This document shows, piece by piece, positions 1 to 64,000 of a stretch of 64,000 bases of DNA (position 1 is the first letter of the stretch; each line of letters opens with the position of its first letter). This DNA comes from Gemmatimonadota bacterium (lineage in GTDB: Bacteria > Gemmatimonadota > Gemmatimonadetes > Longimicrobiales > Gaopeijiaceae), in NCBI GenBank assembly GCA_028873595.1, contig JAPPOV010000033.1:295165-359164 (forward strand). The letters are read 5' to 3'. The translations under genes were made by a program, and so were the position numbers. The notes beneath the pieces were generated by a model, which made no database searches, had not been told where the DNA came from, and was given only the letters and a program-made list of their open reading frames with translations.

Positions 1-331
1 TTTCTTCAGTTACGCCGGAGCCTGGGGCCAGAACGTTCGCCAGTCCAAGACCAATCGTCACCGCGATTGCGGTGGTGATCATGTAATACCCGAGCGTCTT
101 CCCGCCGATGCGGCCGAGCTTGGCAAGGTCACCGAGCGAGGCCGTGCCGACGAGCAAACTCGCGACGACCAGCGGGATCACGATCATCGTGATCAGGTTG
201 ATGAAGGCCGTCCCCAGAATCTCGATTTCGCTGAAGATGTTCTGGAGGATGACGATCTCGCCGAGGTTTGCGACGGCGCCGAATACGGCCCCTGCAACGA
301 GCCCGATCAGGATCTTTGTGTACAGCTGCAT
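1..331 (-). CDS. Dicarboxylate/amino acid:cation symporter (DAACS), N-terminal part, truncated by window edge
   Basis: The first 110 codons are present; the 3' end lies outside the window. The protein opens with M-Q-L-Y-T-K-I-L-I-G-L-V-A-G and shows three hydrophobic stretches (about 6-24, 36-62 and 80-103). The segment around residues 44-60 (INLITMIVIPLVVASLL) is typical of the GltP/DctA/SLC1 family, which imports C4-dicarboxylates or acidic amino acids with Na+ or H+ in the inner membrane. The start at 331 aligns with the start of the second DAACS gene in this window (20127). It follows the HEAT/cyclophilin gene after 49 bp on the same strand and may be the last gene of that transcript. Substrate cannot be assigned. 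Confidence 0.93.
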   Translation of the reverse strand, partial: MQLYTKILIGLVAGAVFGAVANLGEIVILQNIFSEIEILGTAFINLITMIVIPLVVASLLVGTASLGDLAKLGRIGGKTLGYYMITTAIAVTIGLGLANVLAPGSGVTEE

Positions 332-380
332 GGACGTCCTTTCGTTCGTGTCCCTCTGAACCGGTGCCGATTCTAGGATG

Positions 381-2474
381 TCAGCGTGCCGGGCGCACCT
401 CGGCGCGTTCGATCACCCCACCTTCAACGACCCGGTCGACAACGTCGAGCCCTTCGATGACAGTGCCCACGATCGTGTATTGATGATCGAGACGGGCGTT
501 GTCGAGCAGGTTCACGAAGATCTGACCGTCGCCCGTATCATGGCCGCGCGTCGAGATCCCAACGGTGCCCCTCCAATGGTGCATCCCGACTTCGTCACGA
601 CTGAAGGGGCCGTCCCCGTAGTACTCGTTGGCGTTCGGGCTTCCCCCTTGAATCACGAAGTTGGGTGCCCATCGATGGAAGGTGAGCCCGTTGAAGTAGC
701 CTTCGCGAACCTGTCGGAAGAATCGCCACGTGTTCGTTGTCGATACGTAGGGGTGCAGTTCGATGTGAATCTCTCCGAGACCCCGCATGTGGAGAACGAC
801 GATGCTACCCGCCATCTCCTTGAGGTCGTTCGGCGTGGGGAGCGCTAGTGGGCTCGCAGGGACCGGGGTGGGGAAGTACGGCCGTCCGTTCCACCCCTGG
901 AGGACCTGGGCAACGTCCTGAGCGACGAGAGGATCGTAGTCCGAGAGGTATGGAATCATACGCTCGGACAGTGTGCCGTCGCCGAGTTCCCCGAGGCGCG
1001 TGAGAAGGGCTCTTCGTGCGTCTCGGAAGGTGTCGCGCCGATCCGTGGACATTTGATCGAGGGCGTCCATCAAGGCGACGCCGGTCCCTTCCAGGGGTGA
1101 ACCCGCCAGCGCGGAAGACGCGGTCATCACCAGCTGTGGGTCGGGGATCCTGAGCTGCTCGATGGCCTCTCGATCGGCGGCTCGACCGTCGAGCCTTGTG
1201 AGTCCCCTCAACGCTTCCGTACGTACGTTCGGAGCCGGGTCCTGGAGGAGACTCCGGAGGACGTCGCGGTCGCCTACGATGCCGGCAGCGCGCGCAGCGT
1301 ATGCGCGGACGAAGAGGTTCGGGTACTCCGCATGCGCTGGCAACAGGTTGGCCGCGACAGCCGGTGCGATCCCTGCAAGCGCCACGAGCGCATGTGATGC
1401 CGGCTGCCACGAGACCGGGTCGAGCTGGTTCGGCGCGGCAGCGGCCGAGAGGACGTTCTGCTGGGTACCCACGTCTGGGCATGGCTCCGCCAATCCGTCG
1501 ATGGCGAGAACTCGGAGTGAGGTCGGCGCGGAAGCACCGTCGCGGGGCACGCGTGCCCCGTCGATCAGGTATCGGCACGTCTCCGGGGTACGAGGCTGAC
1601 TCGCGATGAAGCGAAGCCCTTCGATCTGCGCGAGCACATCCCTGCTGAACATGGCCATGCGCAGACCCTGGCGGTGCCACACCGGATCCAGTGCCCCGAT
1701 TCCGCGCGTGCCCGCGGCTTTCACGACTGAACTCTCATCTCGAACAGCGATGCGGATGCGCTCGCGATCCAGGATCCCTGCGGTGGTGAGCATCCCGATC
1801 GACAGCGCACGGACCCTGTGCTGGCGCGTGCGCGTGCGCGTGCCGTCCTGATACAGGCGGAGTTCGTCGAGTCTTCGAGCGACTCGGCCCGACACGATGG
1901 CGGCACCGGTCGACCGGGACAGCGCGGCGAGCCCCAGCGCTACGCCCTCCATCACGACACCCGGTGCATCCGCGCCGTGGGCGTAGCTCATCTCGATCAG
2001 GGTTTCCGCAACGTGGTCGGCGTCTTCGTCATCGAGCGCCAGTCGGCCGATGGAAGCCGCAACCGAAGCGCGCGCAGCGGCATCGTGCTCGATCTCGACT
2101 CGAGCGAGCAGTGGGGATAAGGCGTTTTCCCCACCTGTGCCGAAGTACGCTTGCGCGAGTGCGTTGGCGGCTTCTGCCCGTACCTCTGGAGCCGGGTCCG
2201 ACAGGGCTGCCTCGATCGAAGGTGCCAGCTCTGGGTTCTCGAGGCGTCCGAGTGCACGTACGGCCGCCAGCCGCAGGAATCGATTCTCGGACTCGGCGTG
2301 AGACAGGAGGACTCGGAGTGCGGCTCCTCCCGTGGGACGTGCTACCTCAGCCGCGACGAGGTCGAGATAGGCCGCGTTCACCCGAGCAGACCCGTTGGCA
2401 TCTGGAGGCGCACACGATGCCGTTGCTACGAGCACCAGAAGCCCGAGCTTGGGATATGGAGACAGTCGTTTCAT
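381..2474 (-). CDS. HEAT-repeat lipoprotein fused to a C-terminal cyclophilin-type peptidyl-prolyl isomerase
   Basis: 697 aa. The first 25 residues form a lipoprotein signal (MKRLSPYPKL, hydrophobic core, A-S-C lipobox), so the protein is probably membrane-anchored outside the cytoplasm. Residues about 30-530 are alpha-helical HEAT-like repeats (recurring LGRLENPELAPSIEAAL and DPAPEVRAEA-type units). Residues about 555-697 are a cyclophilin domain, with FHRWAPNFVIQGGSPNA and a G-Q-I-F-V-N-L-L-D-N-x-x-L-D core. Cyclophilins catalyse cis-trans isomerisation of Xaa-Pro bonds; the HEAT solenoid would be a client or partner binding platform. The ATG overlaps the stop of the small frame 2471-2704 by 4 bp, suggesting translational coupling within a minus-strand operon. 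The isomerase assignment is secure; the role of the repeats is inferred. Confidence 0.9.
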   Translation of the reverse strand: MKRLSPYPKLGLLVLVATASCAPPDANGSARVNAAYLDLVAAEVARPTGGAALRVLLSHAESENRFLRLAAVRALGRLENPELAPSIEAALSDPAPEVRAEAANALAQAYFGTGGENALSPLLARVEIEHDAAARASVAASIGRLALDDEDADHVAETLIEMSYAHGADAPGVVMEGVALGLAALSRSTGAAIVSGRVARRLDELRLYQDGTRTRTRQHRVRALSIGMLTTAGILDRERIRIAVRDESSVVKAAGTRGIGALDPVWHRQGLRMAMFSRDVLAQIEGLRFIASQPRTPETCRYLIDGARVPRDGASAPTSLRVLAIDGLAEPCPDVGTQQNVLSAAAAPNQLDPVSWQPASHALVALAGIAPAVAANLLPAHAEYPNLFVRAYAARAAGIVGDRDVLRSLLQDPAPNVRTEALRGLTRLDGRAADREAIEQLRIPDPQLVMTASSALAGSPLEGTGVALMDALDQMSTDRRDTFRDARRALLTRLGELGDGTLSERMIPYLSDYDPLVAQDVAQVLQGWNGRPYFPTPVPASPLALPTPNDLKEMAGSIVVLHMRGLGEIHIELHPYVSTTNTWRFFRQVREGYFNGLTFHRWAPNFVIQGGSPNANEYYGDGPFSRDEVGMHHWRGTVGISTRGHDTGDGQIFVNLLDNARLDHQYTIVGTVIEGLDVVDRVVEGGVIERAEVRPAR

Positions 2475-2704
2475 GCCGAAACAGTAGGTGTCGCGTGGCC
2501 ACTGTGGTACCCGTAGGCATGGACCGGGACCATGCCCGAGAAGAGTGGCGCCAGGCCGTTCCAGACGTTCATTGGAGACCGATCAGGCTCGACGACGAGT
2601 GCAACGACGAGACCCAGGTGCCCGGCCCATACGGGCGACGTTGCGGCCACCCAACGTTGAGAGGGTTCGAGCGGTCTCGGGACCCGTTCTGTCCGGGAGG
2701 TCAT
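2471..2704 (-). CDS. Candidate small protein (77 aa) translationally coupled to PaaX-like and HEAT/cyclophilin genes
   Basis: This 77-codon frame fills the gap between the PaaX-type regulator and the HEAT/cyclophilin gene exactly. Its ATG overlaps the regulator's stop by 4 bp (2701-2704) and its stop overlaps the next ATG by 4 bp (2471-2474), the same coupling used by other operons here. The protein has three Trp, four His and a short hydrophobic segment (VWAGHLGLVVALVV, about residues 25-38), and it is less Arg-rich than typical shadow frames. I recognise no family. The alternative is a chance frame in a 226-bp spacer. The double overlap is what supports it. Confidence 0.45.
   Translation of the reverse strand: MTSRTERVPRPLEPSQRWVAATSPVWAGHLGLVVALVVEPDRSPMNVWNGLAPLFSGMVPVHAYGYHSGHATPTVSA
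2516..2536. repeat. 7-bp inverted repeat GGCATGG/CCATGCC
   Basis: Perfect arms GGCATGG and CCATGCC are separated by 7 nt, 42-62 bp upstream of the HEAT/cyclophilin start. It could be an operator or a stem-loop in the transcript. If the small coupled frame is real the repeat lies inside it. No known regulator site is recognised. Confidence 0.4.
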
Positions 2705-3558
2705 GATGCGGTGGCCTCCCGGTCCGTGCGGTCAGGGGCGTCTCTCAGAATGGCGCTCACCCATCGATCTGCGGGTCCGACAAGCCGGTCGTGCAGGTCA
2801 CGGAAGACGGCTGATGCGGCGTCACCTGCCCAGGGGTCCGGAAGAAGTGCACGCGGCAGGAAGGGGTCCTCCAGTGAGAAGCGTCGGAACTCGTGGATCA
2901 GTTCGAAACGGAGGGCGAAGGCGCGAGCGTCGTTGTGATCCGGGGCTCGGGAGTCGTCCATCTCTCGGGCTGCTTCGGTCCACCGTTGCGCGAAATCACG
3001 GTAGCTTCGATGCAGAGCCCCCAGGTCCCAGCATCGGTCGACGAGTTCGTGGTTCGTCAGCGTCCCCACCGGACTTGCCTGAAAGCAAAGGAGGTGATTC
3101 CCGAGGCCGAGTTGTACGGACAAGTCACGAACGTCGGCCTGGACGTCACGGGATGAGATCCAGAGGCCGTTTCCGATCGATCCGAACCCGAGCCAGGCAA
3201 GGCGGTCTCGGAGGCGATCTCGTGCGCTCCTGGCGTCCTGGGGTATCGAATAGGCGAGCAGAAACCACGCTCCGTCCCAGTCGCGATCCCAAGACGGATC
3301 GTAGATGCGTGCTTGCCCTTCCTCGAGAAGAGAGCGACCTCGCTCGGTCAGCGCATAGAAGGAGCTTCGGCCACTCCGCTCCGAGGCGAGCCAACCCTTC
3401 TTCGCCATGCGTGAGAGGACGGTGCGCACACCTCCTTCCGTGAGACCAAACGGTTCGAGTAGCGCGATGAGACTTCCGACCCAGACCGAATCGGAGCGTT
3501 CGAGGAGGTACTCGCCGAAGAGCGTAAAGACGAGGTCCTGAGGCCGCTGTCCGCGCAT
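2701..3558 (-). CDS. PaaX family transcriptional regulator
   Basis: 285 aa, the usual PaaX size. An N-terminal winged helix (about 5-75, containing LTEGGVRTVLSRMAKKGWL) is followed by the PaaX central domain beginning near D-G-A-W-F-L-L-A-Y-S-I-P (about 95-107) and a C-terminal PaaX-C region with WISSRDVQADV and LVDRCWDL-type motifs. PaaX from E. coli represses phenylacetate catabolism genes and responds to phenylacetyl-CoA. No paa genes are in this window, so this is a family call, not a pathway call. It starts 4 nt downstream of the alpha/beta hydrolase gene on the same strand, so it is probably co-transcribed with it and may regulate this unit. Confidence 0.88.
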   Translation of the reverse strand: MRGQRPQDLVFTLFGEYLLERSDSVWVGSLIALLEPFGLTEGGVRTVLSRMAKKGWLASERSGRSSFYALTERGRSLLEEGQARIYDPSWDRDWDGAWFLLAYSIPQDARSARDRLRDRLAWLGFGSIGNGLWISSRDVQADVRDLSVQLGLGNHLLCFQASPVGTLTNHELVDRCWDLGALHRSYRDFAQRWTEAAREMDDSRAPDHNDARAFALRFELIHEFRRFSLEDPFLPRALLPDPWAGDAASAVFRDLHDRLVGPADRWVSAILRDAPDRTDREATAS

Positions 3559-3562
3559 CGGG

Positions 3563-5032
3563 TCAGTGGTTCACGGCTGTGGGCAGGACTCCGAATCGAC
3601 GAGTGATCCACTCCGACACCACGGACAGGGCCTCCACGTTGAAGGTCTCTTCGATCGATTGGTATTCGGTCGGAGAGCCGGTTCCCGCCTGCTGAAACAG
3701 GTGGTTGAGACCGGGCATGACCCGAACGGTGGCGTCGTCGTTTCCGCCGCGCACGAGGGCGGCACGCACCTCCTCGGAGCTCTGCTCGGGCGGCACCTGG
3801 AGGTCTTTGGCACCGAAGAGGGCGAGCACCGGCACGTTCGTTCGTTCGAGGGCAGGGCGGGGATCGTACGTCATGAAATAGCGGAACCAGGTCGAGTTCA
3901 TCTGCTCGATCGTTCGCCCCTTGGACTCCTCGCTCAATTGTGCGGCGAGGGCTTCCTGAACGAGGGGAGAAGTCGACGCGGCGAGCTCGTCGATGGCGGC
4001 GTTCATCCGCTCTGCGGCTTCCTGCTGGTCGGGCGTATCGGATGCGATCGCGGCCAGCCGAGTCTGGAGGGTCGCGTTGAACTCGGAGATCTCGGGTGGC
4101 ACACCCGCCGCCTCGTTGATCAGGCGCCCCTGCTCGACGAGCACCTCGAGTCCTGTGACGCCTGGGCCTGCGAGCATCACAACGTAATCGACGGCCTCCG
4201 AGCGACTGGCTGCGAGAGGTCCTACCAGCCCTCCCTCGGAGTGCCCCACGATACCGATCGCGTCGGGAGCGACCCGATTGTCCTCCATCAGATAGTGGAT
4301 CGCAGCGAGCGCGTCGTCTGCGAAATCAGCGGACGTCGCGGCCGAGAAGTCGCCCGTGGACGCTCCGACACCTCGATCGTCGTAGCGAAGCACAGCGATT
4401 CCGTTCCGGGTGAGGTGGTCGGCGAGGACGAGGAAGGGCTTGTGGCCCAGAAGGGACTCGTCGCGATCCTGTGGGCCGGACCCGCTCACAAGCACTGCGG
4501 CCGGAAAAGGGCCAGATCCGTGCGGTATCGTCAGAGTACCTGCAAGCGTAACCCCGGCGTGCTCGTTCGCGAACGAGACGTCGATGGCCTCATAGGGGAA
4601 AGGCCTCCTGGGCTCTTGCGGACGGGTAGGCGGGGGGGCTGGCTCCCCTCGGGAAAGGTCCATCGGGATGTTCTGGCCCGCCTGGGTGAATGTGCCGGTG
4701 ATCGTTCCGCCGTCTTCACTCAGCGCACCTTCGTACGAGCCGCCTCCGGGGACCGGGAACGTCAGAGACAGCGTGCGCCCGTCGAAATCCACGGTGGTGA
4801 GTGGAATGCCGGTGGCGCCCTGAGCGGGCACGTCCATCGTACCGATCAGGGCGTCGTCCGCCCCGACCTGCAGGTTGTAGACGATTTCGATTTGTTGAGC
4901 GCCGGCGGTGAGCATACCGCTCCAACGTCCCGTGAGATCGACCGTCTCCTGCGCCGGGGCTCCTGGCGCCCCAACTGCGAATGCGGTCATCGGCATCAGT
5001 AGCCACCTCCTCCACGTGCATCGGTGTCCCAT
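3563..5032 (-). CDS. Secreted alpha/beta hydrolase with N-terminal beta-sandwich-like domain
   Basis: 489 aa from the ATG at 5032, chosen because an AGGAGG Shine-Dalgarno sequence lies 8 nt upstream (5041-5046); a start 17 codons earlier at 5083 would bury it. Residues 1-28 are a signal peptide ending in GAPAQ-E. Residues about 31-130 form a beta-rich domain (DLTGRWSG start, T-I-T-G-T-F-T near the end). A Pro-rich linker (131-146) leads to an alpha/beta hydrolase with oxyanion region GSGPQDRDE (about 184-192) and nucleophile elbow G-H-S-E-G-G (Ser265). The acid and base are likely the D in FGAKDLQVP and the H in PGLNHLF. It resembles periplasmic esterases or acyl hydrolases; the substrate is unknown. 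It is the first gene of the minus-strand run reaching to 1. Confidence 0.88.
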   Translation of the reverse strand: MGHRCTWRRWLLMPMTAFAVGAPGAPAQETVDLTGRWSGMLTAGAQQIEIVYNLQVGADDALIGTMDVPAQGATGIPLTTVDFDGRTLSLTFPVPGGGSYEGALSEDGGTITGTFTQAGQNIPMDLSRGEPAPPPTRPQEPRRPFPYEAIDVSFANEHAGVTLAGTLTIPHGSGPFPAAVLVSGSGPQDRDESLLGHKPFLVLADHLTRNGIAVLRYDDRGVGASTGDFSAATSADFADDALAAIHYLMEDNRVAPDAIGIVGHSEGGLVGPLAASRSEAVDYVVMLAGPGVTGLEVLVEQGRLINEAAGVPPEISEFNATLQTRLAAIASDTPDQQEAAERMNAAIDELAASTSPLVQEALAAQLSEESKGRTIEQMNSTWFRYFMTYDPRPALERTNVPVLALFGAKDLQVPPEQSSEEVRAALVRGGNDDATVRVMPGLNHLFQQAGTGSPTEYQSIEETFNVEALSVVSEWITRRFGVLPTAVNH

Positions 5033-5040
5033 CAGATCAG

Positions 5041-5046
5041 CCTCCT
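5041..5046 (-). promoter_or_regulatory. Ribosome binding site AGGAGG fixing the hydrolase start at 5032
   Basis: On the minus strand AGGAGG sits 8 nt before the ATG at 5032. It is a near-perfect anti-16S match and excludes the upstream in-frame ATG at 5083. Confidence 0.8.
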
Positions 5047-5162
5047 CGGCTCGGTTGGTATCCGGCCAGTCGGCCGCCCCCAACGTATGGGGAGGCGATG
5101 CGGATTTCCTTCATGTTGCGGCCGTGTACGTGGGGATTGTCGAACGCCTGACGTCTACGCGA

Positions 5163-5195
5163 AAGCCCCGTCGACTCGGTAGGCCGACGGGGCTT
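5163..5195 (-). terminator. Intrinsic terminator downstream of the oxoamine synthase unit
   Basis: A perfect 11-bp stem (AAGCCCCGTCG at 5163-5173 and its complement at 5185-5195) encloses an 11-nt loop. It lies 26 bp past the stop of the acetoacetate-decarboxylase-like gene. On the minus strand the stem ends GGGGCTTTC, a short T run. It separates the 5221-7217 unit from the 5032-1 unit. Confidence 0.8.
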
Positions 5196-5220
5196 AATGC
5201 TCGCGACGCAGTCGGTGCGC

Positions 5221-5886
5221 TCAGATGGTCTCCAACACGTGGAACACTTCGGTTCCGTTCTTGAACCAGTGCTCCCGAAAGGGCTGAGGTGGCACTTCAT
5301 GGTGAAAGAGGTCGGCCGTGATCGGGTGAGGGAAGAGCGTCATTCGCCCTCCCTCGTTCTCGTGCACCGTGTAGTCACCACTGATCTGCAGCGTGGTCCG
5401 AAGCCGCTCCTCCCCGTTCATCATGAAGCCCTGCAGCAGGTGCGTTGTGGTCTCCCAGTCACCCTGCGTGACGCTCAGGTCGAGGATCGGCTGCTCAGCT
5501 CCAAACACGCGGATCCGAATCTGCTCGTCCGTCTCGATGAACTGCGCATCGATCGACTGTTCATGGTATGGGAAGTGGAAGCGGTCGGCTTTGATGCGTC
5601 GCGCCTCTTCCGATGAGGTTGCGGCCAGGAAGGGGTAGAAGCCTGCCTTCGCGTGCTGTCCCCACTGCGCGACCATCGGCGGTACGATGACCGAGAACAT
5701 GATTTCCGTGTACGGGCCGACCACCGAATCATCGAAAATAAAGGCCGTGACCGACAGAACACTCCGCTGGTGGGTGACCTCGATCGGCTCCAGATGCTCA
5801 GGCAGGAGCGCCCGAGCATCGGAGGTCGCCATGTCGAAAAAGGCGCTGACTCCGGTGTGAAAACGGTAGCTGCCGACTACGGGCAT
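5221..5886 (-). CDS. Acetoacetate decarboxylase-like superfamily protein
   Basis: 221 aa, no signal peptide. A LLPEHLEPIEV segment (about 27-37), a V-G-P-Y-T-E-I-M-F strand (about 56-64) and a following G-F-Y-P-F-L/A-R-R-I-K-A-D stretch resemble the layout of the acetoacetate decarboxylase (ADC) fold. I do not see the standard GRE-x-x-G-x-P-K motif that carries the Schiff-base lysine, so the decarboxylase activity is doubtful. Its ATG lies inside the last codons of the preceding oxoamine synthase gene (10-bp overlap), so the two are almost certainly translated together. It may handle the beta-keto product of that enzyme, which is inference only. The superfamily call is tentative. Confidence 0.6.
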   Translation of the reverse strand: MPVVGSYRFHTGVSAFFDMATSDARALLPEHLEPIEVTHQRSVLSVTAFIFDDSVVGPYTEIMFSVIVPPMVAQWGQHAKAGFYPFLAATSSEEARRIKADRFHFPYHEQSIDAQFIETDEQIRIRVFGAEQPILDLSVTQGDWETTTHLLQGFMMNGEERLRTTLQISGDYTVHENEGGRMTLFPHPITADLFHHEVPPQPFREHWFKNGTEVFHVLETI

Positions 5887-7217
5887 ATGTCATAGCGTCG
5901 AAGGACCTTGATGATCTTTTCTGCGCCTTCTTCCAGATCTTCCCGCGTGTGGGCGGCGGAGATCGACATACGGAAGCGTGACTTGTGCTTCCCGACCGCG
6001 GGGTACTTCACGGGATTGATGAAGACTCCCTCCTGGAAAATCTCTTCACCCATCTCAAAGACGCGCGCGTCGTCCCGAACCATGATCGGGATCACCTGGG
6101 AAGTCGAGTCACCCATCGGGACCTGAGCGTCGCCGAGGAGCTTCTGCATGTACGCGACATTGTCGAAGAGCTGCGTACGGAGTTCTGGCTCGTTACGTGC
6201 CAGCTCGAGTGCCTTACGCAGACCGGCTACGACGACTGGTGACAGGGCGCACGAAAAGAATCGCGAGCGGGAGAAGCCGCGCAGGTAGTTGATGAGCTGA
6301 GCGGATCCGGCGATGTAGCCGCCCTGACCGCCGAGGCTCTTGGAAAACGTCCCGAGGTGGATGTCGATGGCATCATCGAAGCCCTGATCTTCGACGACAC
6401 CCTTTCCGGACTCACCGAAGACGAAGGCGGAGTGAGCTTCGTCGATCATCAACCGAGCACCGTGCTTCTGGCATACCTCGACCAGTTCGGCCAGCGGCGG
6501 CGTGTCACCGTCCATCGAGTAGACCCCCTCGACGATGACGAGCTTCTTGCCGTCGAAGCCTTTGAGCTTGCGATCCAGGTCATCGGCGCGGTTGTGTCGG
6601 AAAAAGCGGGATTTCGCCTTCGACAGAATCATGCCGTCGACAATGCTGGCATGTGCGTACTGATCGGCGACGATGAGGTCACCCGAACGCATCAGTCCAG
6701 CGATCGTGCCTACATTCGCACTGTACCCGGTCGGAAAGATCATGGCCGCTTCGGTGCCCTTGAAGTCGGCGACCTCCTCGGCGAACTGGCGGTGCAGAGC
6801 GGTCGTGCCACTCAGGATCGGTGATCCTGAGGAGCCGCCGCCATAAAGGTCAGCAGCGTCCTTGATCGCCTGCTTCACCTCGTCACGGTACGACAGTCCG
6901 AGATAGTTGTAGGAGGCGAAGTTCACGAGGTTGCGCCGAAGTTCGCCGGTCTTCGTGTCCTCGACGTCGACACGCGTACCCGGTGCCGAATGCAGTGGCA
7001 GTTCGTACAGGTAGTACCCGGCCGGCTTGACCTCGCGCCACCAGTCATCGAAGGGTTCGAGCAGCGCAAAAGCGTCGGACCCGGCACCGAAGTAGAAGTT
7101 GGTGTAGTCGTACTCCATCGCGCCGGGGGTGGATGGCGCGGAGGTCTCCGTGCCGTCACTCATGTCGACGCGGCGCGCGGTGGGACGTGAGTCCACATCC
7201 TTCGTGCTCTTGGACAT
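5877..7217 (-). CDS. Alpha-oxoamine synthase, serine palmitoyltransferase-like (PLP enzyme)
   Basis: 446 aa from the ATG at 7217. The frame stays open to 7406 but that would run into the divergent 7300 gene. Fold-type I PLP enzyme of the alpha-oxoamine synthase family: His189 in AHASIVDG stacks on PLP, D-E-A-H at 259-262 carries the PLP-binding Asp, and Lys293 in GTFSKSLGGQGG forms the Schiff base. The family condenses an amino acid with an acyl-CoA (SPT: Ser + palmitoyl-CoA; KBL: Gly + acetyl-CoA; BioF: Ala + pimeloyl-CoA). The extended N-terminus, about 95 residues before LVNFASYNYLGLS, and the TFSKS version of the lysine motif favour SPT-like enzymes over KBL or BioF, but substrate is not proven. 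It is coupled to the ADC-like gene and divergent from the hydroxyproline dehydratase gene. Confidence 0.82.
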   Translation of the reverse strand: MSKSTKDVDSRPTARRVDMSDGTETSAPSTPGAMEYDYTNFYFGAGSDAFALLEPFDDWWREVKPAGYYLYELPLHSAPGTRVDVEDTKTGELRRNLVNFASYNYLGLSYRDEVKQAIKDAADLYGGGSSGSPILSGTTALHRQFAEEVADFKGTEAAMIFPTGYSANVGTIAGLMRSGDLIVADQYAHASIVDGMILSKAKSRFFRHNRADDLDRKLKGFDGKKLVIVEGVYSMDGDTPPLAELVEVCQKHGARLMIDEAHSAFVFGESGKGVVEDQGFDDAIDIHLGTFSKSLGGQGGYIAGSAQLINYLRGFSRSRFFSCALSPVVVAGLRKALELARNEPELRTQLFDNVAYMQKLLGDAQVPMGDSTSQVIPIMVRDDARVFEMGEEIFQEGVFINPVKYPAVGKHKSRFRMSISAAHTREDLEEGAEKIIKVLRRYDICP

Positions 7218-7287
7218 ATCGATTACCGATTTGATACAAAGGCTTTTTGCGGGAACCCTAAATCTTCCGAAGAAGCCCTGACACAGC

Positions 7288-7293
7288 AAGGAG
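7288..7293 (+). promoter_or_regulatory. Ribosome binding site AAGGAG supporting a GTG start at 7300
   Basis: AAGGAG lies 6 nt upstream of the GTG at 7300. This makes the GTG, rather than a later codon, the likely start of the proline-racemase-family gene. Confidence 0.7.
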
Positions 7294-7299
7294 AAAATC

Positions 7300-8352
7300 G
7301 TGCTCGACGAATGGTTGAGACGGGTCCGTTCATGGGCCCCGCCAAAGACGTTTACGTCCGTGCATACGATCGATGCACATACCGAAGGAGAGCCGCTCAG
7401 AGTCATCTTCTCCGGCTTTTCCGACCTCGAGGGGGAGACGGTTCTCGAGCGTCGCCGCTGGGCCCGCGACCAGCGAGATCATGTACGACGTGCGCTCATG
7501 TGGGAGCCTCGCGGTCACCCGGACATGTACGGGTGCATCGTGATGCCTCCGGTGACCCCCGAGGCCGACCTCTCCGTGTTGTTCACCCACAACGAAGGCT
7601 TCAGCACGATGTGCGGTCACGGCATCATCGGTGTCGCTACGGTGCTCGTCGAGTGCGGGCTGCTGGAGTCCGGAGGCGAGGATGTCGAGATCGGCATCGA
7701 TACGCCCGCCGGCTTTGTGCGCGCGCACGTTGAGGTTGCGGCGGATGGGAGCGTCCTCCGGGTTCGCTTCGAGAACGTCCCGTCGTTCGCTGAGCGGCTC
7801 GACGCGACGGTCGACGTCGCCGGCGTGGGGGAGGTCCGCTACGACCTCGGGTTCGGGGGGGCATACTACGCCTACGTCGACGCTGCGGAGCTCGACGTTG
7901 CCCTCGTTCCTGGGGAAGGAGCACGGTTGATCGACCTCGGACGTCGGATCAAGCGTGCCGTTCAGGACGTCGATCCACCCGAACATCCGGATGATCAGGA
8001 CTTGAGCTTCGTGTACGGAACGATCTTCGTGGGTCCGCCGCACGAGGAAGGGAATCACTCGAGAAACGTCTGCGTCTTTGCGGACGGCGAAGTGGACCGC
8101 TGCCCGACGGGTACAGGCGTCAGCGGGCGCCTGGCGATCCACCATGCCAGGGGTGAGATCGGAGTCGGTGAATCCGTCCGGATCGAGAGCATACTGGGAA
8201 CGTGCTTCGATACAAGGATCCTCGCCGAAGTTGCGGCCGGTGACCGGACGTCGATCCTGCCGGAAGTGGCCGGTCGCGCGTGGATCACCGGGCGGCATGA
8301 ATTCCTTATCGCTTCGGACGACCCGCTCCGGGACGGGTTTCTGGTGCGATAG
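7300..8352 (+). CDS. Proline racemase family protein, likely trans-3-hydroxy-L-proline dehydratase
   Basis: 350 aa starting at GTG with a good SD. It has the family N-terminus (TIDAHTEGEPLRV, about 23-35) and the first catalytic motif M-C-G-H-G with Cys105. The second catalytic motif reads C-P-T-G-T-G (268-273): the position that is Cys in proline racemases and 4-hydroxyproline epimerases (xPCGTG) is Thr270. That Cys/Thr pair is the hallmark of trans-3-hydroxy-L-proline dehydratases such as human L3HYPDH, which make delta1-pyrroline-2-carboxylate. The cytoplasmic enzyme would feed collagen-type hydroxyproline into proline metabolism. It is divergent from the oxoamine synthase with an 82-bp shared promoter region. 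The call rests on the active-site residue. Confidence 0.85.
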   Translation: MLDEWLRRVRSWAPPKTFTSVHTIDAHTEGEPLRVIFSGFSDLEGETVLERRRWARDQRDHVRRALMWEPRGHPDMYGCIVMPPVTPEADLSVLFTHNEGFSTMCGHGIIGVATVLVECGLLESGGEDVEIGIDTPAGFVRAHVEVAADGSVLRVRFENVPSFAERLDATVDVAGVGEVRYDLGFGGAYYAYVDAAELDVALVPGEGARLIDLGRRIKRAVQDVDPPEHPDDQDLSFVYGTIFVGPPHEEGNHSRNVCVFADGEVDRCPTGTGVSGRLAIHHARGEIGVGESVRIESILGTCFDTRILAEVAAGDRTSILPEVAGRAWITGRHEFLIASDDPLRDGFLVR

Positions 8353-8598
8353 CCGGGTCCTGTCGTGATCCGTTCGACGGCTGAGCCGGATCAGCTGACG
8401 CTGTGGATGTGCTTCGGTTCGGGTAGCGTCACGACCTCGGCGAAGGCCGGCGATTGGGCGGAAAGGATACCCTGCGAGCACCTGCGAATCTCGCCACGCT
8501 TCAATGCGGTCGGCGTCCGTGATGAGGTGCGAACGGAAACTCGGAGCCGTAGTCTGAGTCTGTTCATATCGACCGTGACCTCACGTTGGAGTACTGCC

Positions 8599-9033
8599 AT
8601 GAGCAAGCCCCAGTCGGCCGAAAGCCATGCGAAGATGGTGCCGTTGTACCATTACGTGACCTTCGGCTTGATCTTCATTCCCACGATTTACTTTCTATAC
8701 CTCACGTTCAAGGCCCCTTCGGTACAGGCGCTCATGACGGCTGCCTTCGGGGTGGGGGTGATCCTCGCGACATTCTTTGCCCGCGTCTTTCCGCTCGGCG
8801 TTCAGGACCGCGTGATCCGCCTCGAGGAGCGGATGCGACTCACTCGAGTGCTTCCGGTCGAGATGCACGAAAGCATCGATTCGATATCGACCGCTCATTT
8901 GATCGGACTCCGCTTCGCGCCTGACGATGAGCTTGAAGATCTCGTACGGCGTGTGCAGAGCGGCGACCTGGCGGACCGAAAGGCGGTGAAGATGGCGATC
9001 AAGAACTGGCGGGCGGACCATCAGCGAATCTGA
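8599..9033 (+). CDS. DUF6526 family membrane protein
   Basis: 144 aa from the ATG at 8599, preceded by a TTGGAG-like SD. The frame is open further upstream but the extension is not family-like. Two transmembrane segments (about 16-35 and 41-62) are followed by a cytoplasmic helical region with the DUF6526 signature: V-I-R-L-E-E-R-M-R, then GLRFAPDDELEDLV and a terminal I-K-N-W-R-A-D-H-Q-R-I. Function of the family is unknown. The next gene, menH, begins 7 nt later, so they may be co-transcribed. Confidence 0.88.
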   Translation: MSKPQSAESHAKMVPLYHYVTFGLIFIPTIYFLYLTFKAPSVQALMTAAFGVGVILATFFARVFPLGVQDRVIRLEERMRLTRVLPVEMHESIDSISTAHLIGLRFAPDDELEDLVRRVQSGDLADRKAVKMAIKNWRADHQRI

Positions 9034-9040
9034 TGCTGCG

Positions 9041-9808
9041 GTGACCGCACCGCCGGCGGTCCTTCTTCATGGGTTCACCGGGTCGTCCCGTTCCTGGGGT
9101 GACCCGGTCCTTCAGGGTTTACGGTCGGCCGGTGTGGAACCGATTCCCCTTGATATGCCCGGTCATGGGGGGCGTGCCGAGGTCTCGGTCGACGGGGTGA
9201 CGCTCAGCGATGCGCTGGCTGTCGTCGACGAGGCGACGGCGCACCTCGATCACTTTGATCTTGTCGGTTACTCCATGGGAGGGCGGATCGCGCTGCACGT
9301 CGCGCTTGAGCGACCTCACCGCGTGCGGCGCCTTGTGCTGGAATCCGCATCCCCCGGGTTGAATGACCTGGCGGAGCGTGCGCATCGACGATCTGCCGAC
9401 GACGCGCTTGCCGATCGGATCGAACAGGACGGAGTGGAGGCGTTCGTCGAGTACTGGATGACGCTCCCACTCTTCGAGTCTCAGCGTGCGCTTTCGGCCG
9501 AGACGACCGCGCGCTTGCATCGTCTGCGCCTGGAGAACCGGGCATCCGGCCTGGCGGCCGCGCTCCGAGGTCTTGGCACAGGTGTGCTTCCGGGGTTGTG
9601 GGATCGGCTCGGTGACCTTCCGTGTCCGTTGCTCCTGATCGTCGGTGCCCTGGATCGCAAGTTCCTGCATATAGCCAGAGAGATGGTGTCGGACGTGCCG
9701 GACGTGCGCCTGACCGAGGTGGTGGGGGCGGGGCACACCGTACACGTGGAGACTCCCCGGGCATGGTTGGACGCGGTTGGCTCGTTTCTTCGCGACCAGA
9801 TCTCGTGA
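9041..9808 (+). CDS. menH: 2-succinyl-6-hydroxy-2,4-cyclohexadiene-1-carboxylate synthase-like alpha/beta hydrolase (MenH)
   Basis: 255 aa with a GTG start. It opens LLHGFTGSSRSW (8-19), then D-M-P-G-H-G (38-43). The nucleophile elbow is G-Y-S-M-G-G-R with Ser78, the acid is Asp205 (GALDRKF) and the base is His232 (GAGHTVH). Size, the F-T-G-S oxyanion motif and the GYSMGGR elbow match MenH, which eliminates pyruvate from the MenD product in menaquinone synthesis. It lies about 20 kb from the menF-menD-menA-menE cluster at 29.8-36.1 kb in this window, which lacks its own menH. Another small esterase of the same superfamily is possible, but the pathway context favours MenH. Confidence 0.8.
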   Translation: MTAPPAVLLHGFTGSSRSWGDPVLQGLRSAGVEPIPLDMPGHGGRAEVSVDGVTLSDALAVVDEATAHLDHFDLVGYSMGGRIALHVALERPHRVRRLVLESASPGLNDLAERAHRRSADDALADRIEQDGVEAFVEYWMTLPLFESQRALSAETTARLHRLRLENRASGLAAALRGLGTGVLPGLWDRLGDLPCPLLLIVGALDRKFLHIAREMVSDVPDVRLTEVVGAGHTVHVETPRAWLDAVGSFLRDQIS

Positions 9809-10217
9809 TTCACCAAGAGATGCCTCAAGAGAGCTGCAGGCCGAGGATTCGGGCGAAGCTGAGGCCCGTCCGGGGGTGACTGCGCGCAGGGGGTGAACGA
9901 TTCGGGTTGGAAACCAGCGCCGAAGTTCGGAGTGCGTTCGCGCAGGGGACACGTCGGATCTATTGGGTCACCGCCATGATTCCTGTTGTCTCGACGACAC
10001 TACTGACACGGGTGCCCGAACTGCCGCTGCGAACGACGCATGACGGTGCACCGGACCCTTCGGACGAAATGACGGACACGGACGAAGGCTGACCCGCCTT
10101 CTCAAGCTGCGTCATACGGTTCCTTGGGGCGTACGGAAGAATTCCCTGGCCGAATTCTTGCTCTATCCGCAGCTTGAGTTAGCTCAGTTGGGGCGACGTA
10201 CAGGGGGAGTCCGAGAG
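9809..10217. other. 409-bp intergenic region with no supported gene
   Basis: It contains a 61-codon TTG-started frame (9907-10092) with no family features and no SD, which I do not accept as a gene. It also contains the stem-loop at 10137-10159. An AGGGGGAG purine tract (10202-10209) is the likely SD of the gene at 10218. No tRNA or mobile element is seen. Confidence 0.5.
10137..10159. repeat. Perfect inverted repeat AAGAATTC/GAATTCTT
   Basis: Two perfect 8-bp arms with a 7-nt loop, AT-rich against a GC-rich background, 59 bp upstream of the gene at 10218. It could be an operator or a weak terminator for the menH transcript. No T tract follows, which argues against a strong intrinsic terminator. 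Confidence 0.5.
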
Positions 10218-10595
10218 ATGGTGAAGAAGCTGATCATGTGGCTCTTCGTGGCGCTGGCTGTCGCGATGGCGGTGCCGAGTACACGAGTAGCGATCGAGGC
10301 TCGGGCGATTCAACCGGTCATGGACAACATCGGTGAACGGATCGTACCGGGTCGACTCGAGGCAATGGCCAATCAACTCGACGCGCGCCTCCGGCGTGCC
10401 GAGGGGCTGCCCGCAGGTTTCGAGGGGTGGCTTCGCCGGGACTACACGAGTTCGGAGCTGGATCCCTGGGATAACGTGTATTTCCTGGAGACCGGTCGCC
10501 GAAGCTACACGGTTGGCTCCATGGGGCCCGATGGTGTCCAGGGAACGGAGGACGACATCACCGTTGAACGACCGCTGCAGGGCGGGAGTCGCTAA
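10218..10595 (+). CDS. Orphan protein with a GspG C-terminal-like domain and N-terminal membrane anchor
   Basis: 125 aa from the ATG at 10218. The upstream in-frame extension to 10158 overlaps an inverted repeat. One hydrophobic segment (about 4-20) acts as signal or anchor, with no prepilin peptidase G-F-T-x-x-E motif. The C-terminal half (about 78-115) carries D-P-W-D-N-V-Y and S-M-G-P-D-G-V-Q-G-T-E-D-D-I. These are the conserved strands and Ca2+-loop pattern of the type II secretion major pseudopilin GspG C-terminal domain. No other gsp genes are nearby. It is probably a stand-alone envelope protein that re-uses this fold. It converges tail-to-tail with the next gene, with a 4-bp overlap of stops. 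Confidence 0.72.
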   Translation: MVKKLIMWLFVALAVAMAVPSTRVAIEARAIQPVMDNIGERIVPGRLEAMANQLDARLRRAEGLPAGFEGWLRRDYTSSELDPWDNVYFLETGRRSYTVGSMGPDGVQGTEDDITVERPLQGGSR

Positions 10596-11239
10596 CGTTC
10601 CAGGATCGTTACGTCGAGTCTCGAGATGTGCAGGTTCAGGCCGTGGTTCACCCTGAAGCCGTACGTGCCGTCGACCCCGACGTCTGTACGTGACATCTCC
10701 TCGACACGGTCACCGTTTACGTGGAATCGAACCCGATCGCCTACTGCTTCGATCATGAGGACGTTCTTTACGGAGGTGTCGTCTCCACGGTCTGAGTAGG
10801 AGAGGATCGAGTTGTGGCCGGTCCATGGTTGGACAGTTGGCGCTTCGGCGCCCTCGCGACGCTTGATGATGTACTGCCCACCGTTGCGAATCAGGAAGTA
10901 CGTGTACCTCTGGCCGGCGCCCTGCAGGTCGCTTCCACCCAGGAAGATGCCGAAGGCCTCGCGCCGCTGCCCGGGATCGAAAAGGAAGACTTCCATCTCG
11001 ATTCGGAAGTCACCAGAGGCTGTATTGTCGGGATGATAGAAGATTCCCGCCGGGCCGGTCGTAACGTGCCAACCGGGGGGCATCCCGACGAACATGTCGA
11101 GATCAGCTTCCGATGCATCCGCATGGTCGAAACGAGTCATCCAGCCTTCGGGCCGCTCCAGGTCCTGAGCCTGGACGATTTGAGGACTCGCGACGAGCGT
11201 GACGAGGGACGAGGCGGTCAGAATGGTACGGCGCAGCAT
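10592..11239 (-). CDS. Secreted concanavalin-like (DUF1080-type) protein
   Basis: 215 aa. Signal peptide 1-24 ends in V-Q-A-Q. The rest is beta-rich, with the pattern of DUF1080/3-keto-disaccharide hydrolase-like lectin domains: GWHVTTGPAGIFYHP, then GDFRIEMEVFLFDPG, IFLGGSDLQG, YFLIRNGGQYIIKRR and a terminal G-F-R-V-N-H-G-L-N-L-H-I-S. Proteins of this fold bind or hydrolyse carbohydrate derivatives in the periplasm, but no catalytic residues are assignable here. A monocistronic arrangement is likely, since the neighbours face other directions. Confidence 0.7.
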   Translation of the reverse strand: MLRRTILTASSLVTLVASPQIVQAQDLERPEGWMTRFDHADASEADLDMFVGMPPGWHVTTGPAGIFYHPDNTASGDFRIEMEVFLFDPGQRREAFGIFLGGSDLQGAGQRYTYFLIRNGGQYIIKRREGAEAPTVQPWTGHNSILSYSDRGDDTSVKNVLMIEAVGDRVRFHVNGDRVEEMSRTDVGVDGTYGFRVNHGLNLHISRLDVTILER

Positions 11240-11377
11240 CGAAGGCTCCTGGCCGGAAGCGATGGGATGTGGCGAAGCTCGGAAGGCCGGAGCAGAGTGT
11301 CAATTTCCTGCGCCTGCCCGAAAGGGTGTGCTCCTCTTCTCACCTCGATACGTTGAGCGCGTACGCCATGACCATCG

Positions 11378-12235
11378 ATGGGGGACCGGCTGAAGATCAC
11401 GGACGGCGAGTCGGCCAGTGGGTCGGTCCAGTTGACCACCGTATCGTATTCGGCCGGGGCGATGGGCGAGTTCCCGTTCTCCGTTCCAGCTGTCGCCACG
11501 CTCGAGACGCTCGACCTCGACGCGCCGGTGAGCGTCTTTGTCGGAGAGAACGGTTCGGGAAAATCTACGCTCATGGAGGGACTCGCGATCGCATGCGATC
11601 TTCCCGCTGTCGGCTCCGCACGGCCTGCGGCAGACCCGACGCTCGTGCCTCAGCGACACCTCGCGAGACGGCTCCGTTTGACGTGGCGCTATCGCTCCCA
11701 TCGAGGATTCTTTCTTCGTGCCGAGGACTTCTTCGGCTTTCAGAAGAGTCTGGCGGTGCAGCGTGCGGAGCACGAGAAGGAGATGGCACGCATTGATGTC
11801 GAACTCGCGCACTCCTCCGAATACGCTCGGACTCTGGCCAAGGGACCACATCGCGCGTCCGTCGGGGCGATCGAAGACCGCTACGGTCGTGACCCGGACG
11901 CGCGGTCACATGGTGAGGCGTTCCTGGACCTGTTCACGCAGCGACTGGTGCCGCACGGCCTTTTCCTGTTGGACGAGCCGGAGGCGGCCCTCTCACCGCA
12001 GAGTCAGCTCGGGTTCGTCGCCATGATTCGAGACGCGCTGGATCGGGGCGGCCAGTTCGTGATTGCGACGCACTCACCTATTCTCATGGCGATTCCGGGT
12101 GCGCGGATCTGCTCCTTCGACGACGGAGTGGTCACGCCGGTGACGTATGATGAACTCGCCGCCGTCACACTGATGAGAGATTTTCTCGATGCACCTGAGC
12201 GATACCTGCGCATGATCTGGGAGCACGTGGAATGA
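11378..12235 (+). CDS. AAA/ABC-type ATPase (COG3910-like)
   Basis: 285 aa, soluble. Walker A G-E-N-G-S-G-K-S at 56-63, an SHGE signature-like motif at 177-180, Walker B L-F-L-L-D-E-P-E at 194-201 and an H-loop I-A-T-H-S-P near 230. This pattern belongs to compact ABC/SMC-type ATPases lacking transmembrane domains, as in predicted ATPase COG3910. Such proteins couple ATP hydrolysis to unknown partners. It is the first gene of an operon in which the downstream reductive-dehalogenase-like gene overlaps by ATGA (12232-12235), so a functional link is plausible. No strong SD marks the ATG at 11378; a later start at the Met in AGAMGEFPF is an alternative. Confidence 0.85.
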   Translation: MGDRLKITDGESASGSVQLTTVSYSAGAMGEFPFSVPAVATLETLDLDAPVSVFVGENGSGKSTLMEGLAIACDLPAVGSARPAADPTLVPQRHLARRLRLTWRYRSHRGFFLRAEDFFGFQKSLAVQRAEHEKEMARIDVELAHSSEYARTLAKGPHRASVGAIEDRYGRDPDARSHGEAFLDLFTQRLVPHGLFLLDEPEAALSPQSQLGFVAMIRDALDRGGQFVIATHSPILMAIPGARICSFDDGVVTPVTYDELAAVTLMRDFLDAPERYLRMIWEHVE

Positions 12236-13455
12236 CCGAGTCCGATTCGAAGCGGGATGGTCGCGCCGCTCCGAGCGCTGGAGCGGGGAGCGGTGCCGTA
12301 TCGGATGAGGAGGCCGGCTTCGAAGTACTCGATCACTTCGAGCGTTTCAGCCAGAAGAACGACATCTACTCCAGGGCGTTCTGGGATCCCGAGATCCGTT
12401 CGGAGCGTTCGGACCGATTCTTCGAGACGTATCGGACACCCCTGAAGAAGTGGAAGCGAGCAGAGGGGTTCAGGCAGAAGGACTACGCGCTGCGTAATGC
12501 ATCGTGGCACCTGCCCGACATCTTCGCTGAGCTGAAGGAGGATGAGAATCGGCGCGAGGGCTTCCTCGATCCGTTCACCGTGCATCGGGACGGACCCGAG
12601 GAACGTGTCCCGGTCGAGTCCCCAGCCGAGATGAGCCGCGAGATCAAGCACGTGGGACGAGTCTTTGGCGCGGACCTCGTCGGCATTACCGAGTACGATC
12701 AGCGGTGGGTCTACTCGCACGCATATTCCCGTCTGGGGGAGACCGAGAAGCCTCAAGAGCTGCCGGATGACTTACCCAACGTGATCGTGATCGCCCAGCA
12801 GATGGACAGGGGGCTGATCGACACCGTGCCGTCGGCCCTGAGTGGAACCGCCACAGGCGTCGGGTATTCCCACGATACGCTCGTGCTGCTCGGTCTGGCC
12901 CAATACGTCCGCAACCTCGGGTACCGTGCCGTCGCCACGATGAACGATACGGCTTTGGCGATTCCACTGGCGATCAAGGCCGGGCTCGGGGAGTATGGCC
13001 GCCATGGTCTCCTGATCACGGAGGAGTTCGGGCCACGGGTCCGAATCGGAAAGATCTTCACGGATCTCCCACTGGAGCCTGATCGACCGAAGACGTTCGG
13101 CGTGCAGGCTTTCTGTGACCTGTGCAGGCGCTGCTCGGACGCGTGCCCCGTCAAGGCGATCCCGACCGGGCCGCCGTCGGAGGAGATCTACAATCGCTCC
13201 AACATTGTCGGCGTGAAGAAGTGGACCGTAGACGCCGAGCCGTGTTTTCGTTTTTGGGCGAACCAGAACTCGGATTGCTCGATCTGCGTGCGTGTGTGTC
13301 CCTACAATCGGGACTTCTCGAAGCCTGCGGCACGCGCCTGGCGCTGGCTCGCGGGAACACCGCTTCGGCGATTGGCGCTCTGGCTCGTAGATCAGTTCGC
13401 TCCGGGGCAACGGGTCGATCCTGGCGACTGGTGGACCAACGGAAGACGTCCATGA
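12232..13455 (+). CDS. Reductive dehalogenase-like protein with two [4Fe-4S] clusters, cytosolic
   Basis: 407 aa. It has the RdhA core signature AIKAGLGEYGRHGLLIT (247-263) followed by R-V-R-I-G-K-I-F-T-D-L-P. Cluster I is Cys295/298/301/305 (C-x2-C-x2-C-x3-C-P). Cluster II uses Cys349/352/356 with Cys338 as probable fourth ligand. These features match corrinoid-dependent reductive dehalogenases and related epoxyqueuosine-reductase-like proteins. There is no Tat signal, so it should be cytosolic, unlike respiratory RdhA; no RdhB membrane anchor gene is adjacent. It overlaps the ATPase gene upstream and the transporter gene downstream by 4 bp each. Substrate is unknown; a non-dehalogenating reductase is equally possible. 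Confidence 0.82.
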   Translation: MTESDSKRDGRAAPSAGAGSGAVSDEEAGFEVLDHFERFSQKNDIYSRAFWDPEIRSERSDRFFETYRTPLKKWKRAEGFRQKDYALRNASWHLPDIFAELKEDENRREGFLDPFTVHRDGPEERVPVESPAEMSREIKHVGRVFGADLVGITEYDQRWVYSHAYSRLGETEKPQELPDDLPNVIVIAQQMDRGLIDTVPSALSGTATGVGYSHDTLVLLGLAQYVRNLGYRAVATMNDTALAIPLAIKAGLGEYGRHGLLITEEFGPRVRIGKIFTDLPLEPDRPKTFGVQAFCDLCRRCSDACPVKAIPTGPPSEEIYNRSNIVGVKKWTVDAEPCFRFWANQNSDCSICVRVCPYNRDFSKPAARAWRWLAGTPLRRLALWLVDQFAPGQRVDPGDWWTNGRRP

Positions 13456-15695
13456 GCAAGGGGAAGACGTCGACGGACGCAGGCCCGGAGGGGGCGCAAG
13501 GGCACGGGTTCGGCACTGCGCCTGTCTTCCTGGCGAGTGTGAGCACGATTCTCGGCGCGGTGATGTTCCTGCGTTTCGGCTATGCCGTGGGCCATACCGG
13601 TCTCGCAGGCGCGATCCTGATCATCCTGCTCGGGCACCTTGTCACGATTCCGACGGCACTCGCGATTGCCGAGATCGCGACGAATCGGCGGGTCGAAGGC
13701 GGGGGCGAGTACTTCATCATCTCTCGCTCCTTCGGCATCACGATCGGCGGAGCCATCGGGATCAGCCTGTATATGTCCCAGGCCATCTCGGTCGCCTTCT
13801 ACATGATCGCGTTCGCGGAGTCGTTCCAGCCGCTCGCGCCCTGGTTCCAGGAGACATTCAGCACGCCCTTCGACCCGAGGGATGTTTCTCTGCCGGCCAC
13901 GATCGTCCTCATCGGCGTCGTGTTGCGGAAGGGTGCTGATCTCGGGGTCAGGGCACTCTGGGTGGTGGCAAGCATACTCGCCTTGTCCCTCGCGATGTTC
14001 TTTGCCGGGTCTGGATCCGAGGTGACCCGCCCCGAGTCGCTCAGCGTCTTCTCGGACCTGGACAATCCGGACGCGTTCATGCTCGTCTTCGCGATCGTCT
14101 TCCCGGCGTTCACCGGGATGACGGCAGGTGTGGGGCTGTCGGGTGATCTGGCCGAACCGCGACGGTCGATTCCGATGGGAATCATGACGGCGACGCTGGC
14201 CGGGATGTTCGTGTACGTACTCGTGGTCGTGAAGCTGGCGTCGTCGGTATCGTCGGGCGAACTCGCATCCGACTACCTCATCATGAGTGAGATTGCGGTC
14301 TGGGGGCCGATCATCCCGATCGGACTTGCCTGCGCCACGATTTCGTCGGCGATCGGATCGATACTTGTCGCACCCCGAACCCTCCAGGCGCTCGGAAGCG
14401 ACGCGGTGATCCCGCGGCCCGGCCTGAACGCCTACGTCTCTGAAGGCGTCGGAGAGACCAACGAACCTAGAAATGCGACCTTTGTCACCTCGGCGATCGC
14501 AATCGTTTTCGTCGTGCTTGGGAACGTGGACATGGTCGCACGCATCGTGTCGATGTTCTTCATGGTGACGTACGGTGCGTTGTGCGCGATCTCGTTCCTC
14601 GAGCACTTCGCTGCCCGGCCCTCGTACCGGCCGAGCTTCCGCTCCAAGTGGTATGTGAGCTTGATCGGCGCCGTAATGTGCCTGGTCCTGATGCTCCAGA
14701 TGGATCTGCTCTTTGCCCTCGGAGCTATCCTGGTCATGGCCGCGCTCTACGAGATGATTCGGCGGGGGCGGGAAGGGCAGGACGATCTGGCGCAGATCTT
14801 TCAGGGTGTGATGACGCAGCTCACGCGCCACATGCAGATCCGGTTGCAGAAGATGCCGCCGGATGACTGGCGTCCGAGCGTCATCTCGATCTCGTCCCGG
14901 ACGTTCGATCGCGCCGCGCCGCTCCAACTTCTCGAGTGGTTGTGCCACAGGTACGGCTTCGGCACGTATTTCCACCATATCGAAGGTCGGCTGGACACGG
15001 AGAAGTACGAGGCCAGTCAGGAGGTTCGCGATCAACTGATCCAGGAGATGCACCAGCGGAAGGGTGCGATCTACATGGACGCGATCATCAGCCCGTCGAT
15101 GACGTCGGCGCTTGGGCAGGGGCTTCAGATGCCCGGTATCTCGGGGATGGAGAACAACGCGCTCCTGCTCGAGTTCGGGCGACACGATGGTCCGGAGGTC
15201 CTGGAGGAGGTCGCCGAAGGAATGCTCATGGCCGGTGTGCCACACATGGACCGGCTGGTACTTCGGCACGGTGACAAGTTCTTCGGTACGCGAAAGCGCA
15301 TCCACGTCTGGCTGACGTGGCACGATGCCCGCAATGCCAACCTGATGATCCTTCTGTCGTACATCCTGCTGGGTCACCGGGATTGGCAGGATGCCGAAGT
15401 GAGTCTGTTCGCGGCGTACCCGCGCAGCGAGGTAAAGGAGCGTCGCGAGGAGATTCACCAGATGATCCGTGAGGGCCGCCTGCTGATCAGTGAGAAGAAC
15501 GTCCTGGTCATCCCAACGGATGATTCGATCGACTTCGAGCGTCTGGTCGAGGCACGATCGTCAGGGGCGGATCTCGTGATGGTCGGGTTCGCTGATCACC
15601 GGCTGCGCCAGCGACGCGGTGACGTATTCCTGCGCTTCCCTGAGCTCCAAGATGTCCTCTTCGTCTCTGCGCAGGAGACCATCTTCATCGACTGA
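13452..15695 (+). CDS. SLC12/amino acid-polyamine-organocation superfamily transporter with cytoplasmic C-terminal domain
   Basis: 747 aa from an ATG overlapping the preceding stop (ATGA). The frame is open 110 codons earlier but that is a shadow of the RdhA-like gene. The N-terminal half has about 11-12 transmembrane segments with APC-fold TM1 (FLASVSTILGAVMFLRFGYA, about 25-44), as in cation-chloride cotransporters. The C-terminal 290 residues are soluble and resemble the SLC12 regulatory domain, with a beta-alpha pattern near residues 470-560. The prokaryotic members' substrates are mostly unproven (K+, Cl- or amino acids). Last gene of the ATPase-RdhA-like-transporter operon. Confidence 0.85.
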   Translation: MSKGKTSTDAGPEGAQGHGFGTAPVFLASVSTILGAVMFLRFGYAVGHTGLAGAILIILLGHLVTIPTALAIAEIATNRRVEGGGEYFIISRSFGITIGGAIGISLYMSQAISVAFYMIAFAESFQPLAPWFQETFSTPFDPRDVSLPATIVLIGVVLRKGADLGVRALWVVASILALSLAMFFAGSGSEVTRPESLSVFSDLDNPDAFMLVFAIVFPAFTGMTAGVGLSGDLAEPRRSIPMGIMTATLAGMFVYVLVVVKLASSVSSGELASDYLIMSEIAVWGPIIPIGLACATISSAIGSILVAPRTLQALGSDAVIPRPGLNAYVSEGVGETNEPRNATFVTSAIAIVFVVLGNVDMVARIVSMFFMVTYGALCAISFLEHFAARPSYRPSFRSKWYVSLIGAVMCLVLMLQMDLLFALGAILVMAALYEMIRRGREGQDDLAQIFQGVMTQLTRHMQIRLQKMPPDDWRPSVISISSRTFDRAAPLQLLEWLCHRYGFGTYFHHIEGRLDTEKYEASQEVRDQLIQEMHQRKGAIYMDAIISPSMTSALGQGLQMPGISGMENNALLLEFGRHDGPEVLEEVAEGMLMAGVPHMDRLVLRHGDKFFGTRKRIHVWLTWHDARNANLMILLSYILLGHRDWQDAEVSLFAAYPRSEVKERREEIHQMIREGRLLISEKNVLVIPTDDSIDFERLVEARSSGADLVMVGFADHRLRQRRGDVFLRFPELQDVLFVSAQETIFID

Positions 15696-15764
15696 ATCGC
15701 GGTCTCCGTGCGACGACAGAGATCAGGCCCATCAGGTGACCTGCAACGAAGGCTCCGTTTCCGT

Positions 15765-17273
15765 TCACACGTTGCGCATGGCCTCGAGCACCCCGGCGGC
15801 GTCCGCTTCGGAGGGCAGCTCCCACCCGCTCTGGTACCCGAACACGTCGAGTAGGGGACGACTTCCATAGCTGTCATCCAGCACTTCCATGTGGTTCGCC
15901 GTAAGCAGCCCGGGATGCTGGACCCCGCAAGCCTGGCTAAGCCGCGTGAGCTCCTTGCGCAAGGTGATGATGTAGTTGGCCAGCCGTGCGGACTTGTCCG
16001 TGGGGTCGAGGCCACGCATGAGCCACTTGTTCTGTGTCGCGACGCCGGTAGGACAATGTCCCGTGTGGCATCGCTGCGCCTGGATACATCCGATCGCCAT
16101 CATCGCTTCGCGACCCACGGCGACCATGTCGAGGCCCAGGCAGAAGGCCATGAGCGCTGTTTCCGGGAAGCCCAGTTTGCCGGATCCGACCCAGACGACG
16201 TTCTGGTGGACTCCCCGCTCTGCGAAGATGCTGTAGACTCGGCTGAAGCCGACCTTGAATGGGAGCGCGACGTGGTTCGAGAAGGCGAACGGCGCGGCAC
16301 CTGTCCCCCCCTCGCCGCCGTCTATGGCGATGTAGTCGACGCCTCGATCTTCGGAGGCCATCCGATCGGCGAGGTCCTTCCAGAATCCGAGTAGGCCGAT
16401 GGCCGATTTGATCCCGACCGGTCGACCGGTCGAATCGGCGAGTTCCTCCACGAAGTCGAGCAGCTCGTCGGCGGTCCTGAACGTCCTGTGCCCCGCGGGA
16501 CTGACGACCGTCTGCCCAACCGGGACACCTCGGATCCTGGAGATCTCTGCCGTCACCTTCTTCCCGGGTAGAACGCCGCCCAAGCCCGGTTTGGCGCCCT
16601 GGCTGAGCTTGACCTCGATCGCCTTCACGGGGTGGGCCTCGACCTTCCGTCTGCACTCCTCAGGATCAAACGCGCCGTCGGGCGTGCGCGCACCGAAATA
16701 TCCGGTCCCGAGCTGCCAAATCAGCTCTCCACCGTGTAGATGATGCGGCGAGATACCCCCTTCTCCCGTGTTGTGCAGACAGCCGGCGACCTTCGAGCCG
16801 CGGTTCAGTGCTTCGATCGCAGCAGACGACAGCGAACCGAAACTCATGCCGCTGATGTTCACGACCGAGGCTGGACGAAATGCATGTTTCCGGCCTCGGT
16901 GTCCGCCGAGGATCTTGGCACACGGCAGGGGATAGCCGTCGGCAGGATGATCGTCCACCGGGCGTCCGAGCGTCTGGTGCTTGATGATCAGGTAATTTGG
17001 GGACCGCTCGAGGTCATCGTCGGTCCCGAAGCCGGTGTAGTTGTTCTGCTTCTTCGCGGACGCGTAGACCCACGTCCGATCATCACGGGAAAACGGGAGT
17101 TCCTCGTTGTTTGACGTGACGATGTACTGACGCAATTCCGGTCCGATCATTTCCAGCATGTACCGAACATGGCCGATGATCGGAAAATTCCTGAGGATCG
17201 CGTGCTTCTTCTGCGTGACATCGTAGATGGTGACGAGCAGAAGGAAGCCGACGACAGCGTAGATCCAGATCAC
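15765..17273 (-). CDS. FMN-binding glutamate synthase family protein with N-terminal membrane helix
   Basis: 502 aa. One transmembrane helix (about 2-20, ending in T-I-Y-D-V-T-Q-K-K) precedes a GOGAT-like FMN barrel: S-G-M-S-F-G-S-L-S (about 141-149), N-T-G-E-G-G-I-S (about 168-175), EVKLSQGAKPG and IDGGEGGTGAAP. The 3Fe-4S motif is C-x5-C-x4-C in CIQAQRCHTGHCPTGVA near residues 410-426. It lacks the glutaminase and C-terminal beta-helix domains of full GltB, so it is the stand-alone GltB2-type protein found in many bacteria, whose true reaction is unsettled. It is monocistronic and converges on the SLC12-type gene (69 bp between stops). Confidence 0.9.
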   Translation of the reverse strand: MIWIYAVVGFLLLVTIYDVTQKKHAILRNFPIIGHVRYMLEMIGPELRQYIVTSNNEELPFSRDDRTWVYASAKKQNNYTGFGTDDDLERSPNYLIIKHQTLGRPVDDHPADGYPLPCAKILGGHRGRKHAFRPASVVNISGMSFGSLSSAAIEALNRGSKVAGCLHNTGEGGISPHHLHGGELIWQLGTGYFGARTPDGAFDPEECRRKVEAHPVKAIEVKLSQGAKPGLGGVLPGKKVTAEISRIRGVPVGQTVVSPAGHRTFRTADELLDFVEELADSTGRPVGIKSAIGLLGFWKDLADRMASEDRGVDYIAIDGGEGGTGAAPFAFSNHVALPFKVGFSRVYSIFAERGVHQNVVWVGSGKLGFPETALMAFCLGLDMVAVGREAMMAIGCIQAQRCHTGHCPTGVATQNKWLMRGLDPTDKSARLANYIITLRKELTRLSQACGVQHPGLLTANHMEVLDDSYGSRPLLDVFGYQSGWELPSEADAAGVLEAMRNV

Positions 17274-17416
17274 GAAAGCCTCTGCGGAAGCGGAGCGCGT
17301 CGGGCCGAAGGTACGTCGTTCGCCGCCCGGGCGTCGACCGTGGGGTCCGACGGGCCTAGCTTGCTCCGGTCATCGCCGCGCTCCGAGGGGCGCGACTGGA
17401 TTCGTTGTTCCCGCTC

Positions 17417-18451
17417 ATGCACATCACGTCTCCGCATCTCGCTGGTCTGACCGGCTCCTGCGTGCTTGTCCTGCTCCTGGCCATCGGTGCCCTGCCCTCG
17501 GCCGGACAGAACGCCCCCCATGGGTCGAACTTCCTGGTGGTGCACGGTGTCGACTACCGGGTGTACGACCGGTCGGGACGGGTCACGACGCTGGAGGACA
17601 TCGTTGAGGGAGCGATGGGCGACGAAGTGCTTCTGGTGGGTGAAGAGCACGACGACATGGTCGGCCACGCGGTTCAGACCCTGCTGCTCAACGAGGTCGT
17701 GCGACGAATCGGTACGGACTCTGGTCGGCGCGTCGTACTGTCCCTGGAAATGTTCGAACGTGACGTTCAGTACGTGCTGGATGAGTACCTGGCGGGTCTC
17801 ATCACCGAAGCGCATTTCCTTCGCTCGTCTCGGCCTTGGGACCACTACGAACAGCGGTACCGTGCGCTCGTGGAGCACGCGCGGGCGTTCGGCCTCCCCG
17901 TGGTTGCTGCCAATGCACCCCGGAGGTACGTGAATCGGGTCACCAACGAGGGGCCGCATTCGCTTCTGGAGCTGTCTGAGCAGGCGCGTGCGTATCTCCC
18001 TCCACTCCCGTTCCCGGGTCCGTCCAACACGTACCGAGCTCAGTGGGACGCACTGATGACCGAGGCGATGCTCGGTATGCGCGCGTCCGCGGATTCTGCT
18101 TCGTCGGTGAGGGAGCCACCAACGGAGCAGGAGGGCGCGACTCAGCGCACCGAACTCAACCCGAACGCGATCTACTCACAGGCTCTGTGGGATGCTGCCA
18201 TGGGGCACGCGATCACCGGGGCTCTGGTCCGCCATATCGGGGGATTTGTCGTCCACATAGCGGGCTCGTTCCATGTGGAGAAGGGGACGGGGATTCCGGA
18301 ACGGATCGCTGACTACAGACCGGGAACTCGCGTGACCTCGGTCGTGATGACCAAGGTCGACGACATCGACGATTGGTCGGCAGAGGATCATGGTGACCTG
18401 GGTGACTATGTCGTGCTCACGCGAAAGCCGGGGCCCACCGCGGGAAACTGA
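17417..18451 (+). CDS. ChaN family haem-binding (lipo)protein
   Basis: 344 aa from the ATG at 17417. It has an N-terminal hydrophobic signal (about 10-30) followed by a ChaN-like domain with G-E-E-H-D-D (about 79-84), VLSLEMFERDVQ, LRSSRPWDHYEQRYRALVEHA and a late H-I-A-G-S-F-H-V-E-K-G-T-G-I-P motif. ChaN of Campylobacter binds cofacial haem at the outer membrane; the family is linked to haem or iron uptake. A spacer of 7 bp separates its stop from the convergent barrel gene. The extracytoplasmic location is supported by the signal; haem binding is inferred from the family. Confidence 0.85.
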   Translation: MHITSPHLAGLTGSCVLVLLLAIGALPSAGQNAPHGSNFLVVHGVDYRVYDRSGRVTTLEDIVEGAMGDEVLLVGEEHDDMVGHAVQTLLLNEVVRRIGTDSGRRVVLSLEMFERDVQYVLDEYLAGLITEAHFLRSSRPWDHYEQRYRALVEHARAFGLPVVAANAPRRYVNRVTNEGPHSLLELSEQARAYLPPLPFPGPSNTYRAQWDALMTEAMLGMRASADSASSVREPPTEQEGATQRTELNPNAIYSQALWDAAMGHAITGALVRHIGGFVVHIAGSFHVEKGTGIPERIADYRPGTRVTSVVMTKVDDIDDWSAEDHGDLGDYVVLTRKPGPTAGN

Positions 18452-18458
18452 GTACACG

Positions 18459-19040
18459 TCAACGCTGAGGGGCAACGTTCCACAACGGCAGATTGACACC
18501 GATCCCGGCGGAGTTGGGCTGATACTGGGTGTCTTTCAGGAAGGTCCAGCGTAGTACGAGCTCGACCTGCACGGGCCCAATGCTCGTCTTGCCCCCCCCG
18601 AATGCGTTGAACCCGATAAGCGTCTGACGGGGATTCCCGAGATCGGTTCCGATCAAAGAGTCGCGCCAGCCGACACCCCCACCGGCGAAGACGCCGCCTC
18701 GGACGCCGCCTGGCACCCACGCAGCGTCGATGTTGTACTGATACTCTTTCCCACCAGCTGGTGGCCAGGCGATCTCCAGATTTGGGTAGAGCTCGATCGT
18801 GCCGGCTCGTACCACTGGAATCCGTACCTGAGCCCCAAGGACCTCGCCATTCGTAGAGGAGTCGTACCCGACCTTCACGCCGATCGCGATCGGCGCCCAC
18901 GGCGGTGCTTCCTCCGCTTGTCGGCCCCGACGAACCTGAGCATCGAGTGTCCCGGGAAGAGTGACGAGGAGTACGACCAGCGCGGTGAACAGTCGGACGA
19001 ATTTGTGATGCACGGGTTGGGCAGGTCGAAGGGTCGGCAA
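18459..19040 (-). CDS. Small outer-membrane beta-barrel-like protein
   Basis: 193 aa. A signal peptide (about 14-34, ending in L-D-A-Q) precedes alternating amphipathic strands rich in Gly and aromatic residues (APIAIGVKVGYDSS, LGAQVRIPVV, VELVLRWTFL) and a terminal I-G-V-N-L-P-L-W-N. This pattern fits an 8-stranded outer-membrane barrel. No family is recognised. A GTG nine codons in could also be the start, giving a tighter signal peptide. Confidence 0.6.
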   Translation of the reverse strand: MPTLRPAQPVHHKFVRLFTALVVLLVTLPGTLDAQVRRGRQAEEAPPWAPIAIGVKVGYDSSTNGEVLGAQVRIPVVRAGTIELYPNLEIAWPPAGGKEYQYNIDAAWVPGGVRGGVFAGGGVGWRDSLIGTDLGNPRQTLIGFNAFGGGKTSIGPVQVELVLRWTFLKDTQYQPNSAGIGVNLPLWNVAPQR

Positions 19041-19224
19041 CTACGTGTTCAGACGATCGGGGTAGCATCAGTGACACATGCGTAACCCCTCTCCAACCAT
19101 ATCGGCATTCGCGCAGCGGAAGAAGTCTCAGTGATGGTGGTGTCGAGCCCCTCGAACTGTCAGAGGTGGCTCCATTGAGCCGCTCCCCATGATGGTGACC
19201 TCGTGCACATTCGAATGTCCCGAG

Positions 19225-19329
19225 TCAGGCGGAGATGATCCCCTCCGCCACACCGCGCAGCACGTCCAGGGACGTCACGATGCCGACGAGTTCGGTCTCC
19301 TGTTCGAGGACCACGACGACTGGTCGGCA
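19225..19329 (-). pseudogene. C-terminal remnant of a CBS-domain protein
   Basis: About 34 codons read R-P-V-V-V-V-L-E-Q-E then LVGIVTSLDVLRGVAEG and a stop at 19225. This is the beta-beta-alpha end of a CBS domain. No start codon or N-terminal half exists; the sequence just upstream on this strand is the end of the DUF411 gene in another frame. It looks like the leftover of a CBS gene cut by a deletion next to DUF411. Confidence 0.6.
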
Positions 19330-19345
19330 GACAAGACGAAGGCTC

Positions 19346-19831
19346 TTAGCGCGGATCGACGTTGGAGAACACCGCAGGCTCGCCGGCGTGTGTGAAGGAA
19401 AGCACCTGATACGGTTGCGGATTTGCACCTTCCATTCCGGGTGATCCGATCGGCATCCCGGGAACCGCGATACCCGCCACCTCCGGACGCTTGGCGAGGA
19501 GCTGCTTCACCTGTTCGGCGGGGACATGCCCTTCGACCACGTAGCCGTCGATGATCGCCGTGTGGCAGGACGACATCTGCGGGGGCACCCCGCCGTCGCG
19601 TTTCACCGTCATGAGGTCGGTGGTGTTTCGCGCATCGACGACGAAGCCTGCCGCCTCCATATGTTCGACCCAACCATTGCAGCAGCCGCAGGTGGGCGAC
19701 TTGTACACCAGAACGGTTGGAAGGTCAGGGTCTGTTGTCGTGGCTTGGGCCAGAACTGCGTCTGGCGCGGCGTCGGCGCTTGAGCACGCGGTGGTGATCG
19801 CGACGAGCGCGAGGGCGAAAAAGCGGCGCAT
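19346..19831 (-). CDS. DUF411 metal-binding lipoprotein
   Basis: 161 aa. Lipoprotein signal with lipobox near T-A-C (Cys16). DUF411 domain: V-Y-K-S-P-T-C-G-C-C-N-G-W (43-54) with Cys48, Cys50 and Cys51, then V-P-P-Q-M-S-S-C-H-T (about 82-91) and G-H-V-P-A-E near 101-106. Family members such as CopG-like proteins are periplasmic and bind copper or related soft metals through these Cys and Met residues. No other copper gene is adjacent. The CBS remnant lies immediately downstream on the same strand. Confidence 0.9.
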   Translation of the reverse strand: MRRFFALALVAITTACSSADAAPDAVLAQATTTDPDLPTVLVYKSPTCGCCNGWVEHMEAAGFVVDARNTTDLMTVKRDGGVPPQMSSCHTAIIDGYVVEGHVPAEQVKQLLAKRPEVAGIAVPGMPIGSPGMEGANPQPYQVLSFTHAGEPAVFSNVDPR

Positions 19832-20126
19832 CTCGATGTTTCCTCAGAGGTGGTGCACTCGAGCCTTAGTATAGCTTGACTGACATGGATTCGAGACAGA
19901 GGCGGATGCAGTTCCCTTGCAGTGACGGATCTCTGACGCACCACGCTCAGCGGTTCGTCCCGTGTCTCTGGCTCGAGAACCGCATCGTCGGACACGACCA
20001 GTATGTCGGCTGGATCACGGACTTGAAGCGCCCGCCGGATCGAACCGGGTGACCTCACCATGTCGAACGATGAAAGTCCGATACTCCGCTCTTGCTGACC
20101 GCGGAAGTGAGTGCAAGTTGCGCGTC
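19832..20126. other. 295-bp divergent intergenic region
   Basis: It lies between the divergent DUF411 and DAACS genes and presumably carries both promoters. The AT-rich TTAGTATAGCTTGAC near 19867-19881 is the most promoter-like stretch. It also holds a 55-codon frame on the plus strand (19885-20052) without SD or recognisable family, which I leave unannotated. Confidence 0.35.
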
Positions 20127-21320
20127 ATGCGCAGCATCGGATTGGGGAGCCAGATCCTCATCGGCATGGCAGTCGGCTCTGTCCTTGGTATCGGACTGGG
20201 TGAAGACGTCAGCATGCTTCGGCCGGTCGGGGATCTCTTCATCCGGTTGCTCGTTCTCGCTGCGATTCCGCTGGTCTTCTTCAACCTTCTCGCTGGGGTG
20301 ACTGCACTCAGCGACGTGAAGTCTTTCGGCCGGCTCGCCGGTAAGACGATGACGTACTACGTCACGACCGATGTGATCGCACTCATTCTGGGCGTGGGCG
20401 CGATGGCCGTTCTACGGCCCGGTTCTGGTATGCAACTCACCGGAGAGATCGATGGGTCGGTCGGGGCCGTGCCGTCGGTCGCTGATGTCCTGCTCGGAAT
20501 GATCCCGACCAACGTCTTCGCTGCATTCGCAGAGGGGAACGTCGTCCAGATCGTAGTCATCGCCGTGCTCGTTGGCATCGCGACACTGCTTCTTCCCGCG
20601 GAGTCGCGCATCCGACTGGTCCGCGCCTATCATGACGTTGCGTCGCTCTTCCGGCGCCTGGTCGACGTCATTCTGCTCACGGCTCCCTTCGGAATTGGTG
20701 CCTTGATGGCGGTCACCGTCGGCACCTACGGCGCCGCGCTCCTCGGGCCGATGGCTCGTTTCCTGCTCGGGGTGTATCTCGCACAGCTCGTGGTCTTTGT
20801 CGGGTACATGGGGCTCATGAAGTTCGGGGCTGATCGATCGCCGCTGAGGTTCCTCCGAGAGACGGGCCCGCTCTGGGCGACCACCGCTGCGACGACGTCG
20901 AGCCTGGCGTCACTCAGTGTCTCACTGGAGACAGCCGAGCGGATCCGGCTGCCTTCCTCGATTTACTCATTCACACTTCCGCTGGGTGCACAGCTCAACA
21001 AGGACGGGACGTCTGTCATGCTGGGGGCGGTTCTCCTCTTCACCGCCCAGGCCGCCGGCGTATCGTTCACACCGGCTTCACTCGTTTCGGTCGTCCTGGT
21101 CGGCTTGTTGCTCTCGGAGGGGTCGGGCGGTATTCCCGGGGGTGGTTTCGTCATTGCCCTGATCTACGTGCAGGCCTTCAATCTCCCGATCGAGGTTGCC
21201 GCGATCGTGGGCGGGATCTATCGACTCGTGGACATGGGCAATACCACCATCAACGTCATGGGCGACCTGGTCGGGACATCGCTCGTGACCCGCTCCGAAT
21301 CCAGAAGGGGTATTCCTTGA
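20127..21320 (+). CDS. Dicarboxylate/amino acid:cation symporter (DAACS, SLC1-like)
   Basis: 397 aa from the ATG at 20127, chosen because M-R-S-I-G-L-G-S-Q-I-L-I-G aligns with the start of the homologous gene at 331; upstream in-frame codons encode no hydrophobic sequence. There are about eight hydrophobic helices plus two re-entrant loops. Hallmarks are a serine-rich loop T-T-A-A-T-T-S-S-L-A-S-L (about 253-264), P-L-G-A-Q-L-N-K-D-G-T (about 286-296) and the terminal VDMGNTTINVMGD (D-x-x-x-T-x-x-N-V). It imports an acidic amino acid or dicarboxylate with Na+ or H+. The class V PLP enzyme gene overlaps its stop, suggesting the transported compound is further metabolised. Confidence 0.93.
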   Translation: MRSIGLGSQILIGMAVGSVLGIGLGEDVSMLRPVGDLFIRLLVLAAIPLVFFNLLAGVTALSDVKSFGRLAGKTMTYYVTTDVIALILGVGAMAVLRPGSGMQLTGEIDGSVGAVPSVADVLLGMIPTNVFAAFAEGNVVQIVVIAVLVGIATLLLPAESRIRLVRAYHDVASLFRRLVDVILLTAPFGIGALMAVTVGTYGAALLGPMARFLLGVYLAQLVVFVGYMGLMKFGADRSPLRFLRETGPLWATTAATTSSLASLSVSLETAERIRLPSSIYSFTLPLGAQLNKDGTSVMLGAVLLFTAQAAGVSFTPASLVSVVLVGLLLSEGSGGIPGGGFVIALIYVQAFNLPIEVAAIVGGIYRLVDMGNTTINVMGDLVGTSLVTRSESRRGIP

Positions 21321-22504
21321 ACGAACAGGTCAGGGCTTTGTTTCCAGGCGCCTCTGAGCGCACCTACCTGAACATCGCCGCCAAGGGGCTCATTCCGCAC
21401 CACGTACGCGACGTAGTACACGCCTACTTGGATGATCAGGTGGGCGGCACGAGCGACAAGGATGTACTTCGCGAACAGGTGGATCAGACGAGGGCGATGC
21501 TCGCCTCGATGATCGGTGCAGAGGCCGACGAGGTCGCGATCACCAAGAACGTGTCGGAGGGGCTCAATTTATTCGCGGCGAGCCTGGAGTGGCGGGCTGG
21601 CGACAACGTGGTGATCTGTCCGGAACTCGAGCACCCCAACAACATCTACCTCTGGTTCAATCTCGCGCGGCGGTACGGCGTCCACGTGCGCTCGGTCGAA
21701 CCGGTGGACGGGATGATGCCGACGGAGGGTATGGTCGCGGCCATCGACGATCGGACCCGGATCGTCACATTTCCGACGATCTCCTTCGCGCCGGGATTCC
21801 TCACGGATATCGAGCCTATCGTTCGGGCGGCTCGGGCCGCAGGGGCATGGACGCTCGCGGACGGCGCTCAGTCCATCGGCTCGCTCGAAACCGATGTACA
21901 CGCTCTCGGGATCGACGCGCTCGCCGTTGCGACACAGAAGTGCCTGTTGTCTCTCTATGGCTTCGGTTTCCTCTATGTCCGCCGAGAGGTGGCCGAACAA
22001 CTCGTGCCGATCCACGTGGCCAGGTACGGGATCGCACTCGACGCGCACGAGACGGCGTACTCGGACGGGCCGCTGGAGTACGCTTCTGGCGCTCGTCGCT
22101 TCGACCTCGGCAATTACAACTACCTCGGAATGTCGGCGACGAAGGCAGCCCTGGAACTGGTCTCCGACGTGGGTGTCGACCGCATCGAGAAGCACGTCCG
22201 GGGTCTGGCTGCTGATCTGGCGAACGGACTCATGGATCTCGGCATGCCCGTGGTCGGGGGGCGGCCCGGAGTCCACCTTGCCCACATTGTTTCGTCGGGT
22301 CATCTGGGCAGTGGACGCCACTACTCGGCCGACGATCCGGAGGTGAACGCGCTTCATCGCCACCTGGTCGACGCGGGGATCGTCTTCTCTCTCCGATCGG
22401 GTGTCCTGCGATTCTCCTTCGGACTCTACAACGATACTTCGGACGTCGAGCATGTGCTCTCGAGTGTCCGGGCCTTCCAAGAAAAAGGAGCCGTCAGGTC
22501 ATGA
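21317..22504 (+). CDS. Class V aminotransferase-fold PLP enzyme (cysteine desulfurase/isopenicillin epimerase-like)
   Basis: 395 aa with a TTG start overlapping the symporter's stop (TTGA) and an AGAAGGGG SD 7-14 nt upstream. Fold-type I enzyme: ELEHPNNIYLWFNLARR (about 97-113), A-D-G-A-Q-S-I-G (Asp and Gln contacting PLP, about 177-184), and A-V-A-T-Q-K-C-L-L-S with the Schiff-base Lys near residue 210. The usual T-G-H-K of this class is replaced by T-Q-K. No catalytic Cys loop of cysteine desulfurases is evident, so an isomerase, epimerase, lyase or aminotransferase role on the imported amino acid is more likely. Middle gene of a three-gene operon. Confidence 0.85.
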   Translation: MNEQVRALFPGASERTYLNIAAKGLIPHHVRDVVHAYLDDQVGGTSDKDVLREQVDQTRAMLASMIGAEADEVAITKNVSEGLNLFAASLEWRAGDNVVICPELEHPNNIYLWFNLARRYGVHVRSVEPVDGMMPTEGMVAAIDDRTRIVTFPTISFAPGFLTDIEPIVRAARAAGAWTLADGAQSIGSLETDVHALGIDALAVATQKCLLSLYGFGFLYVRREVAEQLVPIHVARYGIALDAHETAYSDGPLEYASGARRFDLGNYNYLGMSATKAALELVSDVGVDRIEKHVRGLAADLANGLMDLGMPVVGGRPGVHLAHIVSSGHLGSGRHYSADDPEVNALHRHLVDAGIVFSLRSGVLRFSFGLYNDTSDVEHVLSSVRAFQEKGAVRS

Positions 22505-23661
22505 CCGGGTCCAGGGCAGTCCTGCGTCCTGCGTGGGTGACAATCCTGTCCGCCCTCTTCCTTTTGCTCGATGCACCAGCGGTCGATGCGCAGCGTGCCG
22601 ACTGGGACCGCGCGATCGAAACCTTTTCGGCCATCCTTGCCGAGGACGTGGCTGATGACGCAGTCGGCGGAATCTCGGCGGGCGTAATGGTCGATGGTGA
22701 TCTTGTCTGGGCTGATGCATGGGGACTCGCCGACCGGGAGACTCGGGAGCTGATGCTGCCGTCGTCGGTCTCTCGAACCGGATCGATCTCGAAGTCGGTC
22801 ACGGCTGTGCTGATGATGATCCTGGTCGATCAGGGTGTGATCGGGCTTGATGAACCGGTTTCACAGTACTTCTCGGAAATCGACGCGCTGCAGGACCGTC
22901 GCCCGGGCGCGGAGGACATCACATTCCGCCACCTCGCCTCGCATACCGCTGGACTGATCCGTGAGCCGACCTGGCCCGAATCCGTCGTAGGGCCGATCGA
23001 GGCGTGGGAGGACCGGATTCTGCAGTCCATCCCCCAAACGGCGTACGACTCTATCCCTGGTGCTCGCTACCAATACTCGAATATCGGGTTCGGCATACTG
23101 GGCCTGGCTCTTGCGAGGGCTGCAGGTCGGCCCTTCATGGACCTCGTCGAGGAAGAAATCTTCGCGCCGCTCGGTATGACCGGGTCATCGTTCGTGGTCG
23201 AGGGTGCGGAACTCGACTCGCGGCTGGCACAGGGGTATACCCTGCGCAACGGCAGCGTGAGCGGTGAGGCGTCTGCTCGAGAGCATGCCGGTCGAGGGTA
23301 CAAGGTGCCCAATGGTGGCGTCTATTCGACGGTCGCGGACCTGGGTCGCTTCCTCGGCGCTGTGGCCGGCGTCCCGGGTCTCAGGATTCTGGACGAGTCC
23401 AGCCGGGAAGAGATGCTGCGCATGCAGACACCCGAGGATCCGGGACGGGGATACGGGCTGGGCTTTTCCCTGATCATCGATGGCGACGGCAACCGACTCG
23501 CGGCGCATGGCGGCTCGGTCGCCGGGTACAACGCCTACATGGTGGTCGATCCGGACAGTCGGGTGGGCGTCGTTTTGCTCAGGAATTACACGGGTGGTCG
23601 TACGAACCTCGGGCGAGTCGCGCAGTCACTGGTTTCGGAACTGCGTAACGTGCGTCGCTGA
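22501..23661 (+). CDS. Secreted serine hydrolase, class C beta-lactamase family
   Basis: 386 aa, with the ATG overlapping the preceding stop (ATGA). A signal peptide at 1-31 ends V-D-A-Q. Catalytic motifs are S-I-S-K (Ser95, Lys98), Y-S-N (Tyr192, Asn194) and H-G-G near residue 339. Penicillin-binding-protein-like fold acting in the periplasm on esters, D-amino peptides or similar. Members rarely act as true lactamases. Its position after a symporter and a PLP enzyme suggests it releases an amino-acid-type compound outside that the symporter takes in, which is inference. Confidence 0.9.
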   Translation: MTGSRAVLRPAWVTILSALFLLLDAPAVDAQRADWDRAIETFSAILAEDVADDAVGGISAGVMVDGDLVWADAWGLADRETRELMLPSSVSRTGSISKSVTAVLMMILVDQGVIGLDEPVSQYFSEIDALQDRRPGAEDITFRHLASHTAGLIREPTWPESVVGPIEAWEDRILQSIPQTAYDSIPGARYQYSNIGFGILGLALARAAGRPFMDLVEEEIFAPLGMTGSSFVVEGAELDSRLAQGYTLRNGSVSGEASAREHAGRGYKVPNGGVYSTVADLGRFLGAVAGVPGLRILDESSREEMLRMQTPEDPGRGYGLGFSLIIDGDGNRLAAHGGSVAGYNAYMVVDPDSRVGVVLLRNYTGGRTNLGRVAQSLVSELRNVRR

Positions 23662-23704
23662 GTCCGTGGGGAGCCCTCGATCACTTGCGCCGCACGCTCG
23701 TGCG

Positions 23705-24148
23705 TCAGTCGTCCCCTTCGAGTGTAGCCGCTACGTAGGCGATCGCATGGAGCGGCACGGCGATGAAGGCGACCACGATCGGCTGGATGACGGGGTCGAC
23801 GAAGGCATAGGGAACGAAGGCAATCGTCCAGAAGAGCGTGCCGAGGAGCGCGACGTTCGCGACCACACTCCGGGGGGCGTCCATGCGTGCGAAGAGCAGG
23901 TCGATCGCGCCCGTGAAGAAGAGCATCAGGCTGAATGAGACGCTGAACATCCGGAATTGACGCCACATGCTCGGCGTGAGCGGATCCGGCGACCGCACCT
24001 GCTTCATGGCGTTGATCGCGAACTCGCGCAGACCCCCGACCCCGTTTTCGAGTACGAACGACCAGATGTGGGTGGCGGTGTGCGAGAGGCCGGTCACGAT
24101 GAGCCAGGCGCCTGCGACGGCGAGCCAGAAACGAGGGTTACGGATCAT
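23705..24148 (-). CDS. Four-helix integral membrane protein, unknown
   Basis: 147 aa with four hydrophobic helices (about 7-27, 66-86, 95-113 and 118-140) and charged loops; N- and C-termini are probably cytoplasmic. H-T-A-T-H-I-W near residues 23-29 and an Arg-rich loop at about 61-66 are noticeable. No family recognised. Its start overlaps the end of the DUF72 gene by 11 bp, so it is translated with it. Confidence 0.75.
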   Translation of the reverse strand: MIRNPRFWLAVAGAWLIVTGLSHTATHIWSFVLENGVGGLREFAINAMKQVRSPDPLTPSMWRQFRMFSVSFSLMLFFTGAIDLLFARMDAPRSVVANVALLGTLFWTIAFVPYAFVDPVIQPIVVAFIAVPLHAIAYVAATLEGDD

Positions 24149-25127
24149 CGGGCATCCAGTTGGCGAGTCGCTCGGCCAGACGAAAGATAGAGCGGGGGGC
24201 GGATCCCTCCGCCTTGTTGTTCGCGATCACGAAGGCGGGGCGCTCCGCGATGAGGCCGTCCAGGACCGCTTTCACGATCGCCTCACGTGAGCCGGGATCT
24301 TCGTCGACGATTCGATCGAAGGGCTGATAGCGCTCTCTGGCGACCTCGTACCGGAGGCCGCCGTGCAGCATCCAGCGAACGATGAGCGCCGGTTGGTAGA
24401 AGGGTGAGACGCTCTCGAGCTGCTTTTCGATTGATGCCATGGAGGGGTGCACGGTATAGCAGTGAGCGACTCCCGTGGCCTGGAGAAGCTTGGCGTAGTC
24501 ATCGTTCATGAAGCCCGGCGTGCGGATCTCGACGGCATAGAGCGGACCCTCGGGAAGTGCGTCCAGGAATCGGAAGAGCCGTTCGTGAAAGCGACGCGCA
24601 CCACCCACGAGGTTGGGTGGAATCGGAGAGAACTGGAAGAGCAATGGTCCGGCCTTGCGTGCCAGCCCCTCGAGCATCGGGGTCAGGACTTCTTCGACTG
24701 CGTACTGCGGGTCCAGAAAGAACGGGTTCGTGCCTCGAGTCCCAAAGCCCTCCGGAGCGGTCGGGGACGTCAGGAGACGGTCCGCTTTGACGAGGAACCG
24801 GAAGTCTCTCGGTACCGCCTGCGCATACCGTCTGTATGTCGCAGCGTCGATCGAGCGGTAGTAGGTGCGGTCGAGGCCGACTGTCCGAAGGAGGGGGTGC
24901 ATGGCGTAGGCGGCCAGGCCGTGCTTCGCGAGGCGATCCTGAGGAGCTGCGCGGTCGTAGACGATCCCGTCCCAGCCGGGGAAGCTCCACGACGATGTCC
25001 CGAGCCGTACCGACCTCGAGAGTCGGCTCGCGACGTCCGTCAGGCGTTCGGGTACGTGTGCAGGGCCGACGGGGGCGCCGTTCGCAACCGGTGTGTCGTC
25101 CGGGAAGAGGCCGAGCTGGAGGTCCAT
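24138..25127 (-). CDS. DUF72 domain-containing protein (YecE-like)
   Basis: 329 aa, soluble. After about 35 residues comes the DUF72 TIM-barrel start V-R-L-G-T-S-S-W-S-F-P-G-W (41-53), then YYRSIDAATYRRYAQAVPRDFRFLVKADR, P-L-L-F-Q-F-S-P-I-P, L-Y-A-V-E-I-R-T-P-G and a late F-V-I-A-N-N-K-A-E-G-S-A-P segment. These are canonical family blocks. Biochemical function is unknown. It forms a unit with the downstream membrane protein. Confidence 0.92.
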   Translation of the reverse strand: MDLQLGLFPDDTPVANGAPVGPAHVPERLTDVASRLSRSVRLGTSSWSFPGWDGIVYDRAAPQDRLAKHGLAAYAMHPLLRTVGLDRTYYRSIDAATYRRYAQAVPRDFRFLVKADRLLTSPTAPEGFGTRGTNPFFLDPQYAVEEVLTPMLEGLARKAGPLLFQFSPIPPNLVGGARRFHERLFRFLDALPEGPLYAVEIRTPGFMNDDYAKLLQATGVAHCYTVHPSMASIEKQLESVSPFYQPALIVRWMLHGGLRYEVARERYQPFDRIVDEDPGSREAIVKAVLDGLIAERPAFVIANNKAEGSAPRSIFRLAERLANWMPDDP

Positions 25128-25180
25128 TCATGAGGTCTACCCTAACCGTGGCGAAGGATCAAGGCGCTATCATTCTCATT

Positions 25181-25528
25181 ATGGATGTCCAGATTTTTGG
25201 CGTGAAGAACAACGCCGACGTGCGGAAGGCCGAGCGCTTCTTCAAGGAGCGCCGTATCAAGATCCACTTCATGGATTTCAAGCAGCGTAATCCGTCGAAG
25301 GGTGAGCTTCAGCGTTTCTTTCAGAAGTTCGGCGAGGAAAAGCTCATCGACCGCGACTCGAAGCGCTTCAGGAATCTCGGGCTCCACACCGCCTACTACG
25401 GTGATGATCGCTGGCTTCAAATCGCATGCGATGAGCCGTTGATCCTGCGGCAGCCCCTCGTGCGCAGTGGGAGCAACCTTTCGGTCGGCGCGGCCGAGGA
25501 GCAGTGGAAGGAGTGGGTGGCCAGGTAG
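25181..25528 (+). CDS. ArsC/Spx/YffB-like thioredoxin-fold protein lacking the catalytic cysteine
   Basis: 115 aa from the ATG at 25181. The N-terminus is M-D-V-Q-I-F-G-V-K-N-N-A-D-V-R-K-A. In the family the motif is K-N-C-D-x-x-K-K-A; here the active-site Cys position is Asn11. Other blocks remain: RIKIHFMDFKQRNPS (24-38), ELQRFFQKFG and EPLILRQPLV near residues 86-95, with R-Q-P in place of the usual K-R-P. The fold is secure, but arsenate or thiol reductase activity is not possible through the normal cysteine. It may be a protein-binding adaptor like Spx. The gene is divergent from the DUF72 gene. Confidence 0.82.
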   Translation: MDVQIFGVKNNADVRKAERFFKERRIKIHFMDFKQRNPSKGELQRFFQKFGEEKLIDRDSKRFRNLGLHTAYYGDDRWLQIACDEPLILRQPLVRSGSNLSVGAAEEQWKEWVAR

Positions 25529-25768
25529 GTCACTCAGTCGGCGAGGGCATTCACTGGAGATACGAATGCGTCGTCGATGGCCAGCGCTCCCCCACTGCAG
25601 TCAGGGTACCAGAAGTGCGGCGTACGGAGCCGAGGTGCCGATCGACCTTCCTGCTACCCGAGTGTGCAGGCCGAAGGCCCGGCAAAGCCGACTGCGCCTG
25701 ACGCCACGAGGGCAACGGCGACCAGGGGCGTACCGAGAACTCGGCGCGGCCACGGCGAAGGCAGGGTG

Positions 25769-27826
25769 CTACGAGACCGGTCGGCCCCGGGGGAGCATCT
25801 TCACCGCCCAGAGACCGGAGTTCGTATCTGCGAAGAACACGTGGCCCTTGAAGGGCTGCACGCCCCACACCATGGTCGCGTTGGGCGTATACCCGGCGGG
25901 GGACGCGGACTTGAAGACCGCGATCTCACGTCCCTGGGTGTAGAGGTTGCCCATGAGCTCTCCGCTCACGTCCACCATGCGCACGCCGCCCTCGTAGTAC
26001 GCCTGGTACAGGATGTCGTCCTCGACCCACATGTTGTGCGTCCCGAACTCCGGGACCTCGTAGCGGGCGACCATGCTTGGATTCTCCGGATCGGTGAAGT
26101 CGATGATCTGGATGTAGCCTCGCGTGACGAGCGGAATTCCACCGACGCCGGTCTCCGGGTCGTACTGGTCGGCGTACGAACCCATGGAGCGCGGGTATCC
26201 GGCCCAGGCCAGGCCTTGGCGGTTCATGATCTCGTCGCCGAGGAAGAGATACGTCTTCCCGGTCGCTTCAGAGTAGTAGGGGAAGGCTGCGTGCGTTGCC
26301 CCTGAGGGCGTCGGGTAATTGGTGATGAAGACGGGGTTGTCCGGAGATCCGCCCCATCGACCATTTCCAACGTCGACCACGACCACCCCTGTCCCCCACT
26401 CAGAGGAGAATGCCAGTCCGTTCGCGACCCACACGTCGTGGATGCGGCTGTCCGGATGGTTGTATTCAGAGACGTACCGGGGCGCGTAGATGTCCGTCAT
26501 GTCGATGATGACGTACTTGTCACCGTCGGAGAGCGCATAGAGGTAGTCGTCGTCGGCAAACATGTTGTGTACGCCACCGGTGATGCCCTCTTCATAGACG
26601 GTCGCGACCCTCGGCTCACTCGGTACGGCCAGGTCGACGATCACGAGACCGTTACGGCGGTTCGTCGCGCCCTCGCGGGAGAGCACTGCGTAGCGTCCGT
26701 CCGGTGACGCCTTTACGTCATTGACTGTACGCGCGTCGACCTGGATCGAGTCGTATTTCACCGGGGCGGCAGGGTTGGTGACGTCGTAGAAGAATGCGTA
26801 CCCGCCTGAGACCTTGGAGCCGGTCACGACGTAATCCCGGCCGTCCAGGCCCTCGAACGCCCACAGGTCCGTGGTTCGATACCAGTCCTCAGAGCCCTGC
26901 CCGACGACCTCGAGCTCCTGCACGACGTCCCGGGGCTTTGCGTGGAAGGAGTGACGCGCACTCACGGTGCCTGCGGTGGCCGTGACGGTGTGGATGCCCT
27001 GCACATCGGCTACATATGTCCCGAGATCGTTGATCTGACCGGTCGCGGCGGTGCCGAGCATGCCTTCTGTCGCCGTGTAGGCGTGAGACCAGTTCACGGG
27101 GATGTCGTCGCGCACGGTGCCTGATGCATCCCGAACAACGGCTCGAAAGTGAATGACATCGCCTGTCCGTGCTTCGGTCGGACCGCCATCGAGCTCCAGC
27201 GAAATCTCTGGCAGGGGTACAACGTCGTAGGAGAGTGATGTGGATACGCCCTCGAACGACGCGGTGATGGCCGTGCGGCCCGGCTCGATGCCCGTGACGT
27301 TGCCGAAGGCATCGACTCTCGCGACCGATGGGTCGGATGAATTCCATGCTACGGTGGGGTCCGGTCGATGGGATCCGTCGGCGTGTCGTGCCCGGACAAC
27401 GTGTGGCGTCGTCGTTCCCACGAAGAGGGCCGAGTGCTCGGCCAGGATCTCCACGGCGTCGATCGCCGGCCATTCGACGATCACGGGGATACGGGCGGAT
27501 ATCGGCGCCGTGCCGGAGCCGGCCGAGACGACGAGTGTTGCGACGATCTCGAATTCACCCTGTGCGAGACCTTCGACGAATCCGTCGCCCACACGAATCG
27601 AGTTCCGCGGCCCGACGACGCGAATCGGGGCATCGACAGTCGAGCCGGAGGCGTCGACTGCCGAGACGGTGAACGGGACCTGCGCTCCGAGCGCGACGAC
27701 CACGCGGTCGACACTCGGCACCAGACGGGTGACTCGTGCGGCGTCCTGCGAGATCGCCGGAGCGGGCGCGAGCCCGAAGAGCAGGGACAAGAACGCGACG
27801 ACGGCAGACGGGGGCGTACGCTTCAT
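25769..27826 (-). CDS. Secreted protein with bacterial Ig-like domains and LVIVD beta-propeller repeats
   Basis: 685 aa from the ATG at 27826; the open frame extends further but lacks a signal. Signal peptide 1-25. Residues about 30-290 are three Ig-like (BIG2-type) modules with T-V-A-W-N-S-S-D-P-S-V-A-R-V and E-P-G-R-T-A-I-T-A-S. Residues about 300-685 are LVIVD-type propeller repeats with GLVIVDLAVPSEPRV, KYVIIDMTDIYAPRYV, G-V-V-V-V-D-V-G and IQIIDFTDPENPSMV. Such proteins sit on the cell surface; function is unknown. It starts 77 bp downstream of the TolB-like gene on the same strand, so a two-gene transcript is likely. Confidence 0.87.
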   Translation of the reverse strand: MKRTPPSAVVAFLSLLFGLAPAPAISQDAARVTRLVPSVDRVVVALGAQVPFTVSAVDASGSTVDAPIRVVGPRNSIRVGDGFVEGLAQGEFEIVATLVVSAGSGTAPISARIPVIVEWPAIDAVEILAEHSALFVGTTTPHVVRARHADGSHRPDPTVAWNSSDPSVARVDAFGNVTGIEPGRTAITASFEGVSTSLSYDVVPLPEISLELDGGPTEARTGDVIHFRAVVRDASGTVRDDIPVNWSHAYTATEGMLGTAATGQINDLGTYVADVQGIHTVTATAGTVSARHSFHAKPRDVVQELEVVGQGSEDWYRTTDLWAFEGLDGRDYVVTGSKVSGGYAFFYDVTNPAAPVKYDSIQVDARTVNDVKASPDGRYAVLSREGATNRRNGLVIVDLAVPSEPRVATVYEEGITGGVHNMFADDDYLYALSDGDKYVIIDMTDIYAPRYVSEYNHPDSRIHDVWVANGLAFSSEWGTGVVVVDVGNGRWGGSPDNPVFITNYPTPSGATHAAFPYYSEATGKTYLFLGDEIMNRQGLAWAGYPRSMGSYADQYDPETGVGGIPLVTRGYIQIIDFTDPENPSMVARYEVPEFGTHNMWVEDDILYQAYYEGGVRMVDVSGELMGNLYTQGREIAVFKSASPAGYTPNATMVWGVQPFKGHVFFADTNSGLWAVKMLPRGRPVS

Positions 27827-27902
27827 GAGAGTTTGCTGGGTTCGGGTGACACGTCGCCCGGGAGACCGGTTTGTGATGATGGAGGTGCCGAAGCGCCGGG
27901 GA

Positions 27903-28886
27903 TCAGTTCGTCGGGAGCTCGAGCAGCTCAAGTTCAGCGACCAGCGCAATCTGGGTTCCGTCCGGGCTCACGGCGAGGCGCGACAGTTTGACATGAAGGT
28001 CGGAGAAGTCCGCAATCTGCTCCCATGCAGCGCCAGGCTCATAGCGTCGAGCGAACACCCTCGGGCCGTCGGCCATGAGCAGGATGCGCTCGGGCGTCCA
28101 TGCATGGAAGTCACCATTGGCGACCGTCTCGGTGATCGGTTCCGGGGCACTCCCGTCTCCGGGGAGGCGCATGATCGTCGTCGAGCCGTCTGTGTTCCGT
28201 TGTACGTACGAGACGTCGAACGTACCCGGGATCTTGTGAATGGAACGACCGATATCCTGGGTCACGACTCGCGCACGTCCCGTCCGCAGGTCACCAACCT
28301 GCAGCGTTGCCGGATTGCCGAGGACGAACATTGCGAGTGTCGATTCATCGATCCATTTGTGGTATCCGACCGGGGCGATCTCCGGCAGAATCACGGTCGG
28401 GTTCAGCCCGTCCAGGCTGAATCGCCAGAGTCTCTGCATGGAGTCGGCTTCGACTCGGATCGTGGAGATGCCCGACCCGTCCGGGAGCGGGGTTGCCGAG
28501 TACTCGCTCTCCGGTGCGCTCTGGGTAATTCGGGTCACTCGCTCGTCAGCAAAGTCGTAGCGCCAGATATCGGACTGCCCGCTCTGCGCATCGTTGGCGG
28601 TATACCAGAGGCCAGACCCGTCCGGCGTGAAGTGAGGCTGATTGTCGTAATCAGGACGTTGTGTGAGGTTGACCGGCGCACCGATTGCAGGAAGCCCGCC
28701 GGGCTCGCTCGAGAGGTCCGCGACCAGGATGTCGGCGTCGCGCGGTGGCACGAATGTCGACTCATCGGCCTCCGAGGCCGGTGATCGTTCCTCTTCTGTG
28801 TCCCCCCTGCACGCACCGGCCACGGCCAGGATCCCAGCCGTGAGCACGATCGCGCGGCGGGCGCAGGTGCTCCGTGTGTTACTCAT
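27903..28886 (-). CDS. TolB-like WD40-type beta-propeller lipoprotein
   Basis: 327 aa from the ATG at 28886, fixed by a GGAGG SD 4 nt upstream and a lipoprotein signal (S-T-C-A-R-R then a hydrophobic core and G-A-C lipobox near residue 24). Propeller blades include TQRPDYDNQPHFTPDGSGLW, SDIWRYDFADERVTRI and RLAVSPDGTQIALV, the PD40/TolB repeat pattern. Predicted periplasmic, probably inner-leaflet-anchored. The start overlaps a small upstream frame by ATGA. Confidence 0.85.
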   Translation of the reverse strand: MSNTRSTCARRAIVLTAGILAVAGACRGDTEEERSPASEADESTFVPPRDADILVADLSSEPGGLPAIGAPVNLTQRPDYDNQPHFTPDGSGLWYTANDAQSGQSDIWRYDFADERVTRITQSAPESEYSATPLPDGSGISTIRVEADSMQRLWRFSLDGLNPTVILPEIAPVGYHKWIDESTLAMFVLGNPATLQVGDLRTGRARVVTQDIGRSIHKIPGTFDVSYVQRNTDGSTTIMRLPGDGSAPEPITETVANGDFHAWTPERILLMADGPRVFARRYEPGAAWEQIADFSDLHVKLSRLAVSPDGTQIALVAELELLELPTN

Positions 28887-29128
28887 GATTCCTCCAGAAA
28901 TGCGATCAGGCATGCATGGTCTCTTGGTGCGCCGCCGCCACTGAGGACCGGGCTCAGCAAGCGCGACAGGAACGCCTCGAGTCTTCGGGCATACGAACCG
29001 AGCAGTCCACCCGTCCACCAGAGGTCGATCCCTCGCCGGCGGGGGTCTGCCAGCCACTTCGTTCCCGAAGGTGGCCAAGAGAGCCGTGGAGCCGGAGTTG
29101 AGATCCCGGACGCAGCGTTGGTGCTCAT
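28883..29128 (-). CDS. Possible small protein (81 aa) coupled to the TolB-like gene
   Basis: The frame runs from an ATG at 29128 to a stop that overlaps the TolB-like ATG by ATGA; its last codons contain that gene's SD. The sequence looks protein-like (WWTGGLLGSYARRLEAFLSR near residues 38-57, then LSPVLSGGGAPRDHACLIAF), but no family is recognised and no clear SD precedes the ATG. It sits in a 412-bp divergent gap that is otherwise only promoter DNA. Confidence 0.3.
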   Translation of the reverse strand: MSTNAASGISTPAPRLSWPPSGTKWLADPRRRGIDLWWTGGLLGSYARRLEAFLSRLLSPVLSGGGAPRDHACLIAFLEES

Positions 29129-29298
29129 CGCCTTGTCTTGCTTGAGTGAGCGTTTCGACGTCTGCGGCCAAGATACACATGCATTCCGCCGATCGCCCCG
29201 CTTATCCGTCGACGCCGTCGGCGATCCGTCACATTCGGGGTCACCTAAGCGTCATGTCGGTACCATAGGTCGACATCATTCGACTGGGGGTGAACGAG

Positions 29299-29769
29299 AT
29301 GCCATTCCGTGTGCTGAACATGTTGCTGCTCGTAGCTGGAGCCGTCGGGGCAGGGGGCTGTGAGGTCCTTGGCGTCGGAGACGGAGCGGAAAGAGAGCTC
29401 GAGTGGCATCGGGATCGCTGGGTCTCGCTGGCGATGACCTCCTACGAGTACGTCCTTTCCCGACAGTGCTTCTGTGCTCCCACGTTCACGGGTTCGGTTC
29501 GGGTGCGCGTAGAAAACGGCATCGTCACGAGTCGTGTGTTCGATAACGCAAATGACTCGATTCGCGGGGAACCGGGGGACGCGTTTCCGACCGTCGAGGG
29601 ACTCTTCGACGTGATTGGGGAGGCGTACGATCGAGACGCTTATCGGGTCGACGTCACGTTCGACCCGGAGACGGGTGTGCCGCTCGATGTCTACATCGAC
29701 TACGATGAGAACATCCTCGACGAAGAGCTCGGCTTCGAGGTCAGGACGTTGCCGGTTTCTTTGCCGTAG
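29299..29769 (+). CDS. DUF6174 domain lipoprotein
   Basis: 156 aa from the ATG at 29299; a GTG three codons earlier lies within the GGGGGTG SD. Lipoprotein signal with G-G-C lipobox near residue 18. DUF6174 features: Y-E-Y-V-L-S-R-Q-C-F-C (about 46-56), V-R-V-R-V-E-N-G-I-V, T-V-E-G-L-F-D-V-I-G and V-D-V-T-F-D-P-E-T-G-V-P-L-D-V-Y-I-D-Y-D. Function unknown. Envelope location is inferred from the signal. Confidence 0.85.
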   Translation: MPFRVLNMLLLVAGAVGAGGCEVLGVGDGAERELEWHRDRWVSLAMTSYEYVLSRQCFCAPTFTGSVRVRVENGIVTSRVFDNANDSIRGEPGDAFPTVEGLFDVIGEAYDRDAYRVDVTFDPETGVPLDVYIDYDENILDEELGFEVRTLPVSLP

Positions 29770-29841
29770 GTGCGCGACATCCCTCGATCGCTCCGGCACG
29801 ACTGCGGCGGGTGGGTCGGTCGGTCCTCTCCATGAACCGGA

Positions 29842-31314
29842 TTGGAACCGTATATTTCTGACCGGTTCGACCGATCGGGTCGATCCATCGAGCTTTCGAA
29901 CGATCTCGTGGCCCCACACGCTTCGTCACGTCGCCTGGCGACCGTCACCGTACCCGCGCCCGATCTGCATCCTCGTCCGTTTCTGCGGCACGCGGAAGGC
30001 GAGGCGCGAGGTTTCTGGGCTCGGGGCGAGCGGTGGGTCGCCCACCGTGGGGTTGCGGTCGAGGTGACCCCCGACGCTACCGTGGACGGCGATCGGTTCG
30101 GGACGATAGCCGAGGCCGCCCGACAAGTCGCGCATCGCGCGCTTGTATCGAGCGAGATCGCACGGGCACCGCGGGTGCAGTTCTACGGGGGTTTCTCCTT
30201 TCGCTCCGACCATCATGTCGCGGGCGTGTGGGCGGACTTCCCCGACGGGCTCTTTCACCTTCCCGAGGTCGAGCTCGAAGGAGACGGCACAGGTGATGCT
30301 TGGCTCCGTGTTCGAGCGATGGTCGATGCCCAGGCAGGCGACGAGATATTCCAGCGCCTTCGTACGAGGGCGGAGGCTCTTCGGGCGGAACTCGCATCGA
30401 GAGCTGACTTCACCGGTCGATCCGAGCAGGTTGCAGGTAGAGCGATCGCCACCGAGCGGGCGAGTTGGGAAGCCGCGGTCGACGCTTCTCTCGGAGCGAT
30501 TCGATCGGGCTCCATCTCCAAGGCGGTCCTGGCGCGCACGATGGATGTCGACCTGGATGGACATGTCGACCCGGTCGACGTCGTCGCCCGCCTTTGGGAG
30601 GTGAATCGGGGCAGCCACGTCTTCTTGTTCGAGCCCGCCCCTGGAGCAGCGATCGTCGGGGCTGCGCCCGAGACGGTCGCGACACTTCGCGACGGCGTCT
30701 TCCACGCCACGGCTGTCGCCGGATCGATTCGCAGGGGCGACTCCCCAAGGGAACAGGCAGAGCTCGCTGCCAAACTGCTCGCGTCGGACAAGGACCGGGC
30801 GGAGCAGCGTATCGCGCTGGACGACATGCTCGCGCGACTGGAGACCATCGCTCACCGGATTCGGACAGACCCTCAGCCCCACGTGCTGACCCTGGCGCGA
30901 ATCCAGCACCTCGAGACGGAAATCCGCGCATCGATCCCTGCGGGTGTCGGGGTGCTCGACCTCGTTCGTCTTCTCCATCCGACCGCCGCGGTCTGCGGTC
31001 TCCCGCGAGACGCCGCGATGCGCTTCCTCGAACGCGAGGAATCATTCGAACGGGGTTGGTATGCGGGTCCTGTCGGGTGGTTCGATGGCGAGGGTAACGG
31101 CGTCTTCGCTCCTGCACTGCGCACAGGTGTGTCGACCGGGTCCGGCTGGAGGTTGTTCGCGGGGGCCGGGATCGTGGAGGGTTCGGTGCCGTCACTCGAA
31201 TGGGATGAGACGGCCATCAAGTTCGAGCCGATGCTCGACGCCCTCAGGGGTGCTGGGGCCGATCTGGAGAAAGTGACGGTTACGGACACTGAGACGATCG
31301 GTCGGGGCAAGTGA
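29842..31314 (+). CDS. menF: Isochorismate synthase (menaquinone pathway)
   Basis: Up to 490 aa, chorismate-binding family. Conserved blocks are S-I-S-K-A-V-L-A-R (catalytic-base Lys near residue 231), F-L-F-E-P (about 261-265), G-A-A-P-E-T (about 273-278), T-A-V-A-G-S-I-R-R-G (about 291-300), VLTLARIQHLETEIRA and G-W-Y-A-G-P-V-G-W. It converts chorismate to isochorismate, the first menaquinone step. The start is uncertain: the TTG at 29842 gives the longest frame, but a GTG at 29908 is equally possible, since a TATATT box at 29851 could be a promoter element between them. The stop overlaps menD by GTGA. Confidence 0.9.
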   Translation: MEPYISDRFDRSGRSIELSNDLVAPHASSRRLATVTVPAPDLHPRPFLRHAEGEARGFWARGERWVAHRGVAVEVTPDATVDGDRFGTIAEAARQVAHRALVSSEIARAPRVQFYGGFSFRSDHHVAGVWADFPDGLFHLPEVELEGDGTGDAWLRVRAMVDAQAGDEIFQRLRTRAEALRAELASRADFTGRSEQVAGRAIATERASWEAAVDASLGAIRSGSISKAVLARTMDVDLDGHVDPVDVVARLWEVNRGSHVFLFEPAPGAAIVGAAPETVATLRDGVFHATAVAGSIRRGDSPREQAELAAKLLASDKDRAEQRIALDDMLARLETIAHRIRTDPQPHVLTLARIQHLETEIRASIPAGVGVLDLVRLLHPTAAVCGLPRDAAMRFLEREESFERGWYAGPVGWFDGEGNGVFAPALRTGVSTGSGWRLFAGAGIVEGSVPSLEWDETAIKFEPMLDALRGAGADLEKVTVTDTETIGRGK

Positions 31315-33068
31315 CCGGCTCTCCTGCCAACACCGCTTGGGCCCGCGGGCTCATCGACGAGCTGGCGCGGGCCGGCCTGCGGGAGGTCGTGGTCGCGCCG
31401 GGCTCGCGGTCTACGCCGCTCGTCTTGGCGTGCGCCGCGGATGACCGACTCCGTGTTCGGGTCCACCTGGACGAGCGGTCGTGTGGCTTCTTCGCACTCG
31501 GAGTCGGTAAGGCCAGCGGTCAGCCAGCAGCCGTGATCACGACATCGGGGACCGCGGTCGCGAACCTCTTCCCAGCCGTCGTGGAGGCGAGTCAGTCTGG
31601 TGTTCCGCTCCTAGTCCTCTCTGCGGATCGACCCCACCGTCTGAGAGGGGCCGACGCCAACCAAGCGATCGATCAGCTGCGAATCTTCGGTCCGTATCCG
31701 AAGGCGTTTTTCGAGTTGCCGGAGCCTTCTCTGGATGGTCGTTCGCTACGACATGTGAGGGGCATCGCCGCCCGAGCGTGGGCAACTGCATGTGGCCACC
31801 GCGGGGGACCGGTCCATGTGAACGTTCCGTTCGACAAGCCGCTCGAGCCCGAACTGCCTTCCGCCGGGGACGTCGCACGCGACGCGATCGCGTACGAAGG
31901 TCGATCGGACGGTACCCCGCTCGTGCACGTCGAGTCTGCCCGCCCGACCGTGACGGAGGACCAGCTCGAAGCGCTGGCTGGACGTCTCCGCCGTCGTTCG
32001 GTCGTCATCGTTGCAGGGCCGACCGAGGAGCGAGCACGGCTCGGCCCCGCGGTGCGTCGTCTTGCGGCGGTGACCGGCTTCCCGGTGCTGGCCGATCCAT
32101 TGAGTGGCGCGCGGTTCGGGTTTCGCGATGAGGCTCTGGTGGTCGCGGGATATGATCTCTTCCTGCGCGACGAACAGATTCGGGCGCAGCTCGCCCCCGA
32201 GGTCGTCCTGCGGGTCGGGGCGTCACCGACGTCTGTAGCGCTCCAGCGGTGGCTCTTCCAGCATGCAGACGCACATCAGGTCGTGATCGACGACGGGCCG
32301 CGGTGGAAGGACCACGGAGGGACCGCGACGACCTATCTGGTCGCAGACCCGACCAATGCGCTTGATCGACTATCGGCGGGCTGGCCTGGCTCAGACGGAG
32401 CCGCGTCAGTCGGGTGGACGGCTGCAGACGCTGCTGCGCGAAGGGTCCTCGCGGGGATCGCGGATGAGGACCTGGGTGAAGGAGGGGTGGCTGCGGCTAC
32501 GATGCGGGCGCTGCCGGATGGTGCCACCCTCTTCGTGTCTTCCTCGATGCCGATCCGGGACGTCGACGCCTTCGTGTCTCCCGCCTCCAGGGACGTGTCC
32601 GTTTTCGGGAGCCGGGGGGCAAGTGGGATCGACGGGGTCGTGTCGACCGCGTTCGGCGTCTCATCGCAGCGCAGGGGGCCGTCCGTTCTCCTGATCGGTG
32701 ACGTCGCTCTCTTCCACGATCAGAATGGCTTGATGTGGAGTCGGGAGACCGACGCGCCCGTCGTGATCGTACTCGTCGACAATGACGGGGGAGCGATTTT
32801 CGGAATGCTCCCAATCTCGGATCACGACCCCGACTTTACCACGTACTTCACGACGCCTCACGGCCTCGATCTTTCCGAGGCGGCCAGGGCGTATGGCCTC
32901 GCCGTGGACGACGTTCCGATTCAGGGTGTGGAATCGGCCGTTCGGGCCGCGATGTCCTCGGGTGTGTCCGCGCTCGTTCACGTGCGCACGGATGGTGAGG
33001 ACGGTCACCGTCTTCGGGCGGGCGCTAGGGACGCTGTGATCACGAGTGTGCGCGAAGCGCTGCACTAA
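31311..33068 (+). CDS. menD: 2-succinyl-5-enolpyruvyl-6-hydroxy-3-cyclohexene-1-carboxylate synthase
   Basis: 585 aa with a GTG start overlapping the menF stop. ThDP-dependent enzyme: N-terminal Pyr domain with V-V-A-P-G-S-R-S-T-P-L (about 26-36), LDERSCGFFALG and V-I-T-T-S-G-T-A-V-A-N; catalytic Glu in the H-L-D-E-R-S motif near residue 50. The C-terminal PP domain has G-D-V-A-L-F-H-D-Q-N-G-L then V-D-N-D-G-G-A-I-F, the MenD version of the GDG...N metal motif. It condenses isochorismate with 2-oxoglutarate. Length matches the family. Confidence 0.95.
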   Translation: MTGSPANTAWARGLIDELARAGLREVVVAPGSRSTPLVLACAADDRLRVRVHLDERSCGFFALGVGKASGQPAAVITTSGTAVANLFPAVVEASQSGVPLLVLSADRPHRLRGADANQAIDQLRIFGPYPKAFFELPEPSLDGRSLRHVRGIAARAWATACGHRGGPVHVNVPFDKPLEPELPSAGDVARDAIAYEGRSDGTPLVHVESARPTVTEDQLEALAGRLRRRSVVIVAGPTEERARLGPAVRRLAAVTGFPVLADPLSGARFGFRDEALVVAGYDLFLRDEQIRAQLAPEVVLRVGASPTSVALQRWLFQHADAHQVVIDDGPRWKDHGGTATTYLVADPTNALDRLSAGWPGSDGAASVGWTAADAAARRVLAGIADEDLGEGGVAAATMRALPDGATLFVSSSMPIRDVDAFVSPASRDVSVFGSRGASGIDGVVSTAFGVSSQRRGPSVLLIGDVALFHDQNGLMWSRETDAPVVIVLVDNDGGAIFGMLPISDHDPDFTTYFTTPHGLDLSEAARAYGLAVDDVPIQGVESAVRAAMSSGVSALVHVRTDGEDGHRLRAGARDAVITSVREALH

Positions 33069-33178
33069 CCGACGCGTACCCTCACGCTGGCCTCCACGGT
33101 TCGATAGCTTCTTGCCGACTTGAGATCCCCCTCCGAGGACATGATGAGCAAGCCACACTCGAAGGAAGGGAAGACGGT

Positions 33179-33868
33179 GTGCTCCGAGCGCGGACGGTCT
33201 CGGTGATGGTCCGTGCGTCGGTCCGTGCGCTACTGCCGCTCATCGCCGCGATCGCCGTTGCGGCGTGCGCCGGTCAGAATGCGGCTCTGTACCGGCCGAG
33301 CGCCGAGGACCTGTCCGTGCAGGCTCCTGACTCGTTCCTGGTGGATATCGAGACGAGCGAGGGGACGATGACGCTGAAGATTCGGCGACATTGGTCTCCC
33401 CAGGCCGTCGACCGCGTCTGGCACCTCATGGATCACGACTTCTATGCAGGTGCTCGCATTTACCGAATGGTCGACGGCTTCGTGGCCCAGTGGGGATATT
33501 CGGGCGACCCTGCTCGCGATTCGGTCTGGCGAGCGAACCCGCTCGACGATGAGCCCGTGGTCGGGAGCAACGTGCGCGGCACGGTGAGCTTCGCTCGTGC
33601 GGGACCGAGGACCCGCACTTTTCAGCTCTATATCAACCTCGCCGACAACCAGCGCCTGGACGGTCTCAGCTCGGGTGGCGTCGTTGGGTACCCGCCCATT
33701 GGCGAGATCCAGGTGGGTCAGGAGATTCCTGCCGGCTTCTATGGTGCGTACGCCGACCAGACGCCGAGCCAGGATTCCATCCGAATTCAGGGCAACGAAT
33801 ATCTGAGGCGTGAATACCCCCAGCTCGACTCGATCATCTCGACGCGGATCCGGGGCAGCTGGCGTTGA
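33179..33868 (+). CDS. Cyclophilin-type peptidyl-prolyl isomerase lipoprotein inside the men cluster
   Basis: 229 aa with a GTG start and a GAAGGAAGGG SD 8 nt upstream; an ATG at 33206 is the alternative. Lipoprotein signal with lipobox V-A-A-C near residue 29. Cyclophilin domain from about residue 52 (F-L-V-D-I-E-T-S-E-G) with A-R-I-Y-R-M-V-D-G-F-V-A-Q and F-Q-L-Y-I-N-L-A-D-N-Q-R-L-D. Some active-site positions differ from textbook cyclophilins (no Arg-Phe-Gln triplet in the usual place), so activity may be weak. It sits 110 bp after menD and 4 bp before menA, so it is probably co-transcribed although it is not a pathway enzyme. Confidence 0.87.
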   Translation: MLRARTVSVMVRASVRALLPLIAAIAVAACAGQNAALYRPSAEDLSVQAPDSFLVDIETSEGTMTLKIRRHWSPQAVDRVWHLMDHDFYAGARIYRMVDGFVAQWGYSGDPARDSVWRANPLDDEPVVGSNVRGTVSFARAGPRTRTFQLYINLADNQRLDGLSSGGVVGYPPIGEIQVGQEIPAGFYGAYADQTPSQDSIRIQGNEYLRREYPQLDSIISTRIRGSWR

Positions 33869-33872
33869 GTCC

Positions 33873-34778
33873 ATGAGCGACGAAAGCACACTGCCGATCG
33901 GACGGGTTCAGGCCTGGGCCATGGCGGCTCGTCCCAAGACGCTCACCGCGGCGGTAGCACCGGTGGTGGCGGGTACGGGGCTGGCGGCTCACGATGGTGT
34001 ATTCGTCGTACTACCGGCCGCCGCTGCGCTCTTGGGCGCAATTCTCATCCAGATCGGGACGAACTTCGCGAACGATTACTACGACTTCGTGCGCGGGGGA
34101 GACACTGAAGAGCGGGTAGGTCCGACGCGGGTGACGCAGGCCGGGATCATCGATCCCCCCGCAGTGAAGCGAGGAGTCTTCGCGGTGTTGGGTGCCGCGA
34201 TCCTCGTGGGTGTGTATCTCGTGGCCGTGGCGGGGTGGCCGATCGTAGTGATCGGTCTCGCGTCCGTCGTGTGCGCCGTCGCGTACACCGGGGGACCGTT
34301 CCCGCTGGCGTATCACGGATTGGGTGATGTCTTCGTCTTCGTCTTTTTCGGACTGATCGCCGTTGGAGGTACGTACTTCGTTCAGGCGCTCACCTGGCCG
34401 CTAGACGCGCTGCTGGCCGGTGCAGGTCTCGGCGCGCTGAGTACGGCGATTCTCGTCGTGAACAACCTGCGTGACATCGAAACCGATGAGAGAGCAGGAA
34501 AGCGCACGCTTGCTGTTCGGCTCGGAAAGAGTGGAACCTGCGCCGAACTCGTCGCTCTCATCACGCTCGGAGCAATGGTGCCTGTCCTCGGATGGCGGGT
34601 GTTCGGTTGGCCCGTCGCTTCCCTGGCTGCCCTGATCGCGATCCCGCTGGCCATCTCACCCGTACGCACCGCATTTCGGTACGAGCATCCCTCCGAGCTG
34701 ATCCCTGCGCTCGGAGCGACAGCCCGGGTGGTCGTCGTATACGGCGTGGCCCTCGGGGCAGGCCTGGCTCTGGGTTGA
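33873..34778 (+). CDS. menA: 1,4-dihydroxy-2-naphthoate polyprenyltransferase
   Basis: 301 aa from the ATG at 33873, 4 bp after the cyclophilin stop. UbiA-superfamily membrane enzyme with eight to nine predicted helices. Motif I is N-F-A-N-D-Y-Y-D-F-V-R-G-G-D-T (about 66-80), binding Mg2+-diphosphate; motif II is V-N-N-L-R-D-I-E-T-D-E-R-A-G-K-R-T-L (about 197-214). A-R-P-K-T-L-T near residues 19-25 is typical of MenA. It prenylates 1,4-dihydroxy-2-naphthoate to demethylmenaquinone. Confidence 0.95.
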   Translation: MSDESTLPIGRVQAWAMAARPKTLTAAVAPVVAGTGLAAHDGVFVVLPAAAALLGAILIQIGTNFANDYYDFVRGGDTEERVGPTRVTQAGIIDPPAVKRGVFAVLGAAILVGVYLVAVAGWPIVVIGLASVVCAVAYTGGPFPLAYHGLGDVFVFVFFGLIAVGGTYFVQALTWPLDALLAGAGLGALSTAILVVNNLRDIETDERAGKRTLAVRLGKSGTCAELVALITLGAMVPVLGWRVFGWPVASLAALIAIPLAISPVRTAFRYEHPSELIPALGATARVVVVYGVALGAGLALG

Positions 34779-34785
34779 GTCAGCG

Positions 34786-36081
34786 ATGGATTTGCTCGCA
34801 CGCTGCCCGGCACAAAGCTCTACCCGGATCCTGACGGACGGCTCCGAAGAGATCACGCTCGAGAGCCTGAGGTGCCGTGTCTCGGACGCGGCGAAACGGC
34901 TGAATCCCGAGGGAGCGACGACGGGTCAAGTCCGCCCCTTCCAGATCCAGGCCGATGTCGATGGAATGATCGAACTGCTGGCAACATGGGCAGCAGGCCT
35001 CATCCCGGCACCGCTGAACCCGAAGTTGACGGATGATGCGCGTCAGCAAGCCACGGCAGCGCTCTCATCAGTCTCGACCCCTCCCGGAACCTGCGTTGTC
35101 CTGTGGACGTCCGGGACGTCAGGGCAGCCTCGTGGAGTCGCGCTCTCCTGGGCGAATCTCGAGGCGAGCGCCCGAGCTGCTGAGACCCGACTCGGGCTGT
35201 GTGCAGACGACGTGTGGCTTGCCTCGCTGTCTCCTGCGCACGTCGGAGGGTTGGCTTTGATCACGCGGGCGTTCCTGCTCGGAAATCGTCTCATCGCGAT
35301 GGGGCAATTCGATGTCGCTCGAACGGTCGCGCTGCTGGAGTCGGACGATGGGCCGACGCATCTCTCGCTGGTTCCGACCCAGCTTCATCAGATACGAGAG
35401 GCGTGGCGCAGCACGTCAGCGCCGCCGAGGCTCCGCTGTGCCTTGATCGGTGGGGCTCACACCCCGCGGACGCTGGTCGAGCGTGTGACGGGTGAGGGAT
35501 GGCCGATCGCGCTCACGTACGGAGCCACGGAGATGAGTTCTCAAGTCGCGACGGCGACGCCCGCGGAGGTGACTGCGGGGCTTCACGGGGTCGGACTCCC
35601 GCTGGACGGTGTCGAGGTTCGCGTCGCGCAGGATGAAGAGATCCTCCTGCGCGGGCCGACCCGGGCGCTCGGGTATGTGGGGGAGGTCACGGCCTCGCTC
35701 ACGAACGAGTCCGGGTGGTACCACACCGGGGACCTGGGGCGACTGGATGGAGACGGCCGGCTGACGATCACCGGTCGGCGAATCGATCGAATCGTCACGG
35801 GGGGCGTCACACTCGACGCGATCGCGATCGAAGAAGACCTGCGCCTCCATCCGACTGTGGTCGATGTGTGTGTCGTCGGTGTGCCGGATGATGTCTGGGG
35901 TGAGCGGGTCGCAGCGTGGGTAGAGCCGGTCCATGGCGAGTTCGATCTCGACGAGTTCGAGGCCTGGGTCAGCCGAGCAATGGCACCCTCAGCCAGGCCC
36001 CGCGTCTGGCGGGTCGGGGATCCTCTACCGAGAAATGCCAACGGAAAGATCGACCGCGCTTGCGTACGCTCGACGTTTTGA
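34786..36081 (+). CDS. menE: o-Succinylbenzoate-CoA ligase
   Basis: 431 aa, adenylate-forming enzyme at the short end of the MenE range. P-loop V-L-W-T-S-G-T-S-G-Q-P-R-G (about 104-116), A5-like T-Y-G-A-T-E-M-S-S (about 244-252), G-W-Y-H-T-G-D-L-G (about 306-314), G-R-R-I-D-R-I-V-T-G-G and a C-terminal N-G-K-I-D-R with the catalytic Lys. The first 60 residues are unusually compact. It activates o-succinylbenzoate with ATP and CoA. It starts 7 bp after menA. MenB and MenC, which act before and after, are not in this window. Confidence 0.93.
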   Translation: MDLLARCPAQSSTRILTDGSEEITLESLRCRVSDAAKRLNPEGATTGQVRPFQIQADVDGMIELLATWAAGLIPAPLNPKLTDDARQQATAALSSVSTPPGTCVVLWTSGTSGQPRGVALSWANLEASARAAETRLGLCADDVWLASLSPAHVGGLALITRAFLLGNRLIAMGQFDVARTVALLESDDGPTHLSLVPTQLHQIREAWRSTSAPPRLRCALIGGAHTPRTLVERVTGEGWPIALTYGATEMSSQVATATPAEVTAGLHGVGLPLDGVEVRVAQDEEILLRGPTRALGYVGEVTASLTNESGWYHTGDLGRLDGDGRLTITGRRIDRIVTGGVTLDAIAIEEDLRLHPTVVDVCVVGVPDDVWGERVAAWVEPVHGEFDLDEFEAWVSRAMAPSARPRVWRVGDPLPRNANGKIDRACVRSTF

Positions 36082-36164
36082 TGTGATCGGCCGCGGGCGG
36101 AACCGCCCAGTGGGTGGTGATCGGTCCGTAAGGCAGGCGGTCCCGCACCGCGACCAACGTACGC

Positions 36165-36854
36165 CTATCGAAAGGCGAAGCTCACGCCGAGCCGGAACGT
36201 CATCAGGTCGGCATCCGAACGATTCGGGTAGAGGAGGACCGAGCCGTCCGGCTGATCGACCACGTCACCCTCGGTCAGGAAGTTCGCGACCTGGTTGTCG
36301 ACCTTCTCGACGCCGAGGTCGATGAAGGTGCGGACACCAGTGCGGAAGCGGAGGCCCCCGCCGAAGCGCCATCCCAAGACCATGTCGGAGTAGTTCGTCG
36401 TCTCGAGGTACGGCTGGTATCCGTCGTTGTCGTCCATGTGCGACGAGGTGACGAAGAACGACAGGCCTGCCCCGGCGTGCACGTAGGGTTCGATGTCACC
36501 GCGCATGAGCACGATCTCAGGACCCACACTTCCGTACAAGATCGAATTGGTCGTGGTCACGTCCGAGCCGACCCGGCACGTAAAGTCACAGTAGAAGAGC
36601 TCCTCCGAACCGTACACCACCGCGCCCAGGTCGAGCCTCATGCGCAGGTGGCCGCCGGCTGCCATCGGGGCACTGCCCGAGACTTGGACTCCTAACCCGT
36701 AGTCAACGAGCGTACCCATCTCACCGACGGGGTTGGCCGCGACGAAGCTGAGCCCGACCGACCCGCCCGGCCCGCGCTGCTGGGCCTCCAGCGCGGCAGC
36801 CGGAGTGATCAGCCCCACCACCACCATGATTGTCCCTCGTTTCGCGTGCTTCAT
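36165..36854 (-). CDS. Outer-membrane beta-barrel protein (OmpA/opacity-like)
   Basis: 229 aa from the ATG at 36854, preceded by a GGAGGG SD; the open frame continues to 37151 but would overlap the DUF3311 gene. Signal peptide 1-25 (ending A-L-E-A-Q). Repeated amphipathic strands (SVGLSFVAANPVG, LRMRLDLGAVVYG, GGGLRFRTGVRTFIDLGV) end in a C-terminal F-R-L-G-V-S-F-A-F-R, a typical beta-signal for outer-membrane assembly. Two Cys near residues 87 and 91 are unusual for this fold. No specific family. It converges on menE. Confidence 0.78.
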   Translation of the reverse strand: MKHAKRGTIMVVVGLITPAAALEAQQRGPGGSVGLSFVAANPVGEMGTLVDYGLGVQVSGSAPMAAGGHLRMRLDLGAVVYGSEELFYCDFTCRVGSDVTTTNSILYGSVGPEIVLMRGDIEPYVHAGAGLSFFVTSSHMDDNDGYQPYLETTNYSDMVLGWRFGGGLRFRTGVRTFIDLGVEKVDNQVANFLTEGDVVDQPDGSVLLYPNRSDADLMTFRLGVSFAFR

Positions 36855-37059
36855 CTTGCCCTCCGTGCCTTTCCTTGAATGGCACGGAAAAAGATTGCAG
36901 AGGTCGTGCCATCGGCGCTGGGTCGCATAACGTGTTGTTCTACATGGCCTTAGGTGCCCAGATGGCCGGCTGGCCAGTCGTGTGTGTGTCCAATTCGGAG
37001 GACAAGGCTGTGTCTCCTGCGCTGGCGTACCAACCGGTCGAACGTCATGTTCGCCGCCC

Positions 37060-37287
37060 ATGAACCAGGAACGCAGATCACATTTCGTCCCGCGGACCGC
37101 GGAAGGCCGCACCGCCCTGGTGGCGTTCGTCCTTCTCTTTCTGCTCTCCATGCCGCCCGTGACTCACGCCGTTCTGGATCGACCGGACACGTGGATCGGA
37201 GGAGTCCCCTTCTTGTTCGCCACCCTTTTCGTCGTGTACTCCGCGCTGATTGGTGTGCTCGCGTGGGCCTGGCGGAAGGGGCTCTGA
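37060..37287 (+). CDS. DUF3311 small membrane protein, symporter partner
   Basis: 75 aa from the ATG at 37060. Two transmembrane segments (about 17-36 and 48-70) flank a short loop with D-R-P-D-T-W-I-G-G-V-P-F-L, the DUF3311 pattern. Proteins of this family precede sodium:solute symporters and are thought to be accessory subunits. The stop is followed after 1 nt by the symporter ATG, fitting that role. Confidence 0.85.
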   Translation: MNQERRSHFVPRTAEGRTALVAFVLLFLLSMPPVTHAVLDRPDTWIGGVPFLFATLFVVYSALIGVLAWAWRKGL

Positions 37288-37288
37288 C

Positions 37289-38782
37289 ATGGAGCCCTGG
37301 GTCGTAGCCACGAGCCTGATCTTCATCTATCTGCTCGCGACGGTCGTCCTCGGCATCATCGCGAATCAGAGGATGACGGTCGACATGGAGGATTTCCTCC
37401 TGTACGGCCGGCAAGCTGGCTTCATCGTTCTCTATCTGACGGTTGTGGCCACGTTCCACTCCGCGTTCGCTTTCCTTGGCTCGGGCGGGTTCTTCTATAC
37501 GCACGGAATTGGCTTTTGGGCGGCCGGCACGTGGACGGTTCTCGTCGGCGCGATCACGTATGTCCTCGGCCCACGTATCTGGGCCCTCGGGAAGGCCAAC
37601 GGCTACATCACGCCGGCGGACATGCTTGCGGACTTCTATGAGTCCGAGGCGGTGCGCGTCGCGGTGGCGATCGTCTCGGTGGTCTTTACGATCCTGTACA
37701 TCCAGGTCCAGGCGCAGGGTCTCGGGTACATCATCAACGTGGCATCCGGGGGCCGAATCTCGTTCGAGGTCGGGACGCTCATCCTGCTCGTGGTGGCGGC
37801 TGCGTACCTGATGGCAGGTGGCCTGCGGGCCGTCTACTGGACCGACGTCATCCAGGGCGTCTGGATGTACGTCGCGGTGTGGGTCGGAGCGATGTACCTC
37901 GCCTACGATCTTTTCGGCGGCCCCCTGCAGCTGTGGGCGGAGGTCCGTGCTCAGCGTCCGGACCTTCTGAGTCTACCGGGACCTGAAGGGTTCTTCACGC
38001 CAGGGATGTGGATCGGGATGACGATCACGCTCTCGTTCGGGATCATCTTCCAGCCGCACATGATGATCCGGTACTACACCGCGATCGACGCGAAGACGCT
38101 CAAGCTGCTCGGCGCTACCACCCCGATCTACCTGATGACGCTGTATGTGCCCGCTGCACTCGTCGGGCTCGGTGGCGCGGTCGCGATGCCGGGGCTGGAT
38201 GTGCCCGATCGGATCTTCCCGGAGCTTCTCTTCGCACACGCGCCGCCGATCCTCACGGGGGTGATCCTGGCCGGGGCGACCGCGGCCGCGATGTCGACGC
38301 TCGACTCGATCTTGCATGCGAACATGAGCGTACTCACCCGGGACGTATACCAGCGCTACATCGCGCCGGACCGGGGGCAGGGCCACTACGTCTGGGTAGG
38401 CCGCGGAATCGTCGCGGCACTTCTCGTGGTCGGCTACTTCCTCTCGGTCCGCACCTTCGACTTCCTGGTGGTCCTGGTGACGCTGAGTGGCTCCGGAGCG
38501 TTACAGCTCATGCCCGCGATCCTCGGAGTCTGCTTCCCGACCAGACGGACTCTGACCCGGGTCGGCGTGCTTTCCGGCCTGCTGGTCGGGCTGGGCACGC
38601 TGTACGTCACCCTCTTGGTGATCCCGCATCCGCTCGGACTCCATGGCGGAGTTTGGGCCCTGCTGTTCAACGCCGCTGTAACCCTGACGGTGTCCACCGT
38701 GACGGAGCCACCGTCCGCTGAAACACGAGATCGCATCCACGGAGAAGTGGAGCATCAGATCTATCCGGAGACCTCTTCATGA
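37289..38782 (+). CDS. Sodium:solute symporter family transporter
   Basis: 497 aa, about 13 transmembrane helices. SSS hallmarks are D-M-E-D-F-L-L-Y-G-R (about 32-41), G-Y-I-T-P-A-D-M-L-A-D-F-Y (about 105-117), V-Y-W-T-D-V-I-Q-G (about 185-193) and a Na+-site-like G-A-T-A-A-A-M-S-T-L-D-S-I-L near 331-344. Substrate unknown; related permeases carry organic acids or amino acids. It is coupled upstream to DUF3311 and downstream (ATGA overlap) to a secreted S51 peptidase, suggesting uptake of that enzyme's product. Confidence 0.92.
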   Translation: MEPWVVATSLIFIYLLATVVLGIIANQRMTVDMEDFLLYGRQAGFIVLYLTVVATFHSAFAFLGSGGFFYTHGIGFWAAGTWTVLVGAITYVLGPRIWALGKANGYITPADMLADFYESEAVRVAVAIVSVVFTILYIQVQAQGLGYIINVASGGRISFEVGTLILLVVAAAYLMAGGLRAVYWTDVIQGVWMYVAVWVGAMYLAYDLFGGPLQLWAEVRAQRPDLLSLPGPEGFFTPGMWIGMTITLSFGIIFQPHMMIRYYTAIDAKTLKLLGATTPIYLMTLYVPAALVGLGGAVAMPGLDVPDRIFPELLFAHAPPILTGVILAGATAAAMSTLDSILHANMSVLTRDVYQRYIAPDRGQGHYVWVGRGIVAALLVVGYFLSVRTFDFLVVLVTLSGSGALQLMPAILGVCFPTRRTLTRVGVLSGLLVGLGTLYVTLLVIPHPLGLHGGVWALLFNAAVTLTVSTVTEPPSAETRDRIHGEVEHQIYPETSS

Positions 38783-39711
38783 TCAGTCGTACCGGCTTCC
38801 CGGTGTCCATATGCAATACACTGCGCGCATCGGTGGTGCTCGTCGCGATCGCGATCTGGCCGGCACCTGCCGTGACCCAGGTACAGCAGGGCCCACCTCC
38901 GCCTGAGGTCGGTCCCGAGCGAGGTTCCCTGGTGATCGTCGGAGGCGCCATGCGCTCGGCAGAGATCTACGAGCGCTTCATCGAGCTAGCCGGAGGTCCG
39001 GACGCTCACATCGTGCTCGTCCCGACGGCTGGTGGCGCGGCGGAATACGACGAATTCTACCAGGGGTTGAACGCATGGCGTCGGCACGGCGCCCGTAATC
39101 TGACGCTGCTCCACACGATCGATCCATCGGAAGCGGACACCGACGAGTTCATCGAGCCTTTGAAGACTGCAGGTGGCGTCTTCTTCTTCGGAGGACGGCA
39201 GTGGCGGCTCGTTGACTCCTATGGCGGCACGAAGACCGAGGAGGCGTTCCGATCGGTTCTGGAGCGTGGCGGGGTGATCGGTGGATCGTCGGCTGGAGCA
39301 TCGATCCAGGGCTCGTTCCTGGTCCGCGGTGATACGCGGACGAACACGATCATGATGGGTGATCATCAGCGCGGTTTCGCCTACCTCCGAAACGTCGGGA
39401 TCGACCAGCACGTCCTTCGTCGGAACCGGCAGTTCGACATGATCGAGGTCGTCGAGGCTCACCCGGAGTTACTCGGGATCGGGCTCGACGAAGACACCGC
39501 GCTCATCGTTCAGGGTGATCGTGCGCAGGTGTTGGGGCGCTCGTACGCGCTCATCTACGACAACCAGGCCACCACCGGGGACACGGGGAAGTTCTATTTC
39601 CTCGCGCCTGGAGACCGATTCAACCTTGCGACTCGTGAGGCGACCCGGCCGTCCATGACACAGAGCCCGATTCAGGGCGTCGAAAAGAAACCGTGGGGAA
39701 GTGGTACATGA
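38779..39711 (+). CDS. Secreted cyanophycinase-like S51 peptidase
   Basis: 310 aa, with the ATG overlapping the upstream stop. A signal peptide at about 15-35 ends A-V-T-Q. The S51 (class I glutamine amidotransferase-like) domain has L-V-I-V-G-G-A-M-R (51-59), V-F-F-F-G-G-R-Q-W-R-L (134-144) and the nucleophile motif I-G-G-S-S-A-G-A with Ser171; the usual acid is supplied by downstream Glu or Asp residues. Cyanophycinase cleaves cyanophycin to beta-Asp-Arg dipeptides; other S51 members are dipeptidases E. Being extracytoplasmic and flanked by two Na+ symporters, it probably processes an external peptide or polymer for import. Confidence 0.87.
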   Translation: MISRTGFPVSICNTLRASVVLVAIAIWPAPAVTQVQQGPPPPEVGPERGSLVIVGGAMRSAEIYERFIELAGGPDAHIVLVPTAGGAAEYDEFYQGLNAWRRHGARNLTLLHTIDPSEADTDEFIEPLKTAGGVFFFGGRQWRLVDSYGGTKTEEAFRSVLERGGVIGGSSAGASIQGSFLVRGDTRTNTIMMGDHQRGFAYLRNVGIDQHVLRRNRQFDMIEVVEAHPELLGIGLDEDTALIVQGDRAQVLGRSYALIYDNQATTGDTGKFYFLAPGDRFNLATREATRPSMTQSPIQGVEKKPWGSGT

Positions 39712-40037
39712 GTGATACATCGGAACACAGTCACGTGGATGAGCGACCGTCGGTCACCGATCCTGAAACGGTTGCGCGTCACGCAGAGTACTGGCGTCGG
39801 AACGTCCGGGTGCTCGGTATGCTGCTCGTCGCCTGGTTCGTGGTCTCCTACCTGGCCGGGATCGTCTTCGCCGAAGCGCTGAACGCCTTCACACTACCGT
39901 TCACGAACTTCCCGGTCGGCTTCTGGTTCGCGCAGCAGGGGTCGATCTACGTGTTCGTCATTCTGATCTTCGTGTACGTGAAATTGATGAACGATCTCGA
40001 CCGTGAGTTCGACGTCGATGAGGGGGCGAGCTCATGA
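39708..40037 (+). CDS. DUF4212 small subunit of a sodium:solute symporter
   Basis: 109 aa, ATG overlapping the upstream stop. Two transmembrane helices (about 36-57 and 75-95), with Y-W-R-R-N-V-R (28-34) before the first and P-V-G-F-W-F-A-Q-Q-G-S (70-80) between them, the DUF4212 signature. It partners VC_2705-type symporters and overlaps the next gene by ATGA, so the two are expected to assemble together. Confidence 0.92.
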   Translation: MSDTSEHSHVDERPSVTDPETVARHAEYWRRNVRVLGMLLVAWFVVSYLAGIVFAEALNAFTLPFTNFPVGFWFAQQGSIYVFVILIFVYVKLMNDLDREFDVDEGASS

Positions 40038-41737
40038 ACGTCCAGGCCTGGACCTTCCTGCTCGTGGCGGCGTCGTTTGCACTCTACATCGGCATCGCCG
40101 TCTGGTCGCGCGCGTCTTCCACCAAGGACTTCTACGTCGCCGGGGGTGGTGTGTCCCCGCTCGCCAACGGTATGGCGACGGCTGCTGACTGGATGAGTGC
40201 AGCCTCTTTCATTTCCATGGCGGGTCTCATCTCGTTCATGGGCTACGACGGTTCCGTCTACCTCATGGGGTGGACCGGCGGGTACGTACTCCTGGCGCTC
40301 CTGCTTGCACCGTACCTGCGGAAGTACGGCGCATTCACGGTGCCCGACTTCGTGGGCGATCGCTACTACTCACAACTCGCCCGCATCGTAGCCGTCGTGT
40401 GTGCGATCTTCGTGTCGTTTACGTACGTAGCGGGTCAGATGCGGGGCGTCGGAATCGTTTTCGGACGCTTTCTGGAGGTCGACGTGAATGTCGGCGTCGG
40501 CATTGGCATGGCGATCGTCTTCTTCTACGCCGTACTCGGTGGGATGAAGGGCATCACGTACACGCAGGTGGCGCAGTACTGCGTACTGATCTTTGCCTTC
40601 ATGGTCCCCGCCATCTTCCTCTCCTTGATGATCACCGGCACGCCGATTCCGCAGTTCGGGCTCGGTGGCGTGGAGCAGGCATCGGGGATCCCGCTTCTCG
40701 AGCGCCTGAACGGACTGCATCGAGAGTTAGGATTCGGGCCGTATACCAGCGGGACGAAGTCGACCCTCGACGTCTTCTTCATCACTGCCGCATTGATGGT
40801 GGGGACGGCGGGTCTTCCACACGTGATCATCCGGTTCTACACGGTTCCCCGTGTGCGTGATGCGCGGATCTCGGTGGGGTGGGCCCTTCTCTTCATCTCG
40901 CTCCTCTACACCACAGCACCCGCTGTCGCTGTTTTTGCGCGTACGAACCTGATCAACTCCGTGCAGGACGTGCCGTATGCCCAGGTGCCGGAGTGGTTCA
41001 CCAAGTGGGAGGATACCGGACTTCTCACGTTCAACGACGTGAACGGAGACGGTCTGATCCAGTACGTAGGCCCGGAGTCTTCGATCACGAATGAGCTAAC
41101 GGTCGACCGAGACATCATGGTGCTGGCCAACCCGGAGATCGCGAACCTCCCGGCGTGGGTGATCGGCCTGGTGGCAGCGGGTGGGCTGGCTGCAGCGCTG
41201 TCTACGGCTGCAGGTCTGCTGCTTGTGATCTCTTCGGCAGTCAGTCACGACCTTCTCAAACGAAGTCTCAAGCCGGATATCAGCGAGAAGCAGGAGTTGT
41301 TGGCCGCTCGATGCGCCGCAGGTGTGGCGGTGATCGTGGCGGGGTATTTCGGTATGAATCCACCCGGCTTCGTCGCTCAGGTCGTTGCCTTTGCCTTCGG
41401 CCTGGCAGCGTCTTCGTTCTTCCCCGCGATCATCCTCGGCATCTTCTCCAAACGAACCACGAGAGAAGGGGCGATCCTGGGGATGGTGAGTGGCATCACG
41501 TTCACAGCTGCGTACATCGTGTACTTCAACTTCGTGAATCCGGAGGCGAACAACGCCGCGAGCTGGTGGTTCGGAATCAGCCCCGAGGGCATCGGTACGG
41601 TCGGCATGCTGCTGAATTTCGCAGTCACGATTGTGGTCTCCCGTATGACGCCCGAGCCGCCTCCTCAGGTTCAGGTTCTGGTCGACCTGATTCGCGTACC
41701 GCGGGGCGCGGGGGAGGCGCACGAGCTCAGCATCTAG
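40034..41737 (+). CDS. VC_2705-type sodium:solute symporter
   Basis: 567 aa, 13-14 transmembrane helices. Markers are F-Y-V-A-G-G-G-V-S-P-L-A-N-G-M-A-T-A-A-D-W-M (about 34-55), GYVLLALLLAPYLRKYG, a central loop with a Ca2+-like F-N-D-V-N-G-D-G-L-I (about 334-343) and A-A-A-L-S-T-A-A-G-L-L-L-V near 384-396. Related ActP and VC_2705 members carry acetate or similar small carboxylates with Na+. Last gene of the five-gene operon 37060-41737; DUF4212 is its partner. Confidence 0.92.
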   Translation: MNVQAWTFLLVAASFALYIGIAVWSRASSTKDFYVAGGGVSPLANGMATAADWMSAASFISMAGLISFMGYDGSVYLMGWTGGYVLLALLLAPYLRKYGAFTVPDFVGDRYYSQLARIVAVVCAIFVSFTYVAGQMRGVGIVFGRFLEVDVNVGVGIGMAIVFFYAVLGGMKGITYTQVAQYCVLIFAFMVPAIFLSLMITGTPIPQFGLGGVEQASGIPLLERLNGLHRELGFGPYTSGTKSTLDVFFITAALMVGTAGLPHVIIRFYTVPRVRDARISVGWALLFISLLYTTAPAVAVFARTNLINSVQDVPYAQVPEWFTKWEDTGLLTFNDVNGDGLIQYVGPESSITNELTVDRDIMVLANPEIANLPAWVIGLVAAGGLAAALSTAAGLLLVISSAVSHDLLKRSLKPDISEKQELLAARCAAGVAVIVAGYFGMNPPGFVAQVVAFAFGLAASSFFPAIILGIFSKRTTREGAILGMVSGITFTAAYIVYFNFVNPEANNAASWWFGISPEGIGTVGMLLNFAVTIVVSRMTPEPPPQVQVLVDLIRVPRGAGEAHELSI

Positions 41738-41802
41738 AGGGTCGCGTCTCCGTGTTGCCTGACCGGGGTGCCGGCTCACGAGGTCTGCCAGACCGCAAAG
41801 GT

Positions 41803-41851
41803 GACTGACCCCCAAACGGGTCAATAAGTGCGGAAACCCTCGGGGTCAGTC
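41803..41851. repeat. 10-bp inverted repeat at the aquaporin gene end
   Basis: Perfect 10-bp arms GACTGACCCC (41803-41812) and GGGGTCAGTC (41842-41851), 29 nt apart, lie between the convergent symporter and aquaporin genes; the right arm includes the aquaporin stop. An inner TGACCC/GGGTCA stem overlaps the left arm. There is no T tract. Possibly a bidirectional termination or mRNA-stability structure. Confidence 0.45.
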
Positions 41852-42496
41852 CGCCTCGTCCTCGACAGCCGCCTCCTGCAACCGAAAGACCGGGACGGCT
41901 GCGGCTGTCCCGACCACCGGTGCAACGATGTAGATCCAGACGTTCATCAGCGAGCCATCGGCCATCATCGATTCTACCATGAGTGGTCCGATCCCCACCG
42001 CAGGATTGAACGCCGCGCCCGAGACGTCGCCGACGGCGAAGATCCCCGCGGTCACAGTGAAGCCGATCGCGATTCCGTAGTACGCATTTCCTCGAGCGTG
42101 CTTGGCCATCGCCACGTTCAGGATGACGAGCATCAACAGGAATGAGAACAGGATCTCGGCCAGCAGGATGTGGGTCAGGCTGTATCCGGGACCCGGGGTA
42201 GGCGCAAAAGGCTCGGCTGCAATGAAATGAACGGATGTCGCCGCAAGCCACGAGCCGAAGATCTGTGCCGCGATGTAGGGCGCGACCTCCCGGCGTTCGA
42301 TACCCCCCGCCATGAGGAAGCCAACGGTGACGGCCGGGTTGTAGTGCGCACCCGATACGTGTCCGCCCATGTACACGACAGCCGTCAGGCCCAGTCCGAT
42401 GGCGACGGGGGCCATCACGTGACCGGCCGTTACGCTCATGGCGATCGTAAAGACGAGAAAGAAGGTCCCGACGACCTCTGTGACGTAGCGACCCAT
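41846..42496 (-). CDS. MIP/aquaporin-family channel with non-canonical second NPA motif
   Basis: 216 aa from the ATG at 42496. The open frame extends to 42676 but that part is not MIP-like and would overlap the divergent gene. Six helices and two half-helices are expected. First motif S-G-A-H-Y-N-P-A-V-T (NPA 53-55); second motif S-G-A-A-F-N-P-A-V-G (NPA 164-166) followed by Val167. In water and glycerol channels this position is the Arg of the selectivity filter, so permeability probably differs. It passes neutral small molecules across the inner membrane; the solute is unknown. Confidence 0.88.
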   Translation of the reverse strand: MGRYVTEVVGTFFLVFTIAMSVTAGHVMAPVAIGLGLTAVVYMGGHVSGAHYNPAVTVGFLMAGGIERREVAPYIAAQIFGSWLAATSVHFIAAEPFAPTPGPGYSLTHILLAEILFSFLLMLVILNVAMAKHARGNAYYGIAIGFTVTAGIFAVGDVSGAAFNPAVGIGPLMVESMMADGSLMNVWIYIVAPVVGTAAAVPVFRLQEAAVEDEAD

Positions 42497-42657
42497 AGCT
42501 CGCTCTAGGTGGGCACGGTCTGCGCTCGTTGTCGGCCCATCGCTGGCGCGCGAGGGTCTCGGACGCGTGCAGTTTGAATAGCAGGCAATCCCACCACAAG
42601 TTAGAACGTCTATGCGTGCAGTACTGACGCTCCACACCATGACCTTGGAGTCACCTG

Positions 42658-43872
42658 ATGGTTCGATCGCCGTCACGGAGAGCGATGCTTGCCGCGCTCA
42701 TGCTCGTCACCACCACGCTCGTCGCATGCGGGAGTGGGGATGCCGCTTCCGGTGATGCTGGAGGGGACGGTGGCTCCGTCTCGCTTGGATCCCCGGACGT
42801 ATCATTTCCTGACGATTTCGGCGCGATTCAAACGGCCCTTGAACGTGCCGATGGAACCGTTCTGGTCGCTGATCCGCTGGGTGGTGCTCTCTATGCGATC
42901 GACATGAGCGCTGGAACGCGCGAGCAGATCGGCCAGGAAGGGCAGGGACCTGAGGAATATCGGCAGCCTGACGCGGTGTGGAGATTGCCGGGTGACTCCA
43001 CTCTTCTGGTCGATCTCGGCAACGGGCGCATGGTCTCGCTCGGTCCGGACCTCGAATTCGGCCCAACCGGCCCGCTCTCTGCGGGTGATCCGCGGTCGGG
43101 GCTCACGATCGCTATTCCGGAAGCAGTCGACGGAAATGGTGATGTCTACGCCCGTTCCATGGGCGGTGGTATGGGCGGTGAGCGACCGGACTCTGGTGCC
43201 GTATTACGGATTGCGCGGGGCACGCTCGAGGTCGATACCGTGGCGATGTTCAAGCTGCCTGAAGTGACGATCACCGAGTCTGGGAGTGGGGACAACCGCA
43301 ATGTTTCGATGAGCCTGATCCCGCTGTCGGCTCAGGATGCATGGGGTGTCGCGCAGGACGGGTCGATCGTCCTGGCCCGATCCGGTGATTACCACGTGGA
43401 GTGGATCAGCATCGACGGTTCTGTCACAGTCGGATCCTCGGTGCCGTACGAGAGCGTTGCGATCGGAATGGACGAGAAACGCGAGTGGGCCCGCTCTCAG
43501 GCGGAGACGGGCGGGGGTATCAGCATCCAGGTGATGATGGACAACGGTGCTCTCACGACCAGCTTTGGCCGAGGCGGGGGCGGGCGTGACGAGGATGCGG
43601 ACTTGGACCAGTATACGTGGCCGGAAGCCAAGCCACCGTTCTATGGGACACGGATCCTCATCGATCCGCAGGATCGAGCATGGGTTCGGCGGCACGTCGA
43701 CGCGGGTGAGCCGAGCACATACGACGTGTTCAATCGTGACGGTGCCCGGGTCGCGACGTACACACTGCCGTTTCGCAGCCGTGTGGTCTCGTTCGGGCCC
43801 TCCGGCGTGTACGTCGCGTCACTCGACGATTTCGACCTCAACTACCTTCACCGCTACGCGATGCCAATGTAG
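42658..43872 (+). CDS. Six-bladed beta-propeller-type lipoprotein
   Basis: 404 aa. Lipoprotein signal 1-24 (T-T-T-L-V-A-C lipobox, Cys24) followed by a Gly/Ala/Asp-rich linker (25-42) and a propeller: TVLVADPLGGALYAID, TREQIGQEGQGPEEYRQPDA (a 6-bladed propeller hallmark), STLLVDLGNGRMV and V-S-F-G-P-S-G-V-Y-V near the end. A glycine-rich insert (about 298-310) interrupts a blade. Envelope-anchored, ligand unknown. Divergent from the aquaporin gene with a 161-bp promoter gap. Confidence 0.8.
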   Translation: MVRSPSRRAMLAALMLVTTTLVACGSGDAASGDAGGDGGSVSLGSPDVSFPDDFGAIQTALERADGTVLVADPLGGALYAIDMSAGTREQIGQEGQGPEEYRQPDAVWRLPGDSTLLVDLGNGRMVSLGPDLEFGPTGPLSAGDPRSGLTIAIPEAVDGNGDVYARSMGGGMGGERPDSGAVLRIARGTLEVDTVAMFKLPEVTITESGSGDNRNVSMSLIPLSAQDAWGVAQDGSIVLARSGDYHVEWISIDGSVTVGSSVPYESVAIGMDEKREWARSQAETGGGISIQVMMDNGALTTSFGRGGGGRDEDADLDQYTWPEAKPPFYGTRILIDPQDRAWVRRHVDAGEPSTYDVFNRDGARVATYTLPFRSRVVSFGPSGVYVASLDDFDLNYLHRYAMPM

Positions 43873-43883
43873 GCGCGCAAACC

Positions 43884-43907
43884 ACCGCCCGGGCATAGCC
43901 GGGCGGT
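43884..43907. terminator. GC-rich stem-loop between convergent genes
   Basis: Perfect 9-bp arms ACCGCCCGG/CCGGGCGGT with a 6-nt loop lie 12 bp after the propeller gene stop. No clear U tract on the plus strand; on the minus strand GGTTTG follows. It is a plausible terminator for the plus-strand gene. Confidence 0.55.
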
Positions 43908-43992
43908 CTATGCTTCGTGCGTGGTGGGCCGTCTCCGGTCTTCGGGGCCTGAGTACTGCGTAAGGTTCGTGAGTGCCTGTGGACCATCTCTG

Positions 43993-45267
43993 TCAGCGGA
44001 CCGGCTGTCCCGCGACGTAGACCTGCTCGAGACTTCTCGTGTTCTCGAGATCCTCGAGGGGATCCTCGGTCAGGACCATGAAATCGGCCCACATGCCGGG
44101 GGCGAGTACCCCTCGGTCTCCAAGTTCGAGGCATGAGGCGGCGACACTGGTCGCACTCATCAGAACTTGCTCCGGAGTCATGCCCGCGTGGCCCATCATC
44201 CACAGTTCCATGTGCTCGAAGTAGCCGGGGAACCGGCCGCCGGGCCCTGAGTCCGTGCCCATCGCGACCTGAAGGCCGGCGTCGGAGACCGCTTTCACGT
44301 TCCGCAGAGCCACGTCCAGCCCGTCCCGATACCCGGCCGCCGTGGGGCTCGCCGCCATCCGTTGCATGAAGGCAGGCTCTGAGACACGGGCGACCTCAGC
44401 GGCGTTGGCGTGCTTTGTGAAGAACGGGTCATCGAAGAAGTCGGGCCGCTCCCCATAGACGAAGGTGCTGACTTCACGAGTCAGCGTCGGTACGTAACAG
44501 ACCCCTGTTTCTCGAAGCATACGAAGAAATTCCTCGTCTACGTCGACGTCCCGGACGGAATGGGCGACCATCGAGGTTCCCATGTCGAGCAGGCGTTTCC
44601 CATCGTCGAGGTAGAAGAGGTGGGTAGCGAGCCGGAGGTCGTTCTCCGCCGCAACGTCGAGCACGGCCTGGACGGCTTCCCATGGCATCTTGGTACCCGT
44701 GCCGAGATTGTCGTCGACGCGGAGTTTCAGCCAATCGACACCGGCATCGGCGTTGGTTTGTGCATCTGCGCGGGCCTGCTCCGGATTCGAGGCAGTGACG
44801 ACGGGGCCCGCGGCGAAAAGGCGCGCTCTCGGATCGTGAGGTGTTGCGGCGTCTCGTGCCTCCAGGACAGCCTCGTTGTCGCCGAGGCTGTTTACCGTCG
44901 TGACACCATAGGTGGCGAAAAGCTCGAGGTCTCCTCGTACGCGCTCGACGTCGTCGACAATCGACTCCTCCGCCCACAATCCACTCACATGACCGTGCGC
45001 GTTGACCAAGCCGGGTACGATATGCCTCCCGGACAGGTCGATCGTCTCGACAACCTCGACGCCCTCGGGAACCGAGCCGTCGGATGACATCCCTACGATG
45101 CGCCCGTCCCGGACGAAGAGCGTGGTGTTGGCCTGCGCGGGGCTTCCCGTGCCGTCCCAGACGGTCGCGCCTGTGAAGGCGGTCGTCGGCGCACCGGCAC
45201 GGGGAGAGGAGCATGCTGTGCAGAGCGCCAGCGCGGTCAGGAGGGGAAGAACTCGTTTCGTATTCAT
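43993..45267 (-). CDS. Amidohydrolase lipoprotein
   Basis: 424 aa. Lipoprotein signal with lipobox T-A-C (Cys19). Amidohydrolase layout: small beta-domain (about 30-80), then the metal motif V-N-A-H-G-H (His91, His93), L-A-T-H-L-F (about 208-213), A-H-S-V-R-D-V-D (about 233-240), A-M-G-T-D-S-G-P (Asp near residue 328) and a closing D-F-M-V-L-T-E-D-P-L. The H-x-H, late His and Asp residues form the binuclear or mononuclear metal site of imidazolonepropionase/prolidase-like hydrolases. It acts in the periplasm; substrate unknown. It is divergent from the first PSCyt cassette, with 225 bp between. Confidence 0.9.
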   Translation of the reverse strand: MNTKRVLPLLTALALCTACSSPRAGAPTTAFTGATVWDGTGSPAQANTTLFVRDGRIVGMSSDGSVPEGVEVVETIDLSGRHIVPGLVNAHGHVSGLWAEESIVDDVERVRGDLELFATYGVTTVNSLGDNEAVLEARDAATPHDPRARLFAAGPVVTASNPEQARADAQTNADAGVDWLKLRVDDNLGTGTKMPWEAVQAVLDVAAENDLRLATHLFYLDDGKRLLDMGTSMVAHSVRDVDVDEEFLRMLRETGVCYVPTLTREVSTFVYGERPDFFDDPFFTKHANAAEVARVSEPAFMQRMAASPTAAGYRDGLDVALRNVKAVSDAGLQVAMGTDSGPGGRFPGYFEHMELWMMGHAGMTPEQVLMSATSVAASCLELGDRGVLAPGMWADFMVLTEDPLEDLENTRSLEQVYVAGQPVR

Positions 45268-45492
45268 GACGGAGGGTACGAAGGTGTCGGACCTCTAGCA
45301 AAAGCGGAGCCGAATACAGGGATCGGCTGACTTTAGCGACATGGTGCGAGCCTCGTACAAACTGCTGGCCGAGGCTCTGAATTCGGCGTACTATAAACCA
45401 TTCGTCTGCTGCCGGAATCCCTTGCAGGACGGGGTTTTCTCGCCCGGGTGCACTGGTTTCGGGCCGACGCACAAACCCGGGGTTCGATTCAC

Positions 45493-47958
45493 ATGAAGAC
45501 GCTGGCCGTTTCGACGACGCTGATGGGCGTACTGTTCATCGTGTCGGGCGCGCGCCTGCCGGATGTGCCGGTTCGCTCACCGCGCGCGGTCGGAGGAACG
45601 GTCGCAGAGTCTGCTGGCGCCCGGGTCTCCAACGACCGGGTTGCTCAGGATCAGGCCCTCATTGACGAGTATTGCGTCCGCTGCCACAGCGAGCGTCGAC
45701 TGCGTGGAAACCTCTCTCTGGAGAACTTCGACGTCTCGGCACCGCACCAGTCACCGGCGACGGCCGAGAAGATGATCGTGAAGCTTCGGGCCGGCATGAT
45801 GCCTCCACCGGGTGCGGCCCGGCCCGAGGAGTCGGCTCTCACGGAGCTTGTCGAGGGCCTCGAAGCGAGGATGGATCGGGCGGCCGAAGAGCGTCGCGAA
45901 CCAGGCGGGCGAACCTTCCAGCGGTTGAACCGTGCTGAATACGCCGGATCGATCGAGTCTCTTCTCGGACTGGCGATCGATCCGGCCAACTATCTCCCTC
46001 TCGACACCAAGAGCGAGAATTTCGACAACATTGCCGACGTTCAGATGCTGTCACCCACGCTGCTCGATGCGTACCTGACGGCAGCGGCCGATATCGCCCG
46101 CCTGGCAGTCGGGGATCTCGAGGCCGGTAATCGGGAGCACACCTACACGGTCTCCGGATACACGTCTCAGGCGAGTCGGGTGGACGGGGCGCCCTTCGGA
46201 ACGCGTGGTGGCACCTCTGTGGTGCACAACTTCCCGGCCGACGGTGACTACGTGTTCACCATCGTCTTTGAGCACACTACGACCGGCGCGGGCTTCGCGG
46301 GTCAGCTGGCCCGTGATGAGCAAGTGGAGATCTCGATCGACGGGGAGCGGGTAGCGCTGATCGATGTCGACACCTGGCTGTCGTACTCCGATTCGTGGGG
46401 CATCACGATGCGGACGGATCCGATTGCGGTGCGGGCCGGTCCTCGTCGCGTCACCGCTGCCTTCCTGACGACTGCGGAGGGGCCGGCTGAAGACCTGCTC
46501 TCTCCTCACGACTGGTCGATCGCGGACCGCCACACCGGGATGAGTGGGTATGGTCTGACACTCCTGCCGCATCTTCGTGACCTCGTCATCGGCGGACCGA
46601 CGCGCGTCACCGGAGTGTCCGATCACCCTGTTCGGGAACGGCTCTTTTCCTGCCGCCCGACCGAAGCATCCGAGGAACGCCCGTGTGCGGAGCAGATCAT
46701 CCGGGACGTCGCGTCCGACGCGTACCGACGTCCGCTCGAGCCTCGAGACGTCGAGGGTCTTCTGGGGTTCTACGACGAGGGGGCGGCCGAGGGTGGGTTC
46801 GAGATCGGTGTGCGTACGGCGCTTCAGGCGATCCTCGCGAGCCCGCACTTCGTCTTCCGATTCGAGCGGGGGCAGCGCTCCGTTCATGACGGTGCATACC
46901 AGATCAGCGATCATGCGCTGGCGTCCCGCCTCTCGTTCTTCCTCTGGGCCCTCCCGCCCGACGAGGAATTGCGTACGCTCGCCGGGGAGGGCCGACTCTC
47001 GGATGATGGTGTCCTGCGCGACCAGGTCCGTCGCATGCTCGCCGATCCTCGGTCGGAGGCCCTCGGATCCCGCTTCGCCGGCCAGTGGCTTCGCCTTCAG
47101 GATCTCGACAAGGTTCACCCGGACTCCTACTGGTTCCCCGATTATGACCAGCAGCTCGCCGACGCGATGCGCTCGGAAACAGAGCTGTTCTTCACGAACC
47201 TGGTCCGTGAGGACCGGTCGATTCTCGATCTGTACACGGCCGATTATTCGTTCGTGAACGAGCGGCTCGCCGATCATTACGACATGGATGGCGTTCGTGG
47301 CGACACGTTCCGTCGAGTCCGTTATCCTGACGATCGTCGACGTGGCCTCCTCGGGCACGGAAGCGTCCTCACTCTGACCTCCCACGCGGATCGGACATCT
47401 CCTGTGCTGCGAGGAAAGTGGGTTATGGAAGTGCTCATGGGCACTCCGCCGCCGCCACCTCCTCCAGGTGTGCCGGATCTCGAAGAGACCGAGGGGTCGA
47501 TGGGTGGCCGTGCGCTCAGCACGCGAGAGCGGATGGAGGCTCACCGGGCCAACCCGACATGCAATTCGTGCCACCGCTTTATCGACCCGATTGGTCTCGC
47601 TCTTGATAGCTACGACGTGACGGGTCGTTGGCGCATCCGCGAGCACGGGGCCCCGATCGACACGCGGGGTGAGCTGTACGACGGGACCCCGATCGATGCG
47701 CCCGGGGCTCTCATCGACGCGCTGCTTCGGCGCCCTGAGCCGCTCCTGCGGACCTTCACGGCGAACCTGATGGCGTATGGACTCGGTCGCCGTGTCGAAT
47801 ACGCAGACCAACCCGCCGTTCGCGCGATCGTGCGTGATGCGGCCGAAGCCGACTACCGCGTATCGAGTTTCGTGCTCGGCGTGGTCATGAGCGATGCCTT
47901 TCGCATGCAGTCCGCGGAGACCATCGCAGCGGAAACGTTCAGTCGTGCTGGAGGATAG
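45493..47958 (+). CDS. Exported PSCyt/DUF1592-family di-haem-motif protein, paralogue A
   Basis: 821 aa from the ATG at 45493 (a GTG at 45448 is the alternative). A signal peptide covers about 1-22. First haem motif C-V-R-C-H at 61-65, followed by RRLRGNLSLENFD and KLRAGMMPPPG. DUF1587-like block F-Q-R-L-N-R-A-E-Y-A-G-S-I-E-S-L-L-G near 145, then a carbohydrate-binding-like beta region (about 220-340), DUF1595 (P-C-A-E-Q-I-I-R-D near 395), DUF1592 and DUF1588 (ARFGEE-like E-R-L-A-D-H-Y and a Pro run at about 650-657), a second motif C-N-S-C-H at 690-694, and DUF1585. Planctomycete-type cytochromes of this family act in the periplasm; electron partners are unknown. First gene of the A-B operon. 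Confidence 0.9.
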   Translation: MKTLAVSTTLMGVLFIVSGARLPDVPVRSPRAVGGTVAESAGARVSNDRVAQDQALIDEYCVRCHSERRLRGNLSLENFDVSAPHQSPATAEKMIVKLRAGMMPPPGAARPEESALTELVEGLEARMDRAAEERREPGGRTFQRLNRAEYAGSIESLLGLAIDPANYLPLDTKSENFDNIADVQMLSPTLLDAYLTAAADIARLAVGDLEAGNREHTYTVSGYTSQASRVDGAPFGTRGGTSVVHNFPADGDYVFTIVFEHTTTGAGFAGQLARDEQVEISIDGERVALIDVDTWLSYSDSWGITMRTDPIAVRAGPRRVTAAFLTTAEGPAEDLLSPHDWSIADRHTGMSGYGLTLLPHLRDLVIGGPTRVTGVSDHPVRERLFSCRPTEASEERPCAEQIIRDVASDAYRRPLEPRDVEGLLGFYDEGAAEGGFEIGVRTALQAILASPHFVFRFERGQRSVHDGAYQISDHALASRLSFFLWALPPDEELRTLAGEGRLSDDGVLRDQVRRMLADPRSEALGSRFAGQWLRLQDLDKVHPDSYWFPDYDQQLADAMRSETELFFTNLVREDRSILDLYTADYSFVNERLADHYDMDGVRGDTFRRVRYPDDRRRGLLGHGSVLTLTSHADRTSPVLRGKWVMEVLMGTPPPPPPPGVPDLEETEGSMGGRALSTRERMEAHRANPTCNSCHRFIDPIGLALDSYDVTGRWRIREHGAPIDTRGELYDGTPIDAPGALIDALLRRPEPLLRTFTANLMAYGLGRRVEYADQPAVRAIVRDAAEADYRVSSFVLGVVMSDAFRMQSAETIAAETFSRAGG

Positions 47959-47982
47959 AAGATCCCTCAAGGGACAAGAACC

Positions 47983-49389
47983 ATGAATGTGATCACTGGA
48001 AACCACATCGAGCGACGAACCTTCCTCAAGGGGATGGGCAGCACTGTCGCGCTCCCGTTCCTGGACGCGATGATCCCCGCGGGCCGGATGGCCGCCGGCG
48101 CGATCGACGACCCGACCCGCTTTGTCGCGATCGAACTCGTGCACGGAGCCGCGGGGTGCAGTGAATGGGGTGCGAGCCAGAACCTCTGGGATCCGGCGCA
48201 GGTCGGACGCGACTTCGACCTGGCCCCCAGCGCGCTGAGGCCCCTCGAGGAATGGCGAAAGTGGATGACCATCGTCAGCAACACGGACGTCCGCATGGCG
48301 GAGGCGTTCGAAGCCAACGAGATCGGCGGGGATCACTTCCGTTCGAGCGCTGTCTTCCTGACGCAGTCGCACCCCAAGCAGACACGGGGCTCGGACGTCT
48401 TTGCGGGAACTTCGATGGATCAGATCTACGCTCGGCGCTTCGGACAGGACACTCCGATCCCGAGCATGCAGCTCTGCATCGAGCCGGTTGATCAGTCCGG
48501 TGGGTGTGCGTACGGCTACTCCTGTGTCTACACCGACACAATCAGTTGGGCGTCACCCACAGAGCCGCTTCCCATGATCCGCGATCCACGTGTCGTCTTC
48601 AACATGCTCTTCGGGGCTGGCAGCACATCGGAGGATCGGGCTGCACGCCGACGCACGAACAGTAGCATCCTCGACTGGATCACGGGCGAGATCGCCCACC
48701 TGAAACGGGAACTCGGGCCGAACGACATGCAGAGGCTCGACCGCTACCTCGACAACGTACGGGAGATCGAGCGGCGGATTCAGGCGGTCGAGGCGCAGAA
48801 CTCGACCGGCGAAGAGCGTCAACTTCCGGGGGCGCCGGCGGGTGTGCCGGACTCATTCGAGGAGCACATGCGTCTCATGTTCGATCTGCAGGCGCTTGCC
48901 TTCGCTTCGGACATGACGCGGGTCTTCTCATTCAAGACGGGACGCGATGCTTCTGGCCGGGTTTATCCGGAAAGTGGCACGGATCGCCCGTTCCACCCGG
49001 CATCGCATCACGGCGGTCGTGAGGAGGCGATTCTCGATTTTCAGAAGATCAACGAGTACCACGTGAGCATGCTTCCGTACTTCCTCGAGCGGCTCCAATC
49101 TCTGGACGAGGGCGATACGGACCTGCTCGAGAAGACGATGATCGTCTTCGGCTCACCCATGGCAGACGGAAATGTCCACAACCATCGACGCTGCCCGCTT
49201 GTCCTGTTGGGTGGAGCGAATGGTCAGTTGGAGGGTGGCCTCCATCTCAAGGCTCCGGATGGTACACCGATGGCGAATGTCATGCTGACGCTGATGCACA
49301 AGCTCGGTATGGAGGACATGCGAAGCTTCGGTGACAGCACAGGTGACTTCTCGCTGACGCTGCCGTACTCGGCCGCGTCGGCGGGCTGA
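47983..49389 (+). CDS. DUF1552 protein with twin-arginine signal, paralogue A
   Basis: 468 aa. Tat-like N-terminus E-R-R-T-F-L-K-G (9-16) with a hydrophobic stretch and cleavage region A-G-R-M. DUF1552 body includes F-V-A-I-E-L-V-H-G, NTDVRMAEAFEANEIGGDHF, QSHPKQT, P-S-M-Q-L-C-I-E and PFHPASHHGGREEAI near residues 330-344, whose His residues could bind metal. The protein is folded before export, consistent with cofactor loading in the cytoplasm. DUF1552 genes usually sit beside DUF1592-family genes; no activity is known. It follows its PSCyt partner by 24 bp and precedes paralogue B by 19 bp. Confidence 0.9.
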   Translation: MNVITGNHIERRTFLKGMGSTVALPFLDAMIPAGRMAAGAIDDPTRFVAIELVHGAAGCSEWGASQNLWDPAQVGRDFDLAPSALRPLEEWRKWMTIVSNTDVRMAEAFEANEIGGDHFRSSAVFLTQSHPKQTRGSDVFAGTSMDQIYARRFGQDTPIPSMQLCIEPVDQSGGCAYGYSCVYTDTISWASPTEPLPMIRDPRVVFNMLFGAGSTSEDRAARRRTNSSILDWITGEIAHLKRELGPNDMQRLDRYLDNVREIERRIQAVEAQNSTGEERQLPGAPAGVPDSFEEHMRLMFDLQALAFASDMTRVFSFKTGRDASGRVYPESGTDRPFHPASHHGGREEAILDFQKINEYHVSMLPYFLERLQSLDEGDTDLLEKTMIVFGSPMADGNVHNHRRCPLVLLGGANGQLEGGLHLKAPDGTPMANVMLTLMHKLGMEDMRSFGDSTGDFSLTLPYSAASAG

Positions 49390-49408
49390 CGCCGATACGA
49401 GGAACGAC

Positions 49409-51889
49409 ATGTTCGGACTGAAATCGACGGTAGCCTTCGGGGCACTCGGCTCACTTCTCGTCTTTGTGGTGGACGGAAGTGCGCCGGCTGACACTCGATG
49501 GGTTACCGACCCAGGGGCCAGGTCTGCAGAGAACGTCGGGGTCTCGGCCACTGATCACAGGTTGTCTGTGATCGACGAGAACACGGTGATCCAGGAGTAC
49601 TGCGTCCGCTGCCACTCCGATCGGCGTCTGCGCGGAAACCTCTCGCTCGAATCGTTCGACATGGAACAACCTCATCTCCAGGGTGAGGTCGCGGAGAAGA
49701 TGGTCGTGAAGCTCCGGGCGGGCATGATGCCACCCCCGGGCGTCGCGAGGCCTGCGGGCGACACGCTCAAGATTCTGGTCGAAGCCCTCGAGGGGCGCCT
49801 TGATCGGATCGCGGAAGAAAATCCGAACCCAGGTGGGCGCACGTTCCAGCGGCTCAATCAGGCCGAATACGCTGCGTCGATTCGGGATTTACTCGGGTTG
49901 GAGATCGACGGAGCGGATTATCTGCCGCCGGACACCAAGAGTGCGAATTTCGACAACATCGCCGACGTTCAGATGCTGTCGCCGACACTGCTCGACGCAT
50001 ACCTGAATGCGGCGGCCGAGGTGAGTCGTCTGGCGTTGGGGGACCCGCACGCGACCTCGACGGAGACCCAATACCGTGTGCCGCGCTGGGCGTCGCAGAC
50101 GGAGCGTGTCCCCGGTGCGCCCTATGGTACCCGTGGAGGGGTGTCGGTCGTGCACACCTTCCCGGCCGATGGGGAGTACGTGTTCCGCTTTTCGTTCCAC
50201 CACGAAACGACGGGAACTGCGGTCGGCAACGGAGCGTCGGCGCTGAATACGACGCCGGACAGCCCCGAGCAGATCGAGATCTCAGTCGATGGTGAGCGTG
50301 TCGCGCTCATGGACATCGACCGTTGGATGCACGTTTCGAACCCCGAGAGTGTCGAGATGCGCACTCCGCCGATCGCGGTGCCGGCCGGACCGCATCGGGT
50401 CACCGCCGCGTTCATCATGAAGGCCGACGGACCGGTACAGGACCTCATCTCGCCCCATGACTGGTCTCTGGCGAGCACTGCCATCGCGGGGACGTATGGG
50501 GTCATGTCGCTGCCGCATCTGCGTGATCTGGTCGTCGTTGGGCCCGAGAGTGTGACCGGAGTGTCGGACACGCCGATTCGGCGCGCAGTCTTCACCTGCC
50601 GCCCGACCAGCTCCGAGGACGAGCGGCCGTGTGCGTCCTCCATTATCGAGCGGCTTGGCGCCGCAGCGTTCCGCCGGCCGCTTACGGACGAGGATCGTGA
50701 TGCGCTCATGGGCTTCTACGACTACGGTGCGGAGGACGGCGGATTCGAGATCGGAGTTCGGACTGCGCTCGAAGCGATGCTCGCGAGCCCTCACTTCGTC
50801 TTTCGCTTCGAGGAAGCGCCGGAGGATGTACGACCCGGTGCGCTGTACCCGATTCAGGACGCGGACCTGGCGGTTCGGCTCTCGTACTTCCTTTGGGGTC
50901 TTCCGCCCGATGCAGAGCTGCGAGAGCTGGCCGAGCGCGGTGAACTCTCCGACGAGGATGTGTTGGAAGATCAGGTTCTACGCATGCTGGCCGACCCGCG
51001 CGCTGAGGCACTCGGGCCTCGCTTTGCCGCGCAGTGGCTGCGGCTGCAGGACCTCGACAAAGTCCATCCGGACGTCCGTCTCGAGCCCGATTTCCATCAA
51101 CAGCTCGCCGACGACATGCTGGAGGAGACCGAGCGCTTCTTCACGAGCCTGGTTCGGGAGGACCGCCCGATCTTCGAGTTGTATACGGCTGATTACACCT
51201 TCCTGAACGAACGGCTCGCGCGGCACTACGGGATCGAAGGAGTCACAGGCAACGACTTTCGCCGTGTACCGTATCCCGACGATATGCGCCGTGGCGTACT
51301 GGGCCACGCGAGTGTGCTCACGCTGACGTCGCAGGCCGGTCGGACCTCGCCCGTTCTGCGCGGGAAATGGGTCATGGAGGTCATCATGGGGACGCCTCCG
51401 CCCCCGCCACCTCCAGGGGTTCCTACGCTCGAGGAAACCGAGGAATCGGATGGAGGGCGTGTACTGACGACGCGGGAGCGGATGGAGATCCACCGCAAGA
51501 ATCCGACGTGTAATGCGTGCCATCGGTTCATGGATCCCATCGGGCTGTCACTCGACAGTTATGGGGTCACCGGGAAGTGGCGTGTGCGTGAGAACGGAAA
51601 CCCGCTCGATACGCGTGGTGATTTCTACGACGGCACGGAGATCCATAACCCGCTGCAGTTGCAGCAGGCTCTTCTCCGACGACCGATCCCATTGGTGCGG
51701 ACCTTCACGTCCAATCTCATGGCTTATGGTCTCGGCCGTCGTGTCGAATACTTCGACCAGCCGGCTGTCCGGCAGATTGTGCGAGAGGCCGAAGAACAGA
51801 ACTACCGGATGTCGGCCTTCTTCCTGGGGGTGGTGAAGAGCGACGCCTTCCGGATGCAGAGCGTGTCGACGTCGGCCGAAGACAACTAG
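49409..51889 (+). CDS. Exported PSCyt/DUF1592-family di-haem-motif protein, paralogue B
   Basis: 826 aa, ATG start. Short signal (about 1-27). Haem motifs C-V-R-C-H at 65-69 and C-N-A-C-H at 701-705. Domain order matches paralogue A: DUF1587 near 150, a beta-rich insert (about 225-350, including a 16-residue loop around TTGTAVGNGASALNTT absent from A), DUF1595, DUF1592, a Pro-rich P-P-P-P-P-P-P stretch near 662, DUF1588 and DUF1585 ending in F-F-L-G-V-V-K-S-D-A-F-R-M-Q. Covalent haem c attachment in the periplasm is predicted from the CxxCH motifs. It begins 19 bp after the DUF1552-A stop, so A and B are one transcript. Confidence 0.9.
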   Translation: MFGLKSTVAFGALGSLLVFVVDGSAPADTRWVTDPGARSAENVGVSATDHRLSVIDENTVIQEYCVRCHSDRRLRGNLSLESFDMEQPHLQGEVAEKMVVKLRAGMMPPPGVARPAGDTLKILVEALEGRLDRIAEENPNPGGRTFQRLNQAEYAASIRDLLGLEIDGADYLPPDTKSANFDNIADVQMLSPTLLDAYLNAAAEVSRLALGDPHATSTETQYRVPRWASQTERVPGAPYGTRGGVSVVHTFPADGEYVFRFSFHHETTGTAVGNGASALNTTPDSPEQIEISVDGERVALMDIDRWMHVSNPESVEMRTPPIAVPAGPHRVTAAFIMKADGPVQDLISPHDWSLASTAIAGTYGVMSLPHLRDLVVVGPESVTGVSDTPIRRAVFTCRPTSSEDERPCASSIIERLGAAAFRRPLTDEDRDALMGFYDYGAEDGGFEIGVRTALEAMLASPHFVFRFEEAPEDVRPGALYPIQDADLAVRLSYFLWGLPPDAELRELAERGELSDEDVLEDQVLRMLADPRAEALGPRFAAQWLRLQDLDKVHPDVRLEPDFHQQLADDMLEETERFFTSLVREDRPIFELYTADYTFLNERLARHYGIEGVTGNDFRRVPYPDDMRRGVLGHASVLTLTSQAGRTSPVLRGKWVMEVIMGTPPPPPPPGVPTLEETEESDGGRVLTTRERMEIHRKNPTCNACHRFMDPIGLSLDSYGVTGKWRVRENGNPLDTRGDFYDGTEIHNPLQLQQALLRRPIPLVRTFTSNLMAYGLGRRVEYFDQPAVRQIVREAEEQNYRMSAFFLGVVKSDAFRMQSVSTSAEDN

Positions 51890-51932
51890 AACGAGTAAAG
51901 CCAACGCGCCTCAGGCGCTGGAGAGTGACCCG

Positions 51933-53339
51933 ATGCAGTTTCTGACGGGAAAGCACATGAAGCGGAGGACCTTCCTGCAGGGGATGGGTGCGACTGTCGC
52001 ACTGCCGCTCCTCGACTCGATGGTCCCTGCCGGCCGCCTACGTGGGTCGCTGGCGGATGATCCCACTCGCCTCGTTGCGATCGAACTGGTCCATGGGTGC
52101 GCGGGAAGTAACGATTGGGGCGCGAGCCAGAACCTGTGGGCGCCTGCCGATGTGGGACGGAACTTCGACCTTTCGCCGAGCGCGCTGCTCCCGCTTGATC
52201 CGTGGCGTGAATACCTCACGATCATCAGCAACACCGATGTTCGCATGGCGGAGGCGTTCGAGCCCAATGAGATCGGAGGTGACCACTTCCGGTCGAGCGC
52301 GGTCTTCCTGACTCAGTCGCATCCGAAACAGACAGAGAGTTCTGACGTGTACGTCGGGACCTCTCTGGATCAGATGCACGCCAACCGCTTCGGTCAGGGC
52401 ACGCCGATCCCGTCGATGCAGCTGTGTATCGAGAATGTGGATCAGGCCGGAGGGTGCGCGTACGGGTACTCGTGTGTGTACACGGACTCGATCAGCTGGC
52501 GCGCTCCGACCGAGCCGCTCCCGATGATTCGTGATCCGCGTGTCGCGTTCGATCTCCTCTTCGGAGCGGGAGGTTCGCCGCAGGAGCGGGCCCGTCGTCG
52601 TCGCACGAGCAGCAGCATCCTGGACTGGATCTCGGATGACATCGCTCGAATGCGACGGACGCTCGGCCCGAACGACTACGCTCGCCTCGACCGGTACCTC
52701 GAGAACGTGCGTGAGATCGAACGGCGCATTCAGGGCGTCGAGGCCCAAAATGCGTCTGGTGAGGAGCGTGCTCTGCCGGGCGCGCCGGCTGGCGTGCCTG
52801 ACTCCTTCACGGAGCACATGCAGCTGATGTTCGACCTGCAGGCGCTCGCCTTCGCGTCGGACATGACCCGGGTCTTCTCCTTCAAGACCGGAAGGGATGC
52901 ATCGTCGAGAGTCTATCCGGAAAGTGGGACGGACACTCCGTTTCACCCTGCGTCTCACCACGGTGGACGTGAGGACGCGATTCTCGATTTCGCGGTGATC
53001 AACAAGTACCACGTCAGTATGCTCCCGTACTTCCTCGAGAAGCTCCGCGATATCGATGAAGGTGGTACCAACCTTCTCGAGAAGACGATGATCATCTTCG
53101 GGTCGCCAATGGCGGATGGGAATGTCCACAACCACCGACGTGCCCCGCTCGTCGTGCTGGGCAAGGCGAACGGAAAACTCGAGGGCAATGTGCACCTCAA
53201 GGCTCCGGATGGGACGCCGATGGCGAATGCGATGCTGTCGATGATGCACACGCTCGGGCACGACGATATGGACAGCTTCGGAGACAGCACGGGCGAGTTC
53301 TCGCTGAACCAGGGCTCTGCGATGTCGCCCGACCGATGA
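51933..53339 (+). CDS. DUF1552 protein with twin-arginine signal, paralogue B
   Basis: 468 aa. Tat motif K-R-R-T-F-L-Q-G (9-16), preceded by M-Q-F-L-T-G-K-H. Same body blocks as paralogue A, including NTDVRMAEAFEPNEIGGDHF, P-S-M-Q-L-C-I-E-N-V-D-Q and PFHPASHHGGREDAI. It is 43 bp behind its PSCyt partner. The stop overlaps the start of the ankyrin gene by ATGA (53336-53339), so expression of the two is coupled. Confidence 0.9.
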   Translation: MQFLTGKHMKRRTFLQGMGATVALPLLDSMVPAGRLRGSLADDPTRLVAIELVHGCAGSNDWGASQNLWAPADVGRNFDLSPSALLPLDPWREYLTIISNTDVRMAEAFEPNEIGGDHFRSSAVFLTQSHPKQTESSDVYVGTSLDQMHANRFGQGTPIPSMQLCIENVDQAGGCAYGYSCVYTDSISWRAPTEPLPMIRDPRVAFDLLFGAGGSPQERARRRRTSSSILDWISDDIARMRRTLGPNDYARLDRYLENVREIERRIQGVEAQNASGEERALPGAPAGVPDSFTEHMQLMFDLQALAFASDMTRVFSFKTGRDASSRVYPESGTDTPFHPASHHGGREDAILDFAVINKYHVSMLPYFLEKLRDIDEGGTNLLEKTMIIFGSPMADGNVHNHRRAPLVVLGKANGKLEGNVHLKAPDGTPMANAMLSMMHTLGHDDMDSFGDSTGEFSLNQGSAMSPDR

Positions 53340-55153
53340 GGCTTCGGGTGCACCTCCTCTGGGGGCTGGCTTCCACCCTCGCTCTCTGGAGCGCGGCTGG
53401 TTCCGAGGCACCCGTCGCGGATGCCGCCATGCGGGGAGATGTCGCGGAAGTGGAGGCGCTTCTTCGGTCGGGCGCGGACGTGAACGCAGCTCAGGGGGAT
53501 GGTATGACGGCCCTGCATTGGGCCGCCGAGCTCGGGAACACCAGTCTCGCCGAGATGTTGATTGCCGCGGGTGCATACCCCGATGCGGTGACCCGCCTGG
53601 GTGACTTCACGGCGCTACACGTGGCTGCCGGAGCAGGCCAGGGGGGCATCGTTGAAGTGCTTGCGGAAGCTGGCGCCGATCTCGACGCTCGAACCTCGAC
53701 CGGCGGTGTGACTCCGTTACACTACGCGGCTGCCTCCGGCAGTCAGCACGCGGTTGCGGTACTGCTCGAGCACGGGGTCAGGGTCGACGCTCGTGAGAGT
53801 GCTTGGCTTCAGACGCCCCTCATGTTCGCGGCAGCAGCCGGCCGAACCGAGGTCGTTCGGGCGCTTGCTGCTGCAGGAGCTGACCCTTCGCTGACCGCTC
53901 GCGTCATGGACATGGATGCGCGTGAGCAACAGGACCGGGCCGACCAGCGACGGCAGGAGGAAATCCAAAGTCGAATTCTCACGGCGCGCGACGGCCGCGC
54001 GCCAGAGCGTCGGGGCGGGTACGGTGAACCCACCGGTGCCCGTCAGGCTGAGCGACAGGACAGTGCCCGCTCGGCGGAGGAAGCAGCGACACCGTCTCGT
54101 CAGGATATCAACAACCAGCAGCGCGATCGTGTGCCATCTTCGCGCTTCTCCCACGCTCAACTCGTAGGAGGGTACGGCGGACTCACCGCGCTTCATCTCG
54201 CGGTGCGAGAAGGCCACATCGGCACCGCGGAAGCGCTTCTGGAGTCGGGTGCCGATATCAACCAGCCGACCGAAGGTGACGGTACCCCGCCTCTCTTGAT
54301 GGCGACGGTCAACGGCCATTTCGATCTGGCCATGCGTCTATTCGAGAGGGGTGCAGACCCGAACCTGTCCAACGACGCGAATGCGACACCGTTGTACACG
54401 GTCATCAACGCGCAGTGGATTCCAAAGTCACGGCACCCGCAGCCAGCGGATTACCTGCAGCAGCAGGTGACGTACATGGACCTCGTTCGTGCCTTTCTGG
54501 GTGCTGGTGTGGATGTGAATGTCCGCCTCGATAAGCAGTTGTGGTTCACCACGTTCGGAGATGACTACCTCCGTACGGATCGCATGGGAGCGACGCCCTT
54601 CTGGAGGGCTGCCTACGCGCTCGACCTGCCGCTCATGGAGTTGCTGGTCGAACATGGAGCGGACCCGAGTATTCCGACGAAGAAGACGGTTCGTCCTCGA
54701 TTCGGCGCCGGCGCCATCCGCAACATCGAAACCGGTGCGAACGATCCTTCGGGACTTCCGCCCGTGCCACCGGGGGGACCTGGAGTCTATGCGATTCACG
54801 CGGCATCCGGAGTGGGCTACGGTGAGGGCTTCGCGGCCAATATCCACCGTGTGGTGCCCGACGGCTGGCTACCCGCGGTGCGGTACCTCGTGGAGGAGCT
54901 TGGCGCTGATGTGAATCAGCGAGACCATAACGGCTATACGGCCATGCACCACGCAGCGGCGAGAGGTGACGACGAGATGATCCGGTACCTGGTATCCCAG
55001 GGCGGCGACGTGATGGTTCTGAGTCGTCGTGGTCAGACGACCGTCGATATGGCCAACGGCCCGGTTCAGCGGATTAGCCCGTTCCCCTCGACGATCGCAC
55101 TGCTCGAGAGCCTCGGGGCGATCAATAACCACAACTGCGTCAGCTGCGAGTGA
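53336..55153 (+). CDS. Exported ankyrin-repeat protein with C-terminal CVSCE motif, cassette B
   Basis: 605 aa. A signal peptide (about 2-23) is followed by ankyrin repeats in two blocks: about 26-200 (ADVNAAQGDGMTALHWAAE, DARTSTGGVTPLHYAA, GRTEVVRALAAAGADP) and about 280-600. They are separated by a charged Gln/Arg-rich linker (about 195-275, likely coiled or disordered). The chain ends L-E-S-L-G-A-I-N-N-H-N-C-V-S-C-E-stop; this C-x-x-C-E tail is shared with the cassette C protein and is the only Cys pair. Ankyrin solenoids bind proteins; this one would act in the periplasm or on the surface, perhaps holding the PSCyt and DUF1552 partners. Coupled to DUF1552-B. Confidence 0.88.
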   Translation: MRLRVHLLWGLASTLALWSAAGSEAPVADAAMRGDVAEVEALLRSGADVNAAQGDGMTALHWAAELGNTSLAEMLIAAGAYPDAVTRLGDFTALHVAAGAGQGGIVEVLAEAGADLDARTSTGGVTPLHYAAASGSQHAVAVLLEHGVRVDARESAWLQTPLMFAAAAGRTEVVRALAAAGADPSLTARVMDMDAREQQDRADQRRQEEIQSRILTARDGRAPERRGGYGEPTGARQAERQDSARSAEEAATPSRQDINNQQRDRVPSSRFSHAQLVGGYGGLTALHLAVREGHIGTAEALLESGADINQPTEGDGTPPLLMATVNGHFDLAMRLFERGADPNLSNDANATPLYTVINAQWIPKSRHPQPADYLQQQVTYMDLVRAFLGAGVDVNVRLDKQLWFTTFGDDYLRTDRMGATPFWRAAYALDLPLMELLVEHGADPSIPTKKTVRPRFGAGAIRNIETGANDPSGLPPVPPGGPGVYAIHAASGVGYGEGFAANIHRVVPDGWLPAVRYLVEELGADVNQRDHNGYTAMHHAAARGDDEMIRYLVSQGGDVMVLSRRGQTTVDMANGPVQRISPFPSTIALLESLGAINNHNCVSCE

Positions 55154-55190
55154 TGGTTTAGCGCGGGTACGAACTCGGGCGGCCAGGGGC

Positions 55191-55583
55191 TCAGCCTCCG
55201 GCACCTCCCTCTTCCAGTTCGGCCATGACTTCTTCGAACATCGTCCGAAGGTCGCTGTCGAGACTGATCAGTAACGTCATCTGATCGTACTCCTCACGGG
55301 TCATTTCGGCTTCCTCGAGAATTGCATCGAGGGCCGTCTCGACCTCTTCGCGCGCCCGGATGCGGCCCTCCGGGTCGTGTACGCGCGCGACCGCTCCATG
55401 AAATTCATCCCGCACATCATTGACGGCGATGTGCACCCGCACGAACTCGACCATCCGTTCTCGGTCTATCGCGATGTCGAGGTCCTGGGCGGCGATTGGC
55501 TTCGCGGAGGCAAGTCCGGCCAATGCCGTGACAGCCGTCAGGACCAGCGCCTTGAGGAAGGCGCGTCGGGGCATCTTCATCAT
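55191..55583 (-). CDS. DUF4168 domain exported protein
   Basis: 130 aa from the first ATG of an ATGATG pair at 55583, with AGGAACG upstream; the open frame to 55757 would collide with the FmdB gene. N-terminal P-R-R-A-F-L-K-A-L-V (about 4-13) looks Tat- or Sec-like, with a signal to about residue 31 (P-I-A-A-Q). The rest is helical and acidic (ERMVEFVRVHIAVNDVRDEF, EEAEMTREEYDQMTLL), the DUF4168 pattern of periplasmic helical proteins. Converges with the ankyrin gene, with 37 bp between stops. Confidence 0.75.
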   Translation of the reverse strand: MMKMPRRAFLKALVLTAVTALAGLASAKPIAAQDLDIAIDRERMVEFVRVHIAVNDVRDEFHGAVARVHDPEGRIRAREEVETALDAILEEAEMTREEYDQMTLLISLDSDLRTMFEEVMAELEEGGAGG

Positions 55584-55718
55584 CGTTCCTGTCTCAATTC
55601 CTGTTCGATGCACTCCAACGGATCCCGGAGCGGGGCAGGGAGTACCGTTGCTCAGTGAAGGTCGTTCGGCGTACCGTGAGGACCAAGAGTAGACGAACTC
55701 CCGACCGGGGATACCATC

Positions 55719-55967
55719 ATACCGATCTACGAATACTCCTGCCAAGACTGCGGCCACGACTTCGAGGCTCTTGTCCGCGGCGAGGAGACGCCAACCTGCC
55801 CGAAGTGCGAGAGCACTTCACTCGAGCGCAAGTTCTCGCTTCCCACGGCTCATACGTCGGGCACTCGAGATATGGCGATGCGGGCGGCGAAGCGCCGTGA
55901 TCAGCGCCAGGGTGCGGAACGGATGCATGCACAGCGCGAGTACGAGTTGAACCACGACGATCACTAG
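55719..55967 (+). CDS. FmdB-family zinc-ribbon protein with no canonical start codon
   Basis: 82 codons read I-P-I-Y-E-Y-S-C-Q-D-C-G-H-D-F, then C-P-K-C-E-S-T-S-L-E-R-K-F-S, a standard FmdB/CxxC_CxxC zinc ribbon (Cys8, Cys11, Cys27, Cys30). Family members start M-P-I-Y-E-Y, but here the first codon is ATA, and back to the upstream stop at 55677 there is no ATG, GTG or TTG in frame. An ATC precedes the ATA. A GGGGA stretch 8-12 nt upstream could serve as a weak SD. The C-terminal half is Arg- and Gln-rich. Either ATA or ATC initiation, a damaged start codon, or a base error. Divergent from DUF4168. Confidence 0.7.
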   Translation: MPIYEYSCQDCGHDFEALVRGEETPTCPKCESTSLERKFSLPTAHTSGTRDMAMRAAKRRDQRQGAERMHAQREYELNHDDH

Positions 55968-56199
55968 TGGCACGATGAGGGGACGAGCGAGCTTCATCGC
56001 GACTGTTTAGATCCTCCGGGGACGTTCCTCCGTGCTGGCTGCTGCGAATCGGGGTGCGTATAATGGAGATCGTCGCCCAACGCCTTGTTTCCTCAACGAT
56101 CCGGCACGGTCGCGGGTCTTATCCAGGTAGAGGAACCGATTGCTGGGCAAACACTTTGTCAAACGAGAACCAGGTGCCTCACGAGGGGTCTGAACAGGT

Positions 56200-58647
56200 A
56201 TGAAGACGATCAGCGTCACCCTCGTTGGTGCGGGCACGATTCTGCTTCTGTTCGGTGCCCAGGACGTCAGCTTTACGTCGCTCTCGCGTTCGTATGTCGC
56301 GCCTGTCGAGTCTCTGGACGAGCGGGTGGCCTGGACACCGCAGACGGACCAGGAGCTCATCGAGGAGTACTGCGTCCGCTGTCACAGCGATCGTCGCCTG
56401 CGCGGAAATCTTTCTCTGGAGACGTTCGACGCCTCGGCCCCCCATGTTCAGGGGGAGGTCGCCGAGAAGATGATCCTGAAGCTCCGGGCCGGTATGATGC
56501 CTCCTCCGGGCGTTTCGCGACCCGCGGGGGACTCGCTCATGTCGCTCGCCGCTTCGCTCGAGCAGCGGGTCGATGACGTCGCCGCTCGGGACCCGAATCC
56601 GGGTGGCCGTAGCTTCCAGCGGCTGAACCAGGTCGAATACGCTCGCTCCGTTCGGGACCTGCTGGGACTGGAGATCGATCCTTCGGCGTTTCTCCCACTC
56701 GATACGAAGAGCGCCAATTTCGACAACATCGCCGACGCGCAGATGATCTCTGCGACGCTGCTCGATTCGTATCTGAACGCAGCCGCCTCGATCGCTCGTC
56801 TCGCGGTGGGCGACCCTGAAGCGGCTGCGAGTTCTTCTACGTATACGAACCCCGGATACGCCTCTCAGTGGGAGCGGGTCGAGGGTGCGCCATACGGGAC
56901 GCGCGGAGGCATCTCCGTGGTGCACAACTTCGTTGCGGACGGCGAATACGAGTTCCGCCTCGCTTTCGAGCATACGACGACCGGAGGGTACTTCGGCGGC
57001 GTCACCCGCGGCGAGCAAATCGAGGTGTCGGTCGACGGCGAGCGTGTCGCGCTGGTCGAAATGGACCGGTGGATGAGCGTGGCTGACCCCAATGGGGTCA
57101 ACATGCGCACGGAGCCGATCTTCGTCCGCGCGGGCCCTCGCCGCGTCACCGCGGCCTTCCTGAAGCAGACCGAGGGGCCGGTCGACGACATGCTCTCGCC
57201 GCACGACTGGTCGCTCTCGGATCGGCAGATCGGTGTCCGTGGATATGGAATCACCTCGCTGGCCCATCTGAAGGATCTCGTCGTCGCTGGACCGACGAAC
57301 GTCACCGGCGTCTCCGAGACCCCGTCGCGCGAGCGGATCTTCACGTGCCGCCCGACCCGGCCCGACGAGGCTCCGGAGTGTGCGGCGCGTATCATCGAAC
57401 AGCTGGGCCCGCAGGCGTTTCGTCGGCCGCTCACGGATGGTGATCGTGAGGCCCTGATGGGCTTCTACGAGTTGGGTGTGGACGAAGGTGGCTTCGAGGT
57501 CGGTGTGCGTACCGCGATCGAAGCGATGCTGGCCAGCCCGGATTTCGTCTTCCGTATGGAAGAGGCTCCGTCGAACGTCGAACTCGGCGACAGCTACCGG
57601 ATCTCGGATGCTGATCTGGCGACGCGGCTCTCATACTTCTTGTGGGGTCTGCCCCCGGACGAGGAATTGCGCTCCATCGCGGCAGAGGGGCGGCTTTCCG
57701 ACGAAGACGAACTGGAGCGTCAGGTGTCACGGATGCTCGCCGATCCGCGCTCGGACGCGCTGTCCACCCGGTTTGCCGCTCAGTGGTTGCGGCTGGACGA
57801 TCTCGACAAGGTCCACCCCGATCGGCTGCTGTACCCTGACTTCCATCAGCGACTGGCCGACGATCTCCGACGCGAGACCGAGCTCTTCTTCGCCAATCTC
57901 GTGCGGGAGGACGGTAACGTGTTCGATCTGTTCACGGCCGACTACTCGTTCATGAACGAGCGCGTGGCGCGTCACTACGGGATCGATGGAATCGTCGGTG
58001 AGGATTTTCGTCGTGTCGAGTATCTGGACGACAACCGCCGTGGGCTCCTGGGCCATGCGAGTATTCTCACGCTGACCTCCGTCGCCGGACGCACCTCACC
58101 GGTTCTCCGCGGCAAGTACGTGATGGAGGTCATCATGGGAACACCGCCGCCGCCGCCGCCGCCGAACGTCCCAACGCTCGAAGAAACGGAAGGTGCGGCT
58201 GATGGTCGTATGCTTACCACCCGTGAGCGGATGGAACAGCATCGGGCGAACCCGACGTGCAACGCGTGCCATTCGTTTATGGATCCGATCGGGCTCGCCC
58301 TCGACAGCTACGATGTCACGGGCCGCTGGCGGATCCGGGAAAACGGCATGGCCCTCGATACGCGTGGTGAACTCTACGATGGCACGCCGGTTACGAGCCC
58401 GACGTCGCTCAACGAGGCGCTGATGGTCCGCCCGACCATTCTGGTCCGCAACTTCACACAGAACTTGATGGCCTACGGCCTGGGGCGCCGGGTGGAGTAC
58501 TACGACCAGCCCGCAGTGCGATCGATCGTGCGTGAGGCGGAAGAAAGCGATTGGCGCTTGTCTTCGTTCGTGTTGGGTGTTGTGAAGAGTGATGCCTTCC
58601 AGATGCAGAAAGCCGGAGCCGTCGCCGACGGGGCCGATCAGGATTAG
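56200..58647 (+). CDS. Exported PSCyt/DUF1592-family di-haem-motif protein, paralogue C
   Basis: 815 aa, ATG start. The signal peptide covers about 1-22, with a weak hydrophobic core. Haem motifs C-V-R-C-H at 58-62 and C-N-A-C-H at 687-691. Domain order as in paralogues A and B, with DUF1587 block F-Q-R-L-N-Q-V-E-Y-A-R-S-V-R-D-L-L-G near 143, DUF1595 (P-E-C-A-A-R-I-I-E-Q), DUF1592, a poly-Pro segment near 646-653, DUF1588 and DUF1585. It is preceded by a 232-bp gap that must hold its own promoter, unlike paralogue B. Confidence 0.9.
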   Translation: MKTISVTLVGAGTILLLFGAQDVSFTSLSRSYVAPVESLDERVAWTPQTDQELIEEYCVRCHSDRRLRGNLSLETFDASAPHVQGEVAEKMILKLRAGMMPPPGVSRPAGDSLMSLAASLEQRVDDVAARDPNPGGRSFQRLNQVEYARSVRDLLGLEIDPSAFLPLDTKSANFDNIADAQMISATLLDSYLNAAASIARLAVGDPEAAASSSTYTNPGYASQWERVEGAPYGTRGGISVVHNFVADGEYEFRLAFEHTTTGGYFGGVTRGEQIEVSVDGERVALVEMDRWMSVADPNGVNMRTEPIFVRAGPRRVTAAFLKQTEGPVDDMLSPHDWSLSDRQIGVRGYGITSLAHLKDLVVAGPTNVTGVSETPSRERIFTCRPTRPDEAPECAARIIEQLGPQAFRRPLTDGDREALMGFYELGVDEGGFEVGVRTAIEAMLASPDFVFRMEEAPSNVELGDSYRISDADLATRLSYFLWGLPPDEELRSIAAEGRLSDEDELERQVSRMLADPRSDALSTRFAAQWLRLDDLDKVHPDRLLYPDFHQRLADDLRRETELFFANLVREDGNVFDLFTADYSFMNERVARHYGIDGIVGEDFRRVEYLDDNRRGLLGHASILTLTSVAGRTSPVLRGKYVMEVIMGTPPPPPPPNVPTLEETEGAADGRMLTTRERMEQHRANPTCNACHSFMDPIGLALDSYDVTGRWRIRENGMALDTRGELYDGTPVTSPTSLNEALMVRPTILVRNFTQNLMAYGLGRRVEYYDQPAVRSIVREAEESDWRLSSFVLGVVKSDAFQMQKAGAVADGADQD

Positions 58648-58679
58648 ACGAGTCACGTGGCCGAAGTACCCGGCCGCTC

Positions 58680-58685
58680 GAGGAG
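58680..58685 (+). promoter_or_regulatory. Ribosome binding site GAGGAG fixing the DUF1552-C start
   Basis: GAGGAG ends 7 nt before the ATG at 58693. This supports 58693 over the in-frame GTG at 58657, which has no SD. Confidence 0.75.
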
Positions 58686-58692
58686 AGCAGTT

Positions 58693-60108
58693 ATGCACTT
58701 CATAAGTGGGAAGCACATGGAGCGCCGGACCTTCATTCAGGGAATGGGGGCATCGATTGCGCTTCCGTTTCTGGATGCCATGGTCCCCGCGGGGCGTCTC
58801 AGCGCAGCGAAGGCCGCCGAAGTGGATCCGACCCGTCTCGTCGCGATCGAGATGGTCCACGGCGCCGCCGGCTGCAACGAATGGGGAGCGACACAGAATC
58901 TGTGGGCGCCGTCGACAGTTGGTCGGAACTTCGACCTTTCGCCGAGTGCACTCCAGCCGCTCGATGCGTGGCGTGATTATCTGACGATCATCAGCAACAC
59001 CGACGTCCGGATGGCCGAAGCGTTCCAGGCGCCCGAGATCGGCGGTGACCACTTCCGTTCCAGCGCGGTCTTTCTGACGCAGGCGCATCCGAAGCAGACT
59101 GAGGGCTCGGACGTCTTTGTCGGGACGTCTCTCGACCAGATGCATGCCGAGCGTTTCGGCCAGGATACACCGATTCCGTCCATGCAGCTTTGCATCGAGA
59201 ACATCAACCAGTCCGGTGGGTGTGCCTACGGCTACACCTGCGTCTATACGGACTCCATTTCCTGGGCCTCGCCTACGGAGCCGCTCCCGGTGATCCGCGA
59301 TCCCCGTGTGGCGTTCGAACAGCTGTTCGGTGCCGGAGGTACGGCGAAGGAGCGCGCGCTACGTCGCCGCACTTCCGCGTCGATTCTCGACTGGGTGACC
59401 GGACGGATCGATCAGCTCCAGCGGGAGCTCGGACCGAATGACCGCGCACGCCTCGAGCGCTATCTGCAGAACGTCCGAGAACTCGAGCGACGCATCCAGA
59501 TGGTCGAGGCGCAGAATTCGACCGGTCAGGAGCGAGAGTTGCCATCGGCGCCGGCCGGCGTCCCCGACTCCTTCGAGGAGCATGTGCAACTCATGTTCGA
59601 TCTGCAGGCGCTCGCCTTCGCGTCGGACACGACACGGGTCTTCTCGTTCAAGATGGGACGAGATTCATCCGCCCGGGTCTTCCCGGAGAGTGGCACGGAC
59701 AAGCCGTTCCACCCGGCATCACATCACGGTGGACGCGAGGAGGCAATTCTCGACTTCCACCTGATCAACAAGTACCACGTCAGCATGCTGCCGTACTTCC
59801 TCGAGAAGCTGTCCGCGATTCAAGAGGGTGACTCGCACCTGCTCGACAAGACGATGATCATCTACGGCTCTCCGATGGCGGACGGGAACCTCCACAACCA
59901 TCGGCGTGCGCCGTTGATCGCGCTCGGCGGGGCCAATGGGGCCATGGAGGGCAACATCCACCTCAAAGCACCCGACGGCACGCCGATGGCGAACGCGATG
60001 CTCAGCTTCATGCACGCGCTCGGTCACACCGACATGGATAGCTTCGGCGACAGCACCGGCGACCTCTCGCTCACGATGCCGATGTCGTCGGCTCCGGCGC
60101 AGGGTTAG
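58693..60108 (+). CDS. DUF1552 protein with twin-arginine signal, paralogue C
   Basis: 471 aa from the ATG at 58693. Tat motif E-R-R-T-F-I-Q-G (9-16). Same conserved blocks as the other two copies: A-A-G-C-N-E-W-G-A, NTDVRMAEAFQAPEIGGDHF, P-S-M-Q-L-C-I-E-N-I-N-Q and PFHPASHHGGREEAI. It is 45 bp after its PSCyt partner and 8 bp before the ankyrin gene. Confidence 0.9.
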   Translation: MHFISGKHMERRTFIQGMGASIALPFLDAMVPAGRLSAAKAAEVDPTRLVAIEMVHGAAGCNEWGATQNLWAPSTVGRNFDLSPSALQPLDAWRDYLTIISNTDVRMAEAFQAPEIGGDHFRSSAVFLTQAHPKQTEGSDVFVGTSLDQMHAERFGQDTPIPSMQLCIENINQSGGCAYGYTCVYTDSISWASPTEPLPVIRDPRVAFEQLFGAGGTAKERALRRRTSASILDWVTGRIDQLQRELGPNDRARLERYLQNVRELERRIQMVEAQNSTGQERELPSAPAGVPDSFEEHVQLMFDLQALAFASDTTRVFSFKMGRDSSARVFPESGTDKPFHPASHHGGREEAILDFHLINKYHVSMLPYFLEKLSAIQEGDSHLLDKTMIIYGSPMADGNLHNHRRAPLIALGGANGAMEGNIHLKAPDGTPMANAMLSFMHALGHTDMDSFGDSTGDLSLTMPMSSAPAQG

Positions 60109-60116
60109 GCGGGCGT

Positions 60117-61976
60117 ATGGCACGACGGGCCGGAAAAGACGGGGTTCGACTGCGGTCGTACGCGTCGCTGGCGCTCGGACTCACGATGTTTCTGTGGGCT
60201 GGAGTACCCGCAGAAGCGCCGGTCGCGGATGCCGCCATGCGTGGCGATGTGGAGTATGTGCGGCAATTGTTGCGCGCAGGTGAAGACGTAAACGCAGCTC
60301 AGGGCGATGGGATGACCGCGCTCCATTGGGCGGCTGAGAGCGGCAACGCAGAGCTGGCGGAAATGCTGTTGTACGCCGGTGCCAATGTCGGTGCGGTGAC
60401 GCGACTCGGGGACTACACACCACTTCACGTTGCGAGCAGAGCGGGTCGCGATGCCGTGGTGTCGGTGCTTCTGGGCGCGGGTGCGGACGTCGATGCAGGC
60501 ACATCGACGGGTGGAGTGACGTCGCTGCACTTCGGCGCAGCCTCCGGGAATCGTGCGGTCGTCGATGCGCTCGTGCGGGCAGGGGCCGATGTCGACATTG
60601 TAGAGACCCGCCGTGGTCAGACGGCTCTGATGTTCGCCGCGTCCGCGGGGCGCACCGACGTCGTGCGTGCGCTGATGGCGGCTGGAGCCGACGTATCGCT
60701 GACGAGCTTCGTCGTCGACATACCTCGGGTCGCGGCGGAAGACCGCGCAGCCGGTAACGTTCGTAACGAGGTCTTGGCCGCCTTCAGAGGAGACGTACCA
60801 TCGGGCACGTCGTGGCAGCCTTCACCGGCCGAGGTGCAGGCCGCCGTTCGTGCGGCAAATGCTGCACGTGTCGATGCGGCGGACGCCGGTCCTGATCAGC
60901 GTCGTGACGAACCGCTTCCCGATCCTGACCTGGGTGAAGTCGCGATAAGCTCCAACGATCAGACCGGTGACGAATACAGCAACAGCTACGCCGACCTTGT
61001 CTACCGACAGGGAGGCTTGACTGCGCTACACCATGCCGTGCGTGAAGGCGAAGCCGAGACCGTGTTCGCTCTGCTCGACGGCGGTGCGGCGATTGACCAG
61101 CGAACTGCGGGTGACCTGACGAGCCCGATGCTCATGGCGGTCGTGAACGGTCACTTCGACCTCGCGCTCGCTCTTCTGGAGCGAGGTGCAGACCCGAACG
61201 TCTCGAGCCACGCGAACCTCACTCCCATGTACGCAGCGATCAACACGCACTGGGCACCCAAGGCGCGTTATCCGCAGCAGCAGGCATATCAACAGCAGCA
61301 GGCGACGCACCTCGATGTCGTGCGGGCGATGCTCGACGCGGGTGCGGACCCGAATGTCCGACTGTCGAAGCACCTGTGGTTTATGGAGTACACATTCAGC
61401 CAGCTGGATGTGGACACTCGGGGGGCCACGCCGTTCTGGCGGGCGGCATACGCACTCGACCTGCCTGCGATGCGGATGCTCATGGAGGCTGGGGCCGACC
61501 CGAACATCCCCACGATGAAGGCGCCTTCACGACGCTTCGCGTTCGCGCCACCGGGCTCGGCGACCGACCCCTCGGGCCTTCCTCCGGTCCCGGTCGGTGG
61601 GCCTGATGTCTCCCCGATCCATGCGGCCACGGGCCATGCGTACGGAACCGGATTCGCCGGCGTGTCGCATCGCCATGCGCCTGACGCCTGGCTCCCGGCT
61701 GTTCAGTATCTCGTCGAGGAACTCGGTGCCGATGTGAATGCGCGTGATGCCAATGGCTTCGCTCCGCTGCATTGGGCGGCATCTCGTGGGGATAACGAGG
61801 TCATTCTCTACCTCGTGGACAAAGGTGCGGACGCTTCGGTCGTCAGTCGTCGCGGGCACACGACCGCTGATATGGCGAACGGGCCGGTGCAGCGGATTTC
61901 ACCTTTCCCGGAGACGATCGAATTGCTCGAGAGCCTCGGGTCGAAGAACAACAACAACTGCGTGAGCTGCGAGTAG
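60117..61976 (+). CDS. Exported ankyrin-repeat protein with C-terminal CVSCE motif, cassette C
   Basis: 619 aa. A signal peptide (about 10-33) is followed by ankyrin repeats 33-210, a charged linker (about 210-290) and repeats 290-610, matching the cassette B protein throughout; for example G-D-G-M-T-A-L-H-W-A-A-E and NGPVQRISPFPETIELLESL near the end. The C-terminus is N-N-N-N-C-V-S-C-E. There are no other cysteines, so the pair is under selection. It lies 8 bp after DUF1552-C and is followed by a strong terminator. Confidence 0.88.
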   Translation: MARRAGKDGVRLRSYASLALGLTMFLWAGVPAEAPVADAAMRGDVEYVRQLLRAGEDVNAAQGDGMTALHWAAESGNAELAEMLLYAGANVGAVTRLGDYTPLHVASRAGRDAVVSVLLGAGADVDAGTSTGGVTSLHFGAASGNRAVVDALVRAGADVDIVETRRGQTALMFAASAGRTDVVRALMAAGADVSLTSFVVDIPRVAAEDRAAGNVRNEVLAAFRGDVPSGTSWQPSPAEVQAAVRAANAARVDAADAGPDQRRDEPLPDPDLGEVAISSNDQTGDEYSNSYADLVYRQGGLTALHHAVREGEAETVFALLDGGAAIDQRTAGDLTSPMLMAVVNGHFDLALALLERGADPNVSSHANLTPMYAAINTHWAPKARYPQQQAYQQQQATHLDVVRAMLDAGADPNVRLSKHLWFMEYTFSQLDVDTRGATPFWRAAYALDLPAMRMLMEAGADPNIPTMKAPSRRFAFAPPGSATDPSGLPPVPVGGPDVSPIHAATGHAYGTGFAGVSHRHAPDAWLPAVQYLVEELGADVNARDANGFAPLHWAASRGDNEVILYLVDKGADASVVSRRGHTTADMANGPVQRISPFPETIELLESLGSKNNNNCVSCE

Positions 61977-62005
61977 ACGGGATCTCGCGCAACGTGCGAA
62001 GGAAA

Positions 62006-62035
62006 GGGCCGGGGAGCTGAGTTGCTCCTCGGCCC
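62006..62035. terminator. Strong bidirectional intrinsic terminator
   Basis: A 12-bp stem with one G-U pair (62006-62017 and 62024-62035) and a 6-nt loop is followed by ACTTTTCTTC on the plus strand. On the minus strand the stem is followed by TTTCCTTC. It ends the cassette C transcript 30 bp after the ankyrin stop and can also stop the convergent gene at 62081. Confidence 0.85.
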
Positions 62036-62080
62036 ACTTTTCTTCGTGGCCTTATCGGCTGGGCTCGTCTCTACCGGTAC

Positions 62081-62950
62081 CTAGAACCCTCTTCGGCGCC
62101 GAAATCGGATTGAGTCAGGCTGCCGGCCCAAAGTGTCGAGTCCGAGCTCATCGACGTATTCGTGTGGGCGGGTGACGGGCATCTCTACGCCGTGCACTCG
62201 GTACACAAGTGACAGGTGGTAGGAAGCCTGAGCCAGTCCAACCTCGGCCTCGGTCTGGCCGATACGGCCGTCTCGATCCGCATCCTCTCCGTACATCATC
62301 ACTCGGACCGTTTCGGCCAGTCGGTCGATGAGTCGGAGTGCGCTGTTTACGTCTTGGGCAGCCTGGACCTGCAGCGCCAGCGCCACCGCGTCGTCCGCCC
62401 TAGCTTGGGCAGCCTGAGCCGCTCGGGTCATGAATGGTCCGTGGAAGGCGAGTGCTGGGGCTACGCTATCGGGGGCAGACAGGACCGCGAGCTCGGCGTG
62501 CGTGCCCACTGCTTCCGCGGCCCTGCGAAAGCCGTAGCCCAGGCCGGCACCGACGGGCACTTCTTCCGGGTCGATCGCGTGCAACACGTTGTTCATGGCT
62601 CGTTGCATTCGACTGAGGCTGAGCATGTCGACGCCCGCGACACGGACCCACGCGGCAGCGATCTCACCTTCGAGCATCGCGGTCTTGAGTAGACCCATGC
62701 CGAACGGGGTGTCGGAGAACCTTTCAGTGATGTGCCCGAGGTGAATCCACGCCTGAGGCGGAATGACTGTATCCGGCCTGTACGTGGCATCGAGTGAAGC
62801 GAGGTACCGTGCCTCGATGGCGATGGTGTCGGCAGGCGTGAGCGACTCCCTGTTCATCTGGACGGAGTCCGGATGTTGGCCTTCAAGGCTGGCCGGAGCG
62901 GATATGGTCGCGAGGACGATGGCCGCACCTGCGGCGTAGGAGACCTTCAC
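62081..62950 (-). CDS. Exported helical protein with conserved His residues and EF-hand-like loop, paralogue 1
   Basis: 289 aa. Signal peptide about 1-24. Conserved with the neighbouring gene at 62955 are H-I/L-G-H (His70, His73), M-Q-R-x-M followed by V-L-H-A-I-D (His124), H-A-E-L-A (His151) and an EF-hand-like loop D-A-D-R-D-G-R-I-G-Q-T-E (223-234) with a nearby His245. The rest is Ala-rich amphipathic helix. No family recognised; a helical bundle binding Ca2+ in the loop and another metal or haem via His is an inference. It carries extra residues 25-60 and a C-terminal extension compared with its paralogue. It starts 4 bp downstream of that gene, in one operon. Confidence 0.75.
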   Translation of the reverse strand: MKVSYAAGAAIVLATISAPASLEGQHPDSVQMNRESLTPADTIAIEARYLASLDATYRPDTVIPPQAWIHLGHITERFSDTPFGMGLLKTAMLEGEIAAAWVRVAGVDMLSLSRMQRAMNNVLHAIDPEEVPVGAGLGYGFRRAAEAVGTHAELAVLSAPDSVAPALAFHGPFMTRAAQAAQARADDAVALALQVQAAQDVNSALRLIDRLAETVRVMMYGEDADRDGRIGQTEAEVGLAQASYHLSLVYRVHGVEMPVTRPHEYVDELGLDTLGRQPDSIRFRRRRGF

Positions 62951-62954
62951 GAGA

Positions 62955-63617
62955 TCAGTTACCGAGTCCTTCGGCCCGCTTGATCAGGCCCATGTGCGTA
63001 GCCGCCTGGGCCAGTCCCCCCTCGCCCTCCTGCCAACCGACGCGACCATTCCCGTCGGCATCGACACCGTTCAGGATCGCGTCGGTGAGTCCTGTGAGTT
63101 CTGTCAACATCTCTGCGGCATCCGTAGCACTCTCGGCGGTTTGAATCCCTTCGGCCAGCTCGACCGCCTGCTCCGCGTGAGCGACGGCACTACGCGCTGC
63201 CGTCGCAACGTGTACCGAGTGGGTCTTTACCGCGTCCGATGCGCCCTCGGAGGCCGCCGCCAGCTCAGTGTGTTGTGCCGCCCGTTCGGCGGCTGCGATC
63301 ACGCCGTACCCCATCCCTGGGCCGCTTTCGACACGGCTTGCGTCCATCGCATGGATGACATGCGCCATGTGCCGTTGCATGCCCTCCAGACTCGACGGGT
63401 CCCGTCCGGCGAGTGTCGCGTGCTGATGGGCGATCTCCGCTTCGGCGATCGCGGTGGGAAGGAGGCCCATGCCGTCAGGCGTACCGCGAAAAGCCTCGGC
63501 CGCATGCCCAATATGAAAGTGCGCTGGGCTCTGAGCTGATCCAAGAGAAGTGGTGAAGGCTAAGGCGAGAGCTGCAGCGGCACTTCCGTTCCGGATCCGA
63601 TAGACCATACCGTGCAT
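62955..63617 (-). CDS. Exported helical protein with conserved His residues and EF-hand-like loop, paralogue 2
   Basis: 220 aa from the ATG at 63617, fixed by a GGAGG SD 7 nt upstream (63625-63629); a start at 63746 would run through a terminator. Signal peptide about 10-29 (S-A-Q cleavage). H-I-G-H (His35, His38), V-I-H-A-M-D (His89), H-T-E-L-A (His116), loop D-A-D-G-N-G-R-V-G-W-Q-E (186-197) and His208 match the adjacent gene. Around 84-88 and 133-147 there are further His residues. No family recognised. Confidence 0.75.
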   Translation of the reverse strand: MHGMVYRIRNGSAAAALALAFTTSLGSAQSPAHFHIGHAAEAFRGTPDGMGLLPTAIAEAEIAHQHATLAGRDPSSLEGMQRHMAHVIHAMDASRVESGPGMGYGVIAAAERAAQHTELAAASEGASDAVKTHSVHVATAARSAVAHAEQAVELAEGIQTAESATDAAEMLTELTGLTDAILNGVDADGNGRVGWQEGEGGLAQAATHMGLIKRAEGLGN

Positions 63618-63724
63618 GGCGATTCCTCCACTGTAGGTGGTGACGTCGAAAAATATCCGCGGCTGAGGAAGGGGAGCAACTGGACTCTGTTCCAGGATGT
63701 TAATGGGACGTTCAGCCCAAACAG

Positions 63725-63761
63725 AAAAAAGCCGGGGCCGACGCATGGCGCCGACCCCGGC
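63725..63761 (-). terminator. Intrinsic terminator for the gene running off the window end
   Basis: On the minus strand a 14-bp stem with two mismatches (63731-63744 with 63748-63761; perfect outer 7 bp GCCGGGG/CCCCGGC) is followed by TTTTTT. It lies 35 bp past the stop at 63797, so it ends that gene and isolates the downstream operon. Confidence 0.85.
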
Positions 63762-63796
63762 AGGTCCTTCACACTCTCCTCAGAGAGTACCCGTCA

Positions 63797-64000
63797 TCAA
63801 GACTCCGTGACGAAGATCACGTTGGAGGCCGAGATGTTCGAGTTCGTTTCGACTTCCGATTCCGGGATGGGGAAGCAGAGTGAACGTGAGCTGAGGTGAG
63901 AACCGACCGCCACGTCACCACTCACCTGCTCCAGTGGCTGCAGGTCTCCCGGAGTGCCGGATGCCTGCCAGCGACGCATAGCCGGTAGGCGACGGCCTTC
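63797..64000 (-). CDS. C-terminal part of an unidentified protein, truncated by window edge
   Basis: The last 67 codons of a frame open to the window end. The C-terminus (V-E-T-N-S-N-I-S-A-S-N-V-I-F-V-T-E-S) is acidic to neutral with alternating beta-like residues. It lies 35 bp upstream of a strong terminator in the same direction, which supports a real gene. No family recognised from this much sequence. Confidence 0.55.
   Translation of the reverse strand, partial: EGRRLPAMRRWQASGTPGDLQPLEQVSGDVAVGSHLSSRSLCFPIPESEVETNSNISASNVIFVTES

Follow-up and report, generated by a model that had tools for sequence, protein, structure and literature searches.

Three gene cassettes lie in tandem in the window analysed here, a stretch of 64,000 nucleotides from a Gemmatimonadota bacterium, and each of them joins a large di-haem DUF1592 protein to a DUF1552 protein, with an ankyrin-repeat protein as third member in two of the three. 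The question that they raise is whether these genes form one unit, of which the ankyrin is a true component, and what such a unit might do in the cell envelope. The sequence-only reading from which we started had its gene content right, as all eight genes are present with the domains and at the places claimed, and the three DUF1592, three HXXSHH (DUF1552) and two ankyrin proteins score far above the Pfam cut-offs (Table 1).

Table 1. Features of cassettes A, B and C of the window, and of two related gammaproteobacterial clusters (positions of the respective locus).
Feature	Position	Strand	Basis or remark
A1, di-haem DUF1587/1595/1592/1588/1585 protein	45493..47958	+	Pfam; longest ORF start 45448
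A1, CxxCH motifs	45673-45687, 47560-47574	+	
A1, RAGMMPP	45787-45807	+	candidate Met ligand
A2, twin-arginine DUF1552 protein	47983..49389	+	Pfam; ankyrin gene absent 3'
A2, HPASHH and DGNVHNH motifs	48994-49011, 49165-49185	+	
B1, di-haem DUF1592 protein	49409..51889	+	CxxCH 49601-49615, 51509-51523
B1, predicted CBM6/35/36-like beta-sandwich (approximate)	50051..50563	+	residues about 215-385; structure model
B2, twin-arginine DUF1552 protein	51933..53339	+	HPASHH 52944-52961; DGNVHNH 53115-53135
B3, ankyrin-repeat protein, predicted to be exported	53336..55153	+	C-terminal CVSCE 55136-55150; stop to 55153
C1, di-haem DUF1592 protein	56200..58647	+	CxxCH 56371-56385, 58258-58272
C2, twin-arginine DUF1552 protein	58693..60108	+	longest ORF start 58657; HPASHH 59710-59727; DGNLHNH 59881-59901
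C3, ankyrin-repeat protein, predicted to be exported	60117..61976	+	C-terminal CVSCE 61959-61973; stop to 61976
CBM2/flavocytochrome-haem/Cbp2D-cytochrome/DUF1592 fusion + DUF1552 + flavin subunit	L216 4241-10730; L217 3962-10638		

The first gene of every cassette encodes a protein of about 820 residues with exactly two CxxCH motifs, as had been claimed, and with all five domains of the set DUF1587, DUF1595, DUF1592, DUF1588 and DUF1585 (PSD3, PSD5, PSD4, PSCyt3 and PSD2, respectively), which exceed their curated Pfam cut-offs in A1, B1 and C1 and in 16 relatives. A2, B2 and C2 combine a match to PF07586 above its cut-off with the HxxSHH motif, and the ankyrin proteins B3 and C3 are 59% identical. 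The measured gaps agree with the tight spacing of 8-45 bp that had been reported: 24 bp between A1 and A2, 19 between A2 and B1, 43 between B1 and B2 and 8 between C2 and C3, with a 4-bp ATGA overlap of B2 and B3, while C1 and C2 are 9 bp apart, or 45 bp if C2 starts at the aligned ATG. The start proposed earlier for A1 fits the paralogues better than that of the longest ORF. Each of the 93 DUF1552 relatives compared has the twin-arginine residues; Pfam TAT_signal matches to the window proteins fall below the cut-off, and export was otherwise judged by eye from signal-like N-termini.

Two further reading frames occupy the 1046 bp between B3 and C1. One, on the forward strand (55680-55967), is an FmdB-like zinc-ribbon ORF (IIPIYEYSCQDCGHDFEALV...) in which ATG, GTG and TTG are absent near the conserved beginning; its ATC-ATA-CCG-ATC start region is common to the window and to the loci L041 and L051, as if translation began at a non-standard codon. 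The other, a short ORF on the reverse strand (55191-55757), has a signal-like N-terminus and no Pfam match, and a similar ORF sits after the ankyrin gene of L051.

The three cassettes had been described as a triplication, which is true of the window but understates the genome. In the whole assembly (3.2 Mb, 52 contigs) there are eight DUF1552 and eight DUF1592 genes, all of them paired, and an ankyrin gene is found in seven of the eight cassettes, including all five outside the window, so that cassette A alone is without one. Since all 30 Ank_2 matches of the genome fall within these seven genes, the ankyrin is no random member of a large ankyrin set. A, B and C do form a local cluster, and in the DUF1552 tree the A and B copies group together (support 92), with C beside another genome's copy; the five copies outside the window, however, lie on distant branches, next to those of other genera and phyla, which makes this an eight-copy paralogous family and not a mere triplication. 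The earlier suggestion that triplication gave rise to substrate-specific versions therefore fits in part at most. The flanking genes of the eight cassettes point to no single substrate.

A search of the gene neighbourhood in other organisms had been proposed as the way to check whether the three genes are a module, and their order clearly recurs outside this genome. Scanning the GTDB genomes with an alignment of the ankyrin yielded at least 546 confirmed relatives, from which 79 loci were kept, and the hosts are Gemmatimonadota, Acidobacteriota and Pseudomonadota MAGs and one Myxococcota MAG. Nearly all loci with enough upstream sequence have DUF1592, DUF1552 and ankyrin genes in this order, on one strand and tightly spaced, also in Acidobacteriota, Gammaproteobacteria and the Myxococcota MAG, and some contigs carry two triads in succession. 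The triad is thus conserved in at least four phyla. One locus (L065) is a clear exception and in another (L080) a DUF1552 gene was not detected, the others being contig ends. In seven further genomes reached via these loci, the DUF1552 loci read were again triads, apart from contig ends and L141, a tandem pair without an ankyrin of its own, while a search of a Myxococcota sample returned the one triad already known.

The same picture was obtained close to the window's own lineage, where an ankyrin gene lies directly 3' of 91 of the 109 DUF1552 matches in 39 genomes, a proportion that, with the order kept in several phyla, upholds the claim of a conserved three-gene module. The remaining 18 matches comprise several orthologues of cassette A, contig ends and pairs with diverged ankyrins, among others. 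Twenty of these 39 genomes have both the DUF1552 and the ankyrin family, one has the ankyrin only and 18 have neither (Fisher p 3e-10, uncorrected for the relatedness of the genomes).

A few loci differ in their surroundings. SusC- and SusD-like genes, typed by their resemblance to Pfam-typed representatives, stand directly upstream of DUF1552-ankyrin in L050 (4100-11758) and L071 (3950-11758), in both of which a DUF1592 gene lies several kb downstream; such neighbours favour the glycan reading set out below. A creatininase-family gene precedes the DUF1592 gene of L009 by 55 bp on the same strand (10859-11764), and creatininase-like genes adjoin the cassette in a few other loci. In L056 an ORF for a lipoprotein-like protein of 434 residues without a family match (3842-5146) is placed between DUF1592 and DUF1552.

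The three proteins also diverge in step. Across 71 triads their pairwise distances correlate with r 0.86-0.90, above all 999 permutations, as would fit inheritance as a unit, with a contribution from shared species history. In the DUF1552 tree a single long branch (support 100) leads to the ankyrin-associated proteins, and outside their clade canonical DUF1552 genes may lack an ankyrin. A single origin of the ankyrin together with this clade was considered and dropped, because three canonical DUF1552 genes of Gemmatimonadota adjoin a diverged ankyrin; the association therefore either predates the clade or has more than one origin. Moreover, some DUF1592-DUF1552 pairs have no ankyrin at all, so that the core can do without it.

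Cassette A is the nearest example of such a pair. Its decay was dropped as an explanation, given that A2 and its orthologues keep the conserved residues of the ankyrin-associated DUF1552 family with one conservative Ala-to-Val change. The arrangement of A followed by B, in which the next DUF1552 gene comes about 3.0 kb downstream, is kept in eight genomes of the genus, this one included.

A distinguishing mark of the ankyrin component is its last residues. A CxxC motif at the C-terminus or one residue before it is present in 93 of 97 ankyrin proteins compared, most commonly in the ending NNHxCxSC, and in 51 of them its cysteines are the only ones of the protein. At the level of the loci, 95 of 100 ankyrin ORFs end in this way, against 2 of 1872 neighbouring ORFs, and the motif is absent from the C-terminus of the three diverged ankyrins of canonical DUF1552 pairs. 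This C-terminal CxxC is a near-invariant and previously unnoticed hallmark of the component. A standard haem site was rejected for the tail, since none of the 97 proteins ends in CxxCH; it may have a redox, metal or assembly role.

A conserved terminal dithiol resembles a thiol-exchange site, and this lends some weight to the main rival of the function that we propose below, namely that the ankyrin has no catalytic role and is a chaperone of the DUF1592 haem protein, delivering haem or keeping the CxxCH thiols reduced during maturation, in the manner of AnkB for KatB and Cj1386 for KatA. We consider this possible but doubtful. The attachment of c-type haems is normally the work of the general cytochrome c maturation machinery; the haem motifs are equally present in pairs that have no ankyrin, and cassette A lacks one and yet has kept its conserved residues. 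The likeness to AnkB-KatB, Cj1386-KatA and ank-katE lies in gene association, an ankyrin gene beside that of a haem enzyme, which in those systems is a catalase, with no DUF1552 partner, although the AnkB and Cj1386 ankyrins do set a precedent for haem binding and delivery to a partner (PMC7567364).

Ankyrin proteins are common in symbionts, and some of the relatives found in the GTDB scan may be sponge-associated MAGs, so that one might take the exported ankyrins for eukaryote-like proteins directed at the cells of a host or predator, placed beside the pair for regulatory reasons only. This seems to us very improbable, because the link of the family to DUF1552 holds in different phyla and habitats, MAGs labelled as groundwater among them, because the three proteins diverge together, and because the NCBIfam effector matches of the ankyrin proteins are to the repeats only and far below cut-offs.

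The DUF1592 protein gives more direct indications of function. Met-Pro-Pro follows the first CxxCH in 77 of 77 proteins, as in class I cytochromes c with His/Met ligands, to which this haem domain would then be comparable, and Cytochrome_CBB3 is matched by 16 of 16 members (PSCyt1, weakly, by 15 of 16). Searches of PDB sequences with DUF1552, DUF1592 and the N-terminal haem domain returned nothing significant, and that haem domain of the window cytochrome did not match 7b21, the solved cytochrome of Cbp2D. AlphaFold2 models of the DUF1552 and DUF1592 proteins, each made as a single chain from eight sequences, have a mean pLDDT of 48-49; the DUF1592 model is better at residues about 215-385, where Foldseek finds the carbohydrate-binding sandwiches of CBM36, CBM6, CBM35 and BcsB with E from about 1e-4. 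A CBM-like sandwich in the DUF1592 protein is thus predicted, and supported by structural comparison.

The strongest functional lead comes from homologues in two gammaproteobacterial genomes (L216 and L217). There, a single protein contains three CBM2 domains (E 8e-78), a flavocytochrome c di-haem domain (haem subunit 3vrd_A, E 1e-31), a domain matching 7b21 (E 1e-4) and the same five PSD domains as the window proteins, and it is followed by DUF1552 and then, in place of the ankyrin, by a flavocytochrome c flavin subunit (3vrd_B, E 3e-146). The two clusters have the look of a cellulose-anchored flavocytochrome. Kinship of the DUF1592 proteins with Cbp2D-type cytochromes, and a flavin subunit as the alternative third subunit, are thereby supported by sequence comparison. 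The published annotation of Cbp2D of Cellvibrio japonicus includes DUF1587 and c-type cytochrome domains (PMC8981238), and the L216 and L217 proteins unite CBM2, the Cbp2D cytochrome and the full DUF1592 set in one chain. Cbp2D-type proteins are recognised by CBM2 with X158, X183 and X132 redox domains, whereas the window proteins show domains of the DUF1592 set only; they have neither CBM2 nor the YceI-like domain, and differ further in their predicted internal sandwich and in the ankyrin in the third slot.

Without Cbp2D, growth on cellulose is slower, and the Cbp2D cytochrome is able to reduce LPMOs of the AA10 class, the only acceptor tested for a Cbp2D domain (PMC8981238). Given the domain set shared with CBM2/Cbp2D-type proteins, the DUF1592 protein could likewise donate electrons to LPMOs, with the other two proteins as accessories. 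That role is most unlikely and was rejected for this lineage, as a search for one class, AA10 (PF03067), found none in this genome or in 20 relatives. Somewhat better placed, although we regard it as unlikely, is a module that has nothing to do with glycans and serves the stress response or energy metabolism, for example by peroxidase-like di-haem chemistry or the oxidation of sulfur compounds. In its favour, the alternative third subunit is the flavin subunit of a sulfide dehydrogenase, and a DUF1552 gene and a PSD1 gene are among the stress-responsive genes of Rhodopirellula (PMC2754498); against it stand the CBM-like and CBM2 domains of these cytochromes and the carbohydrate-binding modules noted in other PSCyt proteins (PMC5615132). 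Flavocytochrome c sulfide dehydrogenase itself (FccAB) has flavin and haem subunits homologous to parts of the gammaproteobacterial version, neither of which is found in the window cassettes.

For the DUF1552 protein, an alkaline-phosphatase-like fold is hinted at by comparisons that are suggestive only. The 50 Foldseek matches listed for its poor model are all autotaxin, LtaP or arylsulfatase, with E above 0.2, and profile comparison gave P 0.004 to DUF1501 (a profile built from a single sequence) and 0.015 to sulfatases, against 0.35-0.72 for control profiles, some of the alignments falling in the same C-terminal region.

That DUF1592 and DUF1552 genes co-occur was known, as the sequence-only reading had stated: in Planctomycetes and Verrucomicrobia, PSCyt3 genes adjoin a family of unknown genes, with function unknown (He et al. 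2017, PMC5615132). The published pairs share the five PSD/PSCyt domains with the window cassettes; unlike the cassettes, they have no ankyrin partner reported in the main text of that paper, and most DUF1552 proteins studied here fall in a clade of their own, which has strong support and a long branch. No mention of the ankyrin component was found in the open PubMed Central literature, which omits most subscription journals, in line with the earlier impression that it is undescribed. The cassette is real and widespread, and it extends a known gene pair in a way that is apparently undescribed. The PSD1/DUF1553-DUF1501 and DUF1800-DUF1501 pairs, the latter an operon that moved with chitin synthase (PMC5122149), likewise join a helical to an exported partner, but their Pfam families differ from those of the cassette and their kinship to DUF1552 is weakly supported. 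In a family-level relative, L101 (11-2781), PSD1 adjoins DUF1501, and this PSD1 weakly matches DUF1800 (E 0.03), a hint of possible kinship among the helical partners.

Of the readings considered, the best supported is that each cassette encodes one envelope system, periplasmic or on the cell surface, that would combine redox chemistry and hydrolysis in the processing of a glycan or glycoconjugate, a proposal that we hold tentatively and at somewhat less than even chances. The DUF1592 protein would be a glycan-docking cytochrome, with an N-terminal c-type haem that carries electrons, a CBM-like domain that binds the substrate, and a helical core and C-terminal c-type haem serving as the site of reaction or relay. 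The Tat-exported DUF1552 protein would act on the same substrate as a metal enzyme like those of the alkaline phosphatase superfamily. The ankyrin may be a dedicated third subunit that docks on this pair, its C-terminal CxxC forming a redox or assembly arm that exchanges electrons or thiols with a partner, and in some Gammaproteobacteria its slot is taken by the flavocytochrome c flavin subunit. It is also conceivable, though improbable, that the ankyrin is a mobile redox carrier whose tail swings between the DUF1592 haem centre and DUF1552 and so links thiol/disulfide chemistry to the oxidation and hydrolysis of an extracellular glycan, with the flavin subunit as its gammaproteobacterial counterpart; if so, the catalytic cycle would depend on a carrier, which is not known for the breakdown of polysaccharides.

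Some environmental bacteria carry large numbers of DUF1592, DUF1552 and related genes, to which no function has been assigned. Here they are placed in a complete unit that has its own third protein and a near-invariant C-terminal motif, and that is bridged to a cytochrome whose part in cellulose use is known from experiment, so that a small set of defined genes would allow the function to be tested. Should the redox-glycan reading be true, a widespread route of polysaccharide turnover would be added.
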